A stretch of 64,000 nucleotides of DNA from Bacteroidota bacterium (GCA_024103355.1 JAGFIU010000031.1:1-64000), one strand, 5' to 3'; positions 1 through 64,000 are shown, counted from the first letter of the stretch. Numbers and translations: made by a program. Notes: a model not told the origin generated them from the letters alone.

Positions 1-146
1 ATGAATCTAAAGACCTGAATGAAGGGTGGGACGGTAAATTTAATGGCGTGGATTGCAAACAAGATGTGTATACTTATATGGTGAAAGTTACTGGGTTTGA
101 TGGTAAAGAATATGAGTATAAAGGAACAGTAACACTACTGAGATAA
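1..146 (+). CDS. C-terminal end of a CHU_C (T9SS type B sorting domain) secreted protein, partial
   Basis: The window opens inside a gene whose reading frame runs from base 3 to a TAA at 144-146. The 47 visible residues are the end of a gliding-motility-associated C-terminal (CHU_C, type B) sorting domain, with the hallmark NEGWDGKFNG and DVYTY blocks and a final basic residue. 37 of 47 residues are identical to the end of the next gene (2532-2675), so the two are tandem paralogues. Proteins with this domain are exported by the type IX secretion system and sorted to the cell surface. The N-terminal part, and so the passenger type, lies outside the window. Confidence 0.85.
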   Translation, partial: ESKDLNEGWDGKFNGVDCKQDVYTYMVKVTGFDGKEYEYKGTVTLLR

Positions 147-176
147 TTATCTCATTGAAGGCTGGTAAGCGCAAAT

Positions 177-213
177 AATATGGGACAGCCTTTAAGGTTG
201 TCCCATATTTTCA
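177..213 (+). terminator. Intrinsic terminator after the first CHU_C gene
   Basis: Arms 177-187 and 199-209 form a perfect 11-bp stem (AATATGGGACA). It extends inward by three pairs (G188-T198, C189-G197, C190-G196) to a 5-base TTTAA loop and is followed by a short T-rich stretch. It sits 30 bases past the stop of the partial gene and just before the start of the next one. Confidence 0.75.
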
Positions 214-224
214 TATAACATTGA

Positions 225-2675
225 ATGAACATGGCTCAAAATTTCTTACAATTTGGCAGGTTCGGAAAATGCTCTAGATTATTTATATTTAGTGTTTTGA
301 ATTTGTTTGCAATAATATCTTCAAAAAATATTAATGCAAGTCATTTAATGGGTGCAGATATTACATGGCAATGTATTGATAGCCTTCGATTTAAAGTAAC
401 ATTAGCATTTTACCGCGATTGTAGAGGCGTGTCAATGTCTGATACTAGACTCATAAGTTTAAACTGCGTAAATAATAGTAATAAGTTTCCTTCAATCTTA
501 TTGGACATGAAAAATGTATCTATTAGAGATGTTACACCAACGTGTACCAATAATAAACCATGTAACCCGGCAAATACTTCAGGAAGTAGTTATGGTATAG
601 AAGAACTACTATACATAGGAATTATGGATTTTAGAAAAGGTGATTTAGGAAAAATGGTGCTTGATGGGTGCGGTAGATTTTCTCTCGAATTCCAAGAATG
701 CTGTCGAAATTCATATATCACAACAGGCATGGAATCACAGATTTTTTCAAATGATGCAGAAATAGATATTTGTAATATAAGACTCACAGGTTTAAAAGGT
801 TGTGACAATAGTCCGGAGCTCAGAAATCCACCCGAAGGTTATATTTGTTGCAATCAAGAATTTTACTTTAATAATGGTGCGGTAGATAAAGATGGGGATT
901 CCTTAGTATATTCTTTGGTAACACCAAAGAATTTTTTAGGAAGTGACTTCATATATTATCATCCATTCGATTCAATATGGCCTATGTCAGGATATTGCAC
1001 ATATTCTTCAAAGTGTCCTTGTAAAGCCGGCAATTCACAAAGAAAAACTGAAGGCATTTGTTTTGATTCACAAACAGGAGACTTGTCATTTGTCCCTATT
1101 AACTGTAATGAAGTAGGGATATTAACAATTAAGATAGAACAATATAGATTTGAAAAATCACTATCAAAATGGATATATATTGGTTTTACAAAACGAGATA
1201 TACAATTAATCGTAACCAATTGTAACAATAATAACCCCCCATTTTTCAAAGGAAGTCAACATTCTGAGGTTTGTGAAGGTGAAAAGATATGTATGAATAT
1301 AATTGCTGAAGACAAAATGTTTAATAAGGATGGGAATATTCAACAATGGGTGGATACAATTAATCTTACCTGGAATTATGGAATACCAAACGCTACGTTT
1401 AATATAGGTAATCCTTATTTCACTTCTATGAACCAAGATTTTTTTTCAGTCAGAGAAGCTGAGATTTGTTGGCAAACCCAAAAAGGTGATGGCAGGGATA
1501 ACCCGTACACATTTACTGTAACAGCAAGAGATAATGCATGTCCAAGAAATGCAATAACATCAAAAAGTTTTACCATTACGGTAAAAAAGGAATGGAGTTA
1601 TCTTAATATTACTAACCAAGATCCTCTCAAATTATGTGGTTTGAAACCGATTACAATTAATTATAGCTCAAATCTCAGAGATGATGAAATAAGTTGGCAG
1701 CATAATGGTAAAGGCTTTTTTAATGAGGACACTTTAGGGAATACCACTTATACACCACACAAGAATGACTTTATATCAGGAAAAGTCCAGATACGTCTAA
1801 GTAATAAACAAGTCAATGCTTGTAACAACCCCTCTGACAGTATTTTATTTCTAATAAGACCATATCCTGAATTCACTTTTGAAGCATTTCCAACTCAAGG
1901 ATGTCAGCCGCTTACGGTAGATTTTAAATCAAAAATCATTAACCCCGAAGATGATAATGTCAGTTATTTTTGGGAATTAGACTCACAAACCAGAACCTCC
2001 AGTGATCCTAACCCAAAATCAATTATTTATGATAAAGCAGGCATCTATAATATAAAACTAACAGTCAGAGATAATATAGCAGATTGCGAAACAGAGCTTA
2101 TAAAATATAAATATATCAGTGTTTTCCCGAATCCAAAAGCTTCATTTATTACAAAGCCGGAAAATAAAGTTTCAATTGCATATCAAAAAGTCATAATTAA
2201 GGATTACAGTTCTATCGAAGAAGGACAGATTCATTATTTGTGGGATTTCGGAACACCTTTCTCAAATAATATTTCTGAGGAAAGAGAACCTGAGTTTTAT
2301 TATGACAGAATTGGCAGATATTTAATTTCACTAATTCTTACTTCAGATAAAGGATGCAAAGATACCGCTGAACAATGGATAGAGGTGGCCCCTGATGTAA
2401 TCGTCTTTTTCCCGAACGTTTTTAGCCCTAATAATTCAGGTCCTTATTTAAATAATAAATTTTATGTTAGTGTACAAGGTATAATCGATTTTGATGTTAA
2501 GATATTCAATCGTTGGGGTGAAAAAATATATGAATCAAAAGACCCGAATGAAGGATGGGATGGCAAATTTAATGGTATTGACTGCAAACAAGATGTTTAT
2601 ACCTTCATAATTACGGTAATAGGAATTGATGGCAAAGAATATGATTATAAGGGAACTTTAACCTTATTGCGATAA
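225..2675 (+). CDS. Secreted PKD-repeat protein with T9SS type B (CHU_C) sorting domain
   Basis: 816 residues. A hydrophobic export signal lies at about residues 18-38. The mature part begins with the SHLMGADITW...YRDC module that recurs in Bacteroidota surface proteins, and the N-terminal half is rich in cysteine (CC pairs around residues 160-210). Two PKD-like beta domains lie at about 547-635 and 640-725. The type B sorting domain fills about 730-816 and ends in a basic residue. By family knowledge such proteins cross the outer membrane through SprA and are held on the surface or released; adhesion or matrix roles are typical but not shown here. The start at 225 was chosen; ATG at 231 is an in-frame alternative. 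No strong TAnnTTTG promoter was seen. It has a tandem paralogue upstream. Confidence 0.85.
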   Translation: MNMAQNFLQFGRFGKCSRLFIFSVLNLFAIISSKNINASHLMGADITWQCIDSLRFKVTLAFYRDCRGVSMSDTRLISLNCVNNSNKFPSILLDMKNVSIRDVTPTCTNNKPCNPANTSGSSYGIEELLYIGIMDFRKGDLGKMVLDGCGRFSLEFQECCRNSYITTGMESQIFSNDAEIDICNIRLTGLKGCDNSPELRNPPEGYICCNQEFYFNNGAVDKDGDSLVYSLVTPKNFLGSDFIYYHPFDSIWPMSGYCTYSSKCPCKAGNSQRKTEGICFDSQTGDLSFVPINCNEVGILTIKIEQYRFEKSLSKWIYIGFTKRDIQLIVTNCNNNNPPFFKGSQHSEVCEGEKICMNIIAEDKMFNKDGNIQQWVDTINLTWNYGIPNATFNIGNPYFTSMNQDFFSVREAEICWQTQKGDGRDNPYTFTVTARDNACPRNAITSKSFTITVKKEWSYLNITNQDPLKLCGLKPITINYSSNLRDDEISWQHNGKGFFNEDTLGNTTYTPHKNDFISGKVQIRLSNKQVNACNNPSDSILFLIRPYPEFTFEAFPTQGCQPLTVDFKSKIINPEDDNVSYFWELDSQTRTSSDPNPKSIIYDKAGIYNIKLTVRDNIADCETELIKYKYISVFPNPKASFITKPENKVSIAYQKVIIKDYSSIEEGQIHYLWDFGTPFSNNISEEREPEFYYDRIGRYLISLILTSDKGCKDTAEQWIEVAPDVIVFFPNVFSPNNSGPYLNNKFYVSVQGIIDFDVKIFNRWGEKIYESKDPNEGWDGKFNGIDCKQDVYTFIITVIGIDGKEYDYKGTLTLLR

Positions 2676-2740
2676 TTAATAACATTGAAACATTATATAA
2701 TGTATGTTATAAATACTTCGTATTCTTAACACAACAATGT

Positions 2741-4783
2741 CTATAGTCGCCACCTCAACTGTACTTTTATATCAGTTGCTTTATTTCCTATGATTTTATC
2801 TACTCCACTACCAATTGAATTAACATTGTTATAAACTGTCCTTGAAACCTTGACCCACAAATCAAGTCCTTTTGTTAATCTGGTCTTGGAAAGCAAATAA
2901 ACTCTTGACCCTGAGTTTTGAAAAGCCGTTACAGAGAAAGAGTATAAGACAGCACTTTCATAGGTGTAGATGCGTGTATCATAACTATCAATATTGAACA
3001 TAGTGAATCTTAAACTGAGTCTTGTTTTTAAACTATTGACTTGTTTTGTAATATCAAAATAAGCTAAAGAACCTAATTGAGGCATTTTGTTGCCTATACT
3101 ATTTTCAAAACGTACCCATTCCACTCTAACTTTAATAGACAAATCTGGTTGCAAGAAATAATGTACATTCAATCGTGACTGAAGTCTATGTGTTTGATTC
3201 AAATCATTAAGGTGATTGGAGGTTTCACTTGTGTTAAATGCTTTATTTCTAAATCTTAGTCTGCAATAAATAATGAATTTTTTTCTTTCAGAGTATTGGA
3301 CTTCTGTAAGAAAGTCATGACCAACAGAAGGTGCATCGACCCTATACCTAAGCCAATCATGCGAAAAAATATCATAATAGAGATTAACATTCCATTTTAA
3401 ATGTGGTCTCCAAACAAAACCCAAATAACTGCCATTCTCATTTGATATTGTTGACGACTCGGTGAAAGCAGAGGAGTAAGTATATTGATAGTTAGCAGCA
3501 ATATTTCTATGTATAAATGCAAAGTCCAATTTTTTACCCAAACTGATTAAAGCACCTTGAATAAAAGAAATTCCATTGGATAGGTCAGTTGCTGACACTT
3601 CTCCAAATAACAATAAATTACCGGTCAAATAACTGTAATTCAATCCATGATTAAAAAGATTGTTCCCGGTGAACTTGAAGTGGTTATATAATTTTGGTTG
3701 TGGTTCAAAATTATTCTCATAAGCAGTGTTAATTAGTGTGTATCCTAAAGCTAACCCTCCTGAATGCCAAGTTAGATTTCCTCCTATGATTGAACGCTCA
3801 ATGCTATTTTTATTGACCATCTCTGTTTGTGTTCTATGTAATCCGGTAGTGCCAAATGAAGAAAATGCATACTCGTCCAAAGTATCAGATTCAACCACTG
3901 TTGCATCCATTCTATTGCGAGAATAAAAAACTGTGGATGTAAAGTGATTCCATGCTAATGTTAAGCCTGCTCCACGTAAAAAGTCATTTTCATTCAATGA
4001 ACGGTAAGGTCTTAATCCATTTTGATTTCGTTTAATATTGGTTATCATTGATGATTTTCCAAATGATAACCCGGAGGCAAATGTTAATCCTTGTCCAAAA
4101 GCAGCTTGAAAATCACCTATTGAAATATTTCTGATGAAACCTTTTTCATTTCTATAATTCAAATAAAATGAATTAAAATCAAAACCATGAGGATTATTTG
4201 TATTGAAAAAAGATTCTCCGGCATCTTTTTCTCCGGTAAAACCATAAGCTATTTTATTGTTATAGTCACCTCTGTATCTAAAAACATAACGATGTGAATT
4301 TCCTTCAAAAGCAGCAGGTAATGTGTCATTTTGAGAAAAATATCCTTGAGATTTTTCGAGCCTGTTTGAAAATAGGCATAGAATTTCATTCGAATAAGGG
4401 TTATCAAAATTATTTCTCGAATTAGTAATCATAAATGGACTCTCAACTACTTCTATAAAAGGCATCATTTTTCTGAGAGTAATATCATCAATCTCCTCAA
4501 TTACCTGTAATTCATATACTGTAAGAAATAATCCAAATTTCTTACGATGATTTATGATGGCTAAGATTTGAGTCGTTGAAAGAAAAGGAAAGCGACTTAA
4601 CTCATCATACTTTGCTGTATTGATATTAATTTTTCTTTTTCTGCTCAGGGCAGTTTGATCATATAAATCTTGATAATCAACAGTACTTTCTTCATTTTCA
4701 ATCCAATCTTCAATTTCTTGTTGCATATCTTCTTCAACCTGTGAGTATGATATAACAGGGACAAGCAGCAAAAAAAGCAGCAT
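2741..4783 (-). CDS. Secreted helix-hairpin-helix protein with C-terminal outer-membrane barrel-like region
   Basis: 680 residues from the chosen start. The ATG at 4783 is preceded by AGGAG at good spacing, opens a clean signal peptide (MLLFLLLVPVISYSQ) and lies just after the stop of the upstream gene; a longer form from 4849 would overlap that gene by 59 bases and bury the signal. After an acidic linker, residues about 50-110 form two ComEA-like HhH units (ININTAKYDELSRFPFLS, then FGLFLTVYELQVIEEID). The remaining 550 or so residues are rich in short alternating aromatic/polar strands, as in outer-membrane barrels. The function is unknown. HhH units of this kind bind DNA without sequence preference in ComEA, so a DNA-related role at the envelope is possible. 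It is the last gene of a minus-strand cluster with the barrel protein and ftsE. Confidence 0.7.
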   Translation of the reverse strand: MLLFLLLVPVISYSQVEEDMQQEIEDWIENEESTVDYQDLYDQTALSRKRKININTAKYDELSRFPFLSTTQILAIINHRKKFGLFLTVYELQVIEEIDDITLRKMMPFIEVVESPFMITNSRNNFDNPYSNEILCLFSNRLEKSQGYFSQNDTLPAAFEGNSHRYVFRYRGDYNNKIAYGFTGEKDAGESFFNTNNPHGFDFNSFYLNYRNEKGFIRNISIGDFQAAFGQGLTFASGLSFGKSSMITNIKRNQNGLRPYRSLNENDFLRGAGLTLAWNHFTSTVFYSRNRMDATVVESDTLDEYAFSSFGTTGLHRTQTEMVNKNSIERSIIGGNLTWHSGGLALGYTLINTAYENNFEPQPKLYNHFKFTGNNLFNHGLNYSYLTGNLLLFGEVSATDLSNGISFIQGALISLGKKLDFAFIHRNIAANYQYTYSSAFTESSTISNENGSYLGFVWRPHLKWNVNLYYDIFSHDWLRYRVDAPSVGHDFLTEVQYSERKKFIIYCRLRFRNKAFNTSETSNHLNDLNQTHRLQSRLNVHYFLQPDLSIKVRVEWVRFENSIGNKMPQLGSLAYFDITKQVNSLKTRLSLRFTMFNIDSYDTRIYTYESAVLYSFSVTAFQNSGSRVYLLSKTRLTKGLDLWVKVSRTVYNNVNSIGSGVDKIIGNKATDIKVQLRWRL

Positions 4784-4790
4784 AAATCTC

Positions 4791-5618
4791 CTATTGTTCC
4801 GTAGTTTTACCAAAATATATTTGAGAATCAAAAGTTGACGAAAACCCAAGTCGATTGTGATAACTAAATCCGATTAGTATCTTTATCGACTTTTCAATAC
4901 TAAATCCAAAAGTAACCGTACTCCTGAGAGTTGAGAACCCCGCCCGAACAGCATAATTGGATATAGGACTATATTCGATTCCGCATCTTAAATCCAAGGG
5001 ATATTTTTCATATATCTCAGCCTCTGTATATAAATAAGTGTTTGCAGCAACTTTATGACTAAATCCTAATGCCGCACTTGATTGAGTTCTTTCATCTTCA
5101 AATTGAGAAATTTTGCTCTTTGTCGGATTATTGATTTTAAAAGCTCCAATAAAATTTTTGTTAAAGGGAAACGTAAAACCTAAATTAAAAATTGGAGTAC
5201 CAAATTCTCCATAATCTTTTACATAAAGACCGGTATAACAAAGCGAAATACCCATTGCAAAGTTTTGAGCCAAGCGTTTAGAGAAAGACAATCCGGAACT
5301 ATATTGATAATAAGCAGAGTTGCCAAAAGAATAAGCGTAGAATCCAAGACACCCGTAATCTGAAATTAAATTAGAACCGACAGCACCGGCATTGAGATTG
5401 GTTACTCCAAACCTATTTTGAACACTTATTCCAAAACTACTTTTTTCATTGAAAGACATGGTAGCCGGATTGTTATTCACCGACCACAAATCCCTGTGTG
5501 TTAGTCCACAATTACCAAGTGAAGCTGCTTTTGCTCCGAGTACAAAGCCGCCTTCCCAAGCCTTGAGCTCCGAAGTCAATAATGCCATTCCAAAAAGAAA
5601 AAGCAGCTTTAATTTCAT
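4791..5618 (-). CDS. PorV/PorQ-like outer-membrane barrel protein
   Basis: 275 residues with a signal peptide (about 1-20, ending ELKA). The N-terminal mature motif GAKAASLGNCGLTHRD...SVNNNPATMS matches the pattern that opens PorV/PorQ and FadL-like barrels in Bacteroidota (glycine-rich segment, then NNPA). The rest is a regular series of amphipathic strands. PorV and PorQ take part in type IX secretion as shuttle or attachment barrels, but many paralogues of unknown role exist, and this one cannot be assigned as PorV itself. It lies 11 bases downstream of ftsE and 7 bases before the HhH barrel protein, so co-transcription is likely. Confidence 0.65.
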   Translation of the reverse strand: MKLKLLFLFGMALLTSELKAWEGGFVLGAKAASLGNCGLTHRDLWSVNNNPATMSFNEKSSFGISVQNRFGVTNLNAGAVGSNLISDYGCLGFYAYSFGNSAYYQYSSGLSFSKRLAQNFAMGISLCYTGLYVKDYGEFGTPIFNLGFTFPFNKNFIGAFKINNPTKSKISQFEDERTQSSAALGFSHKVAANTYLYTEAEIYEKYPLDLRCGIEYSPISNYAVRAGFSTLRSTVTFGFSIEKSIKILIGFSYHNRLGFSSTFDSQIYFGKTTEQ

Positions 5619-5629
5619 TATTTACTATA

Positions 5630-6328
5630 TTATAACCTAACACCTCGGGAATCCTCTAATGACTCAATCTTACCTAAATTAATCTTAAATACCTTTGCAG
5701 GAAATTTTTCTAACAGAACAAAATCATGGGTTGCCATTAATACAGAAGCATTTTCTTCTTTTGAAATTTCCATTAATAATTTGACAATATCTTCACTCAA
5801 ATCCGGGTCTAAGTTTCCGGTTGGCTCATCTGCTAAAATCAGCTCCGGAGAGTTAAGAATAGCACGAGCAATTACCAATCTTTGTTGTTCTCCCCCTGAG
5901 AGTTGATGAGGCATCTTATAATCTTTAGTGGAAAGTCCAACCAAATCAAGCACCTCTCTTGCCCTATTTTTCATTTTAGTTGCATCCTTCCATCCTGTTG
6001 CACTCAAAACAAAAAGTAGGTTATCCATTACATTTCTATCTGTCAATAATTGAAAATCTTGAAAAACAATTCCAAGCTTTCTTCTAAGTTTGGGTACTTG
6101 GCTGCGTTTAAGTTTTCTTAAATCAAATCCGGCTACTTCTCCACTACCCTCTTGAAGTTTTAATTCTCCATATAATGTTTTTAGAAATGTTGACTTTCCT
6201 CCTCCTGTTTTTCCAATTAAATATGCAAATTCTCCTTTCCTGAGCTCTAAATCAATCTGGTTTAAAATCAGATTATTCTCATTAAAGAAGTCAGCAGCAT
6301 GAATCGATATTACGTTTGAATTGTCCAT
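5630..6328 (-). CDS. ftsE: Cell division ABC ATPase FtsE
   Basis: 232 residues, the usual size. Walker A GKTGGGKS is at 39-46, the Q-loop VFQDF at about 88-92, the ABC signature LSGGEQQR at 143-150, Walker B ELILADEPT at 162-170 and the switch ATHD near 197. The long LR-rich stretch between Walker A and the Q-loop (RRKLGIVFQDFQLL) is typical of FtsE. FtsE works with the membrane protein FtsX to activate peptidoglycan hydrolases at the septum and envelope. No ftsX is adjacent, so the partner must lie elsewhere. LolD-type ABC ATPases are the main alternative. Confidence 0.88.
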   Translation of the reverse strand: MDNSNVISIHAADFFNENNLILNQIDLELRKGEFAYLIGKTGGGKSTFLKTLYGELKLQEGSGEVAGFDLRKLKRSQVPKLRRKLGIVFQDFQLLTDRNVMDNLLFVLSATGWKDATKMKNRAREVLDLVGLSTKDYKMPHQLSGGEQQRLVIARAILNSPELILADEPTGNLDPDLSEDIVKLLMEISKEENASVLMATHDFVLLEKFPAKVFKINLGKIESLEDSRGVRL

Positions 6329-6418
6329 AAACTACAACTGCAATTTTAGTATTTTCTTTTGGAGAAACCTCAATGTATTTTACTTTGACTTAAAGAAGGA
6401 GGGTGAAATTGCTACGCC

Positions 6419-6463
6419 AATAAACAAAAATGCCTTCCGAAAGGGAAGGCATTTTTGTTTATT
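6419..6463 (-). terminator. Strong intrinsic terminator after the lipoprotein gene
   Basis: Arms 6419-6438 and 6444-6463 are perfectly complementary over 20 bp around a 5-base GAAAG loop. The core is GCCTTCC/GGAAGGC flanked by A- and T-tracts, so the structure gives a U-run whichever way it is read. It lies 18 bases past the stop of the lipoprotein gene and separates it from ftsE. Confidence 0.9.
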
Positions 6464-6480
6464 GAGCTAAATATAAAAAC

Positions 6481-7377
6481 TTATTTCTTTTTGTATTCAA
6501 AAGTAATCTTACCCTTGTTTCCACATCCACAATCATTGTTTGCAGGATCTACCTCGGTAATTTTGATTACAACATAATCATCACCACCTCTAAGTTTAGC
6601 GATATAAATATCATCCACTTTAGGGCTTGAAACAGTAGCTAATTCTGTACCTGCAGCAAATGCAGTAGCGGCAGACTCTACAGTTGCCTCGGTATAATTA
6701 TATGAGTTTGCTTTGATAAATTTAGTTGTATTTGCGGGTGACCAACTACCTGTAAAACCTGCAGCACCTAAATCAGAGTTTTTCATATCTTTTCCTTCAT
6801 TAGCAGCATTACTAGAAAGTGATTTGTCTGCAACTAAATCAAATGCACCATCTTTAGTACCTTCAATATGCCAGAAAGAACCGGTTTTAACGGTAGCTAG
6901 CGGTGTTTCATTTGCAGTTGCGCTAACAGTGATTTTAATAACTTTGATTACAGTATTACCATCTTTATCTTCAATCTTGAAAGTGTAAGTAGTTGTACCT
7001 TCATTGTCACCTGAAAAAATATTCAAAGTATCAATATATTGAGTTTTGTCAGAGCCTGACATGGTAAGTTTATTATCACTTAAATCCTTTCCCTTAGCTG
7101 TATTAGGTAATGGAGAAGTTGTATTGCTTCCTTGTTGAGAAATTGAAAATTCTTTAAGGTCTGCTCCTCCTCCTGCTTTTATAGCATTCCATTTAAAAGA
7201 AATTGGTTCAGCTTTACCAACTGTAATCTCTGTACCTGAATGACCCAATACTTCAACAGACAAGGTTGGTTGTGGCTTGTCCGGATTACTGTCATCTCCT
7301 TCCTTTGTACATGAAGTAAACATCATTGTTGCAGATAGAGCAGCAATCATTAATGATAGATTAAATACTTTTTTCAT
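6481..7377 (-). CDS. Hypothetical lipoprotein
   Basis: 298 residues from ATG at 7377; a form extended upstream to 7410 lacks a proper signal start. The signal peptide ends in a lipobox (MMFTSC), so the mature protein should be lipid-anchored. A short Asp/Pro linker (KEGDDSNPDKPQP) leads into beta-rich sequence of low complexity (TVGKAEPISFKWNA; TTYTFKIEDKDGNTVIKVIKITVSA), which resembles Ig-like or PKD-like folds. The C-terminal part ends in NNDCGCGNKGKITFEYKKK. I do not recognise a named family. It is monocistronic, with its own -7 box at 7408-7415 and a very strong terminator. Confidence 0.65.
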   Translation of the reverse strand: MKKVFNLSLMIAALSATMMFTSCTKEGDDSNPDKPQPTLSVEVLGHSGTEITVGKAEPISFKWNAIKAGGGADLKEFSISQQGSNTTSPLPNTAKGKDLSDNKLTMSGSDKTQYIDTLNIFSGDNEGTTTYTFKIEDKDGNTVIKVIKITVSATANETPLATVKTGSFWHIEGTKDGAFDLVADKSLSSNAANEGKDMKNSDLGAAGFTGSWSPANTTKFIKANSYNYTEATVESAATAFAAGTELATVSSPKVDDIYIAKLRGGDDYVVIKITEVDPANNDCGCGNKGKITFEYKKK

Positions 7378-7407
7378 TTTATTTTTTTGTTTTAATTTAT
7401 GTGGTTG

Positions 7408-7415
7408 CAAATATA
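7408..7415 (-). promoter_or_regulatory. Bacteroidota -7 box for the lipoprotein gene
   Basis: On the minus strand this reads TATATTTG, a match to TAnnTTTG. The expected start of transcription, about 5 bases downstream, gives a leader of roughly 26 bases to the ATG at 7377. No clear TTG -33 element was found at the usual distance. Confidence 0.5.
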
Positions 7416-7547
7416 TAACAATTTATTAATGCATTAACTCTTAACAAACAAATTGGCCTCCTCAAAGAACTCAATTCTTTAATTCTTATCCACAGAATCT
7501 TTTATTTCAAAGCATAAGTTCTTTAATTTGCCATCCCAATTTCAGTA

Positions 7548-8654
7548 ATGGAAAACTATATTGTATCTGCCCGAAAATACAGACCCAAAAACTTCGATGA
7601 AGTGGTTGGGCAGAAACATATTACAGAAACTCTTGAGAACGAAATTCGCCTTGACAAATTAGCCCAGGCATTTTTGTTCACTGGACCTCGAGGAGTCGGC
7701 AAAACTACTTGTGCACGAATTCTTGCCAAAGTAATTAATTCATCCGGGGAAGACGACCCTAACAAAGATTACTCATTCAATATATTTGAGTTAGATGCAG
7801 CATCAAACAATTCGGTTGATGATATAAGAGCTTTAATTGAACAAGTTAGAATCCCGCCTCAGACAGGAAAATACAAGGTGTATATCATTGATGAAGTTCA
7901 CATGCTGTCTTCACAAGCATTCAATGCTTTTCTCAAGACACTTGAAGAACCACCAAAATACGCTATTTTTATACTTGCCACAACGGAAAAACACAAGATT
8001 CTCCCTACTATTTTGTCCAGATGTCAAGTTTTCAACTTTAAAAGAATTTCTCTCATTGACATTGTTAATCACCTAATAAAGGTTGCAGACAATGAAGGAA
8101 TAAAGTATGAAACAGAAGCACTTCACTTGATTGCAGAGAAAGCAGATGGTGGATTAAGAGATGCTTTGTCACTTTTTGATATGATGTCAAGTTTTTGTAA
8201 TGGAAATATTACATACAATGAAGCAGCTGAGAATCTTAACATTTTAGACAAAGACTTTTTCTTTAAGCTCACTGATATTTTCCTTATTGGGGATATATCT
8301 TCGTCCCTGCTACTTCTGAACGAAATTTTGGATAAAGGATTTGACACACAGTCTGTTCTCAGTGGACTTGCTTCACATTTCAGAAACCTTCTTGTTGCCA
8401 AAGAACCAGCTACTCTTAGGCTAATGGAAATGAGCGAGAAGCACATCAAAATGTATGCAGAACAATCACAAAAAACGGCTGCCGGATTTTTACTCAATGG
8501 ATTAAACATTTGTTACAATTTTGAGATTAACATTAAATCCAGCAACAACCCTGCTTTTTATACAGAGCTGGCATTCATGAAACTTTGTCATCTTCAAAAT
8601 ATGATTGAAGTAGCTACCACTTTAGAAGAACTAAAAAAAAAAGTGATGAAATAG
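7548..8654 (+). CDS. dnaX: DNA polymerase III subunit gamma (dnaX zero-frame product)
   Basis: 368 residues ending ELKKKVMK, produced when the ribosome stays in frame over the A10 run and stops at TAG 8652-8654. It keeps the AAA+ ATPase domains I-III and loses the tau C-terminal region that contacts polymerase and helicase in E. coli. The length and stop position relative to domain III are what a gamma form would have. Whether both forms are made depends on the slippery run being real. Confidence 0.6.
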   Translation: MENYIVSARKYRPKNFDEVVGQKHITETLENEIRLDKLAQAFLFTGPRGVGKTTCARILAKVINSSGEDDPNKDYSFNIFELDAASNNSVDDIRALIEQVRIPPQTGKYKVYIIDEVHMLSSQAFNAFLKTLEEPPKYAIFILATTEKHKILPTILSRCQVFNFKRISLIDIVNHLIKVADNEGIKYETEALHLIAEKADGGLRDALSLFDMMSSFCNGNITYNEAAENLNILDKDFFFKLTDIFLIGDISSSLLLLNEILDKGFDTQSVLSGLASHFRNLLVAKEPATLRLMEMSEKHIKMYAEQSQKTAAGFLLNGLNICYNFEINIKSSNNPAFYTELAFMKLCHLQNMIEVATTLEELKKKVMK

Positions 8655-9328
8655 CGAATGAACAAGTTCCTATCAAAACAGATGGAGAACAGATAGTTGC
8701 CAAAGCTCTTAACACTCTCAAGATTAAAGAGGCTCCAAAAATAGAACTTCCGGCTATCAAAGTTCCCAGAAGAGAAGAAAACAATAATACTTCATCATTA
8801 TCATCTCATACTCAAGAAGATAATCCAATCTCTCAGAACACAACCCCGAATGAACTAGTAATTGATGACGAAGCGCTTAAGGTTGATTCGGATTCACTCA
8901 CAGATTCTGAGTTACTTTTAGAAAGTAAACTTGAGGGATTGTCAGATAAAAATAATAATCAAGTTGAGACCTCTGATAGTGATTTCATACAAAATCTATT
9001 GAAAGAACTTAGCAAGCAATTTTTGAGTGATGGAAAAAATTATCTTGCAACCATAATTTCAAATAGCAATGCCGAATTATTAGAAGAAAAATTAATAATT
9101 TCAGTGCCTGTTGGGCTTAATAATGAAAAACTAAATAGTGAGAAACTCTTTTTAAAGCAATTTTTCTCGCAAAAAATATCCAACATTGAGTTTGATTTGG
9201 AATTTGTCGAAATAAAAAATCAAATACAATCTAATATTCCTTATACAAATGAGGACAAATTGAACAAAATATTGGAAGAGAATCCGGAATTTAAAGAGTG
9301 GGTAAAAAAACTTGATTTGAGATTTTAG
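7548..9328 (+). CDS. dnaX: DNA polymerase III subunit tau (dnaX full product, through a -1 frameshift)
   Basis: The clamp-loader gene is split in two frames. The zero frame runs 7548-8654, and the -1 frame is open from the A10 run at 8633-8642 to the TAA at 9326-9328. The joined product is 593 residues, a normal length for DnaX in this phylum. Walker A GPRGVGKTT is at 46-54, the Walker B region DEVH at 115-118 and the SRC arginine-finger motif at 157-159. The -1 part (SDEIANEQ...) supplies an acidic linker and a C-terminal domain ending EFKEWVKKLDLRF, as in other Bacteroidota tau proteins. The zinc-binding cysteine cluster found after ARILAK in most DnaX proteins is absent (INSSGEDDPNKDYSFN instead). 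A miscounted homopolymer would also explain the split. Confidence 0.85.
8633..8643 (+). other. Candidate frameshift or transcription-slippage site in dnaX
   Basis: Ten A residues (8633-8642) followed by G, read in the zero frame as CTA AAA AAA AAA GTG. Both tandem AAA codons can re-pair after a -1 slip, and runs of nine or more A also permit RNA polymerase slippage. The zero frame ends four codons past the run (GTG, ATG, AAA, TAG), while the -1 frame stays open for 228 codons. Only weak downstream pairing was seen (CTATC/GATAG), so transcriptional slippage is at least as likely as ribosomal frameshifting. Confidence 0.6.
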
Positions 9329-9332
9329 CTTA

Positions 9333-10067
9333 TTATCTTACTTCATATTCTAACCTAACAGTAATAGTTGCAGTCTTTCTCTTTGATGAAGTATTAAAAG
9401 AGCCGCCCCAAGAATACTCTTCAGATGAATTTTGTGCAACTATTTGGAATACTCCCAAATTTGCACTCTTTAACCTACCTACATTGCTTCCTGCGTTTTC
9501 AGCAATTTTTTTTGCTCGTAAATTGGCATCTTTTGTAGCTTCTTCAATCATTTTAATTTTCAACTCAGTCAATTTTGTATAATAATATCTGGGCAATTCT
9601 GAATTGAGTGAAACTCCCATTTTTATTAATTCTGAGATTTCTCTGGAAACTGCTTCAACTTTATCTACGGCATTTGATTCAATCTGTACATCTTGTTGTA
9701 ATCTATATCCGGTAAACGTTGACTTAATAACTTTCCAACCTTCTTTGTCATATTCATTATCGTATTCTTCATTAACAGAAATAGCAGAAAAGATAATCTC
9801 GTTTTCTTTTATTCCATTTGATATCAAATAACTTTTTATGGTTTCTCTTTTGTTATCAAGATCTGAATAAGCATCTTTGAGGTTCATATTCTTGGAAGAG
9901 AAAGACCCATCCCATACGATCAAATCAGATACAAAGTCCTGACTTCCTAACCCTGTAACAGAAATCGTATTATTACCTTTATTTCTATTCTGATAAGCAT
10001 TTGCAAATGCAAATGCAGCAATGATGACGGATAATGCAATAACAATACTCCCTATGTTCTTTTTCAT
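9333..10067 (-). CDS. SIMPL (DUF541) domain protein
   Basis: 244 residues from ATG at 10067; a TTG-started extension to 10088 would cover its promoter. An N-terminal anchor (IGSIVIALSVIIAAFAFANAY) is followed by the SIMPL fold. It opens with ISVTGLGSQDFVSDLIVWDGSF, has the repeated SNGIKENEIIFSAISV block, and ends with AKKIAENAGSNVGRLKSANLGVFQI and a basic RKTATITVRLEYEV strand, all typical of the family. SIMPL proteins are periplasmic or membrane-anchored. Their biochemical role is poorly known, with links to oxidative stress and signalling. The gene converges on dnaX with a 4-base gap. Confidence 0.8.
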   Translation of the reverse strand: MKKNIGSIVIALSVIIAAFAFANAYQNRNKGNNTISVTGLGSQDFVSDLIVWDGSFSSKNMNLKDAYSDLDNKRETIKSYLISNGIKENEIIFSAISVNEEYDNEYDKEGWKVIKSTFTGYRLQQDVQIESNAVDKVEAVSREISELIKMGVSLNSELPRYYYTKLTELKIKMIEEATKDANLRAKKIAENAGSNVGRLKSANLGVFQIVAQNSSEEYSWGGSFNTSSKRKTATITVRLEYEVR

Positions 10068-10085
10068 AATTCTAATATTTCCCCA

Positions 10086-10093
10086 CAAATGTA
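10086..10093 (-). promoter_or_regulatory. Bacteroidota -7 box for the SIMPL gene
   Basis: The minus strand reads TACATTTG (TAnnTTTG). The predicted leader to the ATG at 10067 is about 14 bases. No clear TTG was found 19-21 bases upstream. Confidence 0.5.
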
Positions 10094-10331
10094 TTACTAC
10101 AAGAGCATTTTAAACACTTTAACAAAAGAAAATTTTAACATATATATAAACACTTTTGAATTCGTGCTATCTTATTATTGCTTGGGATAAACTCAATATG
10201 AGCAAAAACTCCAAATTGAATAACAAATCTAAAAGTACAACAAATATCATACAAACATCCAAGCGTAAAAACACTAATGAAATTCACAAAAAACACTCAT
10301 TTTTCTGTGTGGAATCTCCAATATTATTTAT

Positions 10332-10339
10332 TACTTTCG
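10332..10339 (+). promoter_or_regulatory. Possible -7 box for ruvA-sprA
   Basis: TACTTTCG differs from TAnnTTTG at one base and lies 7 bases before the ruvA ATG, which would give a leader of only a few bases. The rest of the 280-base gap 10068-10346 is AT-rich and shows no RNA gene or convincing small ORF. Confidence 0.3.
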
Positions 10340-10346
10340 CACGCCT

Positions 10347-10934
10347 ATGTATGAATACTTGCGAGGAAATTTTAAAAAAGTGACCCCTACTTATATGGTA
10401 ATTGATTGTGCGGGAGTGGGATATTACGTAAATATTTCTTTAACAACCTACGAGGCGCTAAAAGAACAAAAAGAAGGAAGCGTTTTCATACATTTCTCAA
10501 TAAGTGAAAATGCTCAAACATTATATGGATTTGCAAAAGAAGAGGAAAGAATACTCTTCAGAGCTCTCATAAGCGTTAGTGGAGTTGGCCCGGCAACTGC
10601 AAGGATGATTCTATCATCACAATCGACAAATGAGACAATTAATGCAATAGTTAGGGGGAATATTTCGTTATTAAATTCCATCAAGGGAATTGGGCCCAAA
10701 ACAGCACAGAGAATTATTGTAGAATTACAAGATAAATTAGGGAAAATGAGCAGTACAGATACTATTAACACATCAATAGATGCCAATATATCACTAAATC
10801 AAGAAGCCTTGCTTGCTTTAGAATCTTTAGGGTTTAATAAAAATGTTGCATCCAAAGCTATCGGAAAAGTTCTTCAAGAGAGTCCTGAGATTTCTGTTGA
10901 GAACCTAATAAAAAGAGCACTTAGAATATTGTAA
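10347..10934 (+). CDS. ruvA: Holliday junction branch migration protein RuvA
   Basis: 195 residues, the standard RuvA length. It opens MYEYLRGNFKKVTPTYMVID (OB-fold domain I). The two HhH motifs of domain II follow (ISVSGVGPATARMIL and IKGIGPKTAQRIIVEL), then a flexible linker and a C-terminal UBA-like domain (EALLALESLGFNKNVASKAIGKVL) that binds RuvB. RuvA recognises four-way junctions and loads the RuvB motor during recombination. It lies 38 bases upstream of sprA; the ruvA-sprA order is also known from gliding Flavobacterium. Confidence 0.95.
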   Translation: MYEYLRGNFKKVTPTYMVIDCAGVGYYVNISLTTYEALKEQKEGSVFIHFSISENAQTLYGFAKEEERILFRALISVSGVGPATARMILSSQSTNETINAIVRGNISLLNSIKGIGPKTAQRIIVELQDKLGKMSSTDTINTSIDANISLNQEALLALESLGFNKNVASKAIGKVLQESPEISVENLIKRALRIL

Positions 10935-10972
10935 CCCACAGGTAATTAGGATTGTAAAGTCAAGTTATAAAA

Positions 10973-13900
10973 GTGAAAAGAAGAATTTTGGCAAAAAAAC
11001 TCTCTGATAATTTTTCTTCAGAAATTAAGTCTGATAAATTCCTTTTCAAGATTTTCATATTTTTCATTCTCTTTACAATTGCATTTTCCTCAGAAGCAAA
11101 AGTATATAGCGTTGACAGTGCTTCAACCGACTCTAACAGTCTACGTTTTCCTATTAGTAAAAATGGTAAAGGTGGGGGAATAGATCTTCCAAACCCAGAG
11201 AACGTTAAAGAAGAAGTGACTTTTAATTCTACTACCGGGAAATACGAAATTCGAAGAAGAATTGGTAGCCGATACTTGCCCGGTGTGCGAGAGTTATCAA
11301 GAGAAGAATACATGGCAGAGTATTCCAAAAAAATCAATCGCGAATATTTTCAAAATCAAGGTCGAGCTCAAAACTTCTCTCGAGGTGGTAGTAGTAAAAG
11401 TCCCTTATTAGGGATTCTTCCGAATCTGACAAAATTTATGGGAAATGGTTTGATAGAAATTCAACCAACAGGAACAGCAGAATTGACTTTGGGAATGAAT
11501 ATCAATCGTGTCAAAAATCCAAATTTCTCTACTAGAATGCAAAAACCACCTCCACAATTAATTTTCGACCAAAATTTACAGTTGGGGGTTACCGGCAATA
11601 TTGGCGACAGAATAAAAATCGGAATTAAATACGACACAAAAGCTACCTTTGATTTTGAGAACCAAACCAAGTTAGATTGGGTTGGAAAAGAAGACGATAT
11701 CCTAAAAAAGATTGAGCTCGGGAATATTAGCATGCCACTAAACAGTAGCCTTATCCAAGGGGGTAGTAGTTTATTTGGGTTTAGAACCGAAATGCAATTC
11801 GGGCGATTAACTTGGTCAGCTTTATTTTCTCAAAATCGAGGGCAAAGAACAGAACAATCTGTCTCAAATGGTGCACAAACCACAGAATTTAATATTCAGG
11901 CAGACATGTATGAACAGAATCGTCATTTCTTTTTGAGTCAATATTTTTATAACAACTATGACAACGCTCTTTCAAACCTCCCAATCATTAGTTCAGGCGT
12001 TGTTATCAATAGAGTCGAGGTATGGGTAACAAACAAAGGAGGAATGTTTGAAAATACCCGAGATGTAGTTGCTTTTATGGATTTAGCAGAGAGCAATCCT
12101 TACAACAACAATGTTAATACAGGAAATACAACTCCCTACCCCTCCAATGAATTTAATGCTCTTTACTCAACTTTAGCATCTTCAAACCAAGCAAGAAGAG
12201 CAAGCACTTCAATCGATGGTATTACAGCGGCAATCCCAAGTTTTGAACCCGGGTTTGACTACGAATATGTTAACGGTGCAAGAAAATTAAATGAGAATGA
12301 ATATACTCTCAATACAAGATTAGGATATATTTCGCTAAACCAAGCACTCAACAATGATGAGGTTTTAGGTGTTGCATTTGAATATACTTATAATGGTCAA
12401 GTATATAAGGTTGGTGAATTCTCTTCAGAAGTTGCACAAGACATTGACAGCAGGGTTCTGTTTATAAAAATGCTAAAGAGTACGACTGTTAGAACTAAAA
12501 TCCCAATGTGGCATCTGATGATGAAAAACATCTATTCTCTGAATACAAATAATCTAAATCTGGAAGACTTCTATTTTGATGTCGTTTATGCAGACGACCC
12601 ATCCGGGGCAGATCTAAACTACCTACCGGTTGAGAACGTTCCCGGCATAAGTGGAGGTGTACCTTTGCTCAGAGTTTTCAATTTGGACAGAATTAATAGA
12701 CAACAAGAAGCCAAGCCGGATGGGATTTTTGATGCAATTGACGGAATAACAATTAACAGACAACGCGGGCAGGTTATTTTTCCTGTTGCCGAACCCTTTG
12801 GTAGTTTTCTCAAAAACAAATTTGGTGGTGACAGTCTTCTTTCCGAAAAATACACTTTCACATCACTCTATGATTCAACACGCTCATTAGCATCTCAAGA
12901 TGTTTTAAAAAATAAATTTTTTCTCAAAGGAAAATATAAAGGAACTTCAAGTGCTGAAATCATGCTCAATTCAATGAACGTTCCTCCCGGTTCCGTACAG
13001 GTTTTTGCCAACGGAAATAAGCTAAAAGAAGGCTCCGACTATATTGTAGATTACAACATTGGGAAGGTTACTATTCTCAACCAAGGAATATTGTCAAGTG
13101 GTGCAAACATTACTGTATCTTCCGAAAATCAAACAATGTTCAACACCCAGCAAAAGACAATGATTGGTTCCCGTTTTGACTATGCAGTAAACAAAAAATT
13201 AAACCTTGGCGGAACCATCATGCATATGTATGAAAGACCTTTAACTCCAAAAACAATTATTGGAGAAGACCCTTTGATGAATACAATCTTTGGATTTGAC
13301 GGAATCTACAATTCAAAGTCTAGATTTCTAACAAAATTGGTTGATAAAATCCCATTCATTGAAACAAAAGAAGAGTCAAGCATCTTAATCCAAGCAGAAT
13401 ATGCACAGTTAATCCCGGGTAAGCCACGTTCCATTGAAAAAAACGGGGAACGAGGAATCTCATATATTGACGACTTTGAGGCTGCTGAAGTACCTTTTGA
13501 GCTTAGACAACCAATGAATTGGAAATTGGCAAGCATTCCTCAAAAACAACCGGACCTTTTCCCCGAATGGAATAACTCTGTAACGGACAAAACTTCATGG
13601 CTCAACTATAGAAGCCAAATTGCATGGTACACGGTCGACCCAACCTTTTATAGAAATGATCGTAATACTCCTCAGCATATAAAAGATGATATCGAGATGC
13701 AGTCTAATCATTATATGCGAGAAGTTACGATACGCGAGGTGTATCAAAATAGAGAATTGCAACAAGGAGTACCTAACATATTGCCTACATTAGACATCGC
13801 ATTCTTCCCAAAAGACAGAGGTCCTTATAACTACAATGCAAACACGTCAGATTTTAATTCTGACGGAACATTCAACAATCCAACCAAATCATGGAGTGGA

Positions 13901-16900
13901 ATTATGAGAAAAATTGAGACTAATGATTTTGAGGCAGCGAATATTGACTACATAGAGATTTGGATGATGGATCCATTCAAATACAACCCAAATACAACCA
14001 ATAACGGGAAACTATACATAAACTTAGGAAATATCTCTGAAGATATCCTTCCTGACAGAAGAAAATCTTATGAAAATGGATTTCCTAAAAATGAAACTGA
14101 TAGAACTACCATCGATCAATCAACATTCGGATATGTTCCATTATTGCCGCAAATTAATTTTGCATTCGATAACGAAAGTTCATCCAGAACATTCCAAGAC
14201 ATAGGGCTTGACGGACTAAACGATAGTGAAGAAAGGGAATTTTATAAAGAAAAATTCTTAGATTCACTGGCAAATAATTTCGGAACTAACTCGATTATAT
14301 ATAAAATTGCATCCGCTGACCCCTCAGGAGATAACTATCTGCATAGTCGCGACCCGATTTATGACGACAAGAGTGCCAATATTATTGAACGTTATAAAAA
14401 ATACAATAATCATCAAGGAAACTCAACGTTAGAGCTATTACCTGACGGAAGTCCTAAATCATCTACAACAACCCCTGACGCAGAAGACATAAACAATGAC
14501 TTTACAATGAGCCAAAATGAGGATTATTTTCAATACTCAATCGATATTTCTCATAATTCACTTAAAATAGGACAAAACTTTGTAACTGACTCTATATCCA
14601 CAGAAGTAGAACTTAAGAATGGCCAAAAGGATAAGATAACTTGGTATCAATTCAAAATTCCAATCCGAAGCTATAACAAAGTTGTCGGAAATATTTCTGA
14701 CTTTAAATCTATTCGATTTATGAGGTTGTTTATGAAAGGATTTGAAGACTCAGTAATCTTGCGTATTGCCCAACTCCAATTAGTTCGATCCGATTGGCGA
14801 AGGCATCTTTCTTCCCTCAAGAATCCGGGTGTTTCACTTCCTATAGATCCTAATGATAAAACAGTGTTTTCTGTATCAACAGTTAATATTGAAGCAAATG
14901 GAAACAAAAAACCATTCCCATATGTAACCCCTCCAAATACTCCAAGAGAGATTGACCCAATAACTCCCGGTGCTGTAAAGAGGAACGAACAATCCATAGC
15001 GCTTAATTTCTGCAATCTAGCTCCTGATGATGCACGAGGAGCATTTAAAACAATGAATTTAGATATCCGAAATTATAAATACTTAAAAATGTTTGTTCAT
15101 GCGGAAGGCACGGATTTACAAGACAACGAACTAAGTGCATTTATACGACTTGGTACAGACGTGGTTGGAAACTATTATGAGTATGAAATTCCATTAAAAG
15201 TTAGCGAACTATTCAATACAGCAGACAACAATATCTGGCCGCTAGCTAATAATCTAAATTTTGAACTTGAAGAATTCTTTAAAACCAAACAAGAACGTGC
15301 AAATGCGGGTTCCCCAATGTCAAAACCTTTTGTAAGGTTTTTGGATGGAGGAGCAAGAGTAACTTTAATTGGGTTACCGGATTTAAGTAATGTAAGGGTT
15401 ATCATGATAGGAGTTCGCAACCGTTCCAATAGAGAACAATGTGGAGAAGTATGGTTCAATGAACTCAGAGTAACTGATATTTCAAATGGTGGTGGGTGGG
15501 CTGCTACAGGAAGGGTGGTGGCACAATTAGCTGACTTCTCTACTGTTAATCTTTCCGGCAGCATTAAAACCATCGGCTTTGGAGCAATTGATCAAAGACT
15601 TAATCAGCGAAGCCTTACCAACCAATACCAATATGATGTAAATTCAAATATTGAGCTAGGAAAATTTTTCCCACAGAAATTAGGGGTAACAATACCAATG
15701 TTCATTGGCTACAATGAAAATATCATTCGCCCTAAATTCAATCCATTAAACCCTGATATCGAATTAAGTACCACATTAAGTACCATTCATGATGCAGCAG
15801 AAAAAGAAAAAGTAAAACTCGCAGCAGAAGACTTTACCTCCAGATATAGTCTAAACTTTATCAACGTACGAAAGAACAGAGTAGAAAATAAAAAGCAAAA
15901 ACCTTGGGATATTGAAAATTTCAACCTCTCCTATTCTGTTCAAAAACTCTATAGACGCAACCAACAAATTGAAGAACAAATCCAGAATACATACAAAGGC
16001 AGTATTGGTTATATGTTTTCACTGCAACCAAAACCATGGGAACCTTTCAAAAAAATAAAATCAAAACACCTGACACTTATTAAAGACTTCAATCTATATC
16101 TGTACCCTCAATCTGCAAATATTCGTTTGGATATTGACAGGTATTATTCTGAACTGCAAAATCGGAGTAATGACTTATACAACAGTCCTACACCTCGTCT
16201 GTTTGACAAGAATTTTACAATCAACCGATTTTATACATTGGGGTGGCAAATCAGTAGAAATCTCAAATTTGATTATCAATCTACAGCAAACGGGCGCATA
16301 GGCGAACCGGTGGGGCGGCTTGATACAGAAGCTAAGCGCGATTCTGTTCGTAGAGAATTCTTTAGTATGGGAGAACTTTCCGGTTTTAACCAAACCGCCA
16401 ATCTTACATACACCATTCCTATTAATAAAATAAAATTCTTTAATTGGGTGCAAATCAATACACGCTACAGTGCAAACTTTGAGTGGCTACAACCACCACC
16501 CGCAGCACCGGGATTAGGAAGTACTATCCAAAACTCAAGATCAATCAATGGAAATGCAACCCTAAATTTAACTACATTTTATAATAAATTCAAAGTATTC
16601 AGGCAAATCAACTCCCCATCTCGAAATAACCGCCAAAATAACACTCAAGATTCTCCTAAGTCAAATGGCAAGGAGGACAAACAGGATAAAGGAATGTCAG
16701 GTGCTGCTAAAAATATTTTGCGTTTTATTACACTATTCAAACAAATTACTTTTAACTATACATCTACTAGTGGTATTGCACTTCCCGGATTCAACCAAAC
16801 TCCTGACTATTTTGGAAATAATTTTAATACAAATACTCCCGGATGGGACTTTATACTTGGTGGTCAAGACCCTTCTATTCGTTATAAATTAGCCGAACAA

Positions 16901-18064
16901 GGTTTCTTATCTCTTGACCCTCAACAAGCAAATTTCTATACTCAATTAGTTTCTAATTCAATTCAAAGTAAAATTACTGTAGAACCCATAAAAGATATGA
17001 GAATTGACTTTGATTTCAATCTCTCAGAATCAAGAAATATTCAGTCAAACTTCAGATTTGATCCGGACTCAACCGGGACTTTTAGAGATATTGGATTAAG
17101 AGAAGTTGGACAATTTACACGTAGTGGTATATTTTGGCGGACAGCCTTTGACAGACTAGATGGTGATAAAGAATCAAAAGTATTTAATCAATTTAAAGAC
17201 AATCGATATGTAATTGCTCAAAGACTTCAGAACCAAGATAATAGAGTCCAACATGGATGGATTGACAGTACTACAAAATACCCCGTTGGTTATTCCCAAA
17301 TCAATCCCGATGTGCTCATAAATTCATTTTATGCTGCTTATACCGGCAAAAATAATAGCAGAGTTGGTCTAAATATTTTCAAAAAAATGCCTCTGCCAAG
17401 CTGGCGTATGAGTTATAATGGGTTAGGAAAAATCGAAAGTTTAAAGAGATATTTTACAAGCATAAGTCTTACACACTCTTATAACGGTATATATTCATTC
17501 TCTAATTATACAAGCGAATTGAGATATAGTAAAACAGCTCAACCCGAGATTGGAACTGATTTTGTTTCTCAATATCAAGTAGGAAGCGTTACAATTACCG
17601 AAAACTTCTCACCTCTTGCCGGAATCAACATTGCAATGAAAAATGATTGGAATTTCAGATTTGAATATCGTAAGACGAGAATGGTCTCTTTGTTAGTTGC
17701 AAATCAACAACTTACAGAAAATCGCAGAAATGAATGGAGTATTGCTGTAGGATATAGAGCAAAAGAGGTTTTACTCCCAATCCGTTGGCGTGGAAAAAGA
17801 ATTTTCCTTAAAAATGATTTAAATTTCATGATGGACGTTTCTATGATGGACAATGTGATGATTAGACGAGATCTTACTACTCCTCTATCTGAACCGACAC
17901 AAGGCAGCAGAACACTTTCTATCAGACCAACATTAGACTATATGGTTAATGATCATATCAATCTAAGCCTATATTTTGACCACAGAAGAAATAAGCCTAA
18001 AACATCACAAGCATTCCCCACCTCATTAACTGAATTCGGTATTAAGATGCGTTATAACTTATAG
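10973..18064 (+). CDS. sprA: Type IX secretion outer-membrane translocon SprA (Sov)
   Basis: 2363 residues, matching the roughly 2400 residues of SprA. The start is GTG (10973), followed by a basic N-terminus and a signal sequence at about residues 25-42 (FIFFILFTIAFSSEA). The long body carries the family's blocks, such as the LSREEYMAEYSKKINREYFQ region, the GLIEIQPTGTAELTLGMNINRVKNP motif of the repeated SprA N-terminal domain, YIDDFEAAEVPFELRQP, and a C-terminal run of barrel strands ending FGIKMRYNL. SprA forms a very large single-chain barrel through which folded T9SS cargo crosses the outer membrane, and it is needed for gliding and surface adhesin export. No frameshift was seen across 7 kb. 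It follows ruvA and converges on dapF 13 bases away. Confidence 0.96.
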   Translation: MKRRILAKKLSDNFSSEIKSDKFLFKIFIFFILFTIAFSSEAKVYSVDSASTDSNSLRFPISKNGKGGGIDLPNPENVKEEVTFNSTTGKYEIRRRIGSRYLPGVRELSREEYMAEYSKKINREYFQNQGRAQNFSRGGSSKSPLLGILPNLTKFMGNGLIEIQPTGTAELTLGMNINRVKNPNFSTRMQKPPPQLIFDQNLQLGVTGNIGDRIKIGIKYDTKATFDFENQTKLDWVGKEDDILKKIELGNISMPLNSSLIQGGSSLFGFRTEMQFGRLTWSALFSQNRGQRTEQSVSNGAQTTEFNIQADMYEQNRHFFLSQYFYNNYDNALSNLPIISSGVVINRVEVWVTNKGGMFENTRDVVAFMDLAESNPYNNNVNTGNTTPYPSNEFNALYSTLASSNQARRASTSIDGITAAIPSFEPGFDYEYVNGARKLNENEYTLNTRLGYISLNQALNNDEVLGVAFEYTYNGQVYKVGEFSSEVAQDIDSRVLFIKMLKSTTVRTKIPMWHLMMKNIYSLNTNNLNLEDFYFDVVYADDPSGADLNYLPVENVPGISGGVPLLRVFNLDRINRQQEAKPDGIFDAIDGITINRQRGQVIFPVAEPFGSFLKNKFGGDSLLSEKYTFTSLYDSTRSLASQDVLKNKFFLKGKYKGTSSAEIMLNSMNVPPGSVQVFANGNKLKEGSDYIVDYNIGKVTILNQGILSSGANITVSSENQTMFNTQQKTMIGSRFDYAVNKKLNLGGTIMHMYERPLTPKTIIGEDPLMNTIFGFDGIYNSKSRFLTKLVDKIPFIETKEESSILIQAEYAQLIPGKPRSIEKNGERGISYIDDFEAAEVPFELRQPMNWKLASIPQKQPDLFPEWNNSVTDKTSWLNYRSQIAWYTVDPTFYRNDRNTPQHIKDDIEMQSNHYMREVTIREVYQNRELQQGVPNILPTLDIAFFPKDRGPYNYNANTSDFNSDGTFNNPTKSWSGIMRKIETNDFEAANIDYIEIWMMDPFKYNPNTTNNGKLYINLGNISEDILPDRRKSYENGFPKNETDRTTIDQSTFGYVPLLPQINFAFDNESSSRTFQDIGLDGLNDSEEREFYKEKFLDSLANNFGTNSIIYKIASADPSGDNYLHSRDPIYDDKSANIIERYKKYNNHQGNSTLELLPDGSPKSSTTTPDAEDINNDFTMSQNEDYFQYSIDISHNSLKIGQNFVTDSISTEVELKNGQKDKITWYQFKIPIRSYNKVVGNISDFKSIRFMRLFMKGFEDSVILRIAQLQLVRSDWRRHLSSLKNPGVSLPIDPNDKTVFSVSTVNIEANGNKKPFPYVTPPNTPREIDPITPGAVKRNEQSIALNFCNLAPDDARGAFKTMNLDIRNYKYLKMFVHAEGTDLQDNELSAFIRLGTDVVGNYYEYEIPLKVSELFNTADNNIWPLANNLNFELEEFFKTKQERANAGSPMSKPFVRFLDGGARVTLIGLPDLSNVRVIMIGVRNRSNREQCGEVWFNELRVTDISNGGGWAATGRVVAQLADFSTVNLSGSIKTIGFGAIDQRLNQRSLTNQYQYDVNSNIELGKFFPQKLGVTIPMFIGYNENIIRPKFNPLNPDIELSTTLSTIHDAAEKEKVKLAAEDFTSRYSLNFINVRKNRVENKKQKPWDIENFNLSYSVQKLYRRNQQIEEQIQNTYKGSIGYMFSLQPKPWEPFKKIKSKHLTLIKDFNLYLYPQSANIRLDIDRYYSELQNRSNDLYNSPTPRLFDKNFTINRFYTLGWQISRNLKFDYQSTANGRIGEPVGRLDTEAKRDSVRREFFSMGELSGFNQTANLTYTIPINKIKFFNWVQINTRYSANFEWLQPPPAAPGLGSTIQNSRSINGNATLNLTTFYNKFKVFRQINSPSRNNRQNNTQDSPKSNGKEDKQDKGMSGAAKNILRFITLFKQITFNYTSTSGIALPGFNQTPDYFGNNFNTNTPGWDFILGGQDPSIRYKLAEQGFLSLDPQQANFYTQLVSNSIQSKITVEPIKDMRIDFDFNLSESRNIQSNFRFDPDSTGTFRDIGLREVGQFTRSGIFWRTAFDRLDGDKESKVFNQFKDNRYVIAQRLQNQDNRVQHGWIDSTTKYPVGYSQINPDVLINSFYAAYTGKNNSRVGLNIFKKMPLPSWRMSYNGLGKIESLKRYFTSISLTHSYNGIYSFSNYTSELRYSKTAQPEIGTDFVSQYQVGSVTITENFSPLAGINIAMKNDWNFRFEYRKTRMVSLLVANQQLTENRRNEWSIAVGYRAKEVLLPIRWRGKRIFLKNDLNFMMDVSMMDNVMIRRDLTTPLSEPTQGSRTLSIRPTLDYMVNDHINLSLYFDHRRNKPKTSQAFPTSLTEFGIKMRYNL

Positions 18065-18077
18065 AGGCAAAAGAATA

Positions 18078-18863
18078 TCAATCAAGTGATATTTGTCCAC
18101 TAAACACCTCTATTGCAGGTCCGGTCAACCATATATCATCATACCCATGTTCAACCTTATTAAATGAGACAACCAAGTCTCCTCCGGGAGTATGAATAAG
18201 CACCCTGTGATTTCCCATATCAAATTTCATTACTTCTGCATATGCTAAGGCACTTGCTGTAACTCCTGTTCCACAACTCAATGTTTCTGCTTCTACACCA
18301 CGTTCGTAGGTACGCACTTCAATTTCATTAGACTTGATTGAGTGAACAAAATTGACATTAATCCCTTCCTGATTAAATGTAGGAGAATATCTAATCTTAT
18401 GAGCTGCAGGGAGGATATCCAGTGAGCCAACTTCAGGAGTAAAGCTAATGTAGTGAGGAGAACCTGTATCTATAACAAAATCTGAATTATGAAAAAGTAT
18501 ATTTGATACACTACTCATTTTGAGTGAAATAATATTGTTATCAAGAACCATTGCTTTATGTTCTCCGTCAATAGCAAGAAAGTTTAGTTCTCTATTCTTT
18601 CCCATACCAAGCTTGTGTGCAAATGCAGCTAAACATCTCCCTCCGTTACCACACATAGTACTCTCATTGCCGTCTGAATTGTAATAAATCATTTTAAAGT
18701 CGTATCCTGTTAGCTGTTCCAAAAGCATTAGTCCATCGGCACCTATGCCAAATCTGCGGTTACACAAATGCTTAATAGGCAGGCTATTACACTGCCTGAG
18801 CCTATTATCTATTATAATAAAATCGTTACCTGTTCCCTGGTATTTGTAAAAATCAATTTTCAT
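18078..18863 (-). CDS. dapF: Diaminopimelate epimerase
   Basis: 261 residues. It opens MKIDFYKYQGTGNDFIIIDNR. The two catalytic cysteines of this cofactor-independent epimerase are in MCGNGGRC (C71) and ETLSCGTG (C197). It converts LL- to meso-diaminopimelate for lysine and peptidoglycan synthesis in the cytoplasm. Its ATG lies 11 bases inside the end of the anti-sigma-like gene, so it appears translationally coupled to an ECF sigma operon, an uncommon context for dapF. Confidence 0.95.
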   Translation of the reverse strand: MKIDFYKYQGTGNDFIIIDNRLRQCNSLPIKHLCNRRFGIGADGLMLLEQLTGYDFKMIYYNSDGNESTMCGNGGRCLAAFAHKLGMGKNRELNFLAIDGEHKAMVLDNNIISLKMSSVSNILFHNSDFVIDTGSPHYISFTPEVGSLDILPAAHKIRYSPTFNQEGINVNFVHSIKSNEIEVRTYERGVEAETLSCGTGVTASALAYAEVMKFDMGNHRVLIHTPGGDLVVSFNKVEHGYDDIWLTGPAIEVFSGQISLD

Positions 18864-19848
18864 TTAAGTTCATTAAGGGAGTAATAAACTCCTCATCATT
18901 ATTAACTTTATAGGGTAAGTAGTCCCTTGAAACTTCGAGTATATAAGCCTTAGTACTTCCTAAAATTATAAGCTCATTGCGATCCTTAATAAAAATCCTT
19001 TTAATTTCTTTAGGATTAATACCATAAATCTCCGCACTATAATTATTGCCTGAATGAATAAACTTATAAACCCTCGAATTTAATGGAGATTTCCAAAACT
19101 GAATCTTAATGTGAGCATATTCAAAACTATCAATCTTTGAATGTCCTATCAATATATCATCATTAATCAAAACCGCAATATAGGTTGAATCTATCAATAA
19201 TTGCCCCGACACAATATTCTCTTCCTCTTGAACAGAGGCCGGGATAGGGCTAGCAAATGATGCTCCCTTGTCAATTGTTCTGTCATCTAGTTCAGATACA
19301 AAAGTGTCATTAATGACAAAATCATCAATCCTTCCTTCTGCCTGAGTGGAATCATTGCTATCATCTATTATCGAACTATCCGCACCATTCAAAGCGATAT
19401 CCTCGTTGTTAGACTTTTCGGTAATTTTTGAATTCATTCTTCGTGTTGGGTTTCTTGGTTGATTATTAATGGGTTCAGTGTCCAAATCCTCCTCCAATGC
19501 AAGTTCGGAATTTGACTCATCAAATTTCAGCAACTTTTTCCCGAAGTTACTTTCAAACACAAAATATAATCCCACAAAAAATATAAGAATAGCCGCAGCA
19601 GCCAGAGAGCCTCTCTTGCCCCATATATTCTGAATATACTTTACCTCTCCCTCTTTAGCTATTCTTTTCTTTAACTCTTCTCGTGCGCTAAACTTGATTC
19701 CATCTATCAAAGTTGAATAAACATCAAAAGTTCTTTTGAACTCATCATCACTCTGAAGTCTTTGCTCAAATACAATTCGTGCTTCAGAATCGAGATTACC
19801 TTTGAGGTATTCATCAAATAATTCTATGTCTGCCTCAGTAATTAGCAT
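18853..19848 (-). CDS. Membrane anti-sigma-like protein
   Basis: 331 residues. The N-terminal cytoplasmic part (LITEADIELFDEYLKGNLDSEARIVFEQRLQSDDEF) has the opening usual in Bacteroidota anti-sigma and zf-HC2-like proteins, but without the zinc cysteines. One transmembrane helix (about 80-98, SLAAAAILIFFVGLYFVF) is followed by a long acidic, Ser/Asn-rich extracytoplasmic segment (about 110-205) and a beta-rich C-terminus. It directly follows the sigma gene with a 2-base gap and overlaps dapF by 11 bases. Position and topology support a sigma-sequestering role; the sequence alone does not prove it. Confidence 0.65.
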   Translation of the reverse strand: MLITEADIELFDEYLKGNLDSEARIVFEQRLQSDDEFKRTFDVYSTLIDGIKFSAREELKKRIAKEGEVKYIQNIWGKRGSLAAAAILIFFVGLYFVFESNFGKKLLKFDESNSELALEEDLDTEPINNQPRNPTRRMNSKITEKSNNEDIALNGADSSIIDDSNDSTQAEGRIDDFVINDTFVSELDDRTIDKGASFASPIPASVQEEENIVSGQLLIDSTYIAVLINDDILIGHSKIDSFEYAHIKIQFWKSPLNSRVYKFIHSGNNYSAEIYGINPKEIKRIFIKDRNELIILGSTKAYILEVSRDYLPYKVNNDEEFITPLMNLNEN

Positions 19849-19850
19849 TT

Positions 19851-20420
19851 CTATTCAAAAAAGTCAGCGTTATTATAATTTCTCTCAAACAAGGATTGAA
19901 GCTTCTTGAAACATTGATATTTCTTACTTTTCACAACATCTGTATTTGCAAAGTTCATAATTTCAGCAATCCTTTTCGTTTCCATGTCTTTGAAATAAAA
20001 TAATATCAAAATCTGTTTACAAGTGGAATCAAGTTTATTCATCATTTCTCCCACAATTTTGCGCTTCTCATTACTAAAATCTTGATAGTAGCCAAGACGC
20101 ATAGCGGTAATTTTATCATTATCAAAATCAATTCTAGAAGTTTTATTTAACTTTTTTAGCCATAGATTCTTTGCTATAGCCATCAAAAAAGTTGACAATC
20201 TGGATGAAAGTTCAAAATCTTTGTCTCTGACCTTCTCCCAAACAACCACAACCGCTTCCTGTAGTACATCCTCAACATCTTCAGTTTTCCCATTATTACT
20301 CATAATGTAGTTGCGAACCATTGTATAATTATCCTTGTACAATTGTACTAATGCCTTTTCATTACTCAACTTTAGTTCTTCAAATAATTTCTGCTCACTC
20401 AGTCTTTTTTCAAGAGGCAT
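19851..20420 (-). CDS. ECF-type RNA polymerase sigma factor
   Basis: 189 residues. Sigma-70 region 2 spans about residues 20-90 (YKDNYTMVRNYIMSNNGKTEDVEDVLQEAVVVVWEK) and region 4 about 125-180 (KLDSTCKQILILFYFKDMETKRIAEIMNF). This matches ECF sigma factors, which act at extracytoplasmic-stress or dedicated promoters and are held by a cognate anti-sigma. The next gene encodes a membrane protein suited to that role. The regulon is unknown; divergent degP and nearby sprA are candidates. A complete TTG-N19-TACCTTTG promoter lies upstream. Confidence 0.88.
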   Translation of the reverse strand: MPLEKRLSEQKLFEELKLSNEKALVQLYKDNYTMVRNYIMSNNGKTEDVEDVLQEAVVVVWEKVRDKDFELSSRLSTFLMAIAKNLWLKKLNKTSRIDFDNDKITAMRLGYYQDFSNEKRKIVGEMMNKLDSTCKQILILFYFKDMETKRIAEIMNFANTDVVKSKKYQCFKKLQSLFERNYNNADFFE

Positions 20421-20450
20421 GACAATTTGTATTTAATCCAAACAGACCGA

Positions 20451-20480
20451 CAAAGGTAAACAAGGAAACTATCTTGTCAA
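20451..20480 (-). promoter_or_regulatory. Promoter of the sigma/anti-sigma/dapF operon
   Basis: On the minus strand a TTG (20478-20480), a 19-base spacer and TACCTTTG (20451-20458) match the Bacteroidota -33/-7 consensus. The predicted leader is about 26 bases. This is a primary-sigma type promoter, so it does not itself show autoregulation by the ECF factor. Confidence 0.65.
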
Positions 20481-20590
20481 TAGTGTATTTTATTATTTTG
20501 AACTGCTTATTTTTTCCCACGAACGCTGAAGAAAGGGAATAATTTTTGATTAATTTCGGACGTTACGCTTTTAATAAAACACATAGAACA

Positions 20591-22075
20591 ATGAAAAAAT
20601 TATTTAGTTTTCTTTTAGTAGGGATTATTGGAGGTTTGGTTGCTCTCGGAGTATATAACCTTATTGAAAAGCCAAACACTACAGTTTCAACAGAACTTAA
20701 CAACAACCAAAGAGCAATGGCATTTGCCTCTCTTCGCAACTCGTCCACAGGGACTTATGCAGATTTTGTTCAAGCAGCAGAACTCTCAACGCCAAGTGTG
20801 GTCTATATCAAGACAACCATTGAACCGCATCAGGCAAATAATGGCAGGCAGAATGACAACTCCCCTTTTCCTGATTTTTATGATTTCTTTGGTGAGCATG
20901 GTTTTAAATTTGATATTCCTCAAGGTCCAAGGGGTGCTAGTGGTTCGGGTGTAATAATAACTGCAGATGGATATATTGCTACAAACAACCATGTTGTACA
21001 AGATGCAGATAAAATAGAGGTAACGCTGAATGACAAAAGAACTTACGTTGCAGACTTGGTTGGCACTGACCCAACAACTGATTTAGCCTTATTAAAAATA
21101 AATGAAAACAATCTCCCCTTTATGCCAACCGGCAATTCCGACTCAATGAAAGTTGGAGAATGGGTTATCGCGGTTGGAAATCCAATGAACCTTAGCTCCA
21201 CAGTTACGGCAGGAATAATCTCTGCTAAAGGTAGGAGTCTAAATCTATTAAGAACAAACAACAATCAATACGCAATCGAGAATTTTATTCAAACTGATGC
21301 TGCTATCAATCCGGGCAATAGCGGTGGTGCATTGGTAAACACAAAAGGAGAACTCATTGGAATTAATACTGCAATTGCGTCTCAAACAGGTAGTTTTATT
21401 GGTTATGGATTTGCCATACCTATCAATTTGGCAAAAAAAGTATTGGACGACATCAAACAATTCGGTGGTGTTCAAAGGGGTATCTTGGGTGTTTCTATCC
21501 AAGATATAACCAGCGAACTTGCTGAACAAGAACATATCAAAGGGCTTAAAGGTGTTTATGTTCACGATGTGGTTGATAATAGTGCTGCAAAAAAGGCAGG
21601 AATGAAAGCAGGTGATATTATACTTAAAATAAATGGAAAAGAAGTAAACTCAAGTTCTTCACTTCAGGAAGAAGTAGGAAAATACCGTCCCGGTGACAAG
21701 GTTGAACTCCTGATAAACCGTGCAGGTGAGACAAAAACTCTTACTGCTACACTTCTCAACAAAGATGGAAACAGCAAGCCTCAGGTTTATGAACCTACCA
21801 ATCAAAACGAAGCCTTCGGGTTGGTTTTAGAAAATATCAGCAAATCAGATTTATCAAAACTCAATCTTAATAACGGAGTTAGAGTGGCCGAGGTTAAGAA
21901 AGGTCCGTTTGCAGGAAAAATTTCAAAGGGTTTTATCATTACTTCAATAGATAAACAAAAAGTTTTTTCTGCCGGTAATGCATTGAGTATTTTACAAAAC
22001 AAACAAGGCGGAGTCCTCATAGAGGGTAAAAACACCAAAGGTGATACTGAAGTTGTTGGAGTATTAATTGAGTAA
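20591..22075 (+). CDS. degP: DegP/HtrA (Do family) serine protease
   Basis: 494 residues from ATG 20591; an upstream start at 20546 would add a non-signal extension. An N-terminal signal or anchor (LFSFLLVGIIGGLVALGVY) leads to the trypsin-like domain with catalytic H134 (NNHVV), D164 (TTDLALLK) and S244 (NPGNSGGAL), followed by a canonical PDZ1 (about 310-400, GILGVSIQDI) and a shorter, divergent PDZ2 (about 410-490). HtrA proteins degrade or refold damaged envelope proteins. It is divergent from the ECF sigma operon, a pairing also seen in other phyla where HtrA proteins belong to sigma-controlled envelope stress responses. A good terminator follows. Confidence 0.93.
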   Translation: MKKLFSFLLVGIIGGLVALGVYNLIEKPNTTVSTELNNNQRAMAFASLRNSSTGTYADFVQAAELSTPSVVYIKTTIEPHQANNGRQNDNSPFPDFYDFFGEHGFKFDIPQGPRGASGSGVIITADGYIATNNHVVQDADKIEVTLNDKRTYVADLVGTDPTTDLALLKINENNLPFMPTGNSDSMKVGEWVIAVGNPMNLSSTVTAGIISAKGRSLNLLRTNNNQYAIENFIQTDAAINPGNSGGALVNTKGELIGINTAIASQTGSFIGYGFAIPINLAKKVLDDIKQFGGVQRGILGVSIQDITSELAEQEHIKGLKGVYVHDVVDNSAAKKAGMKAGDIILKINGKEVNSSSSLQEEVGKYRPGDKVELLINRAGETKTLTATLLNKDGNSKPQVYEPTNQNEAFGLVLENISKSDLSKLNLNNGVRVAEVKKGPFAGKISKGFIITSIDKQKVFSAGNALSILQNKQGGVLIEGKNTKGDTEVVGVLIE

Positions 22076-22099
22076 TCAGTTAAACTATAAATAATTTTT

Positions 22100-22133
22100 A
22101 TCCTGCTTGGGAAACCAAGCAGGATTTTTTTTT
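22100..22133 (+). terminator. Intrinsic terminator of degP
   Basis: Perfect 11-bp stem (22100-22110 with 22115-22125, ATCCTGCTTGG) with a GAAA tetraloop followed by nine T residues (22125-22133). It lies 25 bases after the degP stop. The remaining 175 bases to the end of nadD show nothing I can support. Confidence 0.92.
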
Positions 22134-22308
22134 CTAATTACCTAATGAACAGTGTATTGGCAAGTTAAATAATAAAGCCTTAAGAATCTCTTTACAAGGT
22201 ACCGGAAATTAGTTCAATATAGCAAATTCTGAATTATTAGTTCTGTTTATATAGCTATCCAATGATTTTTGTGATATCTCATGATTTACAGAAAGTTCTC
22301 GGCTTTGC

Positions 22309-22860
22309 TTACATCAATTCAATTATACTATCCGGAACAAGTCCTGCAACGCTTTTACCTTCTACTAATTTTTGTCTAATCTCAGTCGCAGAGACATCGA
22401 CAAAAGGTGATTTGTGAATATGAATGTTGGGATGGAAAGGTTGTAAATGTTCTGTCCCGCTGCGTTGAAATACCTCAAATGTATTCTCACCTAAAATCGT
22501 TTCAATTTCTTTCCATTCTTTCAATCTTAACAAATTATCAGAACCTACAATAATTGCAAACTTGGTATCGGGGTATAGGTTTTTGAGTTTTTCAAGTGTG
22601 ATATAGGTGTAGGAAGGTTGAGGCAAACTAAACTCTATGTCAGATGCTTCAAGTTGAGGGTTGTAGTTGATGGCTTTTTGCACCAACATCAATCGCTTTT
22701 CGGGAGTCCATAAATCCGCTGATTGTTTAAAAGGATTAAGCGGTGAAATAATAAACAATATTTTTTCTAATTGAAGCTCTTTCAGCATGTATTCAGCTAC
22801 TGCCAAATGACCCAAATGTATTGGGTTAAAAGAGCCAAAGAACAATCCAAGTCTTTTCAA
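22309..22860 (-). CDS. nadD: Nicotinate-nucleotide adenylyltransferase
   Basis: 183 residues. The nucleotidyltransferase signature GSFNPIHLGH is at 9-18 and the C-terminal SATEIR motif at 157-162. It transfers AMP from ATP to nicotinate mononucleotide to give deamido-NAD, the penultimate step of NAD synthesis. It lies 4 bases downstream of the 3HCDH-domain gene and probably shares its promoter. Confidence 0.93.
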   Translation of the reverse strand: MKRLGLFFGSFNPIHLGHLAVAEYMLKELQLEKILFIISPLNPFKQSADLWTPEKRLMLVQKAINYNPQLEASDIEFSLPQPSYTYITLEKLKNLYPDTKFAIIVGSDNLLRLKEWKEIETILGENTFEVFQRSGTEHLQPFHPNIHIHKSPFVDVSATEIRQKLVEGKSVAGLVPDSIIELM

Positions 22861-22864
22861 TTTA

Positions 22865-23527
22865 TTAAACTTTGAATGCTTCTGTTTTCAATAGATTGCA
22901 AATTTTGTAGCGTTCATCCATTGTGTCATCATATACCGCTTTGAGCAGTGAATAGACATTTTTTAACCCTATTTTTTCTGCCCATTCAAACGGGCCATAA
23001 GGGTAAGCTGTTCCTAATTTCATACCCAGGTCAATATCTTGCTTGCTTGCAGTTCCCTCTTGTACTGTATAATATGCTTCATTTATAATCATACAAATCA
23101 CTCTAGGAGTAACCATTCCAACCCTATCATCAACTTTCAGTGCATCCTGAAAATTTAATGATTTCACAAAATCGTGAGCCAAATGATTCCCGCTTATTGT
23201 GCTGTATTCAAGGGTTTGTCTACCAATCAAAGTTGGCAAATTACAAATCCCTATAACTTTATTTCTATTAGCTCCAAAATCAATAAAAGAGAGCTGAGTA
23301 AGACAAGCACCCAAAAAGTAAAATTGAGTATTTATATTTTTCAATAAACCCCAATGCTCTAGAGGTGAGTGGTCAAAATCGAGATCAAAAATCACATCAA
23401 AACTTTCATCATTTGGGATTTTATCAATTTCAAATATTCTGCTATTATTGCCTTGTGAAATAACAGAGATTAATTCTCTGCATAATTCTTCCTTTCCTGT
23501 GATTGCAATGTTCATTTGGGTTGACAT
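22865..23527 (-). CDS. 3-hydroxyacyl-CoA dehydrogenase C-terminal-domain protein, degenerate N-terminus
   Basis: 220 residues from ATG 23527 (ATG 23515 is also possible). The C-terminal 90 or so residues match the 3HCDH helical domain: VDDRVGMVTPRVICMIINEAYYTVQEG, then ASKQDIDLGMKLGTAYPYGPFEWAEKIG. The N-terminal half sits where the NAD-binding Rossmann domain should be. It has a reduced layout (MNIAITGKEELCRELISVI) without GxGxxG and is about 80 residues shorter than in the full enzyme. It may be a non-catalytic or substrate-binding derivative; the function is not known. It is divergent from ridA. Confidence 0.7.
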   Translation of the reverse strand: MSTQMNIAITGKEELCRELISVISQGNNSRIFEIDKIPNDESFDVIFDLDFDHSPLEHWGLLKNINTQFYFLGACLTQLSFIDFGANRNKVIGICNLPTLIGRQTLEYSTISGNHLAHDFVKSLNFQDALKVDDRVGMVTPRVICMIINEAYYTVQEGTASKQDIDLGMKLGTAYPYGPFEWAEKIGLKNVYSLLKAVYDDTMDERYKICNLLKTEAFKV

Positions 23528-23540
23528 AGTAATTCGAGGA

Positions 23541-23548
23541 CAAAAGTA
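23541..23548 (-). promoter_or_regulatory. -7 box for the 3HCDH-nadD pair
   Basis: The minus strand reads TACTTTTG (TAnnTTTG) 13 bases before the ATG at 23527, so the leader would be very short. No clear -33 TTG was found. Confidence 0.45.
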
Positions 23549-23585
23549 GGATTTAAAACCAAGAAAATTAACAAACAAACATAAT

Positions 23586-23966
23586 ATGGCACATAAAGTA
23601 ATAACATCACCAAATGCACCGGCACCTATCGGTCCATACAGTCATGCGAGGTCTTTCAACGGATTTGTTTTTGTTTCAGGTCAAATTCCAATCAATCCTG
23701 CAACCGGCAAGATGGTTCAAGAAAGTATTACCGCTGAGACAAGTCAGGTAATGGAAAACATGAAAGCAATTTTATCCGAAGCAGGATTAGGGTTTTCAGA
23801 CATTGTAAAAACTACTATTTTCATTACCAATATGGGTGATTTCCAAGAAGTGAACAAGATTTATGCAAGCTATTTCAATGATATATTCCCCGCAAGAGAA
23901 ACGGTACAGGTTGCTGCACTTCCTGCAGGTGCGAGGGTGGAAATAAGTTGCATTGCTGCTCAGTAG
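23586..23966 (+). CDS. ridA: RidA-family enamine/imine deaminase
   Basis: 126 residues, typical RidA. Conserved blocks are APAPIGPYSHAR, FVSGQIPINP, VKTTIFITNMGDF, FPARETVQVAALP and ARVEISCIA. The active-site arginine is R104 (PARETV) and the C-terminal acidic residue E119. RidA hydrolyses reactive 2-aminoacrylate and related enamines released by PLP enzymes, protecting them from damage. It converges on apaG with a 4-base gap. Confidence 0.93.
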   Translation: MAHKVITSPNAPAPIGPYSHARSFNGFVFVSGQIPINPATGKMVQESITAETSQVMENMKAILSEAGLGFSDIVKTTIFITNMGDFQEVNKIYASYFNDIFPARETVQVAALPAGARVEISCIAAQ

Positions 23967-23970
23967 CAAC

Positions 23971-24366
23971 TTAGTTCAACATCCAAGGTGTTACTAAAGT
24001 AAATGCAGGAATCTCAACCTCGAATTCCTCATATTCAGAGAAGTTAAAGAAGGTATAAGAACCAAACATTTCGCCTTTGCCGGAACTCAACTTACAAAAA
24101 GAATTGTAAGTAAAAGACTCATACGGCTCTAATATAGGGATTTCACCAACAACCCCTTCACCTTCAACAATTCTCTCAGATGCTTGCACTGTAACATAAT
24201 CAAGGATATGCCACTTTCTTTTCAATAATTGAACCCTATATGGAGACTCATTGACAATCATTATGGTATATGAAAATATATATTCTGATTGATGTGGTAC
24301 AGACATATTGGGTTCATATTGTGCCATTACTTTCACAAGAATATTGCGGGTTGACTTTTGAATCAT
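23971..24366 (-). CDS. apaG: ApaG-domain protein
   Basis: 131 residues from ATG 24366, which overlaps the gldD stop as ATGA; an ATG at 24372 would add two residues. It has the ApaG core of FSYTIMIVNESPYRVQLLKRKWHILD, then GEGVVGEIPILEPYESFTYNSFCKLSSGKGEMFGSY, with an Ig-like/fibronectin fold. ApaG is linked to divalent cation efflux and stress phenotypes in enterobacteria; its biochemical role is unsettled. It is the last gene of a mutY-ssb-gldD-apaG run. Confidence 0.9.
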   Translation of the reverse strand: MIQKSTRNILVKVMAQYEPNMSVPHQSEYIFSYTIMIVNESPYRVQLLKRKWHILDYVTVQASERIVEGEGVVGEIPILEPYESFTYNSFCKLSSGKGEMFGSYTFFNFSEYEEFEVEIPAFTLVTPWMLN

Positions 24367-24965
24367 TTCCATTTGAACGTTGAAATTATGTGGTAAATAT
24401 CATCCTGAATAAACTTATAAACCGGAGCTATTGAGTCCGGCTCAGTCTTAGAATTAAAATACAATGCACCTCTAAAATAGCGATGGCTGTTATCAGTAAG
24501 AAAGAAGTTAAGGTTTGTTGCGGTATTCCCTCTCAATCTATAAATAATACCGTTCAAACTATCATCCTGTGAACCTATCTCAATCTCTTCAATATCATCG
24601 GCTCTGATTATATGCTTATAAACTAATTTATGAGTGTCTTCATAAAGTGAATCATATTCTTCGGGAGTGTGATATTCGTGATAGCTAATATGTAAAGTAG
24701 CATTAAAAGGTTCAAAATTCAGATTATACCAACAAGGCCGGTCTTCGGTATAAGCAGGATCCTTTTGCATTTTTGCATAAACAGGTTTTGAAAATACATA
24801 TTCACACTGAGCCGAATCAAAAATGTCATAAGACTTTTCAGGAAAATACACTCTGGGATAACCTTTTGGGCGCGGACTAAGTGCAGTTTCGCAAGAACTA
24901 AAGAAAAGTGAAACAGCGGTAAAAAAACTAAGTGCTGATAAAATAAAATAAGTGTGATTCTTCAT
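24363..24965 (-). CDS. gldD: Gliding motility lipoprotein GldD
   Basis: 200 residues with a lipoprotein signal whose lipobox ends at C25 (FFSSC). The mature region has the GldD pattern PRPKGYPRVYFPEKSYDIFD, a CWYNLNFEPFNATLHISYHEY block, and a C-terminal helix-rich end (SIAPVYKFIQDDIYHIISTFKWK). GldD is required for gliding and type IX secretion in Flavobacterium; its exact role is unclear. The neighbourhood with ssb and mutY recalls the Flavobacterium gldD locus, but the usual neighbour gldE is missing between ssb and gldD here. Confidence 0.88.
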   Translation of the reverse strand: MKNHTYFILSALSFFTAVSLFFSSCETALSPRPKGYPRVYFPEKSYDIFDSAQCEYVFSKPVYAKMQKDPAYTEDRPCWYNLNFEPFNATLHISYHEYHTPEEYDSLYEDTHKLVYKHIIRADDIEEIEIGSQDDSLNGIIYRLRGNTATNLNFFLTDNSHRYFRGALYFNSKTEPDSIAPVYKFIQDDIYHIISTFKWK

Positions 24966-24980
24966 TGCTAACTTTAACTC

Positions 24981-25433
24981 CTACCCCTCACTGTTAAAAC
25001 CATCCTCATCAATAATATCATCAATTGGCTCTATGTCTTCATTCACTTCATCACATCTAACCTCACCTTCCAAATGATTCTTTGACACATTGTTACCATT
25101 AAAGTTTAAAACTTGAAATAAACTTGCCCTAATTTTATTTCGATACTGTTTGTGACCATTTTCATCTATTGTAACATCACATTTAATTCGACCTTCAATA
25201 TATACGACTCTGCCTTTTTTTAAGATTTTGGCAGCGTTTTCTGCATTTTTATCCCACATTTCAATGTTATGCCATTCCACTTGCTCTATACGCTCTCCAG
25301 TCTTTCTATTTATTGAAAACTCATGAGTAGCAAATGGGAAGTTTACAACAAATCTATTTTGAGTGCCTTTACTAAGTGTCCTTAATTCTAGGTCTTTACC
25401 TACCCTTCCTACCAAAATTACTTTGTTAATCAT
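24981..25433 (-). CDS. ssb: Single-stranded DNA-binding protein
   Basis: 150 residues. The OB-fold opens MINKVILVGRVGKDLELRTL and contains WHNIEMWDKNAENAAKILKKGRVVYIEGRIK. The C-terminus is acidic (DEVNEDIEPIDDIIDEDG), as in other SSBs, but ends FNSEG instead of the DDDIPF-like tip through which bacterial SSB recruits partner proteins. It overlaps the end of mutY by 8 bases, so the two are probably co-translated. It may be a secondary SSB if another copy exists in the genome. Confidence 0.88.
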   Translation of the reverse strand: MINKVILVGRVGKDLELRTLSKGTQNRFVVNFPFATHEFSINRKTGERIEQVEWHNIEMWDKNAENAAKILKKGRVVYIEGRIKCDVTIDENGHKQYRNKIRASLFQVLNFNGNNVSKNHLEGEVRCDEVNEDIEPIDDIIDEDGFNSEG

Positions 25434-26475
25434 AGTGTGTTAAGTTTAAAAGAGAGTCAATATATTTTTTCATTAACTGATGTATGGGATACTTGTCTAT
25501 CTCATCCAAATGAATTTCAAAAATAGTCAAATTTATATTCGAAGGTAGTTTTTGCACTTTTATTTCCCAAAATTTCGCAAAAATGGTTTTATGTGTAAGG
25601 GTATGTTTACATGAATAATTGCACATGATATCCAAAATCTCAAATTCTCTGAAATCCTTCATTACCTGTTCTTTATCTAAGGGATAGGAAGTTTGTTGAT
25701 TTGGAAACTCAAATAATCCGTTCCAAATCCCCTTCGAGCGTTTATACAACAAAGTTTTACCTTCGGGATTCACAAAGTGAAAATAAGAATAAAAAACTTT
25801 TTCCGGCTTTTTCTTTTTGACTTTAATAGGAAACTCATTCTGTGCATTATGTTGATATGCAAAACAGTGAAGTTGTAAAGGACATTCTTGGCATTTAGGA
25901 TTTTGTGGTGTACAAACCAAAGCACCCAATTCCATTAATGCTTGATTAAATAAAGAGGGTTTAAAACGAACAACAGATGTTTGCAAAAGATTAGAAATAA
26001 GTTTTCTGGCTTTTTCAGTCGGAATCGGCTCTTTAATTCCCCATAATCGAGTAACCACTCTATAAACATTTCCATCTACAACAGGGACGGGGTAATCATA
26101 AGCCAAAGATGCAATTGCATTGGCTGTATAAACTCCTATTCCGGAAATTTTCATCAACTTTTCCGGTGTTTGATTAAACTCAGATTCAAGATTTTCTACG
26201 ATTTGTTTTGCACCTTTGTGTAAATTTCTTGCTCTCGAATAATATCCCAATCCTTGCCAGAGCAGTAAAACATCTTGCTCTGTTGCCTTTGCCAAATCAT
26301 TAACAGACGGAAATCTTTCAATAAACCTATAATAATAGGTAATTCCTTGTGCTACACGTGTTTGCTGTAAAATAACTTCTGAAATCCAAGTGTGATATCC
26401 ATTATTTTTTTTTCTCCATGGCAAATCACGACAATTATCTATATACCAATTAATTAACTCTAATTCCCATTCCAT
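25426..26475 (-). CDS. mutY: A/G-specific adenine glycosylase MutY
   Basis: 349 residues. The catalytic glutamate is E33 in SEVILQQTR, the HhH ISGIGVYTANA is at 110-120, and the catalytic aspartate is D134 (VDGNVYRV). The 4Fe-4S loop has C188, C195, C198 and C204 in C-X6-C-X2-C-X5-C spacing. A NUDIX-like C-terminal domain that reads 8-oxoG follows. MutY removes adenine mispaired with 8-oxoguanine. It is the first gene of the minus-strand run into ssb, gldD and apaG. Confidence 0.95.
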   Translation of the reverse strand: MEWELELINWYIDNCRDLPWRKKNNGYHTWISEVILQQTRVAQGITYYYRFIERFPSVNDLAKATEQDVLLLWQGLGYYSRARNLHKGAKQIVENLESEFNQTPEKLMKISGIGVYTANAIASLAYDYPVPVVDGNVYRVVTRLWGIKEPIPTEKARKLISNLLQTSVVRFKPSLFNQALMELGALVCTPQNPKCQECPLQLHCFAYQHNAQNEFPIKVKKKKPEKVFYSYFHFVNPEGKTLLYKRSKGIWNGLFEFPNQQTSYPLDKEQVMKDFREFEILDIMCNYSCKHTLTHKTIFAKFWEIKVQKLPSNINLTIFEIHLDEIDKYPIHQLMKKYIDSLLNLTHYD

Positions 26476-26512
26476 AACATTTATTGGTACAATGATAAAC
26501 GAAATCTATACC

Positions 26513-26542
26513 TTGTTTGTTTAATATGAATAACTAATTTTG
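26513..26542 (+). promoter_or_regulatory. Promoter of the HU gene
   Basis: TTG (26513-26515), a 19-base spacer and TAATTTTG (26535-26542) match TTG-N19-TAnnTTTG. The predicted leader to the ATG at 26570 is about 23 bases. Confidence 0.65.
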
Positions 26543-26569
26543 CCCTACTAATTTTTAAAAAACAAAATT

Positions 26570-26857
26570 ATGACAAAGGCTGAAGTTGTAGCAAAAATTG
26601 CTGAAAAGACTGGTGCTGAGAAGTCAATGGTACTAGAGACCGTTGATACATTTTTTGATGTAGTTAAAGACTCTATGCACAAAGGTGAAAACATCTTTTT
26701 CAGGGGGTTTGGAAGTTTTACTTTAAAAAAGAGAGCTAAAAAAATTGCCAGAAACATCACAAAAAATACCGCTATGTTAGTTGATGCTCATTACATTCCA
26801 AAATTTAAACCCGCAAAGTCATTCGCAGACAAAATAAAAAAGATTAAAGTTAAATAA
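26570..26857 (+). CDS. HU/IHF-family DNA-binding protein
   Basis: 95 residues. It opens MTKAEVVAKIAEKTGAEKSMVLETVDTFFDVVKDSM and continues with IFFRGFGSFTLKKRAKKIARN; the HU beta arm carries KNTAMLVDAHYIPKFKPAKSF. HU dimers bend and compact DNA. The C-terminal IKKIKVK tail is lysine-rich. Its stop overlaps the next ATG by one base (TAATG), which couples it to the TPR gene. Confidence 0.93.
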   Translation: MTKAEVVAKIAEKTGAEKSMVLETVDTFFDVVKDSMHKGENIFFRGFGSFTLKKRAKKIARNITKNTAMLVDAHYIPKFKPAKSFADKIKKIKVK

Positions 26858-27651
26858 TGTCTTTACGCACCATAATTCAGTTCGCTACTGTACTTTTTTC
26901 AATAGCGATAGGAATTCTACTTGTCTCGCTCAATTGGAAAAATGCTACATCCAATCTGGTAAAAAAAACCTCTAAGCAAACTCCACAAAATGAATTTTCA
27001 GAAAGTCAGTATCAACTTGCTGTGTCTGATGATATTGCCGAAATGGGATTTTCAATAGAAACTGATTTTCCTATTAATGTTAGTTTAAGCAAAGACTCTC
27101 TGCAAATTCTTATAGAACATTCTATCAATTCAGGATTGGCTTCTGCCGCTGCTTTTTACAACGAAATAATTGCTGAAAAAGAGAACAAGGATAGTTTCTA
27201 TTTGCAATCAGCACGTTATTTGGTTGTTGCAAATCAATTCACAAAAGATGAATCAAGAGGAAATATTTTTCTTTTAAAAGCACTTAATCTATTAGAAAAG
27301 ATTCTAAAAAACAACCCCAAAAATACAGATGCAAAGACTCTTAAAGGTTACGTCTTAGTACGAACACAACCCATGACAATGGAGGGTATTGCTATCTTAC
27401 AAGAGGTATTACAAGATGACCCAAATAATACAGATGCACTCTTTATGATGGGTGATTTTTCAATAGAGACCGGTCAATACGAAAAAGCATTAGAGCGTTT
27501 CAAAAAATTACTATCTTTGCAGCCCTTTAATTCTGATTATAACTTCAAAGTAAGTGAAGTTTTCAGCCGTTTAAACATGAAAGACAGTGCTGATTATTAC
27601 TTAAAGAGAGGAACAGAGTTTAGAACAAAGGAAACAATAAAAGGACAGTAA
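26857..27651 (+). CDS. Membrane-anchored TPR-repeat protein
   Basis: 264 residues. One N-terminal helix (about 5-25, IIQFATVLFSIAIGILLVSL) should anchor it in the inner membrane. It is followed by a polar linker and tetratricopeptide repeats in the C-terminal half (KALNLLEKILKNNPKNTDAKTLKGYVLV; DALFMMGDFSIETGQYEKALERFKKLLSLQPFN; SEVFSRLNMKDSADYYLKRG). TPRs mediate protein contacts; the partner is unknown. The coupling to HU and the following ribosomal and RNase G genes suggest a housekeeping assembly role, which is only inference. Confidence 0.75.
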   Translation: MSLRTIIQFATVLFSIAIGILLVSLNWKNATSNLVKKTSKQTPQNEFSESQYQLAVSDDIAEMGFSIETDFPINVSLSKDSLQILIEHSINSGLASAAAFYNEIIAEKENKDSFYLQSARYLVVANQFTKDESRGNIFLLKALNLLEKILKNNPKNTDAKTLKGYVLVRTQPMTMEGIAILQEVLQDDPNNTDALFMMGDFSIETGQYEKALERFKKLLSLQPFNSDYNFKVSEVFSRLNMKDSADYYLKRGTEFRTKETIKGQ

Positions 27652-27670
27652 AATTTAATTTTAAAGAGAT

Positions 27671-27760
27671 ATGCCAAGCGGTAAAAAGAGAAAAAGACAC
27701 AAAATTTCAACTCACAAGAGAAAGAAGAGATTGAGAAAAAATCGCCATAAGAAGAAATAA
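27671..27760 (+). CDS. 29-residue highly basic protein, bS22/mS38-like or other small ribosomal protein
   Basis: ATG 27671 to TAA 27760 encodes MPSGKKRKRHKISTHKRKKR followed by LRKNRHKKK. Nearly two thirds of residues are Lys, Arg or His. The pattern is that of tiny conserved Bacteroidota proteins annotated as AURKAIP1/COX24-domain or small ribosomal proteins. AAGAGAT lies just before the ATG. It sits 19 bases after the TPR gene and 27 before the RNase G gene in the same direction. The gene is too short for normal length cut-offs. The ribosomal assignment comes from composition and recollection of the family, not from alignment. Confidence 0.75.
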   Translation: MPSGKKRKRHKISTHKRKKRLRKNRHKKK

Positions 27761-27787
27761 TCTTCTTTAACTTAATTCTAATATAGT

Positions 27788-29338
27788 TTGGTCAACGAAT
27801 TATACATTGAGAGAGTTGCCGGACAAACAAAAATAGCCTTACTATCCGATAAGAAGCTCGTTGAATATCACAACGAAAGCGGAAATGAATCTTTTAAAGT
27901 AGGAGATATCTATCTTGGCAGGGTTAAACGCGTAGTTCCGGGAATAAACGCAGCATTTATTGATATAGGAGACACAAGAGATGCCTTTTTGCATCTCCAT
28001 GACCTTGGTGTGCAGTTTCAGACCTATAATCGTTATATTACCACTGCTCAACAAACCGGAGTTAAAAGTTCCAATCTCGACAAAATTGAGTTTCTTCCGG
28101 AGACTCTAAAAAGCGCTCCTATTGGAGATTATATCAAAAAAGGGCAATTGCTGATGGTTCAGATTTTGAAAGAACCAATCCACAATAAGGGTGCAAGAGT
28201 AGGGTGCGACATTTCATTTGCAGGCAGATTTTTAGTACTCATGCCCTTTTCTCTACAATTATCTGTTTCGCGAAAAATCGGGAACCCCGAGAAGAAAAAA
28301 GAAATTAAAAACCTTTTTAGAGATTTCAGACCGTCAAACTTTGGTATCATTGTAAGAACCGTTGCCGAAGACGCTACCATTGAAGAAATTAAAAGTGACT
28401 TACAAGAGCAATTAAGTAAGTGGAAGTCCACTATTAAATCACTCTTCAAAGCTAATCACAGAACCCGATTATTAAGTGAGGGGTCAAAAATTGAGGTAAT
28501 TCTGCGCGATTTGCTTAATGATAGTTTTGAAAATATATGGGTCAATGAAATGCCTCTGATGGACGAGATTCGTCAAATTATCAATCGTATTTCACATGGT
28601 AAATCCAATTTAGTTAAGCTATACAAAGGGAAGGCAAGTCTTTTTGAGAATTTTGATATTGACAGACAAATCAAAACTTCCTTTGGGAAAAAAGTCCCAT
28701 TTTCTGCGGGTTCCTATTTGATTATTGAGCACACTGAAGCACTTCATGTAATTGATGTGAATAGTGGCAGACAGCTAAATGCCGGAGAGAGTCAACAAGA
28801 AATCTCATTGAGAGTTAATTTGGAAGCTGCCCAAGAGATTGCTCGTCAATTGAGATTAAGAGATATGGGCGGAATCATCGTGATTGATTTTATTGACCTT
28901 AAATCACCTATTCATAAGAAGCAACTCAATGACAAACTCATTGAATATATGAAAGCCGATAAAGCCAGACACAGCATTCTTCCAATGAGCAAATTCGGTC
29001 TTATACAGATTACAAGAGAGCGAATAAGACCCGAAACGGTCATTGTTACTTCTGAAGTTTGTCCTGCATGCAATGGTTCGGGCAAAATAGAGTCTGCAAA
29101 TCTTCTTGAAGACAGAATTGATGAGGCTTTGGCTTATTTGTATATGAATCAAAACATGAAAAAAATCACTTTGGTTTGCAATCCTATCCTCAAAGCATAT
29201 TTCACAAATGGATTGATTTCAATCCGTTTTAGGTGGTTTTTGAAGTATGGAAAATGGCTGAAAATCAAAGAAGACAAACAAATATCATTAGGTTTATTTT
29301 TGTTTGAAAACCAAGCAGGTGAAGAAATAGCACTCTAA
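27788..29338 (+). CDS. rng: Ribonuclease E/G family endoribonuclease (RNase G-like)
   Basis: 516 residues from a TTG start; no ATG fits before the conserved ELYIERVAGQTKIALL. The S1 domain spans about 37-125 (GDIYLGRVKRVVPGINAAFIDIG). The catalytic Mg-binding aspartates are D323 (VIDVNSG) and D367 (VIDFIDL), and a CPAC zinc-link motif carries C425 and C428. The short form without an RNase E scaffold domain fits RNase G. It processes rRNA 5' ends and starts mRNA decay. Its place behind a ribosomal-like small protein fits. Confidence 0.93.
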   Translation: MVNELYIERVAGQTKIALLSDKKLVEYHNESGNESFKVGDIYLGRVKRVVPGINAAFIDIGDTRDAFLHLHDLGVQFQTYNRYITTAQQTGVKSSNLDKIEFLPETLKSAPIGDYIKKGQLLMVQILKEPIHNKGARVGCDISFAGRFLVLMPFSLQLSVSRKIGNPEKKKEIKNLFRDFRPSNFGIIVRTVAEDATIEEIKSDLQEQLSKWKSTIKSLFKANHRTRLLSEGSKIEVILRDLLNDSFENIWVNEMPLMDEIRQIINRISHGKSNLVKLYKGKASLFENFDIDRQIKTSFGKKVPFSAGSYLIIEHTEALHVIDVNSGRQLNAGESQQEISLRVNLEAAQEIARQLRLRDMGGIIVIDFIDLKSPIHKKQLNDKLIEYMKADKARHSILPMSKFGLIQITRERIRPETVIVTSEVCPACNGSGKIESANLLEDRIDEALAYLYMNQNMKKITLVCNPILKAYFTNGLISIRFRWFLKYGKWLKIKEDKQISLGLFLFENQAGEEIAL

Positions 29339-29346
29339 TATAGTTC

Positions 29347-30480
29347 CTATTTATTTTTACTTGCAATCGCTCTATTGTATATTTTACAATAACCGTCTAT
29401 AGCTTTATCAATTGAAAATTCTTTTGCATGTTTCAATGCATTGTTGCTGAACTGTTTTAATCTCTCATCTGAGGAAAGAATGTAAAGTGCCTTATCCGCC
29501 ATTCCTTTAACATCTCCAACGGGTAATAAAAATCCTGAGTAACCATCTTTATTAACTTCCGGAATTCCTCCTGCATTGGTTGACACTACAGGCGTTCCAC
29601 AAGCCATTGCTTCTAAAGCAGCAAGACCAAAACTTTCTGTTTCCGATGTCAAAAGGAACAAATCGCAGTTTGCCAGAATCTCATATACCGCTTCTTGTCT
29701 GCCAAGAAAAATAATACTGTTACACAATTGCAGTTTTTGACACAAATCTTCAATGGCATCTCTTTCAGGGCCGTCTCCAATAATGACTAGCTTAGAAGGG
29801 AGTTGTTTGTTTACTTCATTAAAGACCTTGAGTACATCTTCAATTCTCTTAACCTTTCTAAAATTTGAGCTGTGAACCAAAATTCGTTCTCCATTAGGAG
29901 CAATTGATATTCTAAAATCATCATCTTTCAACTTCTCTGATTCATCAACATGAACAAAGTTATAGATTACATCAATCTCATTTTTAATATTGAAAATTGA
30001 CTTTGTATCAGACTTCAAACTCTCCGAAACAGCCGTAACAGCTTCTGAATTATTGATGGAATACTCCACAACAGGTTTGTATGTCGGATTTCTTCCAACA
30101 AGCGTAATATCTGTACCATGTAATGTAGTAACCAAAGGGATATCAATACCCTTTTCCTTGAGAATCATTTTTGCCATAATCGCTGCCGATGCATGCGGTA
30201 TAGCATAATGAGCATGAAGAATGTCCAAGTTCTGACGCAGAACTATATCAACTATTTTACTTGCCAATATAGTTTCATAAGGTACATAATCAAACAGAGG
30301 ATACGATTTTACAGATACTTCATGAAAAAAAACATTTCCATGAAAATGAGTTAAACGTGCGGGAATGTTATAAGAGATAAAATGTACTTCAAATCCTCTC
30401 TGAGCAAGAACTTTTCCGAGTTCAGTTGCCATCACACCGCTCCCGCCAAAAGTCGGATAAAGCAAAATTCCTATCTTCAT
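29347..30480 (-). CDS. bshA: N-acetyl-alpha-D-glucosaminyl L-malate synthase BshA
   Basis: 377 residues, a GT4 retaining glycosyltransferase. It opens MKIGILLYPTFGGSGVMATELG. Diagnostic BshA segments are LDILHAHYAIPHASAA and TTLHGTDITLVGRNPTYKPV; the donor-site motif is SETESFGLAALEAMACGTPVV. It makes GlcNAc-malate from UDP-GlcNAc and malate, the first step of bacillithiol synthesis, so this organism probably uses bacillithiol as a low-molecular-weight thiol. The genes for later steps (bshB, bshC) are not in the window. It converges on the RNase G gene. Confidence 0.93.
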   Translation of the reverse strand: MKIGILLYPTFGGSGVMATELGKVLAQRGFEVHFISYNIPARLTHFHGNVFFHEVSVKSYPLFDYVPYETILASKIVDIVLRQNLDILHAHYAIPHASAAIMAKMILKEKGIDIPLVTTLHGTDITLVGRNPTYKPVVEYSINNSEAVTAVSESLKSDTKSIFNIKNEIDVIYNFVHVDESEKLKDDDFRISIAPNGERILVHSSNFRKVKRIEDVLKVFNEVNKQLPSKLVIIGDGPERDAIEDLCQKLQLCNSIIFLGRQEAVYEILANCDLFLLTSETESFGLAALEAMACGTPVVSTNAGGIPEVNKDGYSGFLLPVGDVKGMADKALYILSSDERLKQFSNNALKHAKEFSIDKAIDGYCKIYNRAIASKNK

Positions 30481-30530
30481 GTACTCTGCAAATTAATACA
30501 ATAAATAGATAGGGGCGTTTTATAAATTAC

Positions 30531-30560
30531 TTGTTTATATAGAAACAAAAGCTATTTTTG
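30531..30560 (+). promoter_or_regulatory. Promoter of the LVIVD lipoprotein pair
   Basis: TTG (30531-30533), a 19-base spacer and TATTTTTG (30553-30560). The predicted leader to ATG 30588 is about 23 bases, which also supports that start over one at 30558 inside the promoter. Confidence 0.65.
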
Positions 30561-30587
30561 ACTTTAAATTTATCATATGATTACTTC

Positions 30588-31139
30588 ATGAAACGAAACT
30601 TATTTATTCAGTTGATTATTATAGGGATTTTGATAGCAAGCTGCAATGATAGGTCGAAATATAACATTGTTCAGGGTTATATCCCCATTTATGCAGATGA
30701 AATGATTAATTCGTTTCAAAATCTCAGTACTACACCAAGAGCATTAGTACATCCCGGTAAAATATATATTTATAACGATTATTTATTGATTAATGAGAGT
30801 AGAGAAGGGATTCATATATATGATAATTCTAACAAAAAATCGCCTATAAATCTTACTTTTTATAAAATCCCGGGTTGTACAGACATGGCAATTAAAAATT
30901 CTATTTTATATACAAACTATGGAAACGGCTTACTCTCATTCGATATATCAGACCCCAAAAATCCTATTTTCAAACAATACATCAAATCTGATTCGGCCTC
31001 GATCCAAAGACCTGACCCTAGTAGTTCTGTTAGAAATAAGGAGGGATATATTGTTTTTAAATGTCCTGATTTCAGTAAGGGCGAAATAGTTGCATGGCGA
31101 TTGGGAGAAATCGAAGGTAAATATTGTATTTCTAGATAA
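30588..31139 (+). CDS. LVIVD-repeat lipoprotein A
   Basis: 183 residues from ATG 30588. The lipoprotein signal has a lipobox ending in C (GILIASC). The body has LVIVD-type repeats (YNDYLLINESREGIHIYDNSNKKSPI; NSILYTNYGNGLLSFDISDPKNPIFKQY), which form propeller blades at the cell surface or in the periplasm. It has fewer repeats than usual (two to three), so a full propeller would need a partner or oligomer. The substrate is unknown. The next gene, 8 bases away, encodes a similar lipoprotein. Confidence 0.75.
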   Translation: MKRNLFIQLIIIGILIASCNDRSKYNIVQGYIPIYADEMINSFQNLSTTPRALVHPGKIYIYNDYLLINESREGIHIYDNSNKKSPINLTFYKIPGCTDMAIKNSILYTNYGNGLLSFDISDPKNPIFKQYIKSDSASIQRPDPSSSVRNKEGYIVFKCPDFSKGEIVAWRLGEIEGKYCISR

Positions 31140-31147
31140 GAAACATC

Positions 31148-31927
31148 ATGAGACAATTAAGAATCATTCATACATTACTCTATATAATATTAATCGCACT
31201 AATTATTTCTTGCGAGAAACCCGATTCTAGTACTTCAAGTGGAAATTCCGGTTACTCTATCGGGCGTGGAGGCTCTTATGCGCGATTTGCAATTGTAAAT
31301 AATCACCTATACACTATATCTTATAACTATATTGTTACCTATGACATTTCTAATCCTGACAGTATTATCGAAGTGCTTAAAGAAGCAATTGTTGGTACAG
31401 ATATAGGTCGGGATGCTGAAACTATTTTTGCATACAACAACAATCTTTTTATAGGAGCACGATTCGGGATGATAGTTTATTCTCTCACTAATCCTGCAAA
31501 GCCAACTTATATTGGGAGAATGGACCATATACTTAGTTGTGATCCCGTTGTTGCACAAGGTGATTATGCTTATCTTACTCTGAATGGCGCAAGTGAGTGC
31601 AGGGGTATCAATAGGCTATATATTTTGAATATAGCAAATCCTACCAATCCATATCTTGCAAAGTCTTTAAATATGGTTTCTCCTCGTGGTTTAGGAATTG
31701 ACAACAAAAACCTCTTTGTTTGTGATGCGAATAATCTCTTTGTTTACAACTTGAACAATCCCTCTCTACCGGCCAAAATAAACACTATTGAAATTAATGT
31801 GCCCTACGATGTCATTCCTTACAACAACAATCTGGTTTTGAGTGCCCAAGGAGGTATTTATCAATATGATTATTCAAACCCTACCGAGCTTAAACTCAAC
31901 AGCCGCATACCCGTAGTTATTGAATAG
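31148..31927 (+). CDS. LVIVD-repeat lipoprotein B
   Basis: 259 residues. The lipoprotein signal has lipobox LIISC. At least four LVIVD-like repeats are visible (YNYIVTYDISNPDSI; NNLFIGARFGMIVYSLTNPAKPTYIG; INRLYILNIANPTNPYLAKSL; NLFVYNLNNPSLPAKINTI), with the phase 'name-value-ISNP-P' seen in Bacteroidota. It is a paralogue and probable operon partner of the preceding gene. The C-terminus ends with a complete repeat. No enzymatic motif is seen; the function is unknown. Confidence 0.75.
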   Translation: MRQLRIIHTLLYIILIALIISCEKPDSSTSSGNSGYSIGRGGSYARFAIVNNHLYTISYNYIVTYDISNPDSIIEVLKEAIVGTDIGRDAETIFAYNNNLFIGARFGMIVYSLTNPAKPTYIGRMDHILSCDPVVAQGDYAYLTLNGASECRGINRLYILNIANPTNPYLAKSLNMVSPRGLGIDNKNLFVCDANNLFVYNLNNPSLPAKINTIEINVPYDVIPYNNNLVLSAQGGIYQYDYSNPTELKLNSRIPVVIE

Positions 31928-31991
31928 AAGTTTAAAGCCTAGGTATTTCAGAGTAATTACAATTCGAAAAAAACAGAAATCAAAGTCCTCA

Positions 31992-34900
31992 TCATTTCTT
32001 TGAGTTATCTCTATCCGCATGTAACATCTGCGAATAATTTGTCTTTTCTTTCCCTCCTCTCAATTTCATTCCAATAGTATCAAATATGGAGTAAACGACA
32101 GGGACAACGACCAAGGTTAGGAACAAGGAAGACAATAAACCTCCTATAATAACCATGGCCAGCCCACGATTAATGTCAGCCCCATCACCTTGAGCAATTG
32201 CGATTGGCAACATCCCTACCGCCATAGCAATTGTTGTCATAATGATTGGGCGAAATCTGGTATGATTGGCAGCCATAAGTGCATCATGAGTTGTCGCACC
32301 ATTAGCCTTGGAATGATTGGCAAAGTCAACCAATAAAATGGCATTCTTCGCCACCAAACCAATCAACATAATTATCCCCAAAATTGTAAAGATATTCAAG
32401 GTTTGATTAAAAATTGCAAGGAATAACAACGCCCCTATAAAAGAAAGAGGTATTGAAAACAGCACAACCAATGGAGTTGCAAAATTATCATAGAGTGCAA
32501 CCATTACTAAATAAACTAATACAATAGAAGCAACCAAAGCAATTGCTAATGAACCAAAACCATCTTTTTGATTCTCCATATTGCCTCCCCACACATAGTC
32601 AACACCGGGCTTTTTATCTAATTTGGTAAATTGCTTTTCCCATTCTGATGCAACAGTACCTGTAGGCATACCAACAACTTGTGCTTCCACAGAAACTGAC
32701 GGAGACTTATCTCTGCGTTCCAATAGACTAGGGCCGGTACCATAGGTAACAGTAGCAAATTGTTCTAATTTTATTACCTGACCATAGGGATTAATAAATT
32801 CCAGATTCTTAACATCATTAATACTTGCTCTTCCACTTGCATCATATCTAATATTGATATCGTACTCTCTATCTCCGGATCGGAACTTAGTGCTGGTGTT
32901 CCCTGCGAATGCCGTTTGCATTGCCATACCTACTGTTGCTACGTTGAGCCCAAGAGTAGCCATCTTGTCTCGGTCTACTTTAACATCTATTTCAGGATTT
33001 CCACCCTCCGAAGTTAATTTGATGCCCGTAGTACCCGGAATCTTTCTTAATAGTTCTGCTGCTTGAGAAGCGAACTCTTCTGCATCTGCCTGTGTAGAAC
33101 CTACCACAGTCAGTTTTATGGGTGCTTGTTCAGCTCCCATAAGTCCTAAATTCACACTTTTTAACTTGACACCTATTAATTTATCTTCAATATTTTGAAT
33201 TAATTTGGTAGAGTATACCTTGGTTGCCTCAGTTTTGTAGTAATCCTTTTGTAAAAAAATATGAATCTCTGCCTTGTTCTTGGTTCCTGTTGTAGAAATC
33301 ATACCATCAGAAGACTGTCCCACAGTTGTAATTATTTTTGTAATCTCAGGTCTTTCCAATAAAAGAGATTCAGTAAAGAGTGCTGCTTGGTTTGTCTGTT
33401 CAATTGTTGCATCTTTCTTAAGTTCCAATTGTAACAAAAACTCGCCCTTATCATTATCGGGGAAGAAATCAGACCCAATATATCCTTTTCCTATCAAAAC
33501 AAAGGAACTAATAAACAATAAGAAGGCGACAAAAAGCGTGATGACTTTGTGACTTCTCTTTGCTAAAGACCATTCAAGGAGATTACCAATTCCACTACTT
33601 ATTCTTTTAAGAATGGTCTCAAATCTATGAATCAACCTACCAACAAAAGTCTCAGGACGGATAACATCCAGTCTCCCGAATCTAGAATACAACCATGGAA
33701 CCAAGGTAAAAGAGATGAGAAGAGAAAACAAAGTGGATACCATTACAGTCACTGTAAACTGACGTAAAATGTTTGATACCATACCGGTAGATACAGAAAT
33801 TGGGAAAAACACGACAACAATAACCAATGTAATAGAAGATACTGTGAACCCAATTTCTTTAACTCCATCATAGGAGGCACGTACTCTATTTTTCCCCATC
33901 TCCATGTGTCTGTGAATATTCTCAATTACAACTATTGCATCGTCCACCAAAATACCGACAACCAAAGAAAGTCCTAATAACGTCATCAAGTTGAGAGTAT
34001 AACCCAAAAGATTCAGTACAATAAATGTGGAAATCAAGGACAATGGGATTGCTATCATCGTGATAATGGCATTTCTGATACTATGGAGAAAAAATAACAT
34101 AATTGCTCCAACGAGAATAACAGCCAACAATAAATCATGTGATACATTATTTGCTGCACGCAAAGTGTAATCAGTTGAGTTGCTTGCTATATCAATAGAA
34201 ATACCATTAATCTTAAAATCCTTTTCAACTTGTAAAATTTTGTTCTTTACCTCTTCTGAAACTGTAACAGCATTTGCATCAGATTGTTTATATACTTGAA
34301 GCAAGATTGTATTGTCACCATTCAACCTAGCTAATTTTTCAATATCTTTAATACCATCTTGAACTTCAGCAACATCACTTAAGCGAATGTTTACTCCGGC
34401 TGGGGTAGTCAATATCATATTGCGCATTTCATCTATGGAAAGAAATTTGCCCGCGAGCCTTATAGTCATCTGATTATCTCTAGATTTAATGCTTCCCGTA
34501 GGAAAATCCATATTTGAAGCTGCAATCAATTGTTGAATCTGAATAATAGTCAAGCCATAGCCTTTTGCTTTCTCCGGATTAATACTAACTTGAATCTCTC
34601 TAACTTCTCCTCCAATCATGCCAATTTTGGCAACTCCATCTAATCGAGCGAATGCCGGTTGAATCTTCTTGTCTAACAAATCATATAGCTCTTTCTCTGA
34701 GAGCTTGGGAGATGTTACAGATAAATTCATTATCGGAATGTCATCGAATGAGAATTTTGCCAGAGTAGGAACCTTTGCGTCCTCCGGGAGGTCATTAACA
34801 ATGGCATTTATCTTTCTCTGAGCATCATTGAGCAAGAAATCAACATCTGCATCATCATTGAGTCGCACGATAACTACTGAAACACTTTCAAGAGATTTTG

Positions 34901-35144
34901 ACTCAATACTCTTCACATTCTCCAATGTTGATATAGCATCCTCAATCTTCTTTGTAACTGAGTTTTCAACCTCGGATGGAGAGGCACCGGGATAGAGCGT
35001 TTGTATAGAAATTACATTTACTTCAAATTTCGGCACTAACTCATATCCCATTTGCAGGTATGATAGTAAGCCGCCCAGGGTAAGACCAATAAACAGAACA
35101 AGGATCAGACTGGGACGTTTTATTGAGATTTCAGCAATTTTCAT
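31992..35144 (-). CDS. RND efflux pump inner-membrane transporter (AcrB/MexB-like)
   Basis: 1050 residues, the RND size. It opens MKIAEISIKRPSLILVLFIGLTLGG. Two large periplasmic loops and about twelve helices are visible; TM4 carries the proton-relay aspartates (LVVGILVDDAIVVIENI), and a second-half counterpart reads GLVAKNAILLVDFANHS. The set of charged TM residues fits HAE1-type drug efflux more than heavy-metal CusA-type pumps. It exports amphipathic compounds using the proton gradient together with the adaptor and TolC-like genes upstream on this strand. Confidence 0.93.
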   Translation of the reverse strand: MKIAEISIKRPSLILVLFIGLTLGGLLSYLQMGYELVPKFEVNVISIQTLYPGASPSEVENSVTKKIEDAISTLENVKSIESKSLESVSVVIVRLNDDADVDFLLNDAQRKINAIVNDLPEDAKVPTLAKFSFDDIPIMNLSVTSPKLSEKELYDLLDKKIQPAFARLDGVAKIGMIGGEVREIQVSINPEKAKGYGLTIIQIQQLIAASNMDFPTGSIKSRDNQMTIRLAGKFLSIDEMRNMILTTPAGVNIRLSDVAEVQDGIKDIEKLARLNGDNTILLQVYKQSDANAVTVSEEVKNKILQVEKDFKINGISIDIASNSTDYTLRAANNVSHDLLLAVILVGAIMLFFLHSIRNAIITMIAIPLSLISTFIVLNLLGYTLNLMTLLGLSLVVGILVDDAIVVIENIHRHMEMGKNRVRASYDGVKEIGFTVSSITLVIVVVFFPISVSTGMVSNILRQFTVTVMVSTLFSLLISFTLVPWLYSRFGRLDVIRPETFVGRLIHRFETILKRISSGIGNLLEWSLAKRSHKVITLFVAFLLFISSFVLIGKGYIGSDFFPDNDKGEFLLQLELKKDATIEQTNQAALFTESLLLERPEITKIITTVGQSSDGMISTTGTKNKAEIHIFLQKDYYKTEATKVYSTKLIQNIEDKLIGVKLKSVNLGLMGAEQAPIKLTVVGSTQADAEEFASQAAELLRKIPGTTGIKLTSEGGNPEIDVKVDRDKMATLGLNVATVGMAMQTAFAGNTSTKFRSGDREYDINIRYDASGRASINDVKNLEFINPYGQVIKLEQFATVTYGTGPSLLERRDKSPSVSVEAQVVGMPTGTVASEWEKQFTKLDKKPGVDYVWGGNMENQKDGFGSLAIALVASIVLVYLVMVALYDNFATPLVVLFSIPLSFIGALLFLAIFNQTLNIFTILGIIMLIGLVAKNAILLVDFANHSKANGATTHDALMAANHTRFRPIIMTTIAMAVGMLPIAIAQGDGADINRGLAMVIIGGLLSSLFLTLVVVPVVYSIFDTIGMKLRGGKEKTNYSQMLHADRDNSKK

Positions 35145-35162
35145 TGTGGAAGATGATTCTGT

Positions 35163-36221
35163 TTATTGAATTACTTTAATAAGAGTTCCGTCAACCAAAT
35201 TAATTTGACCTGTAGTAATAACCTTATCTCCATTTTGTATACCTGATATTATCTCAACAGTATTTCCAAAATCTCTTCCCGTAGAAACAGTTCTTAAAAC
35301 CGCTTTTCCATCTTCTACCGCAAATACTTTTCCGGAGCTAATGTTCCCTACAAATGCTTGGTGAGGAATAGCCAATGTTTTTACAGTTTGCTCATATCCA
35401 AAGACAGCAGTCCCAAACATTCCTGCCTTTAACTGATTTGAACTACTATTGCTAATCTCTAATTCAACAGGGAAGTTGAGACCGGCATCTGCTTTTGGAG
35501 CAATAAATGTAACATTGCCCTCCCACATTTTGTCGGGAATCGCAGAACACCTAATCATAACCTTCTCTCCTAATTTAACTCTCCCAATAGTTTTTTCATC
35601 AACATTAACCCTAAGTTTTAAGGAAGTAATGTTTACAATCTCAAATAGTTGTTGTCCCGGATTAACATAAGAACCGGGTTCTACATTTTTCTTATTTACA
35701 ATACCTGAAAAAGATGCTGTGATATTTACATCTCCTGCATTGACCTTAGCACTTAGCAGATTGTTCTTGGCATTTTCCAATTGCAATTTAACTTGATCTA
35801 ATTGTTGTTTAGTGACCCCTCCTGAAGAATATGCACGCTCAAATCGACTTACTTCATTGAGTGCATTATCATAAACCGCTTGTGCAATTGAGAGGGCAAT
35901 CTCTTGTTTCTCTCCTTTAATTACTGCTAGTACCTGACCTGCTTTAACCTTGGCTCCTTCTTGTACTAAAACACTCACAACTTTGCCTGGGACTTCGGAA
36001 GAAAGAAATACGGATTGTTGAGGTGCAAATATGCCATTTGCTATATACTCAAGGTTCAATATTTGGGAATCAACATCAGTTACTCTGACTGCAACTTCGT
36101 TATTTGCTTTTATCACGACTTGCGTCTTCGCCATATTGGCGGTCTTATTTTTATTGAGTATATACAGCAGTCCCACAAAGAGTGCTATAATGACACCAAA
36201 AGTTATAATGGTCCTTTTCAT
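35163..36221 (-). CDS. RND efflux periplasmic adaptor (HlyD/MFP family)
   Basis: 352 residues. An N-terminal anchor (IITFGVIIALFVGLLYIL) is followed by a barrel-sandwich (lipoyl) half (GKVVSVLVQEGAKVKAGQVLAVI), a short alpha-hairpin (about 115-160), the second lipoyl half (FSGIVNKKNVEPGSYVNPGQQLFEIV) and beta-barrel and membrane-proximal domains. It joins the RND transporter to the outer-membrane channel. It lies between the tolC-like gene (23-base gap) and the transporter gene (18-base gap). Confidence 0.93.
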   Translation of the reverse strand: MKRTIITFGVIIALFVGLLYILNKNKTANMAKTQVVIKANNEVAVRVTDVDSQILNLEYIANGIFAPQQSVFLSSEVPGKVVSVLVQEGAKVKAGQVLAVIKGEKQEIALSIAQAVYDNALNEVSRFERAYSSGGVTKQQLDQVKLQLENAKNNLLSAKVNAGDVNITASFSGIVNKKNVEPGSYVNPGQQLFEIVNITSLKLRVNVDEKTIGRVKLGEKVMIRCSAIPDKMWEGNVTFIAPKADAGLNFPVELEISNSSSNQLKAGMFGTAVFGYEQTVKTLAIPHQAFVGNISSGKVFAVEDGKAVLRTVSTGRDFGNTVEIISGIQNGDKVITTGQINLVDGTLIKVIQ

Positions 36222-36244
36222 CTGTCTTTTTATATTATCTATTT

Positions 36245-37585
36245 TTATTGTTCAATGTAAAATGATCTTAATTCTCCTTTAGTTTTCTTCCACTGCACCT
36301 CAGCAATTTTGTATTCATAAAAAGCAACAGTATAATTGTTTTGCGCGTTGGCATAAGCATTTTGAGCATCCAAAACATCTGTCAAAGAGGCTAACCCATT
36401 GTGATAGTTATTCTGTATATTATACAATACCTCTTCTGCAAGTTGCATATTTGCTTCTTGAATTCCAAGACTAATCAGAGCGTTTTTGATTTGAGTATAG
36501 GCATTTTCGGCAGCCATCTTCAGCGCCCGTTTTGTATCCATCAGATCTGTTTCAAGTTTACGGATTGAAATTTCTGCCTGCATAGATTTTGAGTGAATCG
36601 CAAATCCATTAAAAATGGGAATTCTTAAATTTAAACTAACAGAAGAAAAGTCAGAACGATTCACGCCACTATTTGCATCAGTAAAGTATGGGAAAGCATC
36701 TCCCATGCTTAAATATCCATAGTTGGCACTGAGTCCTAATGTTGGATATCTTGCTGCATTGATTGAACTCTTGTTGAGTCTTAACAAATCACCTTGTTTT
36801 TGCAGCAACTGAACTTCAGTCCGATTTTCTAAATTAACTTCTTCTTTTGGAACAAGTTTCGGCTTTTCGTCAAATAGATTATCAGGAAATACAATTTGAA
36901 CGGACATATCCATACCAATAAGATATTTCAATGCGTTTTCTTGTAATTCAAGCGCATTTTCCAGTTGAGATTTTGAACTTCTGAGATTATTCAATGACAC
37001 ATTAATTCTATCCAAGTCTATCTGTTTTGCAATTCCGTTTGAAACCATATTGGAGATTACTTCTTGAACCTTAGATGTATTTTCTAATGTCAATGAAATA
37101 GTCTTAATCTGAGATTTGGTTTTATATACATCAAAATACGCATTTGCAACTTTCTCAATAATTTGTTCTTCCGTAAGGTTGGCATTGATCTGATAAAACT
37201 CTTTGGTAGTTTTAGCTGCTCTTAATCCCTGAAATACCGACATATTAAATAGTTGTTGATCAAGTTGTACTACTGCATTTGATTGCCATGGGACACCCAT
37301 CTTGATTATTTGAGTTTGTCCCCCAAAGTCTAATGCCATTTGTTGTAAAATCATGTTGTTAGTTAACCCTACAGCACCATTAATTTGAGGAAATACGTTT
37401 GCTCTTACTTCTTGGATTTGATAATTAGCATTTTCAACATCCAGATTTGCTTTTATTGCTTCTGCCTTATTTTTAAGAGCGTATGTACACGCGTCTTTTA
37501 GGGTTAATGTAGTCTGCGCATTTACGCCTATGTATGTAATTATGAAAACAAACAGTAGTGTTAATGCTTTTATAATGTTATTCAT
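36245..37585 (-). CDS. TolC-family outer-membrane efflux protein
   Basis: 446 residues from ATG 37585, which opens a good signal peptide (MNNIIKALTLLFVFIITYIGVNAQ); a start at 37639 would extend it awkwardly. The tandem TolC halves are visible as long helices with NXXL-type motifs (TLKDACTYALKNKAEAIKANLDVENANYQIQE; AARYPTLGLSANYGYLSMG; GLASLTDVLDAQNAYANAQNNYTVAFYEYKIAEV). It forms the outer-membrane exit duct. It is the first gene of the tolC-adaptor-RND operon; no regulator gene is adjacent. Confidence 0.93.
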   Translation of the reverse strand: MNNIIKALTLLFVFIITYIGVNAQTTLTLKDACTYALKNKAEAIKANLDVENANYQIQEVRANVFPQINGAVGLTNNMILQQMALDFGGQTQIIKMGVPWQSNAVVQLDQQLFNMSVFQGLRAAKTTKEFYQINANLTEEQIIEKVANAYFDVYKTKSQIKTISLTLENTSKVQEVISNMVSNGIAKQIDLDRINVSLNNLRSSKSQLENALELQENALKYLIGMDMSVQIVFPDNLFDEKPKLVPKEEVNLENRTEVQLLQKQGDLLRLNKSSINAARYPTLGLSANYGYLSMGDAFPYFTDANSGVNRSDFSSVSLNLRIPIFNGFAIHSKSMQAEISIRKLETDLMDTKRALKMAAENAYTQIKNALISLGIQEANMQLAEEVLYNIQNNYHNGLASLTDVLDAQNAYANAQNNYTVAFYEYKIAEVQWKKTKGELRSFYIEQ

Positions 37586-37662
37586 TCTTATTATTATTGT
37601 AGCGAAACAAATGAAGCGATTAAAGTAAATGTAAGACAATTTTATCTTATGAATTCGGGGCG

Positions 37663-37670
37663 CAAAAGTA
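37663..37670 (-). promoter_or_regulatory. -7 box for the RND efflux operon
   Basis: The minus strand reads TACTTTTG. The predicted leader to the ATG at 37585 is about 73 bases, the longest here. The rest of the 271-base divergent gap shows no regulator gene. Confidence 0.45.
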
Positions 37671-37843
37671 TTATCCTCTGGTTCATTTTCTAAAAAAAAT
37701 TAGCCTAATGCAATAAATTATCCATCCAAATATTTTCCCTCTTAACACAAAAAAAGGAAGAATAACTAAGTTACTGATTATCAGCATAATGAAAAAACTA
37801 TAAAAATTAACTTACCCCTTATTTAAAATGATAATAAATAACG

Positions 37844-37851
37844 TACATTTG
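37844..37851 (+). promoter_or_regulatory. -7 box immediately before feoA
   Basis: TACATTTG ends 5 bases before the feoA ATG at 37857, so transcription should begin at or within a couple of bases of the start codon, giving a nearly leaderless mRNA. No TTG at -33 was found. Confidence 0.5.
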
Positions 37852-37856
37852 CAGCG

Positions 37857-38087
37857 ATGGCAATTGCATTATGTGAATTAAAAAAGGGTGCTAAAGCTAC
37901 ATTAAAATGTGTCAACAACCCTTCACTTGAGTTGAAAATGCTCGAGTTTGGATTTGTGGAAGGAACAACTCTAACAGTTTCAGGTTGCGCCCCTTTTGGC
38001 GATCCCGCTATTATTGAATGTACTTGTACAAAGCTAATTCTTCGCAGGAGCGAAACTTCTCAAATCATGGTTGAACCTCAATTATAA
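37857..38087 (+). CDS. feoA: Ferrous iron transport accessory protein FeoA
   Basis: 76 residues, an SH3-like fold: CELKKGAKATLKCVNNPSLELKMLEFGFVEGTTLTVSGCAPFGDPAIIECTCTKLILRRSE. The glycine/valine spacing is that of FeoA. FeoA is a cytoplasmic partner needed for FeoB-mediated iron(II) uptake. Its 3' end overlaps feoB by 17 bases, which implies coupled translation. Confidence 0.92.
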   Translation: MAIALCELKKGAKATLKCVNNPSLELKMLEFGFVEGTTLTVSGCAPFGDPAIIECTCTKLILRRSETSQIMVEPQL

Positions 38088-40092
38088 TTTTCGGGGATTG
38101 GAATCAGAAACCACAAATATCTTACTTGTAGGGAATCCTAATTGTGGCAAAACTTCCATTTTCAATATTCTCGCTGGTCTTAATCAAAAAGTAACCAATA
38201 TACCGGGAACAACCGTAGAGAAAGTTTCCGGGAAAATTAAGATTAACAATAAAGAATACACCCTCATTGATTTACCCGGAGCCTACAGCCTTTTTCCAAA
38301 ATCCGAAGATGAGTTGGTGGCAGCTAAAGAAATTCTCAGTACCAAAAATGCAATAATTGTTTTCGTAGCTGATGCTACAAGATTGGAAAGCAACCTATTT
38401 TATTTTTCACAAATTGCAGACTTGGGGCTCCCCACCATGTTAGCTCTCAATATGGTTGACCTCGCTAAAAGTAAAGGGATTCAGATTGATACTGATGCAC
38501 TATCCCAAAAGTTGGGAGTCTTGGTTGTATCTATCAGCGCTCTCAAGTCAGAGGGTATTGAGACTCTAAAAAATACTTTTCATAAAGTAGTTTTTCCAAA
38601 CCAAAATCCATTTTACAACAGCTATAACAAATCCGAAATCGGATACAAAGATTTTGTTTCACAACAAATCAAATCCGGTAACGAAGAAAACAAGGTTGAC
38701 GAAACCCGAAAAAAAGATGCAAGCGAAAGACAAAAAATGGTTGCAGACATAATCAGCAATGTAGTTACTCGCTTGCCTTATCAAAAAAGGTTGGTTGAAA
38801 AATTAGACCAGCTATTAATTCATCCTGTTTGGGGTATTATCATCATGCTTGCAATCATGACTTTGATTTTTCAATCGGTATTTATGCTTGCCGAAGTTCC
38901 CATGCAGGGAATTGAATGGATATTTATCAAAGTCGGAGGATTTGTCAATGAATCTTTACCGGCAGGTTTCTTTAATGATTTGGTAGTGGAAGGGCTAATA
39001 TCAGGGTTAGCGGGAGTAGTGGTATTTGTTCCACAGATTGTTATTCTCTTTTTCTTTATAGGACTTTTGGAAGAAACCGGCTATATCACCAGAATCAGCT
39101 TTCTTTCTGACCGTTTTATGCGAAGATTTGGATTGAGCGGAAAATCCGTTATTCCAATGACAGGAGGATTGGCTTGTGCCATTCCCTCCATCATGGCAGC
39201 CAGAACCATAGAAAATAAAGCCGAAAGACTTGCCACTATCTTTATTATCCCCCTCATGACCTGCTCTGCGCGGCTTCCTGTTTATACTCTCTTAATTTCA
39301 ATGTTAGTACCCGAGGACAGCAGTGTTTGGATTTTTAATACCAGAGGACTCGTTCTGATGGGAATGTACCTATTGGGCTTTGTTTCTGCTCTTTTGTTTG
39401 CGTTGATATTCAGATTGTTTATCAAAGCCAAAGCCAATCATTTCTTTGTGTTAGAAATGCCTGAATTGCGTCCTCCGAGATGGAAACCGCTATTTTATAT
39501 GCTTTACAAAAAAAGTATGATGTTTTTGAGCGGAGCCGGAAAGGTAATTCTTATTGTTTCTCTTATCTTATTTTTTCTCAAGAGTTTTGGCCCCTCCGAT
39601 GACATGCAGCAAATCAAATCACGTTATCAAGCACAATATGGGAATGAACTCAGCCCTGAAATAGAACGTCAGCAAAACTCTGAACTGCTTGAAGCATCTT
39701 GGATTGGGAGAATAGGTAAAGTAATTGAACCTGCCATAAGACCATTGGGATATGATTGGAAAATCGGAATTGCTCTCACAACTTCTTTTGCTGCAAGAGA
39801 AGTTTTTGTTGGAACAATGTCTGCCATATATGGTCTTGCAGATGACGAGGAAGGTACCGGATTACGCGACATGCTACAAAAACAAACAGATCCTGTCACG
39901 GGATTACCTGTTTATACTTTCCCTGTTCTTATTTCTTTGTTGCTTTTCTATGCAATTGCTTTGCAATGCGCAAGTACCGTTGCGGTTGTCTATAAGGAGA
40001 CAAAAAGTTTGAAATATACTGCTATTCAATTGGTGAGCATGTATGGAGCTGCTTATGTAGTTTGTATGTTTGCATATAATTTCTTGAGCTAA
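38071..40092 (+). CDS. feoB: Ferrous iron transporter FeoB
   Basis: 673 residues from TTG 38071 (another TTG lies at 38098). The G domain has G1 GNPNCGKTS, G3 DLPGAYSLF, G4 NMVD and a G5-like SALKS. A spacer and two nucleoside-recognition 'gate' membrane modules follow (TGGLACAIPSIMAARTIENKAERLATIFIIPLMTCSARLPVYTLL; TTSFAAREVFVGTMSAIYG). FeoB takes up Fe2+ under low oxygen or reducing conditions, which suggests that the organism meets such niches. It overlaps feoA and lies one base before prmC. Confidence 0.95.
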   Translation: MNLNYNFRGLESETTNILLVGNPNCGKTSIFNILAGLNQKVTNIPGTTVEKVSGKIKINNKEYTLIDLPGAYSLFPKSEDELVAAKEILSTKNAIIVFVADATRLESNLFYFSQIADLGLPTMLALNMVDLAKSKGIQIDTDALSQKLGVLVVSISALKSEGIETLKNTFHKVVFPNQNPFYNSYNKSEIGYKDFVSQQIKSGNEENKVDETRKKDASERQKMVADIISNVVTRLPYQKRLVEKLDQLLIHPVWGIIIMLAIMTLIFQSVFMLAEVPMQGIEWIFIKVGGFVNESLPAGFFNDLVVEGLISGLAGVVVFVPQIVILFFFIGLLEETGYITRISFLSDRFMRRFGLSGKSVIPMTGGLACAIPSIMAARTIENKAERLATIFIIPLMTCSARLPVYTLLISMLVPEDSSVWIFNTRGLVLMGMYLLGFVSALLFALIFRLFIKAKANHFFVLEMPELRPPRWKPLFYMLYKKSMMFLSGAGKVILIVSLILFFLKSFGPSDDMQQIKSRYQAQYGNELSPEIERQQNSELLEASWIGRIGKVIEPAIRPLGYDWKIGIALTTSFAAREVFVGTMSAIYGLADDEEGTGLRDMLQKQTDPVTGLPVYTFPVLISLLLFYAIALQCASTVAVVYKETKSLKYTAIQLVSMYGAAYVVCMFAYNFLS

Positions 40093-40093
40093 T

Positions 40094-40951
40094 ATGCGAC
40101 AATCTTGGATTGATTTACTCCAAATTTCTTATTCAAGATTAAAAGACTTGGAAGAAGCTAAAGCAATTTCAAATCGTTTGATAGAAGAACTTAGTGGAAG
40201 TGACCTCATTAAGTTACAAATCAATAATAGCTATCCCGAAGTTCAACAAATCAGAAACTTTGAGACTTGTATAGAAAGATTATCCAAAGGTGAGCCGCTG
40301 CAATATGTTCTTGGATATGAGTATTTTATGGACATGAAATTAAAAGTCAATCCATCTGTTCTCATACCTCGTCCTGAAACAGAAGAATTGGTTATTATAG
40401 CCAAATCCTTTTTTATTTCTAGCAATCCCAAAAAAGCAATTGATTTCTGTACAGGCAGTGGTTGTATTGCATTAGGAGTCAAAAAAATCTCTCCAAACAT
40501 AGAGATTTGGGCTACAGATATCAGTAAAGAAGCATTGATAACCGCTGAATCAAATGCGATTGCTCAATTTGGTCAATATCATTCTATTCGCTTCATTGAG
40601 CACGATTTATTGAATAACAACAGTTTGCCTGACAGTCCGCAATTTGACCTGATTATTTCAAACCCTCCTTATATTACAGAGAAAGAAGCCGGACAGATGT
40701 CCAAAACTGTTTTAGAATTTGAACCGCATATAGCTCTTTTTGCTCAGGGTTCTGATGCGCTGATTTTTTATAAATCTCTTTTGCAAATGGCAACAAAGTA
40801 TTTGAGCCCTACAGGATTTATGCTTTGCGAAATAAATCCGCTCTACTCCTCACATTTAAAAAAATTGGGAGACGATTTGGGTTTTGAATCTGTTATTATC
40901 AAAGATATGATTGGTAAAGAGAGGTTTTGGAAGATTAGCAACACATTCTAA
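40094..40951 (+). CDS. prmC: Peptide chain release factor N5-glutamine methyltransferase
   Basis: 285 residues. It has the SAM-binding motif DFCTGSGCIALGV (117-129) and catalytic NPPY (190-193) in an N5-glutamine methyltransferase layout with an N-terminal helical domain (IPRPETEEL at about 91). It methylates the GGQ glutamine of RF1 and RF2, which speeds translation termination. It is separated from feoB by one base; its link to iron transport is probably only genomic order. Confidence 0.94.
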   Translation: MRQSWIDLLQISYSRLKDLEEAKAISNRLIEELSGSDLIKLQINNSYPEVQQIRNFETCIERLSKGEPLQYVLGYEYFMDMKLKVNPSVLIPRPETEELVIIAKSFFISSNPKKAIDFCTGSGCIALGVKKISPNIEIWATDISKEALITAESNAIAQFGQYHSIRFIEHDLLNNNSLPDSPQFDLIISNPPYITEKEAGQMSKTVLEFEPHIALFAQGSDALIFYKSLLQMATKYLSPTGFMLCEINPLYSSHLKKLGDDLGFESVIIKDMIGKERFWKISNTF

Positions 40952-41030
40952 TTAGTCAACACTTTTAAACCCATTTTATTTAGCTTAATTCTCTGCATTA
41001 GTAATGTAAAGATTCTAAAAATATGCTAAA

Positions 41031-41079
41031 TAAATTAATTTTAGCGCAACTGTTTTACATTTGCGCTAAAATTAATTTA
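41031..41079. repeat. Perfect 19-bp inverted repeat over a promoter
   Basis: Arms 41031-41049 (TAAATTAATTTTAGCGCAA) and 41061-41079 are exact reverse complements around an 11-base spacer. The inner ends TTAGCGCAA...TTGCGCTAA give a GC core. The -7 box TACATTTG (41056-41063) bridges the spacer and the right arm, and the arm ends two bases before the start codon. It could be an operator for a dimeric regulator or, in readthrough RNA from prmC, a hairpin that masks the start region. No T-run follows, so it is a poor terminator. Confidence 0.8.
41056..41063 (+). promoter_or_regulatory. -7 box for the DUF4412-like gene
   Basis: TACATTTG matches TAnnTTTG. Transcription would begin near 41068, inside the right arm of the inverted repeat, with a leader of about 14 bases. 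Confidence 0.5.
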
Positions 41080-41081
41080 CC

Positions 41082-41933
41082 ATGAAAAAAGTTACTCTTA
41101 CAATTGTATTGGTTATCTGCAGTCAACTCGTGTATTCTCAAGGGATTCTTGACCGGATTAACAAAAAGATTGGCATTAACATCAATATCAATCCGAATGG
41201 GAATCAAACAAACAACAGCAATTCTACTCATACTGAATCAAATAATAACACCAGCGATTCGAGTACTCCAACATTTAACTTTTCCGGTTTAGGGCAAAAT
41301 AATAAATGTAAAGTTGAAAAAGAATATACTTTTCAGACTGCGTTTGTAAGCGATTTTTACTCATACACTCAATCAGGAAAAGGAAAAAGTAAAGATAGTT
41401 TTAGCATGCAATATTCCTTACTATTTGAAAACAGTGGATTCTATATGGGAACAAAAGTCAATGACATAAGCAATCAAAAAGATTTTTCAGGTATGCAAAT
41501 GATAATTAGCATGAGAGATAGCTGTATTATCTCCCTTATTGATTCAAAAGAAAGTAAAATTGGGATGAGTCTTTCTTATAAAGGTAACAATGACAAGAGT
41601 AATCACACATCTCTGCCAAACTTTGTTAAGACAGGAAAAACTAAGACAATTCTAGGACAATTATGTTTTGAGTATATTGCCGAAGATGAAACTCTTAAAC
41701 AAACTCATTGGATATCAGAAAAAGATAGCAAGGTTTGGGATATATACTACAAAAACGGATATAATACCATTCCACAATCAAATATAAAGGGCTTAAATGC
41801 AAGCAAAATTGGGATTCCACTTGAATCGATAATTGAGCATAAGAAAGAAAAAACCATCAATCATATTTTTGTGAGAGAAATTAAGAAAAATCAAAATATC
41901 AAGATTAGCAGTGAAGGTTACATATTTTATTGA
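41082..41933 (+). CDS. Secreted DUF4412-like protein
   Basis: 283 residues. The signal peptide MKKVTLTIVLVICSQLVYSQ is followed by an Asn/Ser/Thr-rich low-complexity stretch (about 35-65) and a beta-rich domain with the DUF4412 features VKTGKTKTILGQLCFEYIAEDETLKQTHWISEKD. Such proteins are periplasmic or outer-membrane associated, of unknown function. An inverted repeat overlaps its promoter, so it may be tightly regulated. It converges with the OstA-like gene and overlaps it by 7 bases. Confidence 0.65.
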   Translation: MKKVTLTIVLVICSQLVYSQGILDRINKKIGINININPNGNQTNNSNSTHTESNNNTSDSSTPTFNFSGLGQNNKCKVEKEYTFQTAFVSDFYSYTQSGKGKSKDSFSMQYSLLFENSGFYMGTKVNDISNQKDFSGMQMIISMRDSCIISLIDSKESKIGMSLSYKGNNDKSNHTSLPNFVKTGKTKTILGQLCFEYIAEDETLKQTHWISEKDSKVWDIYYKNGYNTIPQSNIKGLNASKIGIPLESIIEHKKEKTINHIFVREIKKNQNIKISSEGYIFY

Positions 41934-43462
41934 GTTTCTTTATTTTTTCTTAGAAAGAACTCATCTTGCTGAGGTTTAAGTTGGATTAGCCAATTTAAGC
42001 CATCCAATGTTTTTTCATTTTCTGGTATTTCGGTTGGAGGATAAAGAATTCCGGCAGGTTCCGGATTTGGATAAAAACGAATATTGTTAATTCCTGCAGA
42101 ATCAAGATAAATGGTAATTTGTCCGCTTGCAATTTTATTTACACCACTATAAGCACTTGTATCTGTCTCATCTTCTCTAACATAATAAATCGATTGTGCT
42201 TGTCCAATCATATTAACTTTATTCAATTTGCCCTCCACAAAATAGTTGTATATTTTGTCCCCGGCCATCTGATTAAATCTATCTTCACCAAGCCATGAAG
42301 CGACAAAGCCGGTGTTGCGAACATACATATAATCGAGTTGCTTGTTTTTCATATAAACAGTAATGGTATCTCCCGTAATCTGATTGTTTTCATTCCACAA
42401 AATAGGGTTATTAAGTAAGAGAATTACGGAATCTTTCATAAAATAAATCAAGGTATCGCTTTTGCCGGAGATATCGGGAGAGAAAATTTTGGAATTTCTA
42501 AAAGCAACCAACTTTTTGAGTGCGGTATCAGAGAAATAATAGAAAGTGTCAGCCAACAAGAGCATGGTATCTTCATTCATCATTCTTTCGCTCATTGGTA
42601 AACCACTGATGATAGTCTCCTTCTTTTTTTCCATGTATAAACCCTTCTGACCATAAACTTTTATACCTTCTGAAGTATCATTCATAACAATATTTCCAAA
42701 TGCCTGACCATCTCCTGTATTGCGGTTATAGAAAAAACTATCTGCTGAAATATCAGAAACTTCTCCAAAAATAGTGGCTCTCTTACTAAAAGAAGCAAGG
42801 TTGGAAGCCGTATTATAATATCCCCAAGTACACTCTATCCTGTTTTGTTCACTTTGAATAACTGTCGGACCAAAAAAGTACGCAATTCTCCCGAGAGTAT
42901 TGTATTGTAGAGTATCACCTTTCATTGTGTACTCAGGATTTATCAAAACAACATCTTCTTTAAAAGAGGCTGTACTCGTTCTGGAGTTATAATACCCTTT
43001 TTTGCTCGTGAGCACATCATTTTCATTCACAATTTTACCACCGGCACTATATGAGCCACTTTTTGACCGCGTATCATAGTCAATAAAAGGAGTAGTAAGA
43101 GTCATTTTTCTGTCATTAAGCACAACATCTCCTGAAACCCTTGCAATCTTTGTTTTACCATCATAAAAAACCCTTGAACCACGCATATCAAAAGTATCCG
43201 GCTGGTAGATATAGACATTACCTACGCCATCGATCGTGTTATATTTATCATTGATAACCGCAGAATCACACTGAATATATACACCCTCATGAAGTACTTT
43301 GATATTACCTTTGCAATACTTTGACTGTGTTGCAGCATCAAAACGCAACTCATCTGTATTGATAATCTGAATCTTCTGTGCCTCCACATACAGAACTCCA
43401 AAAACAATGCAGAATGTCAATATGTATTTTTTCAAAACCGGCAGTTTAGTAGAAGTTAACAC
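41927..43462 (-). CDS. OstA/LptA-like periplasmic protein
   Basis: 511 residues. After a signal peptide (ILTFCIVFGVLYVEAQ), repeated LptA-type strands occur (QIINTDELRFDAATQSKYCKGNIKVLHEGVYIQCDSAVIND; DGVGNVYIYQPDTFDMRGSRVFYDGKTKIARVSGDVVLND). This matches the OstA-like N-terminal family of Bacteroidota. LptA bridges LPS across the periplasm to LptD; this longer form has many more strands and may be a combined bridge. The small gene next in the operon and ftsH overlap end to end, so the three are probably transcribed from the ftsH promoter. Confidence 0.8.
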   Translation of the reverse strand: MLTSTKLPVLKKYILTFCIVFGVLYVEAQKIQIINTDELRFDAATQSKYCKGNIKVLHEGVYIQCDSAVINDKYNTIDGVGNVYIYQPDTFDMRGSRVFYDGKTKIARVSGDVVLNDRKMTLTTPFIDYDTRSKSGSYSAGGKIVNENDVLTSKKGYYNSRTSTASFKEDVVLINPEYTMKGDTLQYNTLGRIAYFFGPTVIQSEQNRIECTWGYYNTASNLASFSKRATIFGEVSDISADSFFYNRNTGDGQAFGNIVMNDTSEGIKVYGQKGLYMEKKKETIISGLPMSERMMNEDTMLLLADTFYYFSDTALKKLVAFRNSKIFSPDISGKSDTLIYFMKDSVILLLNNPILWNENNQITGDTITVYMKNKQLDYMYVRNTGFVASWLGEDRFNQMAGDKIYNYFVEGKLNKVNMIGQAQSIYYVREDETDTSAYSGVNKIASGQITIYLDSAGINNIRFYPNPEPAGILYPPTEIPENEKTLDGLNWLIQLKPQQDEFFLRKNKETQ

Positions 43463-43764
43463 TTACAACCGGGAGTATGAATCTTTTCCTCCCCTTTTTT
43501 ATTAATGTGTCGAAGAATCTTACCTTTTTCATTAAACTCAATGAAATAAATTCTTTTGCCATTCTTGAATTTCTCCTTTGTTACCAATTTGTTGGTGGTA
43601 ATGTTATATGCTTTCACAATTTTTATTTTACCGCCATACCTTGTTTTAACAACAGTTCTCAGGCTATCAGCATTGCTCTCACCGTATCCATAACCCAAAA
43701 ATCCAAATAGAACAAAAGCAATAAAAATACTTTTCAATATGGAGAAAGGGGGTTGCGCTTTCAT
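43456..43764 (-). CDS. Small secreted or membrane protein of unknown function
   Basis: 102 residues. An N-terminal hydrophobic segment (about 8-28, ILKSIFIAFVLFGFLGYGYG) looks like a signal or anchor. It is followed by a basic beta-rich part (TRYGGKIKIVKAYNITTNKLVTKEKFKNGKRIYFIEFNEKGKIL) that resembles MORN-like or toxin-immunity-type repeat strands, and it ends HTPGCKC. It overlaps ftsH by 4 bases (ATGA) and the OstA-like gene by 7. I do not recognise the family. The tight overlaps make it a real gene. Confidence 0.7.
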   Translation of the reverse strand: MKAQPPFSILKSIFIAFVLFGFLGYGYGESNADSLRTVVKTRYGGKIKIVKAYNITTNKLVTKEKFKNGKRIYFIEFNEKGKILRHINKKGEEKIHTPGCKC

Positions 43765-45875
43765 TGTTGGTCTTCTTCGGTAGGAAGCCTTTCTTCATTA
43801 GAAACAGTTTCTGAATTGTCAGAGTTTGTATCTGTAATAATCTGAGGTTCGGGTTGGGTAGTCTCGTTATTGACCTTATCATTCTCATTGCTGTCACCCT
43901 CCATATAACTCTCATAAGTAGTTTTTGTATCAAAAGGTCTTTTACCAATGAGTTTTTCTAAATCAGATTGAAACAAGATTTCTTTTTTGAGTAATTCCTC
44001 AGCCAAAATAATGGTTTCATTCTTTTTCTCCAAAATCAACTTTTTTACAGTCTGATATGCGTGGTCTATAATTTTTCTAACTTCCTCATCAATCATCTCA
44101 GAAGTTTTCTCAGAATAAGGTTTTTGATATCCATATTCACCAGTTGGATCATAGAAAGAAACCTGCCCAACTTTCTCGCTCATACCATAAATAGTAACCA
44201 TGTTATAAGCCATTTTAGTAACGCGTTCTAAGTCATTTTGCGCTCCAGTAGAAATTTCACCAAAGAATATATCTTCAGAAGCTCTTCCACCCAATGCCAT
44301 ACACATAGTATCCAAAAGTTGATTAGTTCTGTATAAAAACTGCTCCTTGGGTAAATATTGGGCATACCCTAATGCAGCAATTCCTCGGGGGACAATGGAA
44401 ACTTTAACAAGTGGGTCTGCATGTTCAAGAAACCATCCTGCAACTGCGTGTCCGGCTTCATGATATGCAACGATTCTTTTCTCTTCGGGGCTAATTAATT
44501 TATTTTTCTTTTCCAATCCACCAATAACCCTATCTATTGCATCTTGAAAATCTTGCATCTCAACGGCAGGCTTGTTCTTACGTGCAGCTATTAGTGCCGC
44601 TTCATTACATACATTCGCAATTTCTGCACCAGCAAACCCGGGCGTTTGTGCCGCAAGTTTCTTAGGATCAACATCATCGGCAAGTTTAACAGGTTTAAGA
44701 TGGACTTTAAAAATTTGCTCGCGCCCAACTAAGTCAGGTTTATCAATAGAAATCTGTCTATCAAATCTACCCGGACGTAGCAATGCGGAATCAAGAATAT
44801 CAGGTCTGTTGGTCGCAGCAAGAATTATCACACCGCTGTCTGTCCCAAAACCATCCATTTCGGTCAGTAATTGATTAAGGGTATTTTCTCTTTCATCATT
44901 TCCTCCGCTCACAAGATTTTTCCCTCTTGCCCTACCAATTGCATCTATCTCATCAATAAAAATAATGCAAGGGGCTTTTTCTTTAGCTTGTTTGAACAAA
45001 TCGCGCACACGACTGGCACCCACCCCAACAAACATTTCGACAAAATCAGAACCGGACAAGGAAAAGAAAGGGACACCTGCTTCGCCTGCAACTGCCTTTG
45101 CCATAAGCGTTTTACCTGTACCGGGAGGTCCAACCAACAGTGCGCCTTTTGGAATCTTACCTCCCAAGTTGGTATATTTCTTTGGGTTTTTAAGAAAATC
45201 AACAATTTCCATTACCTCAACTTTGGCTTCATCCAATCCTGCAACATCTTTAAAAGTAATATTTACTTTAGTGTTTTTATCAAATAATTGCGCTCTGGAT
45301 TTTCCTATTGAAAATATCTGTCCCGGGCCTCCGGCTCCACCTCCTGACATTCTTCGCATAATAAACATCCACAATCCTATAAAAAGTGCAATCATAATAA
45401 TCCACTGTAGAATTGGTCCAATAAAATCATGTTCTGTTTTAAAATCTACAGTAATTGCGTTGACTTCTTCAGGATATTCTTTTCTGAGATTTTCCAGTTG
45501 TGTTTGGAAGTAATCAACATTTGTCTCAAAATAGAATTGAGGTACGTCTGTACTGAGAAAACTATTGCTTTTCTTCAAATTCTCATATTTTGAGTTTTCA
45601 AGAGCTTCCTTTGTTAGATACACCTTAACTACTCTATCATTAACAATCTGTACTTTCTTTACATCTTTTGCCTCAATCATTTTTTTGAGATCTTCCCATG
45701 AAGATTGAACTCCTGTATTGTTAGGTACAGCCTGAAACAATAGAATCACAATCAATAGTAGAGCAAAGATCCAATAAGCATTAAATTTGGGCTGCGTTGG
45801 TTTTTTTTGTCCTAAGTCTCCCTTTCTTTTCCCGTTCTCGTTATTAGTTGGGTTTTCGTTTTTATTAAGTTCCAT
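43761..45875 (-). CDS. ftsH: ATP-dependent zinc metalloprotease FtsH
   Basis: 704 residues. TM1 is at about 34-50 and TM2 at about 151-174, with the periplasmic domain between them. The AAA domain has Walker A GPPGTGKT (249-256) and Walker B IIFIDEID (304-311), and the zinc site is HEAGH (472-476). FtsH degrades misfolded membrane proteins and short-lived regulators. The acidic, low-complexity C-terminal tail (about 650-704) is longer than in E. coli. It is the first gene of the operon with the small unknown and the OstA-like gene; a TAACTTTG box lies upstream. Confidence 0.96.
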
Positions 45876-45898
45876 CCGTATTTCAGCGAATAAGTGTG

Positions 45899-45906
45899 CA
45901 AAGTTA
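45899..45906 (-). promoter_or_regulatory. -7 box for ftsH
   Basis: The minus strand reads TAACTTTG (TAnnTTTG) with a predicted leader of about 19 bases to ATG 45875. Confidence 0.5.
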
Positions 45907-46009
45907 CAACTTTGTCATAATTTAATCGTTATAGGTTTTTATTATTCGGGCAAATAAGACAATTATACTATTATTGCAACTCGATTCAGGAAAATAAATA
46001 TCAGTTATC

Positions 46010-47206
46010 ATGTACGGGAAAATTAAACAATATCTAAGCGAAGAACTCAATAACATTAAAGAAGCAGGCCTTTTTAAAAGTGAGCGAATTATTCAATCTC
46101 CACAAGGTGCAGAAATTAAGCTAGCATCAGGACAAACAGTACTCAACTTTTGTGCAAATAATTATTTAGGTCTATCATCACACCCCAAAGTTATAGAGGC
46201 TGCAAAAAAGGGGCTTGATTCGCATGGATTTGGTATGTCTTCTGTTCGCTTCATATGCGGAACTCAAGATATTCATAAAGAGCTGGAAAAAAAGATAGCA
46301 AACTTTTATCACACAGAAGACACTATCCTCTATGCAGCTGCATTCGATGCAAACGGTGGTGTTTTCGAACCGCTTTTGAATGAATTAGATTGTATTATTT
46401 CCGATGAACTCAACCATGCATCCATCATAGATGGTGTTAGACTTTGCAAAGCCAAACGATACCGATACAAAAACAATGATATGTCGGATTTAGAAGAACA
46501 ACTTAAACAAGCAAATAATGCAGGTGCTCGATTCAAACTTATTGTTACTGATGGTGTTTTCAGCATGGACGGCTATGTTGCTCAGTTGGATAAAATTTGC
46601 GATTTGGCAGATAAGTATGATGCTTTGGTAATGACAGATGAGTGCCATAGTGCAGGCTTTATTGGCAAAACAGGTCGCGGGGTTCCTGAGTTGTGCGGAG
46701 TAATGGATAGGGTTGATATTGTTACCGGTACTCTTGGAAAGGCTTTAGGGGGAGCTATGGGCGGTTATACGACCGGACGAAAAGAAATAATAGAAATGCT
46801 CAGACAACGCTCTCGACCCTATTTATTCTCAAATTCACTTGCTCCAAGCATTGTCAGTGCCAGCATCGCTGTATTTGATTTACTCTCACACACAACAGAG
46901 CTCAGAGATAAACTCGAAGAGAATGTTAAATACTTTAAGAAAGGTGTAAAAAATGCGGGTTTTGATATTAAAGATGGTGATTCTGCTATAGTCCCAATAA
47001 TGTTGTATGACGCAAAACTGAGCCAAGAGATGGCAAATGCTTTACTAAATGAAGGTATTTATGTCATTGGTTTCTTTTATCCTGTTGTAGCAAAAGGACA
47101 AGCGAGAATTAGGGTGCAACTTTCTGCGGCACATACAAGAGAACACCTTGATAAAGCCATCGCAGCATTTGAAAAAGTTGGGAAAGAATTAGGTGTAATA
47201 AAATAA
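46010..47206 (+). CDS. kbl: Glycine C-acetyltransferase (2-amino-3-ketobutyrate CoA ligase)
   Basis: 398 residues, alpha-oxoamine synthase family. The substrate and PLP sites are [14 protein letters not shown] (46-59), [15 protein letters not shown] (D210, H213) and the PLP lysine K244 in GTLGKALGG. It cleaves 2-amino-3-ketobutyrate with CoA to glycine and acetyl-CoA in threonine breakdown. The N-terminus [27 protein letters not shown] favours Kbl over serine palmitoyltransferase. A threonine dehydrogenase gene, its usual partner, is not adjacent. It converges on plsY. Confidence 0.92.
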
Positions 47207-47217
47207 ATAAGGAGGGG

Positions 47218-47874
47218 TTATCTATCCCTTCCTTTCATTCTTTTACGAATTCTGATATTAGCTTTACTTTCATTTCCTGCAACAAGGCGTTTGATATTCT
47301 TTTGATGTGTTAAAATAACCATAATTGCTGCAGAAATACCAAAGGCCACAAATAGAGGTTCATCAGGTTTAAAAATAAAAATAAGTAATAGTGGGAATGA
47401 TATGGTTGCTAATATTGAACTTAGAGAAACATATTTAGTAGAAAAAAGTACAATAAGAAATAGACTTATACATATCAATGCTGGAACATAATGAATCCCA
47501 ATTACCATCCCTAAAAGTGTTGCAATTCCTTTTCCACCTTTAAAATTTGCAAAAACGGGAAATACATGTCCAACAACAGCCATTAAACCAAACAAGAGTT
47601 GCAAGTTTACAAATCGTGCTGAATAGATATCAACAAATCCTAAGAGCCAAGGTAATGATGCAGCAATAAGTCCTTTTGATACATCCATCATTAAAACTAA
47701 AATACCGGCTTTAGTACCTAGTACACGGAAAGTGTTTGTTGCTCCGGCATTTCCGCTTCCAAATTCTCTAATATCTTTTTCGTAAAGTGCTTCTCCGACC
47801 CATATACTACTTGGAATAGACCCGAGTATGTATGCTAAAAATGATAGTCCGAGTATAATAAGAGTTTCTGTCAA
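47218..47874 (-). CDS. plsY: Glycerol-3-phosphate acyltransferase PlsY
   Basis: 218 residues with about five membrane segments. The three PlsY catalytic motifs are visible: SIPSSIWVG near residue 20, GSGNAGATNTFRVLG at about 40-54 and the glycine-rich VFANFKGGKGIATLLGMVIG at about 108-127. It acylates glycerol-3-phosphate using acyl-phosphate in the first step of phospholipid synthesis. It has its own promoter inside the end of the upstream large gene, so it can be expressed separately. Confidence 0.94.
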   Translation of the reverse strand: MTETLIILGLSFLAYILGSIPSSIWVGEALYEKDIREFGSGNAGATNTFRVLGTKAGILVLMMDVSKGLIAASLPWLLGFVDIYSARFVNLQLLFGLMAVVGHVFPVFANFKGGKGIATLLGMVIGIHYVPALICISLFLIVLFSTKYVSLSSILATISFPLLLIFIFKPDEPLFVAFGISAAIMVILTHQKNIKRLVAGNESKANIRIRKRMKGRDR

Positions 47875-47904
47875 TTCTTCAAAAAAATTAAAAAATCAAA
47901 GTCG

Positions 47905-47936
47905 CAAAGATAATCTAATTTCAGCAATCATTCAAA
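47905..47936 (-). promoter_or_regulatory. Promoter of plsY
   Basis: The minus strand has TTTG (47933-47936), a 20-base spacer and TATCTTTG (47905-47912). The -33 element lies within the last codons of the 1491-residue gene. The predicted leader is about 26 bases. Confidence 0.65.
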
Positions 47937-50900
47937 CCGCCTAAACAATTTTTCCACTGAACGAGGGGTCCCTCTTCGAAGACTATATGAGTCATTGGAA
48001 ATCTTTTCTCCTTTCTCCAATATGATTTGGTTGAATTTATCGTCTGTAGAATATGCATACATTACTCCACGTACATAATTTAAATATAAAAACTCATTGG
48101 GATTAAATTCAATATAAATATGAATATCATCTCCGCTCCTTTTCTTATCTACTACAATAATCGCCCCAAAACTTTTATTGATATTTACACCATTAATGGA
48201 TGCAATATCTACAGAACCGTTACAAATAAAAGCATTCAGCCTATTATCAAAACGCCAATTTGAAGAAGCAACAAAAATCATAGCCTTCTCCGGTGACCTT
48301 TCATTTACTTCTTTTATATACAAATCCGGATCAAAAACCTCTTTTACTTTATCGGTTGCTTTGCCAACAGTTTTGAAAAATTGGCTGGTTGCAACAATAT
48401 TTTCGGAATTCAATAATCCACTGTTTAAAACTCTGCTCACAATAGCCTTCGAAGCAGTTGTGGTTGAATAAAACTCTGTCAAATTTGTTGCAAATGTGCT
48501 TGTTTTGATACTGGTTGCTGTTCCATAGTTTTCATTTTTTGCAATTTCTACCATACGTGTAACAGCCTCTTTTGGCAACGGAAAATCAAAATAAAATGAC
48601 CAATCAAATTGATAGGTTGTATCCCCTTCTTTCCAATTTGTAGAACCGGCAAAACCTGATTTTATTCCGGGTTTTACATTCAGACTAAGGTCAAAACTAC
48701 CTTCGGCTTTGATTGTTCTATTCTTATCATTTACTCTGATAACATTGCCCCTTTCTTCTTTTTCAAATAATTTACCTTTATCACCGACCACAATATCTCC
48801 GGTATTGTGATCATAATAAAATACTCCTGAATCAAGTGTTACTTCGGGATTTGAATACGCTTGTTTCATCCCGAATAACATAGGATATATCCTCACGCTA
48901 TCTCCTGCAACAAACAACCCTGACAACAAAGGTCTGTTATCCACATTTCTTGGATTATTTACATCAATCACAACATCCATTGCATCCATTTCTCCTTTGA
49001 ACCGCACCCACTGACCTGCAACATAATCCATAGAGTGAATAGGTTTCACAAATCCTGTATAAACTATGGGTTTATCAGTACTCACAATCTTTGCCCAACC
49101 CTTATACCCTATCTTAACATCCAAATAAAAACTTTGAGAGTCTGGGATATAACCAACCCCAACCAAATGTTTTTCATCATCAATTTTGATAGAATCCATA
49201 TTGATGATATGTTGTTCTCCCAATTTGGTCTTATAATCATACCATCCACTTGCTCGAATATTATTCTTACCGTTTATTTTGGTGTGTGCATTATAGATTT
49301 TATGATACTTATCAATTCTGTTGGCTTCAATCAAAGAACTGTCGAGTCTGTCCATATCAGCATCTATGCGTACGATTGCTTTTCCATTAAAAGGATAAAC
49401 TCTTGAATCAGCAACATCAATATAGGGGATTTTGTCCATATACACTACATTCTCTTTCATGTCAAAGTCGGCATAAGAGCATTCAAATTTGAGTGAATCC
49501 TGATCTGCTTTTGTGGATACAAAGAAAGGTTTTACCGCAGGGAACTTAGCGTTGGGACGCATTTCCATTCTTTTGTCATCCATTTTCCAAGTATAATCAC
49601 TGAGTATTGTACCATATTGGTTTACAGGCAAATATGTCATGTTATTGGGTGAGTTGGCAATAAAATTACCTTTTCTTTTATCAAAATCTATATGAGATTC
49701 AACATCTGATGTTTGGAAAGCAAAAACTTGCGGGTCGATAGAAAAAATGCGGATACCGGAAGTATCAGCATCCACTTTGTTTTTGCCGTAAATCATGTTC
49801 TTTGAATAAAATTCAGCTTCACTCCATTCCAACTGACCGTTGCCGGCAAGTGCAGATGGCGATAATGTGAGAGTACCTCCGAATTTATATTGTGTTTGAA
49901 AAACATTGAATTTTTCTGTGTTATCAGAAATCAGCATTTTGTCTTCGTAAGGCAACCATCGAGAAGATACATCAACACCCGAAACAAGGGGATATTTTGA
50001 ACTCTCCGGCAAATCAAAAGTTTTGCTCCTTGATTGTGTTTCTTTGGGGAAAATTAAGAAATCATCGCTGTTTGTCTTTGAGGTCAGATATTGAATTTCT
50101 CCATTTCCGTATAATCCTTTGTTACTCAACGATATCGTCATCTTAGCATTTCCTTTGCTTTTGTACATAGGCAAATCAATGTCCTTCACAAAACCAAGAG
50201 AATAATCAGGTTGTATGGTGAGTTCATATCTAAAATCAGGAAAAATATCTGCTGATATGAAAGTACCGGGCAGCTTAAGGTTGGCTGCAGTAAAGTCATT
50301 GAGATTGGTGATTCGAAAAGGATCTACTCCAAAGTAAAAACTCTCTTTTTTATATACAAAATTGTGTGTTTGTTCATATTCATAATGCACTTTAGACCCT
50401 CTTTCAGAAGTAAAAATGGGATAGTCAGGGTAGTCCTTTTTCTTCAACCCTGATTTATTCTTTGGATAATCAAACTCAATAGTTCCATACAAATCGGATA
50501 AAACAGACTGCACTTTGCGCAGTGCTTTGGTGGTTTCATCCGGATAATACAATACCATGGAATCATAATATGTATCCCGAATCATAAAGGAGTTATAATC
50601 AAAATTAAATGCTTTTGAATAAAAATCTACCTTGCCTGCCCTTACAATTCCGCCAAAAGTCATATTACGGTCTCTTTTGATAAGCACTTGCTGCTCATTT
50701 GGCACAGCTATACAATTTTGGCTATCACTAAAAGTGAATTTTCTAACCCCTTCAATCTGCAAATTCATGTTGTTCAAACTCAATGTTACATTAGGTCTGG
50801 CCGAAATCACAGAAATCATCCTGATAACATCATAATCACGAACTTTCATGTAATTATTGACATAGTTAAAAAGTCGGTCTCTAATTTCTATAGAGTCCGT

Positions 50901-52403
50901 TTTCATATCATAATAGATATATCCGTCATCAGCCAAATTAATTATCTGCTCTTGGATATATTCTTTCTTACTTCCATAGAAAGCACAGTAGTCTTCCAAA
51001 TGAAATTTTCTTTGTCGTGTTTTGATTGAGTAATCCCTCATTCTGTAAAGCGGGTTATATGCTAATATTCCCTGTACTTTTTCATATCTAAACTCTTTGA
51101 AAAAGTCATTTGATTCTATCGCAACCGGCTTATCGGCAGACATATTCCTAAACTCAACGTAAGGTGTATTTTGTTTCCATATAATTCTCTCCGCATCAAT
51201 ATCAACTCCATGAAAATCATCTTGGAATGTCATTTGCATCAACCCCTTCTCTCCTTTATTTATTACTAGCTCCTTTTTATTGAAATCATATCGTGCTTCA
51301 ACGGCAGGATGAAATATTGTTTTGTTGGAGTCCAACAAGATAGTAAAAGAAGTATTCAAACTCTGAACCACTCCGGCATCTATCTTAAATGATTTTGATT
51401 GAAGAATGACACGCGGTTTCTTGTCTTGGAGTAAGGTGATTGTAACCGGGTCAGAATCCACATTATCTCCTGTGATTACTTTACCTAATAAGCTAAAACC
51501 TCCGCTGTATGTAGCCATATCTCCCACAAGACCGTCTATTTTAACATTGCCTTTATAACTGGAAAACTTGGGATAGTTGCCATTGGTCAGTTGCTCTTGG
51601 CTTGTAGTAAACGAAACTTGGTCAGTCAGTCTCCCCAATACATCTCCCTTAAAATATTTAGGATAGCGCAAATAAGCGCTGTCTGCGGTGTATGTGCTGC
51701 CTGCCAAATCAATATTATAGTTTGTAAGTCTGCATGAAGCATCTTCTTCAGCTAAACCAACTCTTTCCCAATTAATTTTTCCGTTTTTCCCAACCCAACT
51801 AACCTTATCAGGATAAAAAGTTCCTTCTGTATCAAATATTTTCATCTTATCCAAAAAAGCCTCTCCTGTAAGATTTAGGTATTTAAATTTAATTGCTAAC
51901 CTATTACCATCATATATCAATTCAAATTTGTTATTGTCTGCATACCATTTTAGCTGGTCTGTACTATAGAGAATGTTTTCCGCAAAAAGTTTATTGGCAG
52001 TTTGCAGAAATGCCAAATACTCTTTGGTATTCTTAGCAAGCAATTTCCCGCTGATTCCCTGCCATTGGGTAAGAACTTTTTTGTCAATATTATTGGCCAA
52101 ATAGAAGTTTATAGTGCTTACGAATAGTTCAAAATAAGGTTGTACAGTGAGTTTTCTAAAAAGCATATCCTCACAGATATCGCGAATCGCTGATTTTTCT
52201 TTTATATCAAATTTTCCTGCATCCCATGCTGCTTTAAATTTCTGGGCTTCTTTGGCAACATGCTCCTGGCCATTGTCTGTCATGTGTTTTACCAATTCAT
52301 TGATAAAAACTTCGGGGTCCGGAGAAAAACTTTTCTGTTGTGCTTTCAGCAGAGTAAAAGAGAACAAAAAAATAATCGAGAGAAAAATTCTAATTTTATT
52401 CAT
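47928..52403 (-). CDS. Large secreted protein of unknown function (1491 residues)
   Basis: A signal peptide (about 1-22, MNKIRIFLSIIFLFSFTLLKA) is followed by a helical domain of roughly 100 residues (VFINELVKHMTDNGQEHVAKEAQKF...). The rest is very long and beta-rich, with recurring short strands and turns (KGDVLGRLTDQVSF; GNAKMTISLSNKGLYGNGEIQY; ALAGNGQLEW; GKGNFIANSPN-type blocks). No transmembrane helix, catalytic motif, CHU_C or Por sorting domain is seen. The style recalls OstA/LptA, AsmA or TamB-like bridge proteins, but no family can be assigned. It probably stands in the periplasm or at the inner face of the outer membrane. It lies between tpiA and plsY on the same strand. Confidence 0.75.
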   Translation of the reverse strand: MNKIRIFLSIIFLFSFTLLKAQQKSFSPDPEVFINELVKHMTDNGQEHVAKEAQKFKAAWDAGKFDIKEKSAIRDICEDMLFRKLTVQPYFELFVSTINFYLANNIDKKVLTQWQGISGKLLAKNTKEYLAFLQTANKLFAENILYSTDQLKWYADNNKFELIYDGNRLAIKFKYLNLTGEAFLDKMKIFDTEGTFYPDKVSWVGKNGKINWERVGLAEEDASCRLTNYNIDLAGSTYTADSAYLRYPKYFKGDVLGRLTDQVSFTTSQEQLTNGNYPKFSSYKGNVKIDGLVGDMATYSGGFSLLGKVITGDNVDSDPVTITLLQDKKPRVILQSKSFKIDAGVVQSLNTSFTILLDSNKTIFHPAVEARYDFNKKELVINKGEKGLMQMTFQDDFHGVDIDAERIIWKQNTPYVEFRNMSADKPVAIESNDFFKEFRYEKVQGILAYNPLYRMRDYSIKTRQRKFHLEDYCAFYGSKKEYIQEQIINLADDGYIYYDMKTDSIEIRDRLFNYVNNYMKVRDYDVIRMISVISARPNVTLSLNNMNLQIEGVRKFTFSDSQNCIAVPNEQQVLIKRDRNMTFGGIVRAGKVDFYSKAFNFDYNSFMIRDTYYDSMVLYYPDETTKALRKVQSVLSDLYGTIEFDYPKNKSGLKKKDYPDYPIFTSERGSKVHYEYEQTHNFVYKKESFYFGVDPFRITNLNDFTAANLKLPGTFISADIFPDFRYELTIQPDYSLGFVKDIDLPMYKSKGNAKMTISLSNKGLYGNGEIQYLTSKTNSDDFLIFPKETQSRSKTFDLPESSKYPLVSGVDVSSRWLPYEDKMLISDNTEKFNVFQTQYKFGGTLTLSPSALAGNGQLEWSEAEFYSKNMIYGKNKVDADTSGIRIFSIDPQVFAFQTSDVESHIDFDKRKGNFIANSPNNMTYLPVNQYGTILSDYTWKMDDKRMEMRPNAKFPAVKPFFVSTKADQDSLKFECSYADFDMKENVVYMDKIPYIDVADSRVYPFNGKAIVRIDADMDRLDSSLIEANRIDKYHKIYNAHTKINGKNNIRASGWYDYKTKLGEQHIINMDSIKIDDEKHLVGVGYIPDSQSFYLDVKIGYKGWAKIVSTDKPIVYTGFVKPIHSMDYVAGQWVRFKGEMDAMDVVIDVNNPRNVDNRPLLSGLFVAGDSVRIYPMLFGMKQAYSNPEVTLDSGVFYYDHNTGDIVVGDKGKLFEKEERGNVIRVNDKNRTIKAEGSFDLSLNVKPGIKSGFAGSTNWKEGDTTYQFDWSFYFDFPLPKEAVTRMVEIAKNENYGTATSIKTSTFATNLTEFYSTTTASKAIVSRVLNSGLLNSENIVATSQFFKTVGKATDKVKEVFDPDLYIKEVNERSPEKAMIFVASSNWRFDNRLNAFICNGSVDIASINGVNINKSFGAIIVVDKKRSGDDIHIYIEFNPNEFLYLNYVRGVMYAYSTDDKFNQIILEKGEKISNDSYSLRRGTPRSVEKLFRRFE

Positions 52404-52482
52404 AAGCAGTTCAGCGAACTTATAATCAACGACAAGAGTAGCAAGATATTGGTTACGATTTCAAAAATCATTCCACAGAATT

Positions 52483-53250
52483 TCAACCCACTGCTTTGAT
52501 AATTTCACAGAAATCTCTGGATTTGAGTGAGGCTCCTCCAATCAATCCACCATCTATATCAGGTGCGGAAAACAATTCCTTTGCATTATCGGGCTTAACA
52601 CTACCCCCGTATAAAATCCGAATTTGAGCAGCAGTTTCAGGGCTAAAAATTTCAGCTAACTCCTCTCTGATATATGAGTGTACATCTTGAGCTTGTTCGG
52701 TTGAAGCTGTCTTTCCCGTGCCAATAGCCCAAACAGGTTCATAGGCAATAACCATTTTTTCCGGAGCAATTTCAGCACTTATTCCTTCCAATCCTTCCCA
52801 TAGCTGTGTTTTTAAGACATCCCAAAAATCTCCATTTTCTCTTTCTTCCAAAGTTTCGCCAATGCAATAAATAGGTACCAATCCTCCTGAAATCGCTCTT
52901 TTTATTTTTAGATTGAGTAACTCATTGTCTTCCGAAAAGTATTGTCTGCGCTCTGAGTGGCCTATTATAACATAAGAACAACCCACACTCTTGAGCATTG
53001 ACACAGAAATCTCTCCGGTGTAAGCACCCACGTTTTCCTGATGTACGTTTTGTGCACCTAATAAAATAGGGTGCTTTTCTATGTTTTTTGCAATTGAAGC
53101 AAGACTGATATAAGGTGGAAAAAGAATAATCTCCGCATCATTGCGAACCTCGTCTTTCACTATTCCTTTTATCTCTGTAACCAAGCCCAATGCCTCATTG
53201 AGGTCATTGTTCATTTTCCAGTTTCCGGCAACAATTTTCCTTCTCTTCAT
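52483..53250 (-). CDS. tpiA: Triosephosphate isomerase
   Basis: 255 residues from ATG 53250; a start at 53328 would place 26 extra residues before MKRRKIVAGNWKMN and overrun the promoter. Catalytic residues N10, K12, H98 (VIIGHSE) and E171 (IAYEPVWAIGTG) are present, with the phosphate loop YGGSVKPDN. It interconverts dihydroxyacetone phosphate and glyceraldehyde-3-phosphate in glycolysis. It is transcribed alone or with the large gene downstream (79-base gap). Confidence 0.96.
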   Translation of the reverse strand: MKRRKIVAGNWKMNNDLNEALGLVTEIKGIVKDEVRNDAEIILFPPYISLASIAKNIEKHPILLGAQNVHQENVGAYTGEISVSMLKSVGCSYVIIGHSERRQYFSEDNELLNLKIKRAISGGLVPIYCIGETLEERENGDFWDVLKTQLWEGLEGISAEIAPEKMVIAYEPVWAIGTGKTASTEQAQDVHSYIREELAEIFSPETAAQIRILYGGSVKPDNAKELFSAPDIDGGLIGGASLKSRDFCEIIKAVG

Positions 53251-53275
53251 TTTATCTTTTTCTTTTGACTTGCCG

Positions 53276-53283
53276 CAAAAATA
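53276..53283 (-). promoter_or_regulatory. -7 box for tpiA
   Basis: The minus strand reads TATTTTTG, 25 bases before the start at 53250. This position rules out the longer upstream start for tpiA. Confidence 0.5.
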
Positions 53284-53442
53284 AGGTTTTATATCCCTTG
53301 GTTTGTGTTGAATGTTTAGTAAAATCAAAATGGTTCTTTTTGTTCAATAACAATAATATAAAATATCACAGTACTCACTTCCTCCTTACATGATTTCACA
53401 GCCATAATATCCAATTTCTCATTTTGTTTTAGTACGAGTACT

Positions 53443-53450
53443 TAATTTTG
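53443..53450 (+). promoter_or_regulatory. -7 box for the MerC-like fusion gene
   Basis: TAATTTTG lies 13 bases before ATG 53464, with a TTTG at 53423-53426 (16-base spacer, shorter than usual). Confidence 0.45.
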
Positions 53451-53463
53451 TATTTGGTAAGGG

Positions 53464-54060
53464 ATGAAATTAAAAAGGAATCTTGACAAAATTGGCTCAA
53501 TCGGGTTGCTTGCCACTGTCTTAATGACTCCATGCTGCTTTCCATTATTCGCATTCGGCTTGACAGCACTAGGTTTTGGTTCTTTTGAATTATTTGGCTC
53601 ATGGACGGGTTATGTATTTGAAGGTCTTGTGGCTATCTCTCTTTTAGGGTTTTATTTTTCTTACCGGATTCATAAAAATATTTTTCCTCTCTTACTCGGA
53701 CTCATCAGTGGTTTAATAATTTTTTATGCTTATCTGGTTCATTTCAATGATATTACAATCTATTTTGGCCTGTTAGGGCTTTTTGTGGCAACAGGTTTTA
53801 ATTATGCTATAAATAAGAAGAATAAAAAAGTCGGTGCTGATTGTTGCACAGAAAAAACCATCTGCTACACCTCAACCATCACTTGCCCGTATTGTAATCA
53901 CAAAAAGGAAGAAACAATGCCCGATAATGCTTGTCAATATTTTTATGAATGTGAAAATTGTCATACTTTACTTAAGCCGAAAGAAGGTGATTGTTGTGTT
54001 TTTTGCAGCTACGGCTCAACTGTTTGCCCTCCGATTCAGTCAGGAAAAAATTGTTGTTAA
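53464..54060 (+). CDS. MerC-like membrane protein fused to a GDCCVFCSYG cysteine domain
   Basis: 198 residues. The N-terminal half is MerC-like, with about four helices. C24-C25 (TPCCFPLF) sit inside the first helix, where MerC and MerT carry a metal-binding pair. After a basic linker with C127-C128, a zinc-ribbon-like region (CPYC at 141-144; C157; CENC at 163-166) leads to the GDCCVFCSYG signature (175-184) and a terminal CC. Counting all, 17 cysteines lie in the soluble half and its ends. Likely a metal handling or uptake function, perhaps with mercury or copper; the substrate is not shown. Confidence 0.7.
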   Translation: MKLKRNLDKIGSIGLLATVLMTPCCFPLFAFGLTALGFGSFELFGSWTGYVFEGLVAISLLGFYFSYRIHKNIFPLLLGLISGLIIFYAYLVHFNDITIYFGLLGLFVATGFNYAINKKNKKVGADCCTEKTICYTSTITCPYCNHKKEETMPDNACQYFYECENCHTLLKPKEGDCCVFCSYGSTVCPPIQSGKNCC

Positions 54061-54120
54061 TCAGTTTATTTTCAATACTTAATTTACCTTTTTATCGTTT
54101 TCAGATATTAAGAAAATATT

Positions 54121-54930
54121 ATGAAAAATTCAATTCTAACCCTATTAATGGTTTTGGCAACTACCCTATTGAGTTGCAACAACAATGGCAGTTATGATGT
54201 TTCAAGTCCCGATGCAGCACTTGAAAAATCCTTTACGGAGAGCAATACAAACCTTGCTGAGGATGAAAACTCTCGACAAATTGACCGAAAAATTATCAAG
54301 GAAGGCAACATAAGCTTCGAGACCTCAGATATCAATGAAACAAGAATACTGATATCAAAAACTGTAAAAGAACTAAACGGTTATATTTCTGATGATAACG
54401 CTTATGATTACAACGACAGAACAGAACAATCATTAAGCATTCGTGTGCCGGCAAATAATTTTGATTCTTTATTGAATAAGATTTCGCAGTTTGCCAAAAA
54501 GATTGACAGCAAGAATGTTAATACACAGGATGTTACAGAAGAGTTTATAGATATTGAAGCAAGGCTCAAAAACAAAAAAGAGTTGGAAACCCGTTATTTG
54601 GAACTGCTAAAACAAGCAAGAAATGTGGATGAAATCTTATCTATTGAAAAAGAAATCAACACACTCAGAAGCGATATTGACGCAATTGAAGGCAGGCTTA
54701 AATACCTCAAAAGCAGGGTTTCTTACAGCACGCTAAGGGTTGATTTTTATGAGAAAAAAATACCGGATTTTGGATTTGGTTCAAAGATTGGTCAAGCCAT
54801 TGTAAACGGCTGGTCTAATCTTCTTGGGTTTTTGATAGCAATGTTAAGTCTTTGGCCGTTTATATTGGTTGCCATAGGGACTATTTTCTTTTATAAGCGT
54901 TACAGAAAAAATCGCAAAAATCGCCAATAA
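54121..54930 (+). CDS. DUF4349 lipoprotein
   Basis: 269 residues. The lipoprotein signal has a lipobox at LLSC. The DUF4349 domain is at about 55-215 (DRKIIKEGNISFETSDINETRILISKTVKELNGYISDDNAYDYNDRTEQSLSIRVPANNFDSLLNKI), with a coiled-coil segment at about 145-195 (EARLKNKKELETRYLELLKQARNVDEILSIEKEINTLRSDIDAIEGRLKYL). A C-terminal transmembrane helix (about 235-258) ends in a basic tail, so the protein may be held at both ends. The family has no agreed function. Confidence 0.85.
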   Translation: MKNSILTLLMVLATTLLSCNNNGSYDVSSPDAALEKSFTESNTNLAEDENSRQIDRKIIKEGNISFETSDINETRILISKTVKELNGYISDDNAYDYNDRTEQSLSIRVPANNFDSLLNKISQFAKKIDSKNVNTQDVTEEFIDIEARLKNKKELETRYLELLKQARNVDEILSIEKEINTLRSDIDAIEGRLKYLKSRVSYSTLRVDFYEKKIPDFGFGSKIGQAIVNGWSNLLGFLIAMLSLWPFILVAIGTIFFYKRYRKNRKNRQ

Positions 54931-54948
54931 GTACGGCAATCAATTTTT

Positions 54949-55548
54949 CTATTTTGTCACTGACTTAATAAACTCCAGCACCTCTTCCCTGCCTTGTTTG
55001 GTAACAGATGAGCAAATAAATTGTTGAGGTAATTCTTCCCAATCTTCAGACAAGAATTCATTATAGCTTCTTACCGATTCTTCAATTTCGTTTGTTTTTA
55101 GTTTATCTGACTTTGTAAAAACCATAACAAAAGGCACTTTGTTGGCAACACACCATTCCATAAAATCCAAATCAATCGGTTGGGGCTTGTGTCTGATATC
55201 AATCAAAAGAAACACACAGTATAGCGCTTGCCTTTTCTTTAAATAATCCTTCACTAAACCGCTCATTTCAACTCTGTCCGACATAGAAGTTTTAGCATAA
55301 CCGAAACCGGGCAGGTCGATAAGCATCCAATCTGCATCAATTTCAAAACAGACAATCTGCTTGGTTTTTCCGGGTTTTGATGAAGTAAGGGCAAGTTCTT
55401 TTCTGCCCGTCAGCATATTGATGAGTGAAGATTTTCCCACGTTGGATCTGCCAATAAAAGCAAATTCGGGTTTATTAAAATCAGGCATTATCCTATAGCC
55501 GGGATAAGAAGCCTTAAAAACAGCAGATTTCACCAACTTGTCACTCAT
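54949..55548 (-). CDS. engB: Ribosome biogenesis GTPase YihA/EngB
   Basis: 199 residues. Single Era-like GTPase domain: G1 GRSNVGKSS, G3 DLPGFGYA, G4 TKSDK and G5-like CSSVT. EngB helps assembly of the 50S ribosomal subunit. It converges on the DUF4349 gene and is divergent from menG; its -7 box lies beyond that of menG, so the two promoters point across each other. Confidence 0.93.
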   Translation of the reverse strand: MSDKLVKSAVFKASYPGYRIMPDFNKPEFAFIGRSNVGKSSLINMLTGRKELALTSSKPGKTKQIVCFEIDADWMLIDLPGFGYAKTSMSDRVEMSGLVKDYLKKRQALYCVFLLIDIRHKPQPIDLDFMEWCVANKVPFVMVFTKSDKLKTNEIEESVRSYNEFLSEDWEELPQQFICSSVTKQGREEVLEFIKSVTK

Positions 55549-55577
55549 TTCGTTTGCTCAAAAGGACATATAAAGAC

Positions 55578-55585
55578 TATATTTG
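55578..55585 (+). promoter_or_regulatory. -7 box for the menG-porT-tgt-lptG operon
   Basis: TATATTTG, with a TTG at 55554-55556 (21-base spacer). The predicted leader to ATG 55623 is about 33 bases. It forms a 9-bp inverted pair (TATATTTGC) with the engB box. Confidence 0.55.
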
Positions 55586-55605
55586 CCCCTCCAAAATTAT
55601 TCGTG

Positions 55606-55613
55606 CAAATATA
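55606..55613 (-). promoter_or_regulatory. -7 box for engB
   Basis: The minus strand reads TATATTTG, facing the menG box 20 bases away. The expected start near 55601 gives a leader of about 53 bases and makes the 5' ends of the two transcripts overlap by roughly 10 bases. Confidence 0.45.
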
Positions 55614-55622
55614 ATTTAATTA

Positions 55623-56363
55623 ATGCAAGCAGCATCAAAAACAATAAAGCCTGACATGGAATCAGACCTTGGGAAAAAAGACCAAGTTGTCATCATGTTT
55701 GATTCCATTTCGCGCAGATATGACTTTCTGAATCGTTTTCTTTCTCTTGGGATTGACCAATCATGGAGAAAGAAAGCTGTTAAAAGCCTTCTCCCCATTA
55801 ACCCTAAAAAGATTCTGGATATTGCAACGGGAACCGCTGATTTGGCCATTGCAGCGACAAAGTATGCACAACCAGAATCAATTATCGGGGTGGATATTTC
55901 ATCCGGGATGTTAAAAATCGGAGAGAAAAAAGTGCAAAAACTTGGCTTGCAAAAGACTATCACATTAAAAATCGAGGACTCAAGTAGTTTATCCTTTGCT
56001 GACAACACATTCGATGCTGTTACGGTTGGTTTTGGAGTGCGAAATTTTGAAAATATGGAAGCAGGACTTGCTGAGATATACAGGGTTATTCGTCCGGGAG
56101 GGATGCTTGCAATCTTGGAATTCTCTCAGCCTACCACGATCATTGTTAAGCAATGCTATAATTTTTATTTTAAAACAATTTTACCCGCTTGGGGGCGTTT
56201 ATTCTCTGGAAGCAACAAAGCTTATTCATACTTACCGGCTTCTGTTTTGGCATTTCCTGATGGAAAAAGATTTTTGGACATACTCGAAAAACTTGGTTTT
56301 AAAGAACCTAAACAAAGAAAATTAACTTTTGGAATTTGCAGTTTGTACGTTGCCATAAAATAG
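55623..56363 (+). CDS. menG: Demethylmenaquinone methyltransferase MenG (UbiE)
   Basis: 246 residues. MenG/UbiE hallmarks: YDFLNRFLSLGIDQSWRKKAV, SAM motif ILDIATGTADLAIAA, VDISSGML, ENMEAGLAEIYRVIRPGGMLAILEFSQP and a C-terminal LTFGICSLYVAIK. It makes menaquinone from demethylmenaquinone, so the organism respires with menaquinone. The menG-porT order is shared with gliding Bacteroidota. Its 3' end overlaps the porT start by 28 bases. Confidence 0.94.
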   Translation: MQAASKTIKPDMESDLGKKDQVVIMFDSISRRYDFLNRFLSLGIDQSWRKKAVKSLLPINPKKILDIATGTADLAIAATKYAQPESIIGVDISSGMLKIGEKKVQKLGLQKTITLKIEDSSSLSFADNTFDAVTVGFGVRNFENMEAGLAEIYRVIRPGGMLAILEFSQPTTIIVKQCYNFYFKTILPAWGRLFSGSNKAYSYLPASVLAFPDGKRFLDILEKLGFKEPKQRKLTFGICSLYVAIK

Positions 56364-57055
56364 GATTATTTCTTTTGCTGATTTTTGTTGGATTCAGTGC
56401 CAATGCACAGCGAATCAAGCGTATCAGAGGAGGAGAGATAGACCCATTGCGTTATGAAAGAAAGCCTTTTCACATGGGTTTTTCTATTGTTGCCGATTAC
56501 GGCAAATTCAAAATTATTCCCGAGAACAACTTTCTTTCTCAAGATTCATTATTGAGTATTAGAACTCAGGGGTTCCCCGGGTTTGGTATAGGCGGCATTT
56601 TGAATCTCCGCATATCCAAACATTGGCATTTTCGCACCTTACCTCAATTACATTTTAATCAACGCAATGTCTTTTTTCAGTTTAAAGATAGAGTTGATAT
56701 GATTGAGGTTGAAAGTGTAACATTTGATTTACCAATGCTAATCAAATATAGGGGAGAAAGACATAATAACTACAACATGTATGTCATTGGAGGAGCACGC
56801 CTGACACATGATTTTAGTGCAAAAGAGGACAAACAACGCGGTCCATTAATAAGACAAGTAGCACTCAAGAAACAATCTGTTGCTTATGAATTCGGATTTG
56901 GATTTGATATTTATACAACCTATTTCAAATTTTCTCCTGAAATAAAGATGTCTAATTCCCTTACCAACATGATTTCAAAAGATACCTATATTTATAATGG
57001 GTCAATAGGCTTCCTCCAAACCAGATTATTTCAAATTTCACTTCACTTTGAATAA
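56336..57055 (+). CDS. porT: Type IX secretion protein PorT (SprT)
   Basis: 239 residues from TTG 56336; the only closer option is a TTG inside the signal peptide. It carries a signal peptide (about 8-25, IGLFLLLIFVGFSANAQ) followed by the short PorT barrel: RGGEIDPLRYERKPFHMGFSIVADYGKFKI, then GFPGFGIGGILNLRISKHWHFRTLPQL, then SVTFDLPMLIKYRGERHNNYNMYVIGGA and LTNMISKDTYIYNGSI. PorT is an outer-membrane T9SS component needed for gingipain-type and gliding export. The gene lies between menG (28-base overlap) and tgt (adjacent). Confidence 0.88.
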   Translation: MQFVRCHKIGLFLLLIFVGFSANAQRIKRIRGGEIDPLRYERKPFHMGFSIVADYGKFKIIPENNFLSQDSLLSIRTQGFPGFGIGGILNLRISKHWHFRTLPQLHFNQRNVFFQFKDRVDMIEVESVTFDLPMLIKYRGERHNNYNMYVIGGARLTHDFSAKEDKQRGPLIRQVALKKQSVAYEFGFGFDIYTTYFKFSPEIKMSNSLTNMISKDTYIYNGSIGFLQTRLFQISLHFE

Positions 57056-58174
57056 ATGAAATTCACCATTACTCACTCTCAACCCGACAGCAATGCCAGA
57101 GCAGGCAGTATCGAGACCGAACACGGCACAATCCAAACTCCTGTTTTCATGCCTGTTGGGACTCAAGCAACAGTGAAGGGTATTTATAGAGAACAACTCA
57201 GTGAGGATTTGAAAGCAAAGATAATCTTAGGCAACACATACCATCTTTATCTCAGACCCGGAACGGATATCATAAAACAAGCCGGAGGTTTACATAAATT
57301 TATTGGTTGGGAAAATGCAATGCTGACTGACAGCGGAGGATTTCAAGTATATTCTTTGTCTGAAAACAGAAAACTGAACGAAGAAGGCGCTGATTTCAAA
57401 TCTCATATCGATGGTTCAAAGCACTTTTTTACTCCTGAAAATGTGATGGATATACAAAGGATAATCGGGGCTGATATTATGATGGCTTTTGACGAATGTG
57501 CTCCTTATCCCTGCACACACGAATATGCAGAAAAGAGCATGGAACTCACACATCGCTGGCTCAAAAGGTGTATCAAGCGTTTTGATAGCACTGAACCTTT
57601 ATACGGTTATAAACAAACTCTTTTTCCTATCGTACAAGGCAGTGTCTATAATGATTTAAGAAAGCGTTCAGCCGAATTTGTCGCCTCTTGCGAAAGAGAA
57701 GGGAATGCTATTGGCGGAGTATCTGTGGGCGAACCTACTGAACTAATGTATGAAATTACCGAAACTGTCTGTGCCATTCTTCCAAAGGATAAACCACGAT
57801 ATTTGATGGGAGTGGGCAAACCTGAAAACATTTTAGAAGCCATCTCTATGGGAGTTGATATGTTTGACTGTGTAATGCCTACTCGTAACGGCAGAAACGG
57901 AACTGTATTCACTACCGAAGGAATTATCAACCTTAAAAATACCAAATGGAAAGATGATTTTTCTCCATTAGACCCAATATTAACACCGGAATACTCAAAA
58001 GCATATATAAAACATCTTTGCATGGCTCAAGAAATGCTTTTTGCAATGGTAGCAAGCAGACAAAACCTGAAACTATATATGTGGTTGATGGAAAATGCGC
58101 GTGAAAAAATCAAAGAAGGTAATTTTGAAAGCTGGAAAAAACAAATTCTCCCCAAACTCACTAAGCGATTATAA
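57056..58174 (+). CDS. tgt: Queuine tRNA-ribosyltransferase
   Basis: 372 residues, TIM-barrel Tgt. Catalytic D92 (LTDSGGFQV), the FDECAPYP substrate loop (146-153), GGVSVGEP (220-227) and the second aspartate D271 (DCVMPTRNGRNG) are present. It exchanges guanine for queuine precursor in the anticodon wobble position. The CXCXXC zinc motif expected near residues 303-309 is replaced by SPLDPIL, while the following KAYIKHL is kept; I recall this loss as a phylum trait. Its ATG directly follows the porT stop. Confidence 0.92.
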   Translation: MKFTITHSQPDSNARAGSIETEHGTIQTPVFMPVGTQATVKGIYREQLSEDLKAKIILGNTYHLYLRPGTDIIKQAGGLHKFIGWENAMLTDSGGFQVYSLSENRKLNEEGADFKSHIDGSKHFFTPENVMDIQRIIGADIMMAFDECAPYPCTHEYAEKSMELTHRWLKRCIKRFDSTEPLYGYKQTLFPIVQGSVYNDLRKRSAEFVASCEREGNAIGGVSVGEPTELMYEITETVCAILPKDKPRYLMGVGKPENILEAISMGVDMFDCVMPTRNGRNGTVFTTEGIINLKNTKWKDDFSPLDPILTPEYSKAYIKHLCMAQEMLFAMVASRQNLKLYMWLMENAREKIKEGNFESWKKQILPKLTKRL

Positions 58175-58178
58175 CCCC

Positions 58179-59258
58179 ATGCTAAAAAAGCTCGATACCT
58201 ATATTATAAAAACTTTTCTTACCACTTTTTTGGTAACAATCGGGCTGTTCAGTATTATTATTATTGTCTTTGATATTAGCGAAAAATTGGATGATTTTCT
58301 AGAAAACAAAGCGCCTCTCAAAGAAATCGTTTTTGACTATTACTTCAATTTCATTCCACAGATTATGAATATGTTTAGCCCCATATTTGTATTTGTATCA
58401 GTTATTTTTTTTACTTCAAAAATGGCACAACGGACTGAAATCGTATCTATTTTAGCTTCCGGTATTTCTTACAGAAGATTTCTAAGACCATATATTTTAA
58501 CTGCATTAATGCTGGGTATAATTTCATTTTTCCTCAATGGATGGCTTATTCCTCATGCAGATAAAAAGCGAGCAGATTTTGAGAATAAGTACACACGCAA
58601 CATGCTTCACTCCCGCTCAGGAATTCACCGCCAAATCAAACCCGATGTTTTTCTCTCAATCGAATGGTTTAGCCAATATGATAGTTCAGGTACAAATATT
58701 ACATTGGAAAGATATAAAAACAATCAACTAGTATCTAAAACTTATGCCCGAAGAATGAGTTTTAATTATTCATCAAATAAATGGCAATTGCAAGATGTGT
58801 TTTCGCGTGAATATAACAAGGATGGCAGTCAGACAATTCATACATATAACACTCTAGACACAGCAATACGATTTAACCCTGCCGATTTTTTTCTCAGAGT
58901 CGAAGACTTGCAAACCTTTGACAATAATGAACTTAACAAAATTATCAATGCGGAAAGAGAAAGAGGCTCAGAAAATGTTTATTTATATACCACAGAAAAA
59001 TACAGGCGTATGGCATCGCCTTTTTCTACCTTTATTTTAACAATTATCGGTGTTTGTGTTTCCTCCAAAAAATCGCGCGGAGGAATCGGTGTGAATCTTG
59101 GATTTGGGATTGGCTTGAGTTTTGGCTTTTTATTTATTGTTCAGTTTTTTAATAGCTATGGTGCAACAGGGCTGATAAGTGCTCCAATTGCAGTGTCCAT
59201 ACCAAATATTTTGTATTTAGGGGTTGCATGGATTCTGTATAAAAAAGTTCAGAAATAG
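58179..59258 (+). CDS. LptF/LptG-family lipopolysaccharide permease
   Basis: 359 residues from ATG 58179; an upstream start at 58095 lies inside tgt. There are three N-terminal helices (IIKTFLTTFLVTIGLFSIIIIVF), a jellyroll periplasmic domain (about 150-260) and three C-terminal helices (MASPFSTFILTIIGVCVSSKKSRGGIGVNLGFGIGLSFGFLF), the YjgP/YjgQ layout. The LptB2FG complex extracts LPS from the inner membrane. It is the last gene of the menG operon; the partner permease and LptB lie elsewhere. Confidence 0.9.
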   Translation: MLKKLDTYIIKTFLTTFLVTIGLFSIIIIVFDISEKLDDFLENKAPLKEIVFDYYFNFIPQIMNMFSPIFVFVSVIFFTSKMAQRTEIVSILASGISYRRFLRPYILTALMLGIISFFLNGWLIPHADKKRADFENKYTRNMLHSRSGIHRQIKPDVFLSIEWFSQYDSSGTNITLERYKNNQLVSKTYARRMSFNYSSNKWQLQDVFSREYNKDGSQTIHTYNTLDTAIRFNPADFFLRVEDLQTFDNNELNKIINAERERGSENVYLYTTEKYRRMASPFSTFILTIIGVCVSSKKSRGGIGVNLGFGIGLSFGFLFIVQFFNSYGATGLISAPIAVSIPNILYLGVAWILYKKVQK

Positions 59259-59318
59259 AATCCATAATTTTTCTCTTTTCAAGTATATCAACGCATTTTT
59301 CAAGTCTAATTACACTTT

Positions 59319-59348
59319 TTGCAACTCACAGTCTTTTAGCTATTTTTG
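59319..59348 (+). promoter_or_regulatory. Promoter of efp
   Basis: TTG (59319-59321), 19-base spacer, TATTTTTG (59341-59348). The predicted leader to ATG 59375 is about 22 bases. Confidence 0.7.
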
Positions 59349-59374
59349 CACTCCAATTTTTTAATAAATTTATT

Positions 59375-59935
59375 ATGGCAAAAGCATCAGATTTATCAAA
59401 CGGAGCCATTATCCGTTTCAATGGCGAACTTTATCAAATTGTTGAATTTATTCACAGAACACCCGGTAATCTACGTGCATTTTATCAAGCAAAAATGAAG
59501 AATCTTATTAACGGAAGATCTGCTGAATATCGCTTTGGCACAGATGAAAGTGTTGAGTTGGTTAGGGTGGAAGTTCGCGAATTACAATATCTTTACAAAG
59601 ATGGAAACAGTTTGGTGTGTATGGATGCAGAGACCTTTGAACAGATTTATATTCCGGAAGAGATGTTTGGTGATACTGCTAAGTTTATGAAAGAAGAGAT
59701 GAAAGTATTGGCTTCATTTGAAGGTGATAAAGTAATTTCTGCAACCGGACCTAATCACGTAGAATTAATGATTACCTATACAGAGCCCGGAGTAAAAGGC
59801 GACACTGCAACCAATACACTAAAACCTGCCAAATTGGAAACAGGTGCAGAAGTTATGGTTCCTCTTTTCTGCGATGAAGGTCAAAAAATCAAAATTGACA
59901 CCCGTACAGGACAATATGTTGAAAGGGTTAAATAA
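59375..59935 (+). CDS. efp: Elongation factor P
   Basis: 186 residues with the three EF-P domains: KOW-like N-terminal (ASDLSNGAIIRFNGELYQIVEFIHR), a middle OB domain and a C-terminal OB domain (VELMITYTEPGVKGDTATNTLKPAKLETGAEVMVPLFCDEGQKIKIDTRTGQYVERV). EF-P relieves ribosome stalling at proline runs. The tip loop reads RTPGNLRAF: the residue matching E. coli K34 is N32, so neither beta-lysylation nor similar lysine modification can occur. It is followed 11 bases on by an agmatinase gene, possibly in one operon. Confidence 0.94.
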   Translation: MAKASDLSNGAIIRFNGELYQIVEFIHRTPGNLRAFYQAKMKNLINGRSAEYRFGTDESVELVRVEVRELQYLYKDGNSLVCMDAETFEQIYIPEEMFGDTAKFMKEEMKVLASFEGDKVISATGPNHVELMITYTEPGVKGDTATNTLKPAKLETGAEVMVPLFCDEGQKIKIDTRTGQYVERVK

Positions 59936-59946
59936 TTGATTCTGAG

Positions 59947-60846
59947 ATGAAAATTTTAGGAACTGAAGAAAATTTCTTAGGAATTGAAGACCCTAAGCTG
60001 TTTGAGTATGACTCAAGCAAAATTGTTATTCAATCCTTTCCATACGAACATACATCTTCTTATTTGCAAGGTTCAAACATTGGCCCTGAAGAATTGCTAA
60101 AAGCTTCACACTTTGTTGAGTTCTATGATGAAGAGACTGACCATGAAGCTTTCAGAAAAACAGGGATTTGCACTTTAGAACCTTATGAAATTGGTGGCAG
60201 AGTAAACAAAGAGGCCATTGACTATTTATATGAAAGAACCATAGAGCATGTAAATAACAATAAATTTGTTGTAACCCTTGGTGCAGAACATTCTATTGCG
60301 GTTTCAATGGTAAAAGCCTACAAAGAAAAATATGCCAATATTAAATGTCTTCAAATTGATGCTCACTCTGATTTGAGAGAGGCTTATCAAGGTAATCCTT
60401 ATTCTCACGCCAGCGCATTAGCAAGAGTATTCGACCTTGGCGTTCCTTTGACTCAGGTCGGAATTAGGGCACAGTGTATTGAGGAATCACAACTGATAAA
60501 AAACAACCCTGATAAAATCCATACCTGGTATGCCCACATGGTTCATAGTACTCCTGATTGGATAGACAAAGTGGTAGAAACATTAAAGGACGCTCCTGTT
60601 TATGTTACCATTGACGCTGACGGATTCGACCCTTCCGTAATGCCGGCTGTGGGAACTGCTGAACCCAACGGTTTATCATGGAATCAAGGTACACAATTAC
60701 TAAAAAAGGTGGCTGAGAAGTGCAATATTGTCGGATTCGATATTGTTGAACTTGCTCCAAAAGAAGGTGAAATACTCACCCAATTCAATTGCGCAAAATT
60801 ACTCTACAAATTTGTTTCCTATCTTTCTTTCTATAATAGAATTTAG
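59947..60846 (+). CDS. speB: Agmatinase/ureohydrolase-family protein
   Basis: 299 residues. Binuclear manganese ligands are visible: H115 (GAEHS), D138, H140 and D142 (DAHSDL), and D223 and D225 (DADGFDP). The layout and the SAEPNGLSW-like stretch (TAEPNGLSW) fit agmatinase more than arginase. It would yield putrescine and urea from agmatine. The neighbouring efp is of interest because polyamine-type modifications occur on eIF5A and some EF-P, although the EF-P here lacks the acceptor lysine. Confidence 0.9.
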   Translation: MKILGTEENFLGIEDPKLFEYDSSKIVIQSFPYEHTSSYLQGSNIGPEELLKASHFVEFYDEETDHEAFRKTGICTLEPYEIGGRVNKEAIDYLYERTIEHVNNNKFVVTLGAEHSIAVSMVKAYKEKYANIKCLQIDAHSDLREAYQGNPYSHASALARVFDLGVPLTQVGIRAQCIEESQLIKNNPDKIHTWYAHMVHSTPDWIDKVVETLKDAPVYVTIDADGFDPSVMPAVGTAEPNGLSWNQGTQLLKKVAEKCNIVGFDIVELAPKEGEILTQFNCAKLLYKFVSYLSFYNRI

Positions 60847-60851
60847 GTCGT

Positions 60852-62009
60852 ATGGAAACTCCAACGCCATACAATAAAAGGGTTTACCTGGATAACGCTG
60901 CCACAACACCTATGGATGAAAGGGTGTTTGAAGCAATGAAACCTCTTCTAATTACCCATTTTGGCAATCCATCTTCTATACATGCCGAAGGTAGAAAGGC
61001 AAAAAGTATTTTAGAACAATCACGCAAAACCATTGCAAGCCTGCTGAAGGTTTCTGCTTCCGAAATTATTTTCACATCCGGAGGAACTGAGGCTGACAAC
61101 ACAGCAATAAGAATGTCAGTAAAATCTCTCGGTGTCAAAAATATCATCACCTCTCCCATCGAACATCATGCAGTCTTGCACACAATAGAAGAGCTTGAAC
61201 AAGAGGGTGTAATCAAAATGCATTTATTAAACGTAGATTCAAAAGGGAAAATAAATGCAGCCGAATTGGAAGAAAAAGTATCTGTACTGCCTCACTGTTT
61301 GGTAAGTCTTATGCACGGAAATAACGAAATCGGGACAATAAATGATATTGCCGCAATCGGCAATATTTGCAAACAGTACAATGCTCTTTTTCATACAGAT
61401 ACAGTTCAAACCATGGGGCACTTTCCAATGGATTTTAACACACTCAATATTGATTTTGCAGCCGGTTCAGCTCATAAATTTAATGGACCCAAGGGCGTTG
61501 GATTTCTGTATGTAGCAAAAAAAAATAAAATAGCTCCCATGCTAACCGGTGGTGGACAAGAAAGGGGGCATAGAGCCGGAACCGAAAATATCGCAGGAAT
61601 AGCCGGCATGGCAAAAGCACTCGACTTATCCATAGCAGAATTAGAAAAAGACAAAGTAAAAATTGAAAATCTAAAAGCTCAACTAAAACAAGAGCTTATC
61701 AATCATTTTGAAGGAATTGAATTTATGGGTGATACTGAGAATGCTTTATACACCGTACTAAACGTATCATTCCCTCCTATTCTACCTTCCGACCTTTTTC
61801 TTTTCCAACTCGATTTGCATGGAATTTCCGTTTCCGCAGGTAGTGCTTGTGCTTCGGGAGCCAATCAAGGTTCACATGTATTGCAAGCTATAGGAGCAAA
61901 GCATGACAGAAATTATATACGTTTTTCATTCGGAAAATTTAATGAAGCGGAAGAACTGAAAATAGTAATAGACCGAATCTACAAAATTTTTCAAGAGCAA
62001 CAATCATGA
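60852..62009 (+). CDS. Cysteine desulfurase (IscS/NifS family)
   Basis: 385 residues. It opens VYLDNAATTPMDERVFEAM. PLP lysine is K209 (SAHKFNGPKG), the persulfide cysteine is C333 (GSACASG) and the catalytic RAGTENIAGI is at 241-250. It supplies sulfur for Fe-S clusters and thiolated tRNA. No iscU/sufE-type partner lies nearby. A 4-base ATGA overlap couples it to dprA. Confidence 0.92.
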   Translation: METPTPYNKRVYLDNAATTPMDERVFEAMKPLLITHFGNPSSIHAEGRKAKSILEQSRKTIASLLKVSASEIIFTSGGTEADNTAIRMSVKSLGVKNIITSPIEHHAVLHTIEELEQEGVIKMHLLNVDSKGKINAAELEEKVSVLPHCLVSLMHGNNEIGTINDIAAIGNICKQYNALFHTDTVQTMGHFPMDFNTLNIDFAAGSAHKFNGPKGVGFLYVAKKNKIAPMLTGGGQERGHRAGTENIAGIAGMAKALDLSIAELEKDKVKIENLKAQLKQELINHFEGIEFMGDTENALYTVLNVSFPPILPSDLFLFQLDLHGISVSAGSACASGANQGSHVLQAIGAKHDRNYIRFSFGKFNEAEELKIVIDRIYKIFQEQQS

Positions 62010-63109
62010 ATAAACAAGAACTCATGTACGGGGTTGCACTTAAAAATGTACCCAATATTGGTGACAAATCTGCTAAGAGCTTAATTTCATATTGTGGATC
62101 AGCGGAAGCTGTTTTCAAGACTAAAAAGAACACATTGCTCAAAATTCCGGATATTGGAGAAAAATCAGCTGATTCGGTTCTTGGGTTCAAAGAATTTGAC
62201 AAAATAGTTCAAGAGATAGAATTTGCAGAAGCGAAAGGAATTAACATCTACTTTTACTTTGATAAAGAATATCCTCAAAGGCTCAAAGAATGTGCTGATT
62301 CACCTTTATATTTATTTGTAAAAGGCAAAACTGACTTAAACAATAGTAAAGTGCTTGCGGTGGTGGGCACAAGAAACGCAACTCAATATGGAAAAGAGTT
62401 CTGTTATTCGCTTGGCAAAGCTTTGAATGGAACAAATTGTTTGATAGTGAGCGGATTAGCTTTTGGCATTGACACTTATGCGCACAAAGAAGCACTTAAC
62501 AATCATTTGCCCACAGCAGCGGTTTTTGGGCATGGATTAAGAACCATTTCACCACCGCGCAACCGCAACTTGGCAAAAGAAATTCTGGATGAAGGCGGGG
62601 CGCTAATCACAGAACATTTATCTGACGAGCCTCCCAATCCCGAAAACTTTCCAAAACGCAATCGAATTGTAGCCGGAATGTGTGATGGATTGATTATTGT
62701 CGAAAGTGGAATCAGAGGTGGTTCTATGATTACAGCAGAACTCGCATGGGGCTACGACAGAGAAATTTTTGCATTACCCGGACGAATTACCGATTCTCAT
62801 TCACTGGGTTGTAACCGACTCATCAGCACTAACAAAGCAATGGGTATTGAAAATGCAGAAAAATTAGTGGAATATTTAGGTTGGAATCAAGCGCAAAATC
62901 CAAAGAAAATTCCGGCTATTACGGAGCAAAATCTTAGCGAAAATGAGAAAAAAGTATTCAATCTGATGCGCTCGGGAGAAAAGCATATTGACAGTTTGTT
63001 TGCAGAAGCCGGAATGGGGTTAAGCGAATTATCAATGCTACTGCTGGATTTAGAGTTTAAGGGAATAGTAGTTTCATTGCCGGGAAAGGTCTATAAATTG
63101 CGCTCTTGA
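62006..63109 (+). CDS. dprA: DNA-processing protein DprA
   Basis: 367 residues. The N-terminal HhH-like region (VALKNVPNIGDKSAKSLISYCG; LKIPDIGEKSADSVLGF) is followed by the Rossmann DprA core (LAVVGTRNATQYGKEFCYSLG; IVSGLAFGIDTYAHKEAL; FPKRNRIVAGMCDGLIIVESGIRGGSMITAELA) and a C-terminal winged-helix DML1-like domain. DprA loads RecA on incoming single strands during natural transformation. It is followed by a membrane-anchored HhH protein sharing its stop/start (TGATG). Confidence 0.94.
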   Translation: MNKQELMYGVALKNVPNIGDKSAKSLISYCGSAEAVFKTKKNTLLKIPDIGEKSADSVLGFKEFDKIVQEIEFAEAKGINIYFYFDKEYPQRLKECADSPLYLFVKGKTDLNNSKVLAVVGTRNATQYGKEFCYSLGKALNGTNCLIVSGLAFGIDTYAHKEALNNHLPTAAVFGHGLRTISPPRNRNLAKEILDEGGALITEHLSDEPPNPENFPKRNRIVAGMCDGLIIVESGIRGGSMITAELAWGYDREIFALPGRITDSHSLGCNRLISTNKAMGIENAEKLVEYLGWNQAQNPKKIPAITEQNLSENEKKVFNLMRSGEKHIDSLFAEAGMGLSELSMLLLDLEFKGIVVSLPGKVYKLRS

Positions 63110-64000
63110 TGAGACAAAACTGGAAATATATTCTGAAAGCATATTTCACCTTTAATTATTATGAAAAGGTAATGGTATGGGTTTTCCTTGTTCTTATTTT
63201 AGTGCTATCAACCCTTACATTCCTTACTAACCGCAATACCAATGTTGCAGAAAATCCATTAAAAAACAACCAATCATTAATCGATTCTTTGGAAGAACTT
63301 ATTGCTGTGAACAAAGAAAAAGCAGAAACAAAAACCAAGCAAACTCAAACCCCTTTTTATTTCAACCCCAACAAAGTCGATAGAGAAAGTCTTATCAAAC
63401 TTGGATTCTATCCTAAACTTGCAGACCGTCTTATCAAATATCGAGCTAAAAACCCTTTCAAAAGACCTGAAGACCTTAACAAATTATATGGAATCAGCGA
63501 AGAATTGGTGGAACGTTTGACTCCATACATGACTTTTGACAAACCACAACAAGTTATAATAGAATCAAAAGATATTGCCAAAAACAGTAATGAAGAAATA
63601 CCTTATACCATAGAGTTGAACATTGCCGAACCCGAAGAATTGATGCTTATGAAAGGAGTCGGGAAAACCTTGGGAAAGCGCATTTACACTTATAGAGAGA
63701 AGCTGGGTGGATTCGTCACCCCTTGGCAATTGCTTGAAGTTTGGGGTATTGACTCTTCTTTAGTTATAAACAATAACAAAATGGTTACAATCGATGAAAC
63801 AAAAATTCATCGTATTCCAATCAATTCAGCAGAGTGGAAAGACCTTGTCAAACATCCTTATATTCAAAGCAGAGAGGCTTCGTTAATTATTAACTATCGT
63901 ACACTCCACGGAAAATATAACTCTGTAGAGGATTTGAAGAAAATAAAGGTGCTTAAAGATGATTTTATAGAGAAAATCAGCCCATACCTTCAATTTGATT
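63109..64000 (+). CDS. Membrane-anchored ComEA-like helix-hairpin-helix protein, 3' end outside the window
   Basis: At least 297 residues from ATG 63109 (overlapping the dprA TGA as TGATG); no stop by 64000. One N-terminal membrane helix (about 22-40, VMVWVFLVLILVLSTLTFL) is followed by a polar linker and three HhH units: FNPNKVDRESLIKLGFYPKLADRLI (about 87-145), ELNIAEPEELMLMKGVGKTLGKRI (about 170-220) and INSAEWKDLVKHPYIQSREASLI (about 240-297). The second HhH has the standard KGVGKTLGKRI hairpin. ComEA binds incoming DNA outside the inner membrane, so with dprA a competence role is plausible. Most of the protein is visible; the end is cut by the window. Confidence 0.8.
   Translation, partial: MRQNWKYILKAYFTFNYYEKVMVWVFLVLILVLSTLTFLTNRNTNVAENPLKNNQSLIDSLEELIAVNKEKAETKTKQTQTPFYFNPNKVDRESLIKLGFYPKLADRLIKYRAKNPFKRPEDLNKLYGISEELVERLTPYMTFDKPQQVIIESKDIAKNSNEEIPYTIELNIAEPEELMLMKGVGKTLGKRIYTYREKLGGFVTPWQLLEVWGIDSSLVINNNKMVTIDETKIHRIPINSAEWKDLVKHPYIQSREASLIINYRTLHGKYNSVEDLKKIKVLKDDFIEKISPYLQFD

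Follow-up and report, generated by a model that had tools for sequence, protein, structure and literature searches.

The window, a stretch of 64,000 nucleotides from a Bacteroidota bacterium (GCA_024103355.1, JAGFIU010000031.1:1-64000), carries on its reverse strand an intact open reading frame for a giant exported protein of 1491 aa, which starts with ATG and has full-length homologues. The frame was noted in a preliminary description of the window, and that observation is confirmed here. It lies between tpiA, upstream, and plsY, directly downstream and encoding a phospholipid-synthesis enzyme; beyond plsY there is a kbl-type class I/II aminotransferase gene on the opposite strand. The genes of the window referred to in this analysis are as follows.

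10973-18064, forward strand: SprA, 2363 aa
41082-41933, forward strand: 283-residue open reading frame between a PrmC-like gene and ostA, no Pfam match
41927-43462, reverse strand: OstA-like protein with an LptD_N match and two stretches of OstA_2, located shortly after ftsH and a short open reading frame
47218-47874: plsY
47928..52403, reverse strand: giant exported protein
52483-53328, reverse strand: tpiA
56336-57055, forward strand: barrel-type outer-membrane protein (PF13568), possibly PorT-like
58095-59258, forward strand: LptF/LptG-type permease, its open frame overlapping the end of tgt

Export features and gene neighbourhood

The N-terminus of the giant protein (MNKIRIFLSIIFLFSFTLLKAQQ) reads by eye as a type I signal peptide, as had been claimed previously, and the absence of transmembrane segments reported with it also holds in a Kyte-Doolittle scan. 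Beyond residue 60, no segment of 19 residues passes a mean of 1.6 in this protein, nor in 56 out of 57 family members, and a lipobox is absent from the first 40 residues of every member scanned. By eye and by hydrophobicity, the protein reads as exported and soluble, without a membrane anchor.

The gene order around the frame is partly retained. As in the window, plsY follows the giant gene in 18 of 60 loci from the same order and in two loci of a distant family, and tpiA precedes it in 34 of the 60. In the distant families (loci L142-L153) prmA often takes the preceding position (7 of 12 loci), with tpiA before prmA in two loci. The order tpiA-prmA-giant gene-plsY may therefore be ancestral. 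Both tpiA and prmA have housekeeping functions. The neighbourhood lends weak support to a role in envelope transport. The preliminary description had also pointed to an OstA-like gene and LptG elsewhere in the window. Both are present, but carry little weight, being separate units at least about 4.5 kb from the giant gene. Based on its two OstA_2 stretches and LptD_N match, the OstA-like protein probably holds at least two taco units. With SprA and the PF13568 protein, type IX secretion genes are also found within the window.

Sequence searches and distribution of the family

The earlier statement that no family is recognisable by sequence stands. Searched as a single sequence, the giant protein has a best E of 0.24 in Pfam and 0.088 in NCBIfam, with no family in either, and 3.5 against the PDB; a profile of the family run against the PDB gives a best E of only 0.68, again with no recognised family. 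There was no match in a plasmid collection, and no account of the family was found in literature searches. Specifically, the LptA/OstA models (PF03968 and PF13100) are not matched by Pfam in 30 members, nor does the protein or its family match the LptD barrel (PF04453, PF19838) or the TamB/AsmA profiles (PF04357, PF05170). Profile comparison by hhalign with 28 OstA sequences reaches at most 4 per cent, which is not significant, and a weak alignment of residues 967-999 to OstA is likewise not significant. A Pfam match to C1q in one member (E 0.0005) was dropped, being unsupported by the other 29.

Relatives in genome contigs were found by an alignment-based search, which returned 204, of which 80 were kept; a single-sequence search returned none. 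Full-length relatives are mostly of 1460-1580 aa, with the protein present in 37 of the 38 relatives sampled. An alignment of 30 relatives over the full length has a mean column identity of 49 per cent. The gene is single-copy in 104 of 108 genomes of its own order, including genomes of 1.5-2 Mb, and 63 of the 64 good genomes of the order (completeness of 90 per cent or more, contamination of 5 per cent or less) carry it. Across the phylum, with two candidates scored per genome, 14 of 395 sampled Bacteroidota genomes were positive, one of these being the window's own genome. The others are spread over five further families of the same class, their frames being 1495-1857 aa long at 21-28 per cent identity. 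A second search used a wider profile and scored four candidates in each genome; it added no positives among 118 genomes. A third, in which every candidate was scored, left 20 negatives of other families and one genome of the window's own family without a match; all that these 21 genomes gave were stray matches to winged-helix proteins and a single weak one at the N-terminus. On these counts, this is a core gene of one order, near-universal there and patchy elsewhere in the class.

Between the window gene and that of an 89 per cent identical congener, pN is 0.065 and pS is 0.74, so the gene is under strong purifying selection. Together with the family alignment, this indicates conservation beyond chance, and the single-copy presence throughout the order combined with a pN far below pS points to a core function. 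Conservation is highest at residues 521-600, 641-760, and 961-1000, and lowest in the stretch 1321-1360. The term orphan, applied to the protein in the preliminary description, is thus apt only in the sense that the family is unnamed; it is a conserved core family rather than a genomic orphan.

Predicted fold, internal duplication, and inserted domain

Two overlapping AlphaFold2 models, of residues 20-1000 and 640-1491, were each made from a 71-sequence alignment, with mean pLDDT of 91.0 and 90.6, respectively; because pTM is only 0.67 and 0.66, how the domains sit relative to one another is uncertain. About 96 strands are predicted. In order, the models have six helices (about 30-142), a beta region (about 144-435), a small helical domain with two strands (about 437-520), a beta body (about 523-1273), a poorly conserved helical linker (about 1278-1370), and a beta-plus-helix domain (about 1376-1491). 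Neither the N-terminal helical domain, searched against Pfam, nor the C-terminal domain matches a family. The features of the protein, all on the reverse strand, are listed here from the N-terminus, with their basis.

52341..52403, reverse: signal peptide, residues 1-21, boundary by eye at ...LLKA-QQ (sequence, hydrophobicity scan)
51978..52316, reverse: predicted N-terminal domain of six helices, residues about 30-142 (AlphaFold2 model)
51150..51716, reverse: first beta-rich copy, residues 230-418, duplicated as 769-948
50844..51056, reverse: inserted winged-helix domain, residues about 450-520 (profile matches, fold match, model)
50658..50837, reverse: motif block DYDVIR...EGV..F.FSDSQ, residues 523-582, among the best conserved stretches
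50010..50189, reverse: repeat unit a, residues 739-798, containing GNGEIQY (hhalign with unit b)
49746..49925, reverse: repeat unit b, residues 827-886, containing GNGQLEW (hhalign with unit a)
49407..49919, reverse: predicted beta-taco like those of LptD_N, LptA, and LptC, residues about 829-999 (VIA-align fold match)
49350..49505, reverse: second copy of the motif block, residues 967-1018, with ..IPYIDVADSR (hhalign)
47931..48278, reverse: predicted C-terminal beta-plus-helix domain, residues about 1376-1491 (AlphaFold2 model, conservation)

Fold comparison of the model of residues 20-1000 by VIA-align places LptD first (Z 13.5, rmsd 3.1 A over 151 residues), with LptA at Z 11.6 and LptC at Z 11.4. 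The first 19 rows are all LptD, LptA, or LptC, with Z from 8.8 to 13.5 and located at residues about 806-1000, and the first unrelated row has Z 7.3. For models that have no clear match the best Z is usually 7 to 8, therefore a value of 13.5 heading a uniform list of Lpt proteins is meaningful. The model of residues 640-1491 concurs, with LptC and LptA at Z 11.0 and LptD at up to 9.8; across the two models LptA superposes at 2.6-3.3 A over 119-124 residues (Z 11-11.6). Foldseek alone also ranks LptD first for both (E 1.3e-4 and 5.1e-5) and, weakly and further down, the lipid carriers ApoB100 and microsomal triglyceride transfer protein. Residues of about 829-999 are thus predicted to share the beta-taco fold of LptD, LptA, and LptC, the fold through which these three proteins join end to end. 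The previously suggested likeness to lipid-bridge proteins is accordingly upheld by structure prediction for the Lpt components. AsmA and TamB are not among the fold matches listed for either model, an absence that does not exclude them. Hydrophobic alternation, taken strand by strand, is mixed and does not discriminate.

The two motifs that had been picked out from the sequence, GNGEIQY at residue 766 and GNGQLEW at residue 854, are present 88 residues apart and mark a real internal repeat of that length, since residues 739-798 align with 827-886 (hhalign, 90 per cent, E 1e-6). Comparison of the profile with itself also supports an older duplication, of the beta half: residues 230-418 align with 769-948 (72 per cent over 176 columns) and residues 523-582 with 967-1018 (67 per cent). 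These two pairs are collinear, and their offsets differ by about 95 residues, which is near the length of the helical domain between 418 and 523. On the simplest reading, the beta body would have arisen by duplication of taco units, after which the first copy received an insert; that copy would also be expected to fold as a taco. The larger duplication, the insert, and the N-terminal helical domain had not featured in the preliminary description.

The insert was identified through the two best weak matches among the 21 genomes without the family, which are winged-helix regulators. In two of these genomes, the stray profile matches are a DtxR-type repressor and an IclR-type regulator, both matching through their winged-helix domains and to nearly the same profile positions, 456-516. 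A profile of the insert alone has 41 matches in the PDB, most to winged-helix regulators (best E 0.003), and the winged-helix domain of Apaf-1 matches this region of the model with Z 7.3 over 73 residues. With the two-strand wing of the AlphaFold2 model, the insert has the form of a helix-turn-helix with a wing. It is retained throughout the family, including in distant members. One subclade (L027, L028, L029, L030, L076, L116, L122, L133) has an extra 48-49 residues at residue 459, inside the winged-helix region. A winged helix within an exported protein is unusual and ordinary gene regulation is unlikely there; protein docking is a natural guess for its role.

Comparison with known systems and possible function

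Each of the known systems resembles the giant protein in part. The N-terminal domain of LptD (PF03968, LptD_N) is like residues of about 829-999 in fold, although with about 8 per cent identity and without recognition by the Pfam model, and LptD continues into a C-terminal outer-membrane barrel, whereas the giant beta body is followed in the model by the helical linker and small beta-plus-helix domain, with no recognised barrel. LptA/OstA-like proteins are likewise soluble, exported, and of beta-taco fold, but the giant protein is some 8-10 times longer, has internal duplication and helical, winged-helix, and C-terminal domains, and has no significant profile match to them. LptC (PF06835) is similar in fold (Z 11-11.4), however it has an inner-membrane anchor, while the giant protein, by eye and hydrophobicity, has only a cleavable-type signal peptide. 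TamB and AsmA share its large size and beta-rich body, and differ in the inner-membrane anchor and in the absence of Pfam and listed fold matches. The giant protein belongs to a new family without a name, in which the predicted Lpt fold takes on a giant form with several domains and no anchor.

An LptD (LptD_2, on another contig), an OstA/LptA-like protein, TamB, and AsmA are all encoded elsewhere in the genome, as is the LptF/G permease in the window. There is therefore no gap in known lipid transport that would need a giant protein, which is an addition rather than a substitute; the idea that it replaces an absent LptD, OstA, or TamB was rejected. Nor is there anti-correlation with TamB, present in 40 of the 40 genomes tested, with and without the family; AsmA matches are missing only in some of the family-free genomes among them.

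Because Lpt beta-tacos carry the acyl chains of LPS (PMC10353723), a lipid or glycolipid carrier or bridge is placed first among the possible functions. The giant protein would be a soluble periplasmic protein of duplicated Lpt-type beta-tacos that binds and shields hydrophobic cargo between the inner and outer membranes, a reading given a probability of about 0.45. The Lpt fold matches, the duplication, the core conservation, and the adjacency of plsY suggest this, while the lack of a significant OstA/LptA profile match, the mixed alternation, and the housekeeping neighbours count against it. The fold match would imply a continuous hydrophobic groove in the interior, the cargo would most likely be the acyl chains of a lipid or glycolipid, and duplication of taco units would be a way to build a long taco. 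As the protein has no anchor of its own, the helical, winged-helix, and C-terminal domains may be docking parts for membrane partners. It would work in parallel with the ordinary Lpt and TAM systems of the cell. A further proposal, of a dedicated giant trans-periplasmic lipid conduit, soluble, distinct from the Lpt and AsmA/TamB bridges, built by duplicating Lpt-type beta-tacos, docked through the helical and winged-helix modules, and core to envelope building in the order, is doubtful.

Somewhat unlikely is a TamB-like factor for the assembly of outer-membrane or secreted proteins, with taco edges that would serve as a template or shield for unfolded beta-strands instead of lipids. In Flavobacterium johnsoniae TamB, which also has a beta-taco, and its partner TamL are essential, and without TamL the proteome of the outer membrane is disturbed much more strongly than the lipidome (PMC12045153). 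Protein-binding modules are also what the helical and winged-helix domains of the giant protein resemble. However, the giant protein is without an inner-membrane anchor, the listed fold matches for both models include Lpt proteins and neither TamB nor AsmA, though such absence is no proof, and TamB itself occurs whether or not the family does.

A periplasmic protein with a mainly structural or adaptor role, perhaps linked to type IX secretion and with the beta-taco serving merely as a rigid rod, is unlikely, if not to be dismissed. It would accommodate the large size, the several extra domains, and the lack of an anchor, and sprA lies within about 10 kb of the giant gene in 15 of the 60 order loci. 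This linkage is limited to part of the order, however, and neither Pfam nor fold comparison gave any link to type IX components. Moreover, most sampled Bacteroidota genomes are without the family, although type IX secretion is widespread in the phylum. Least probable is that the giant protein belongs to the LPS transport bridge as an additional part in contact with OstA/LptA or LptD. Although the nearest folds are the bridge components LptA, LptC, and LptD, none of the 60 loci shows linkage of the gene to the ostA or lptF/G of the window, and most sampled Bacteroidota do without it, though they generally have the Lpt system.

The route by which phospholipids and unusual lipids reach the outer membrane in Bacteroidota is poorly understood. 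As a near-universal, unnamed protein of predicted Lpt fold, the giant protein of this order is a concrete new candidate for lipid delivery, for which a carrier of hydrophobic cargo is the preferred reading. The predictions suggest that proteins missed by every sequence library can still conceal the Lpt fold, and that exported proteins can contain winged-helix domains; other exported families may be worth a look for the latter.
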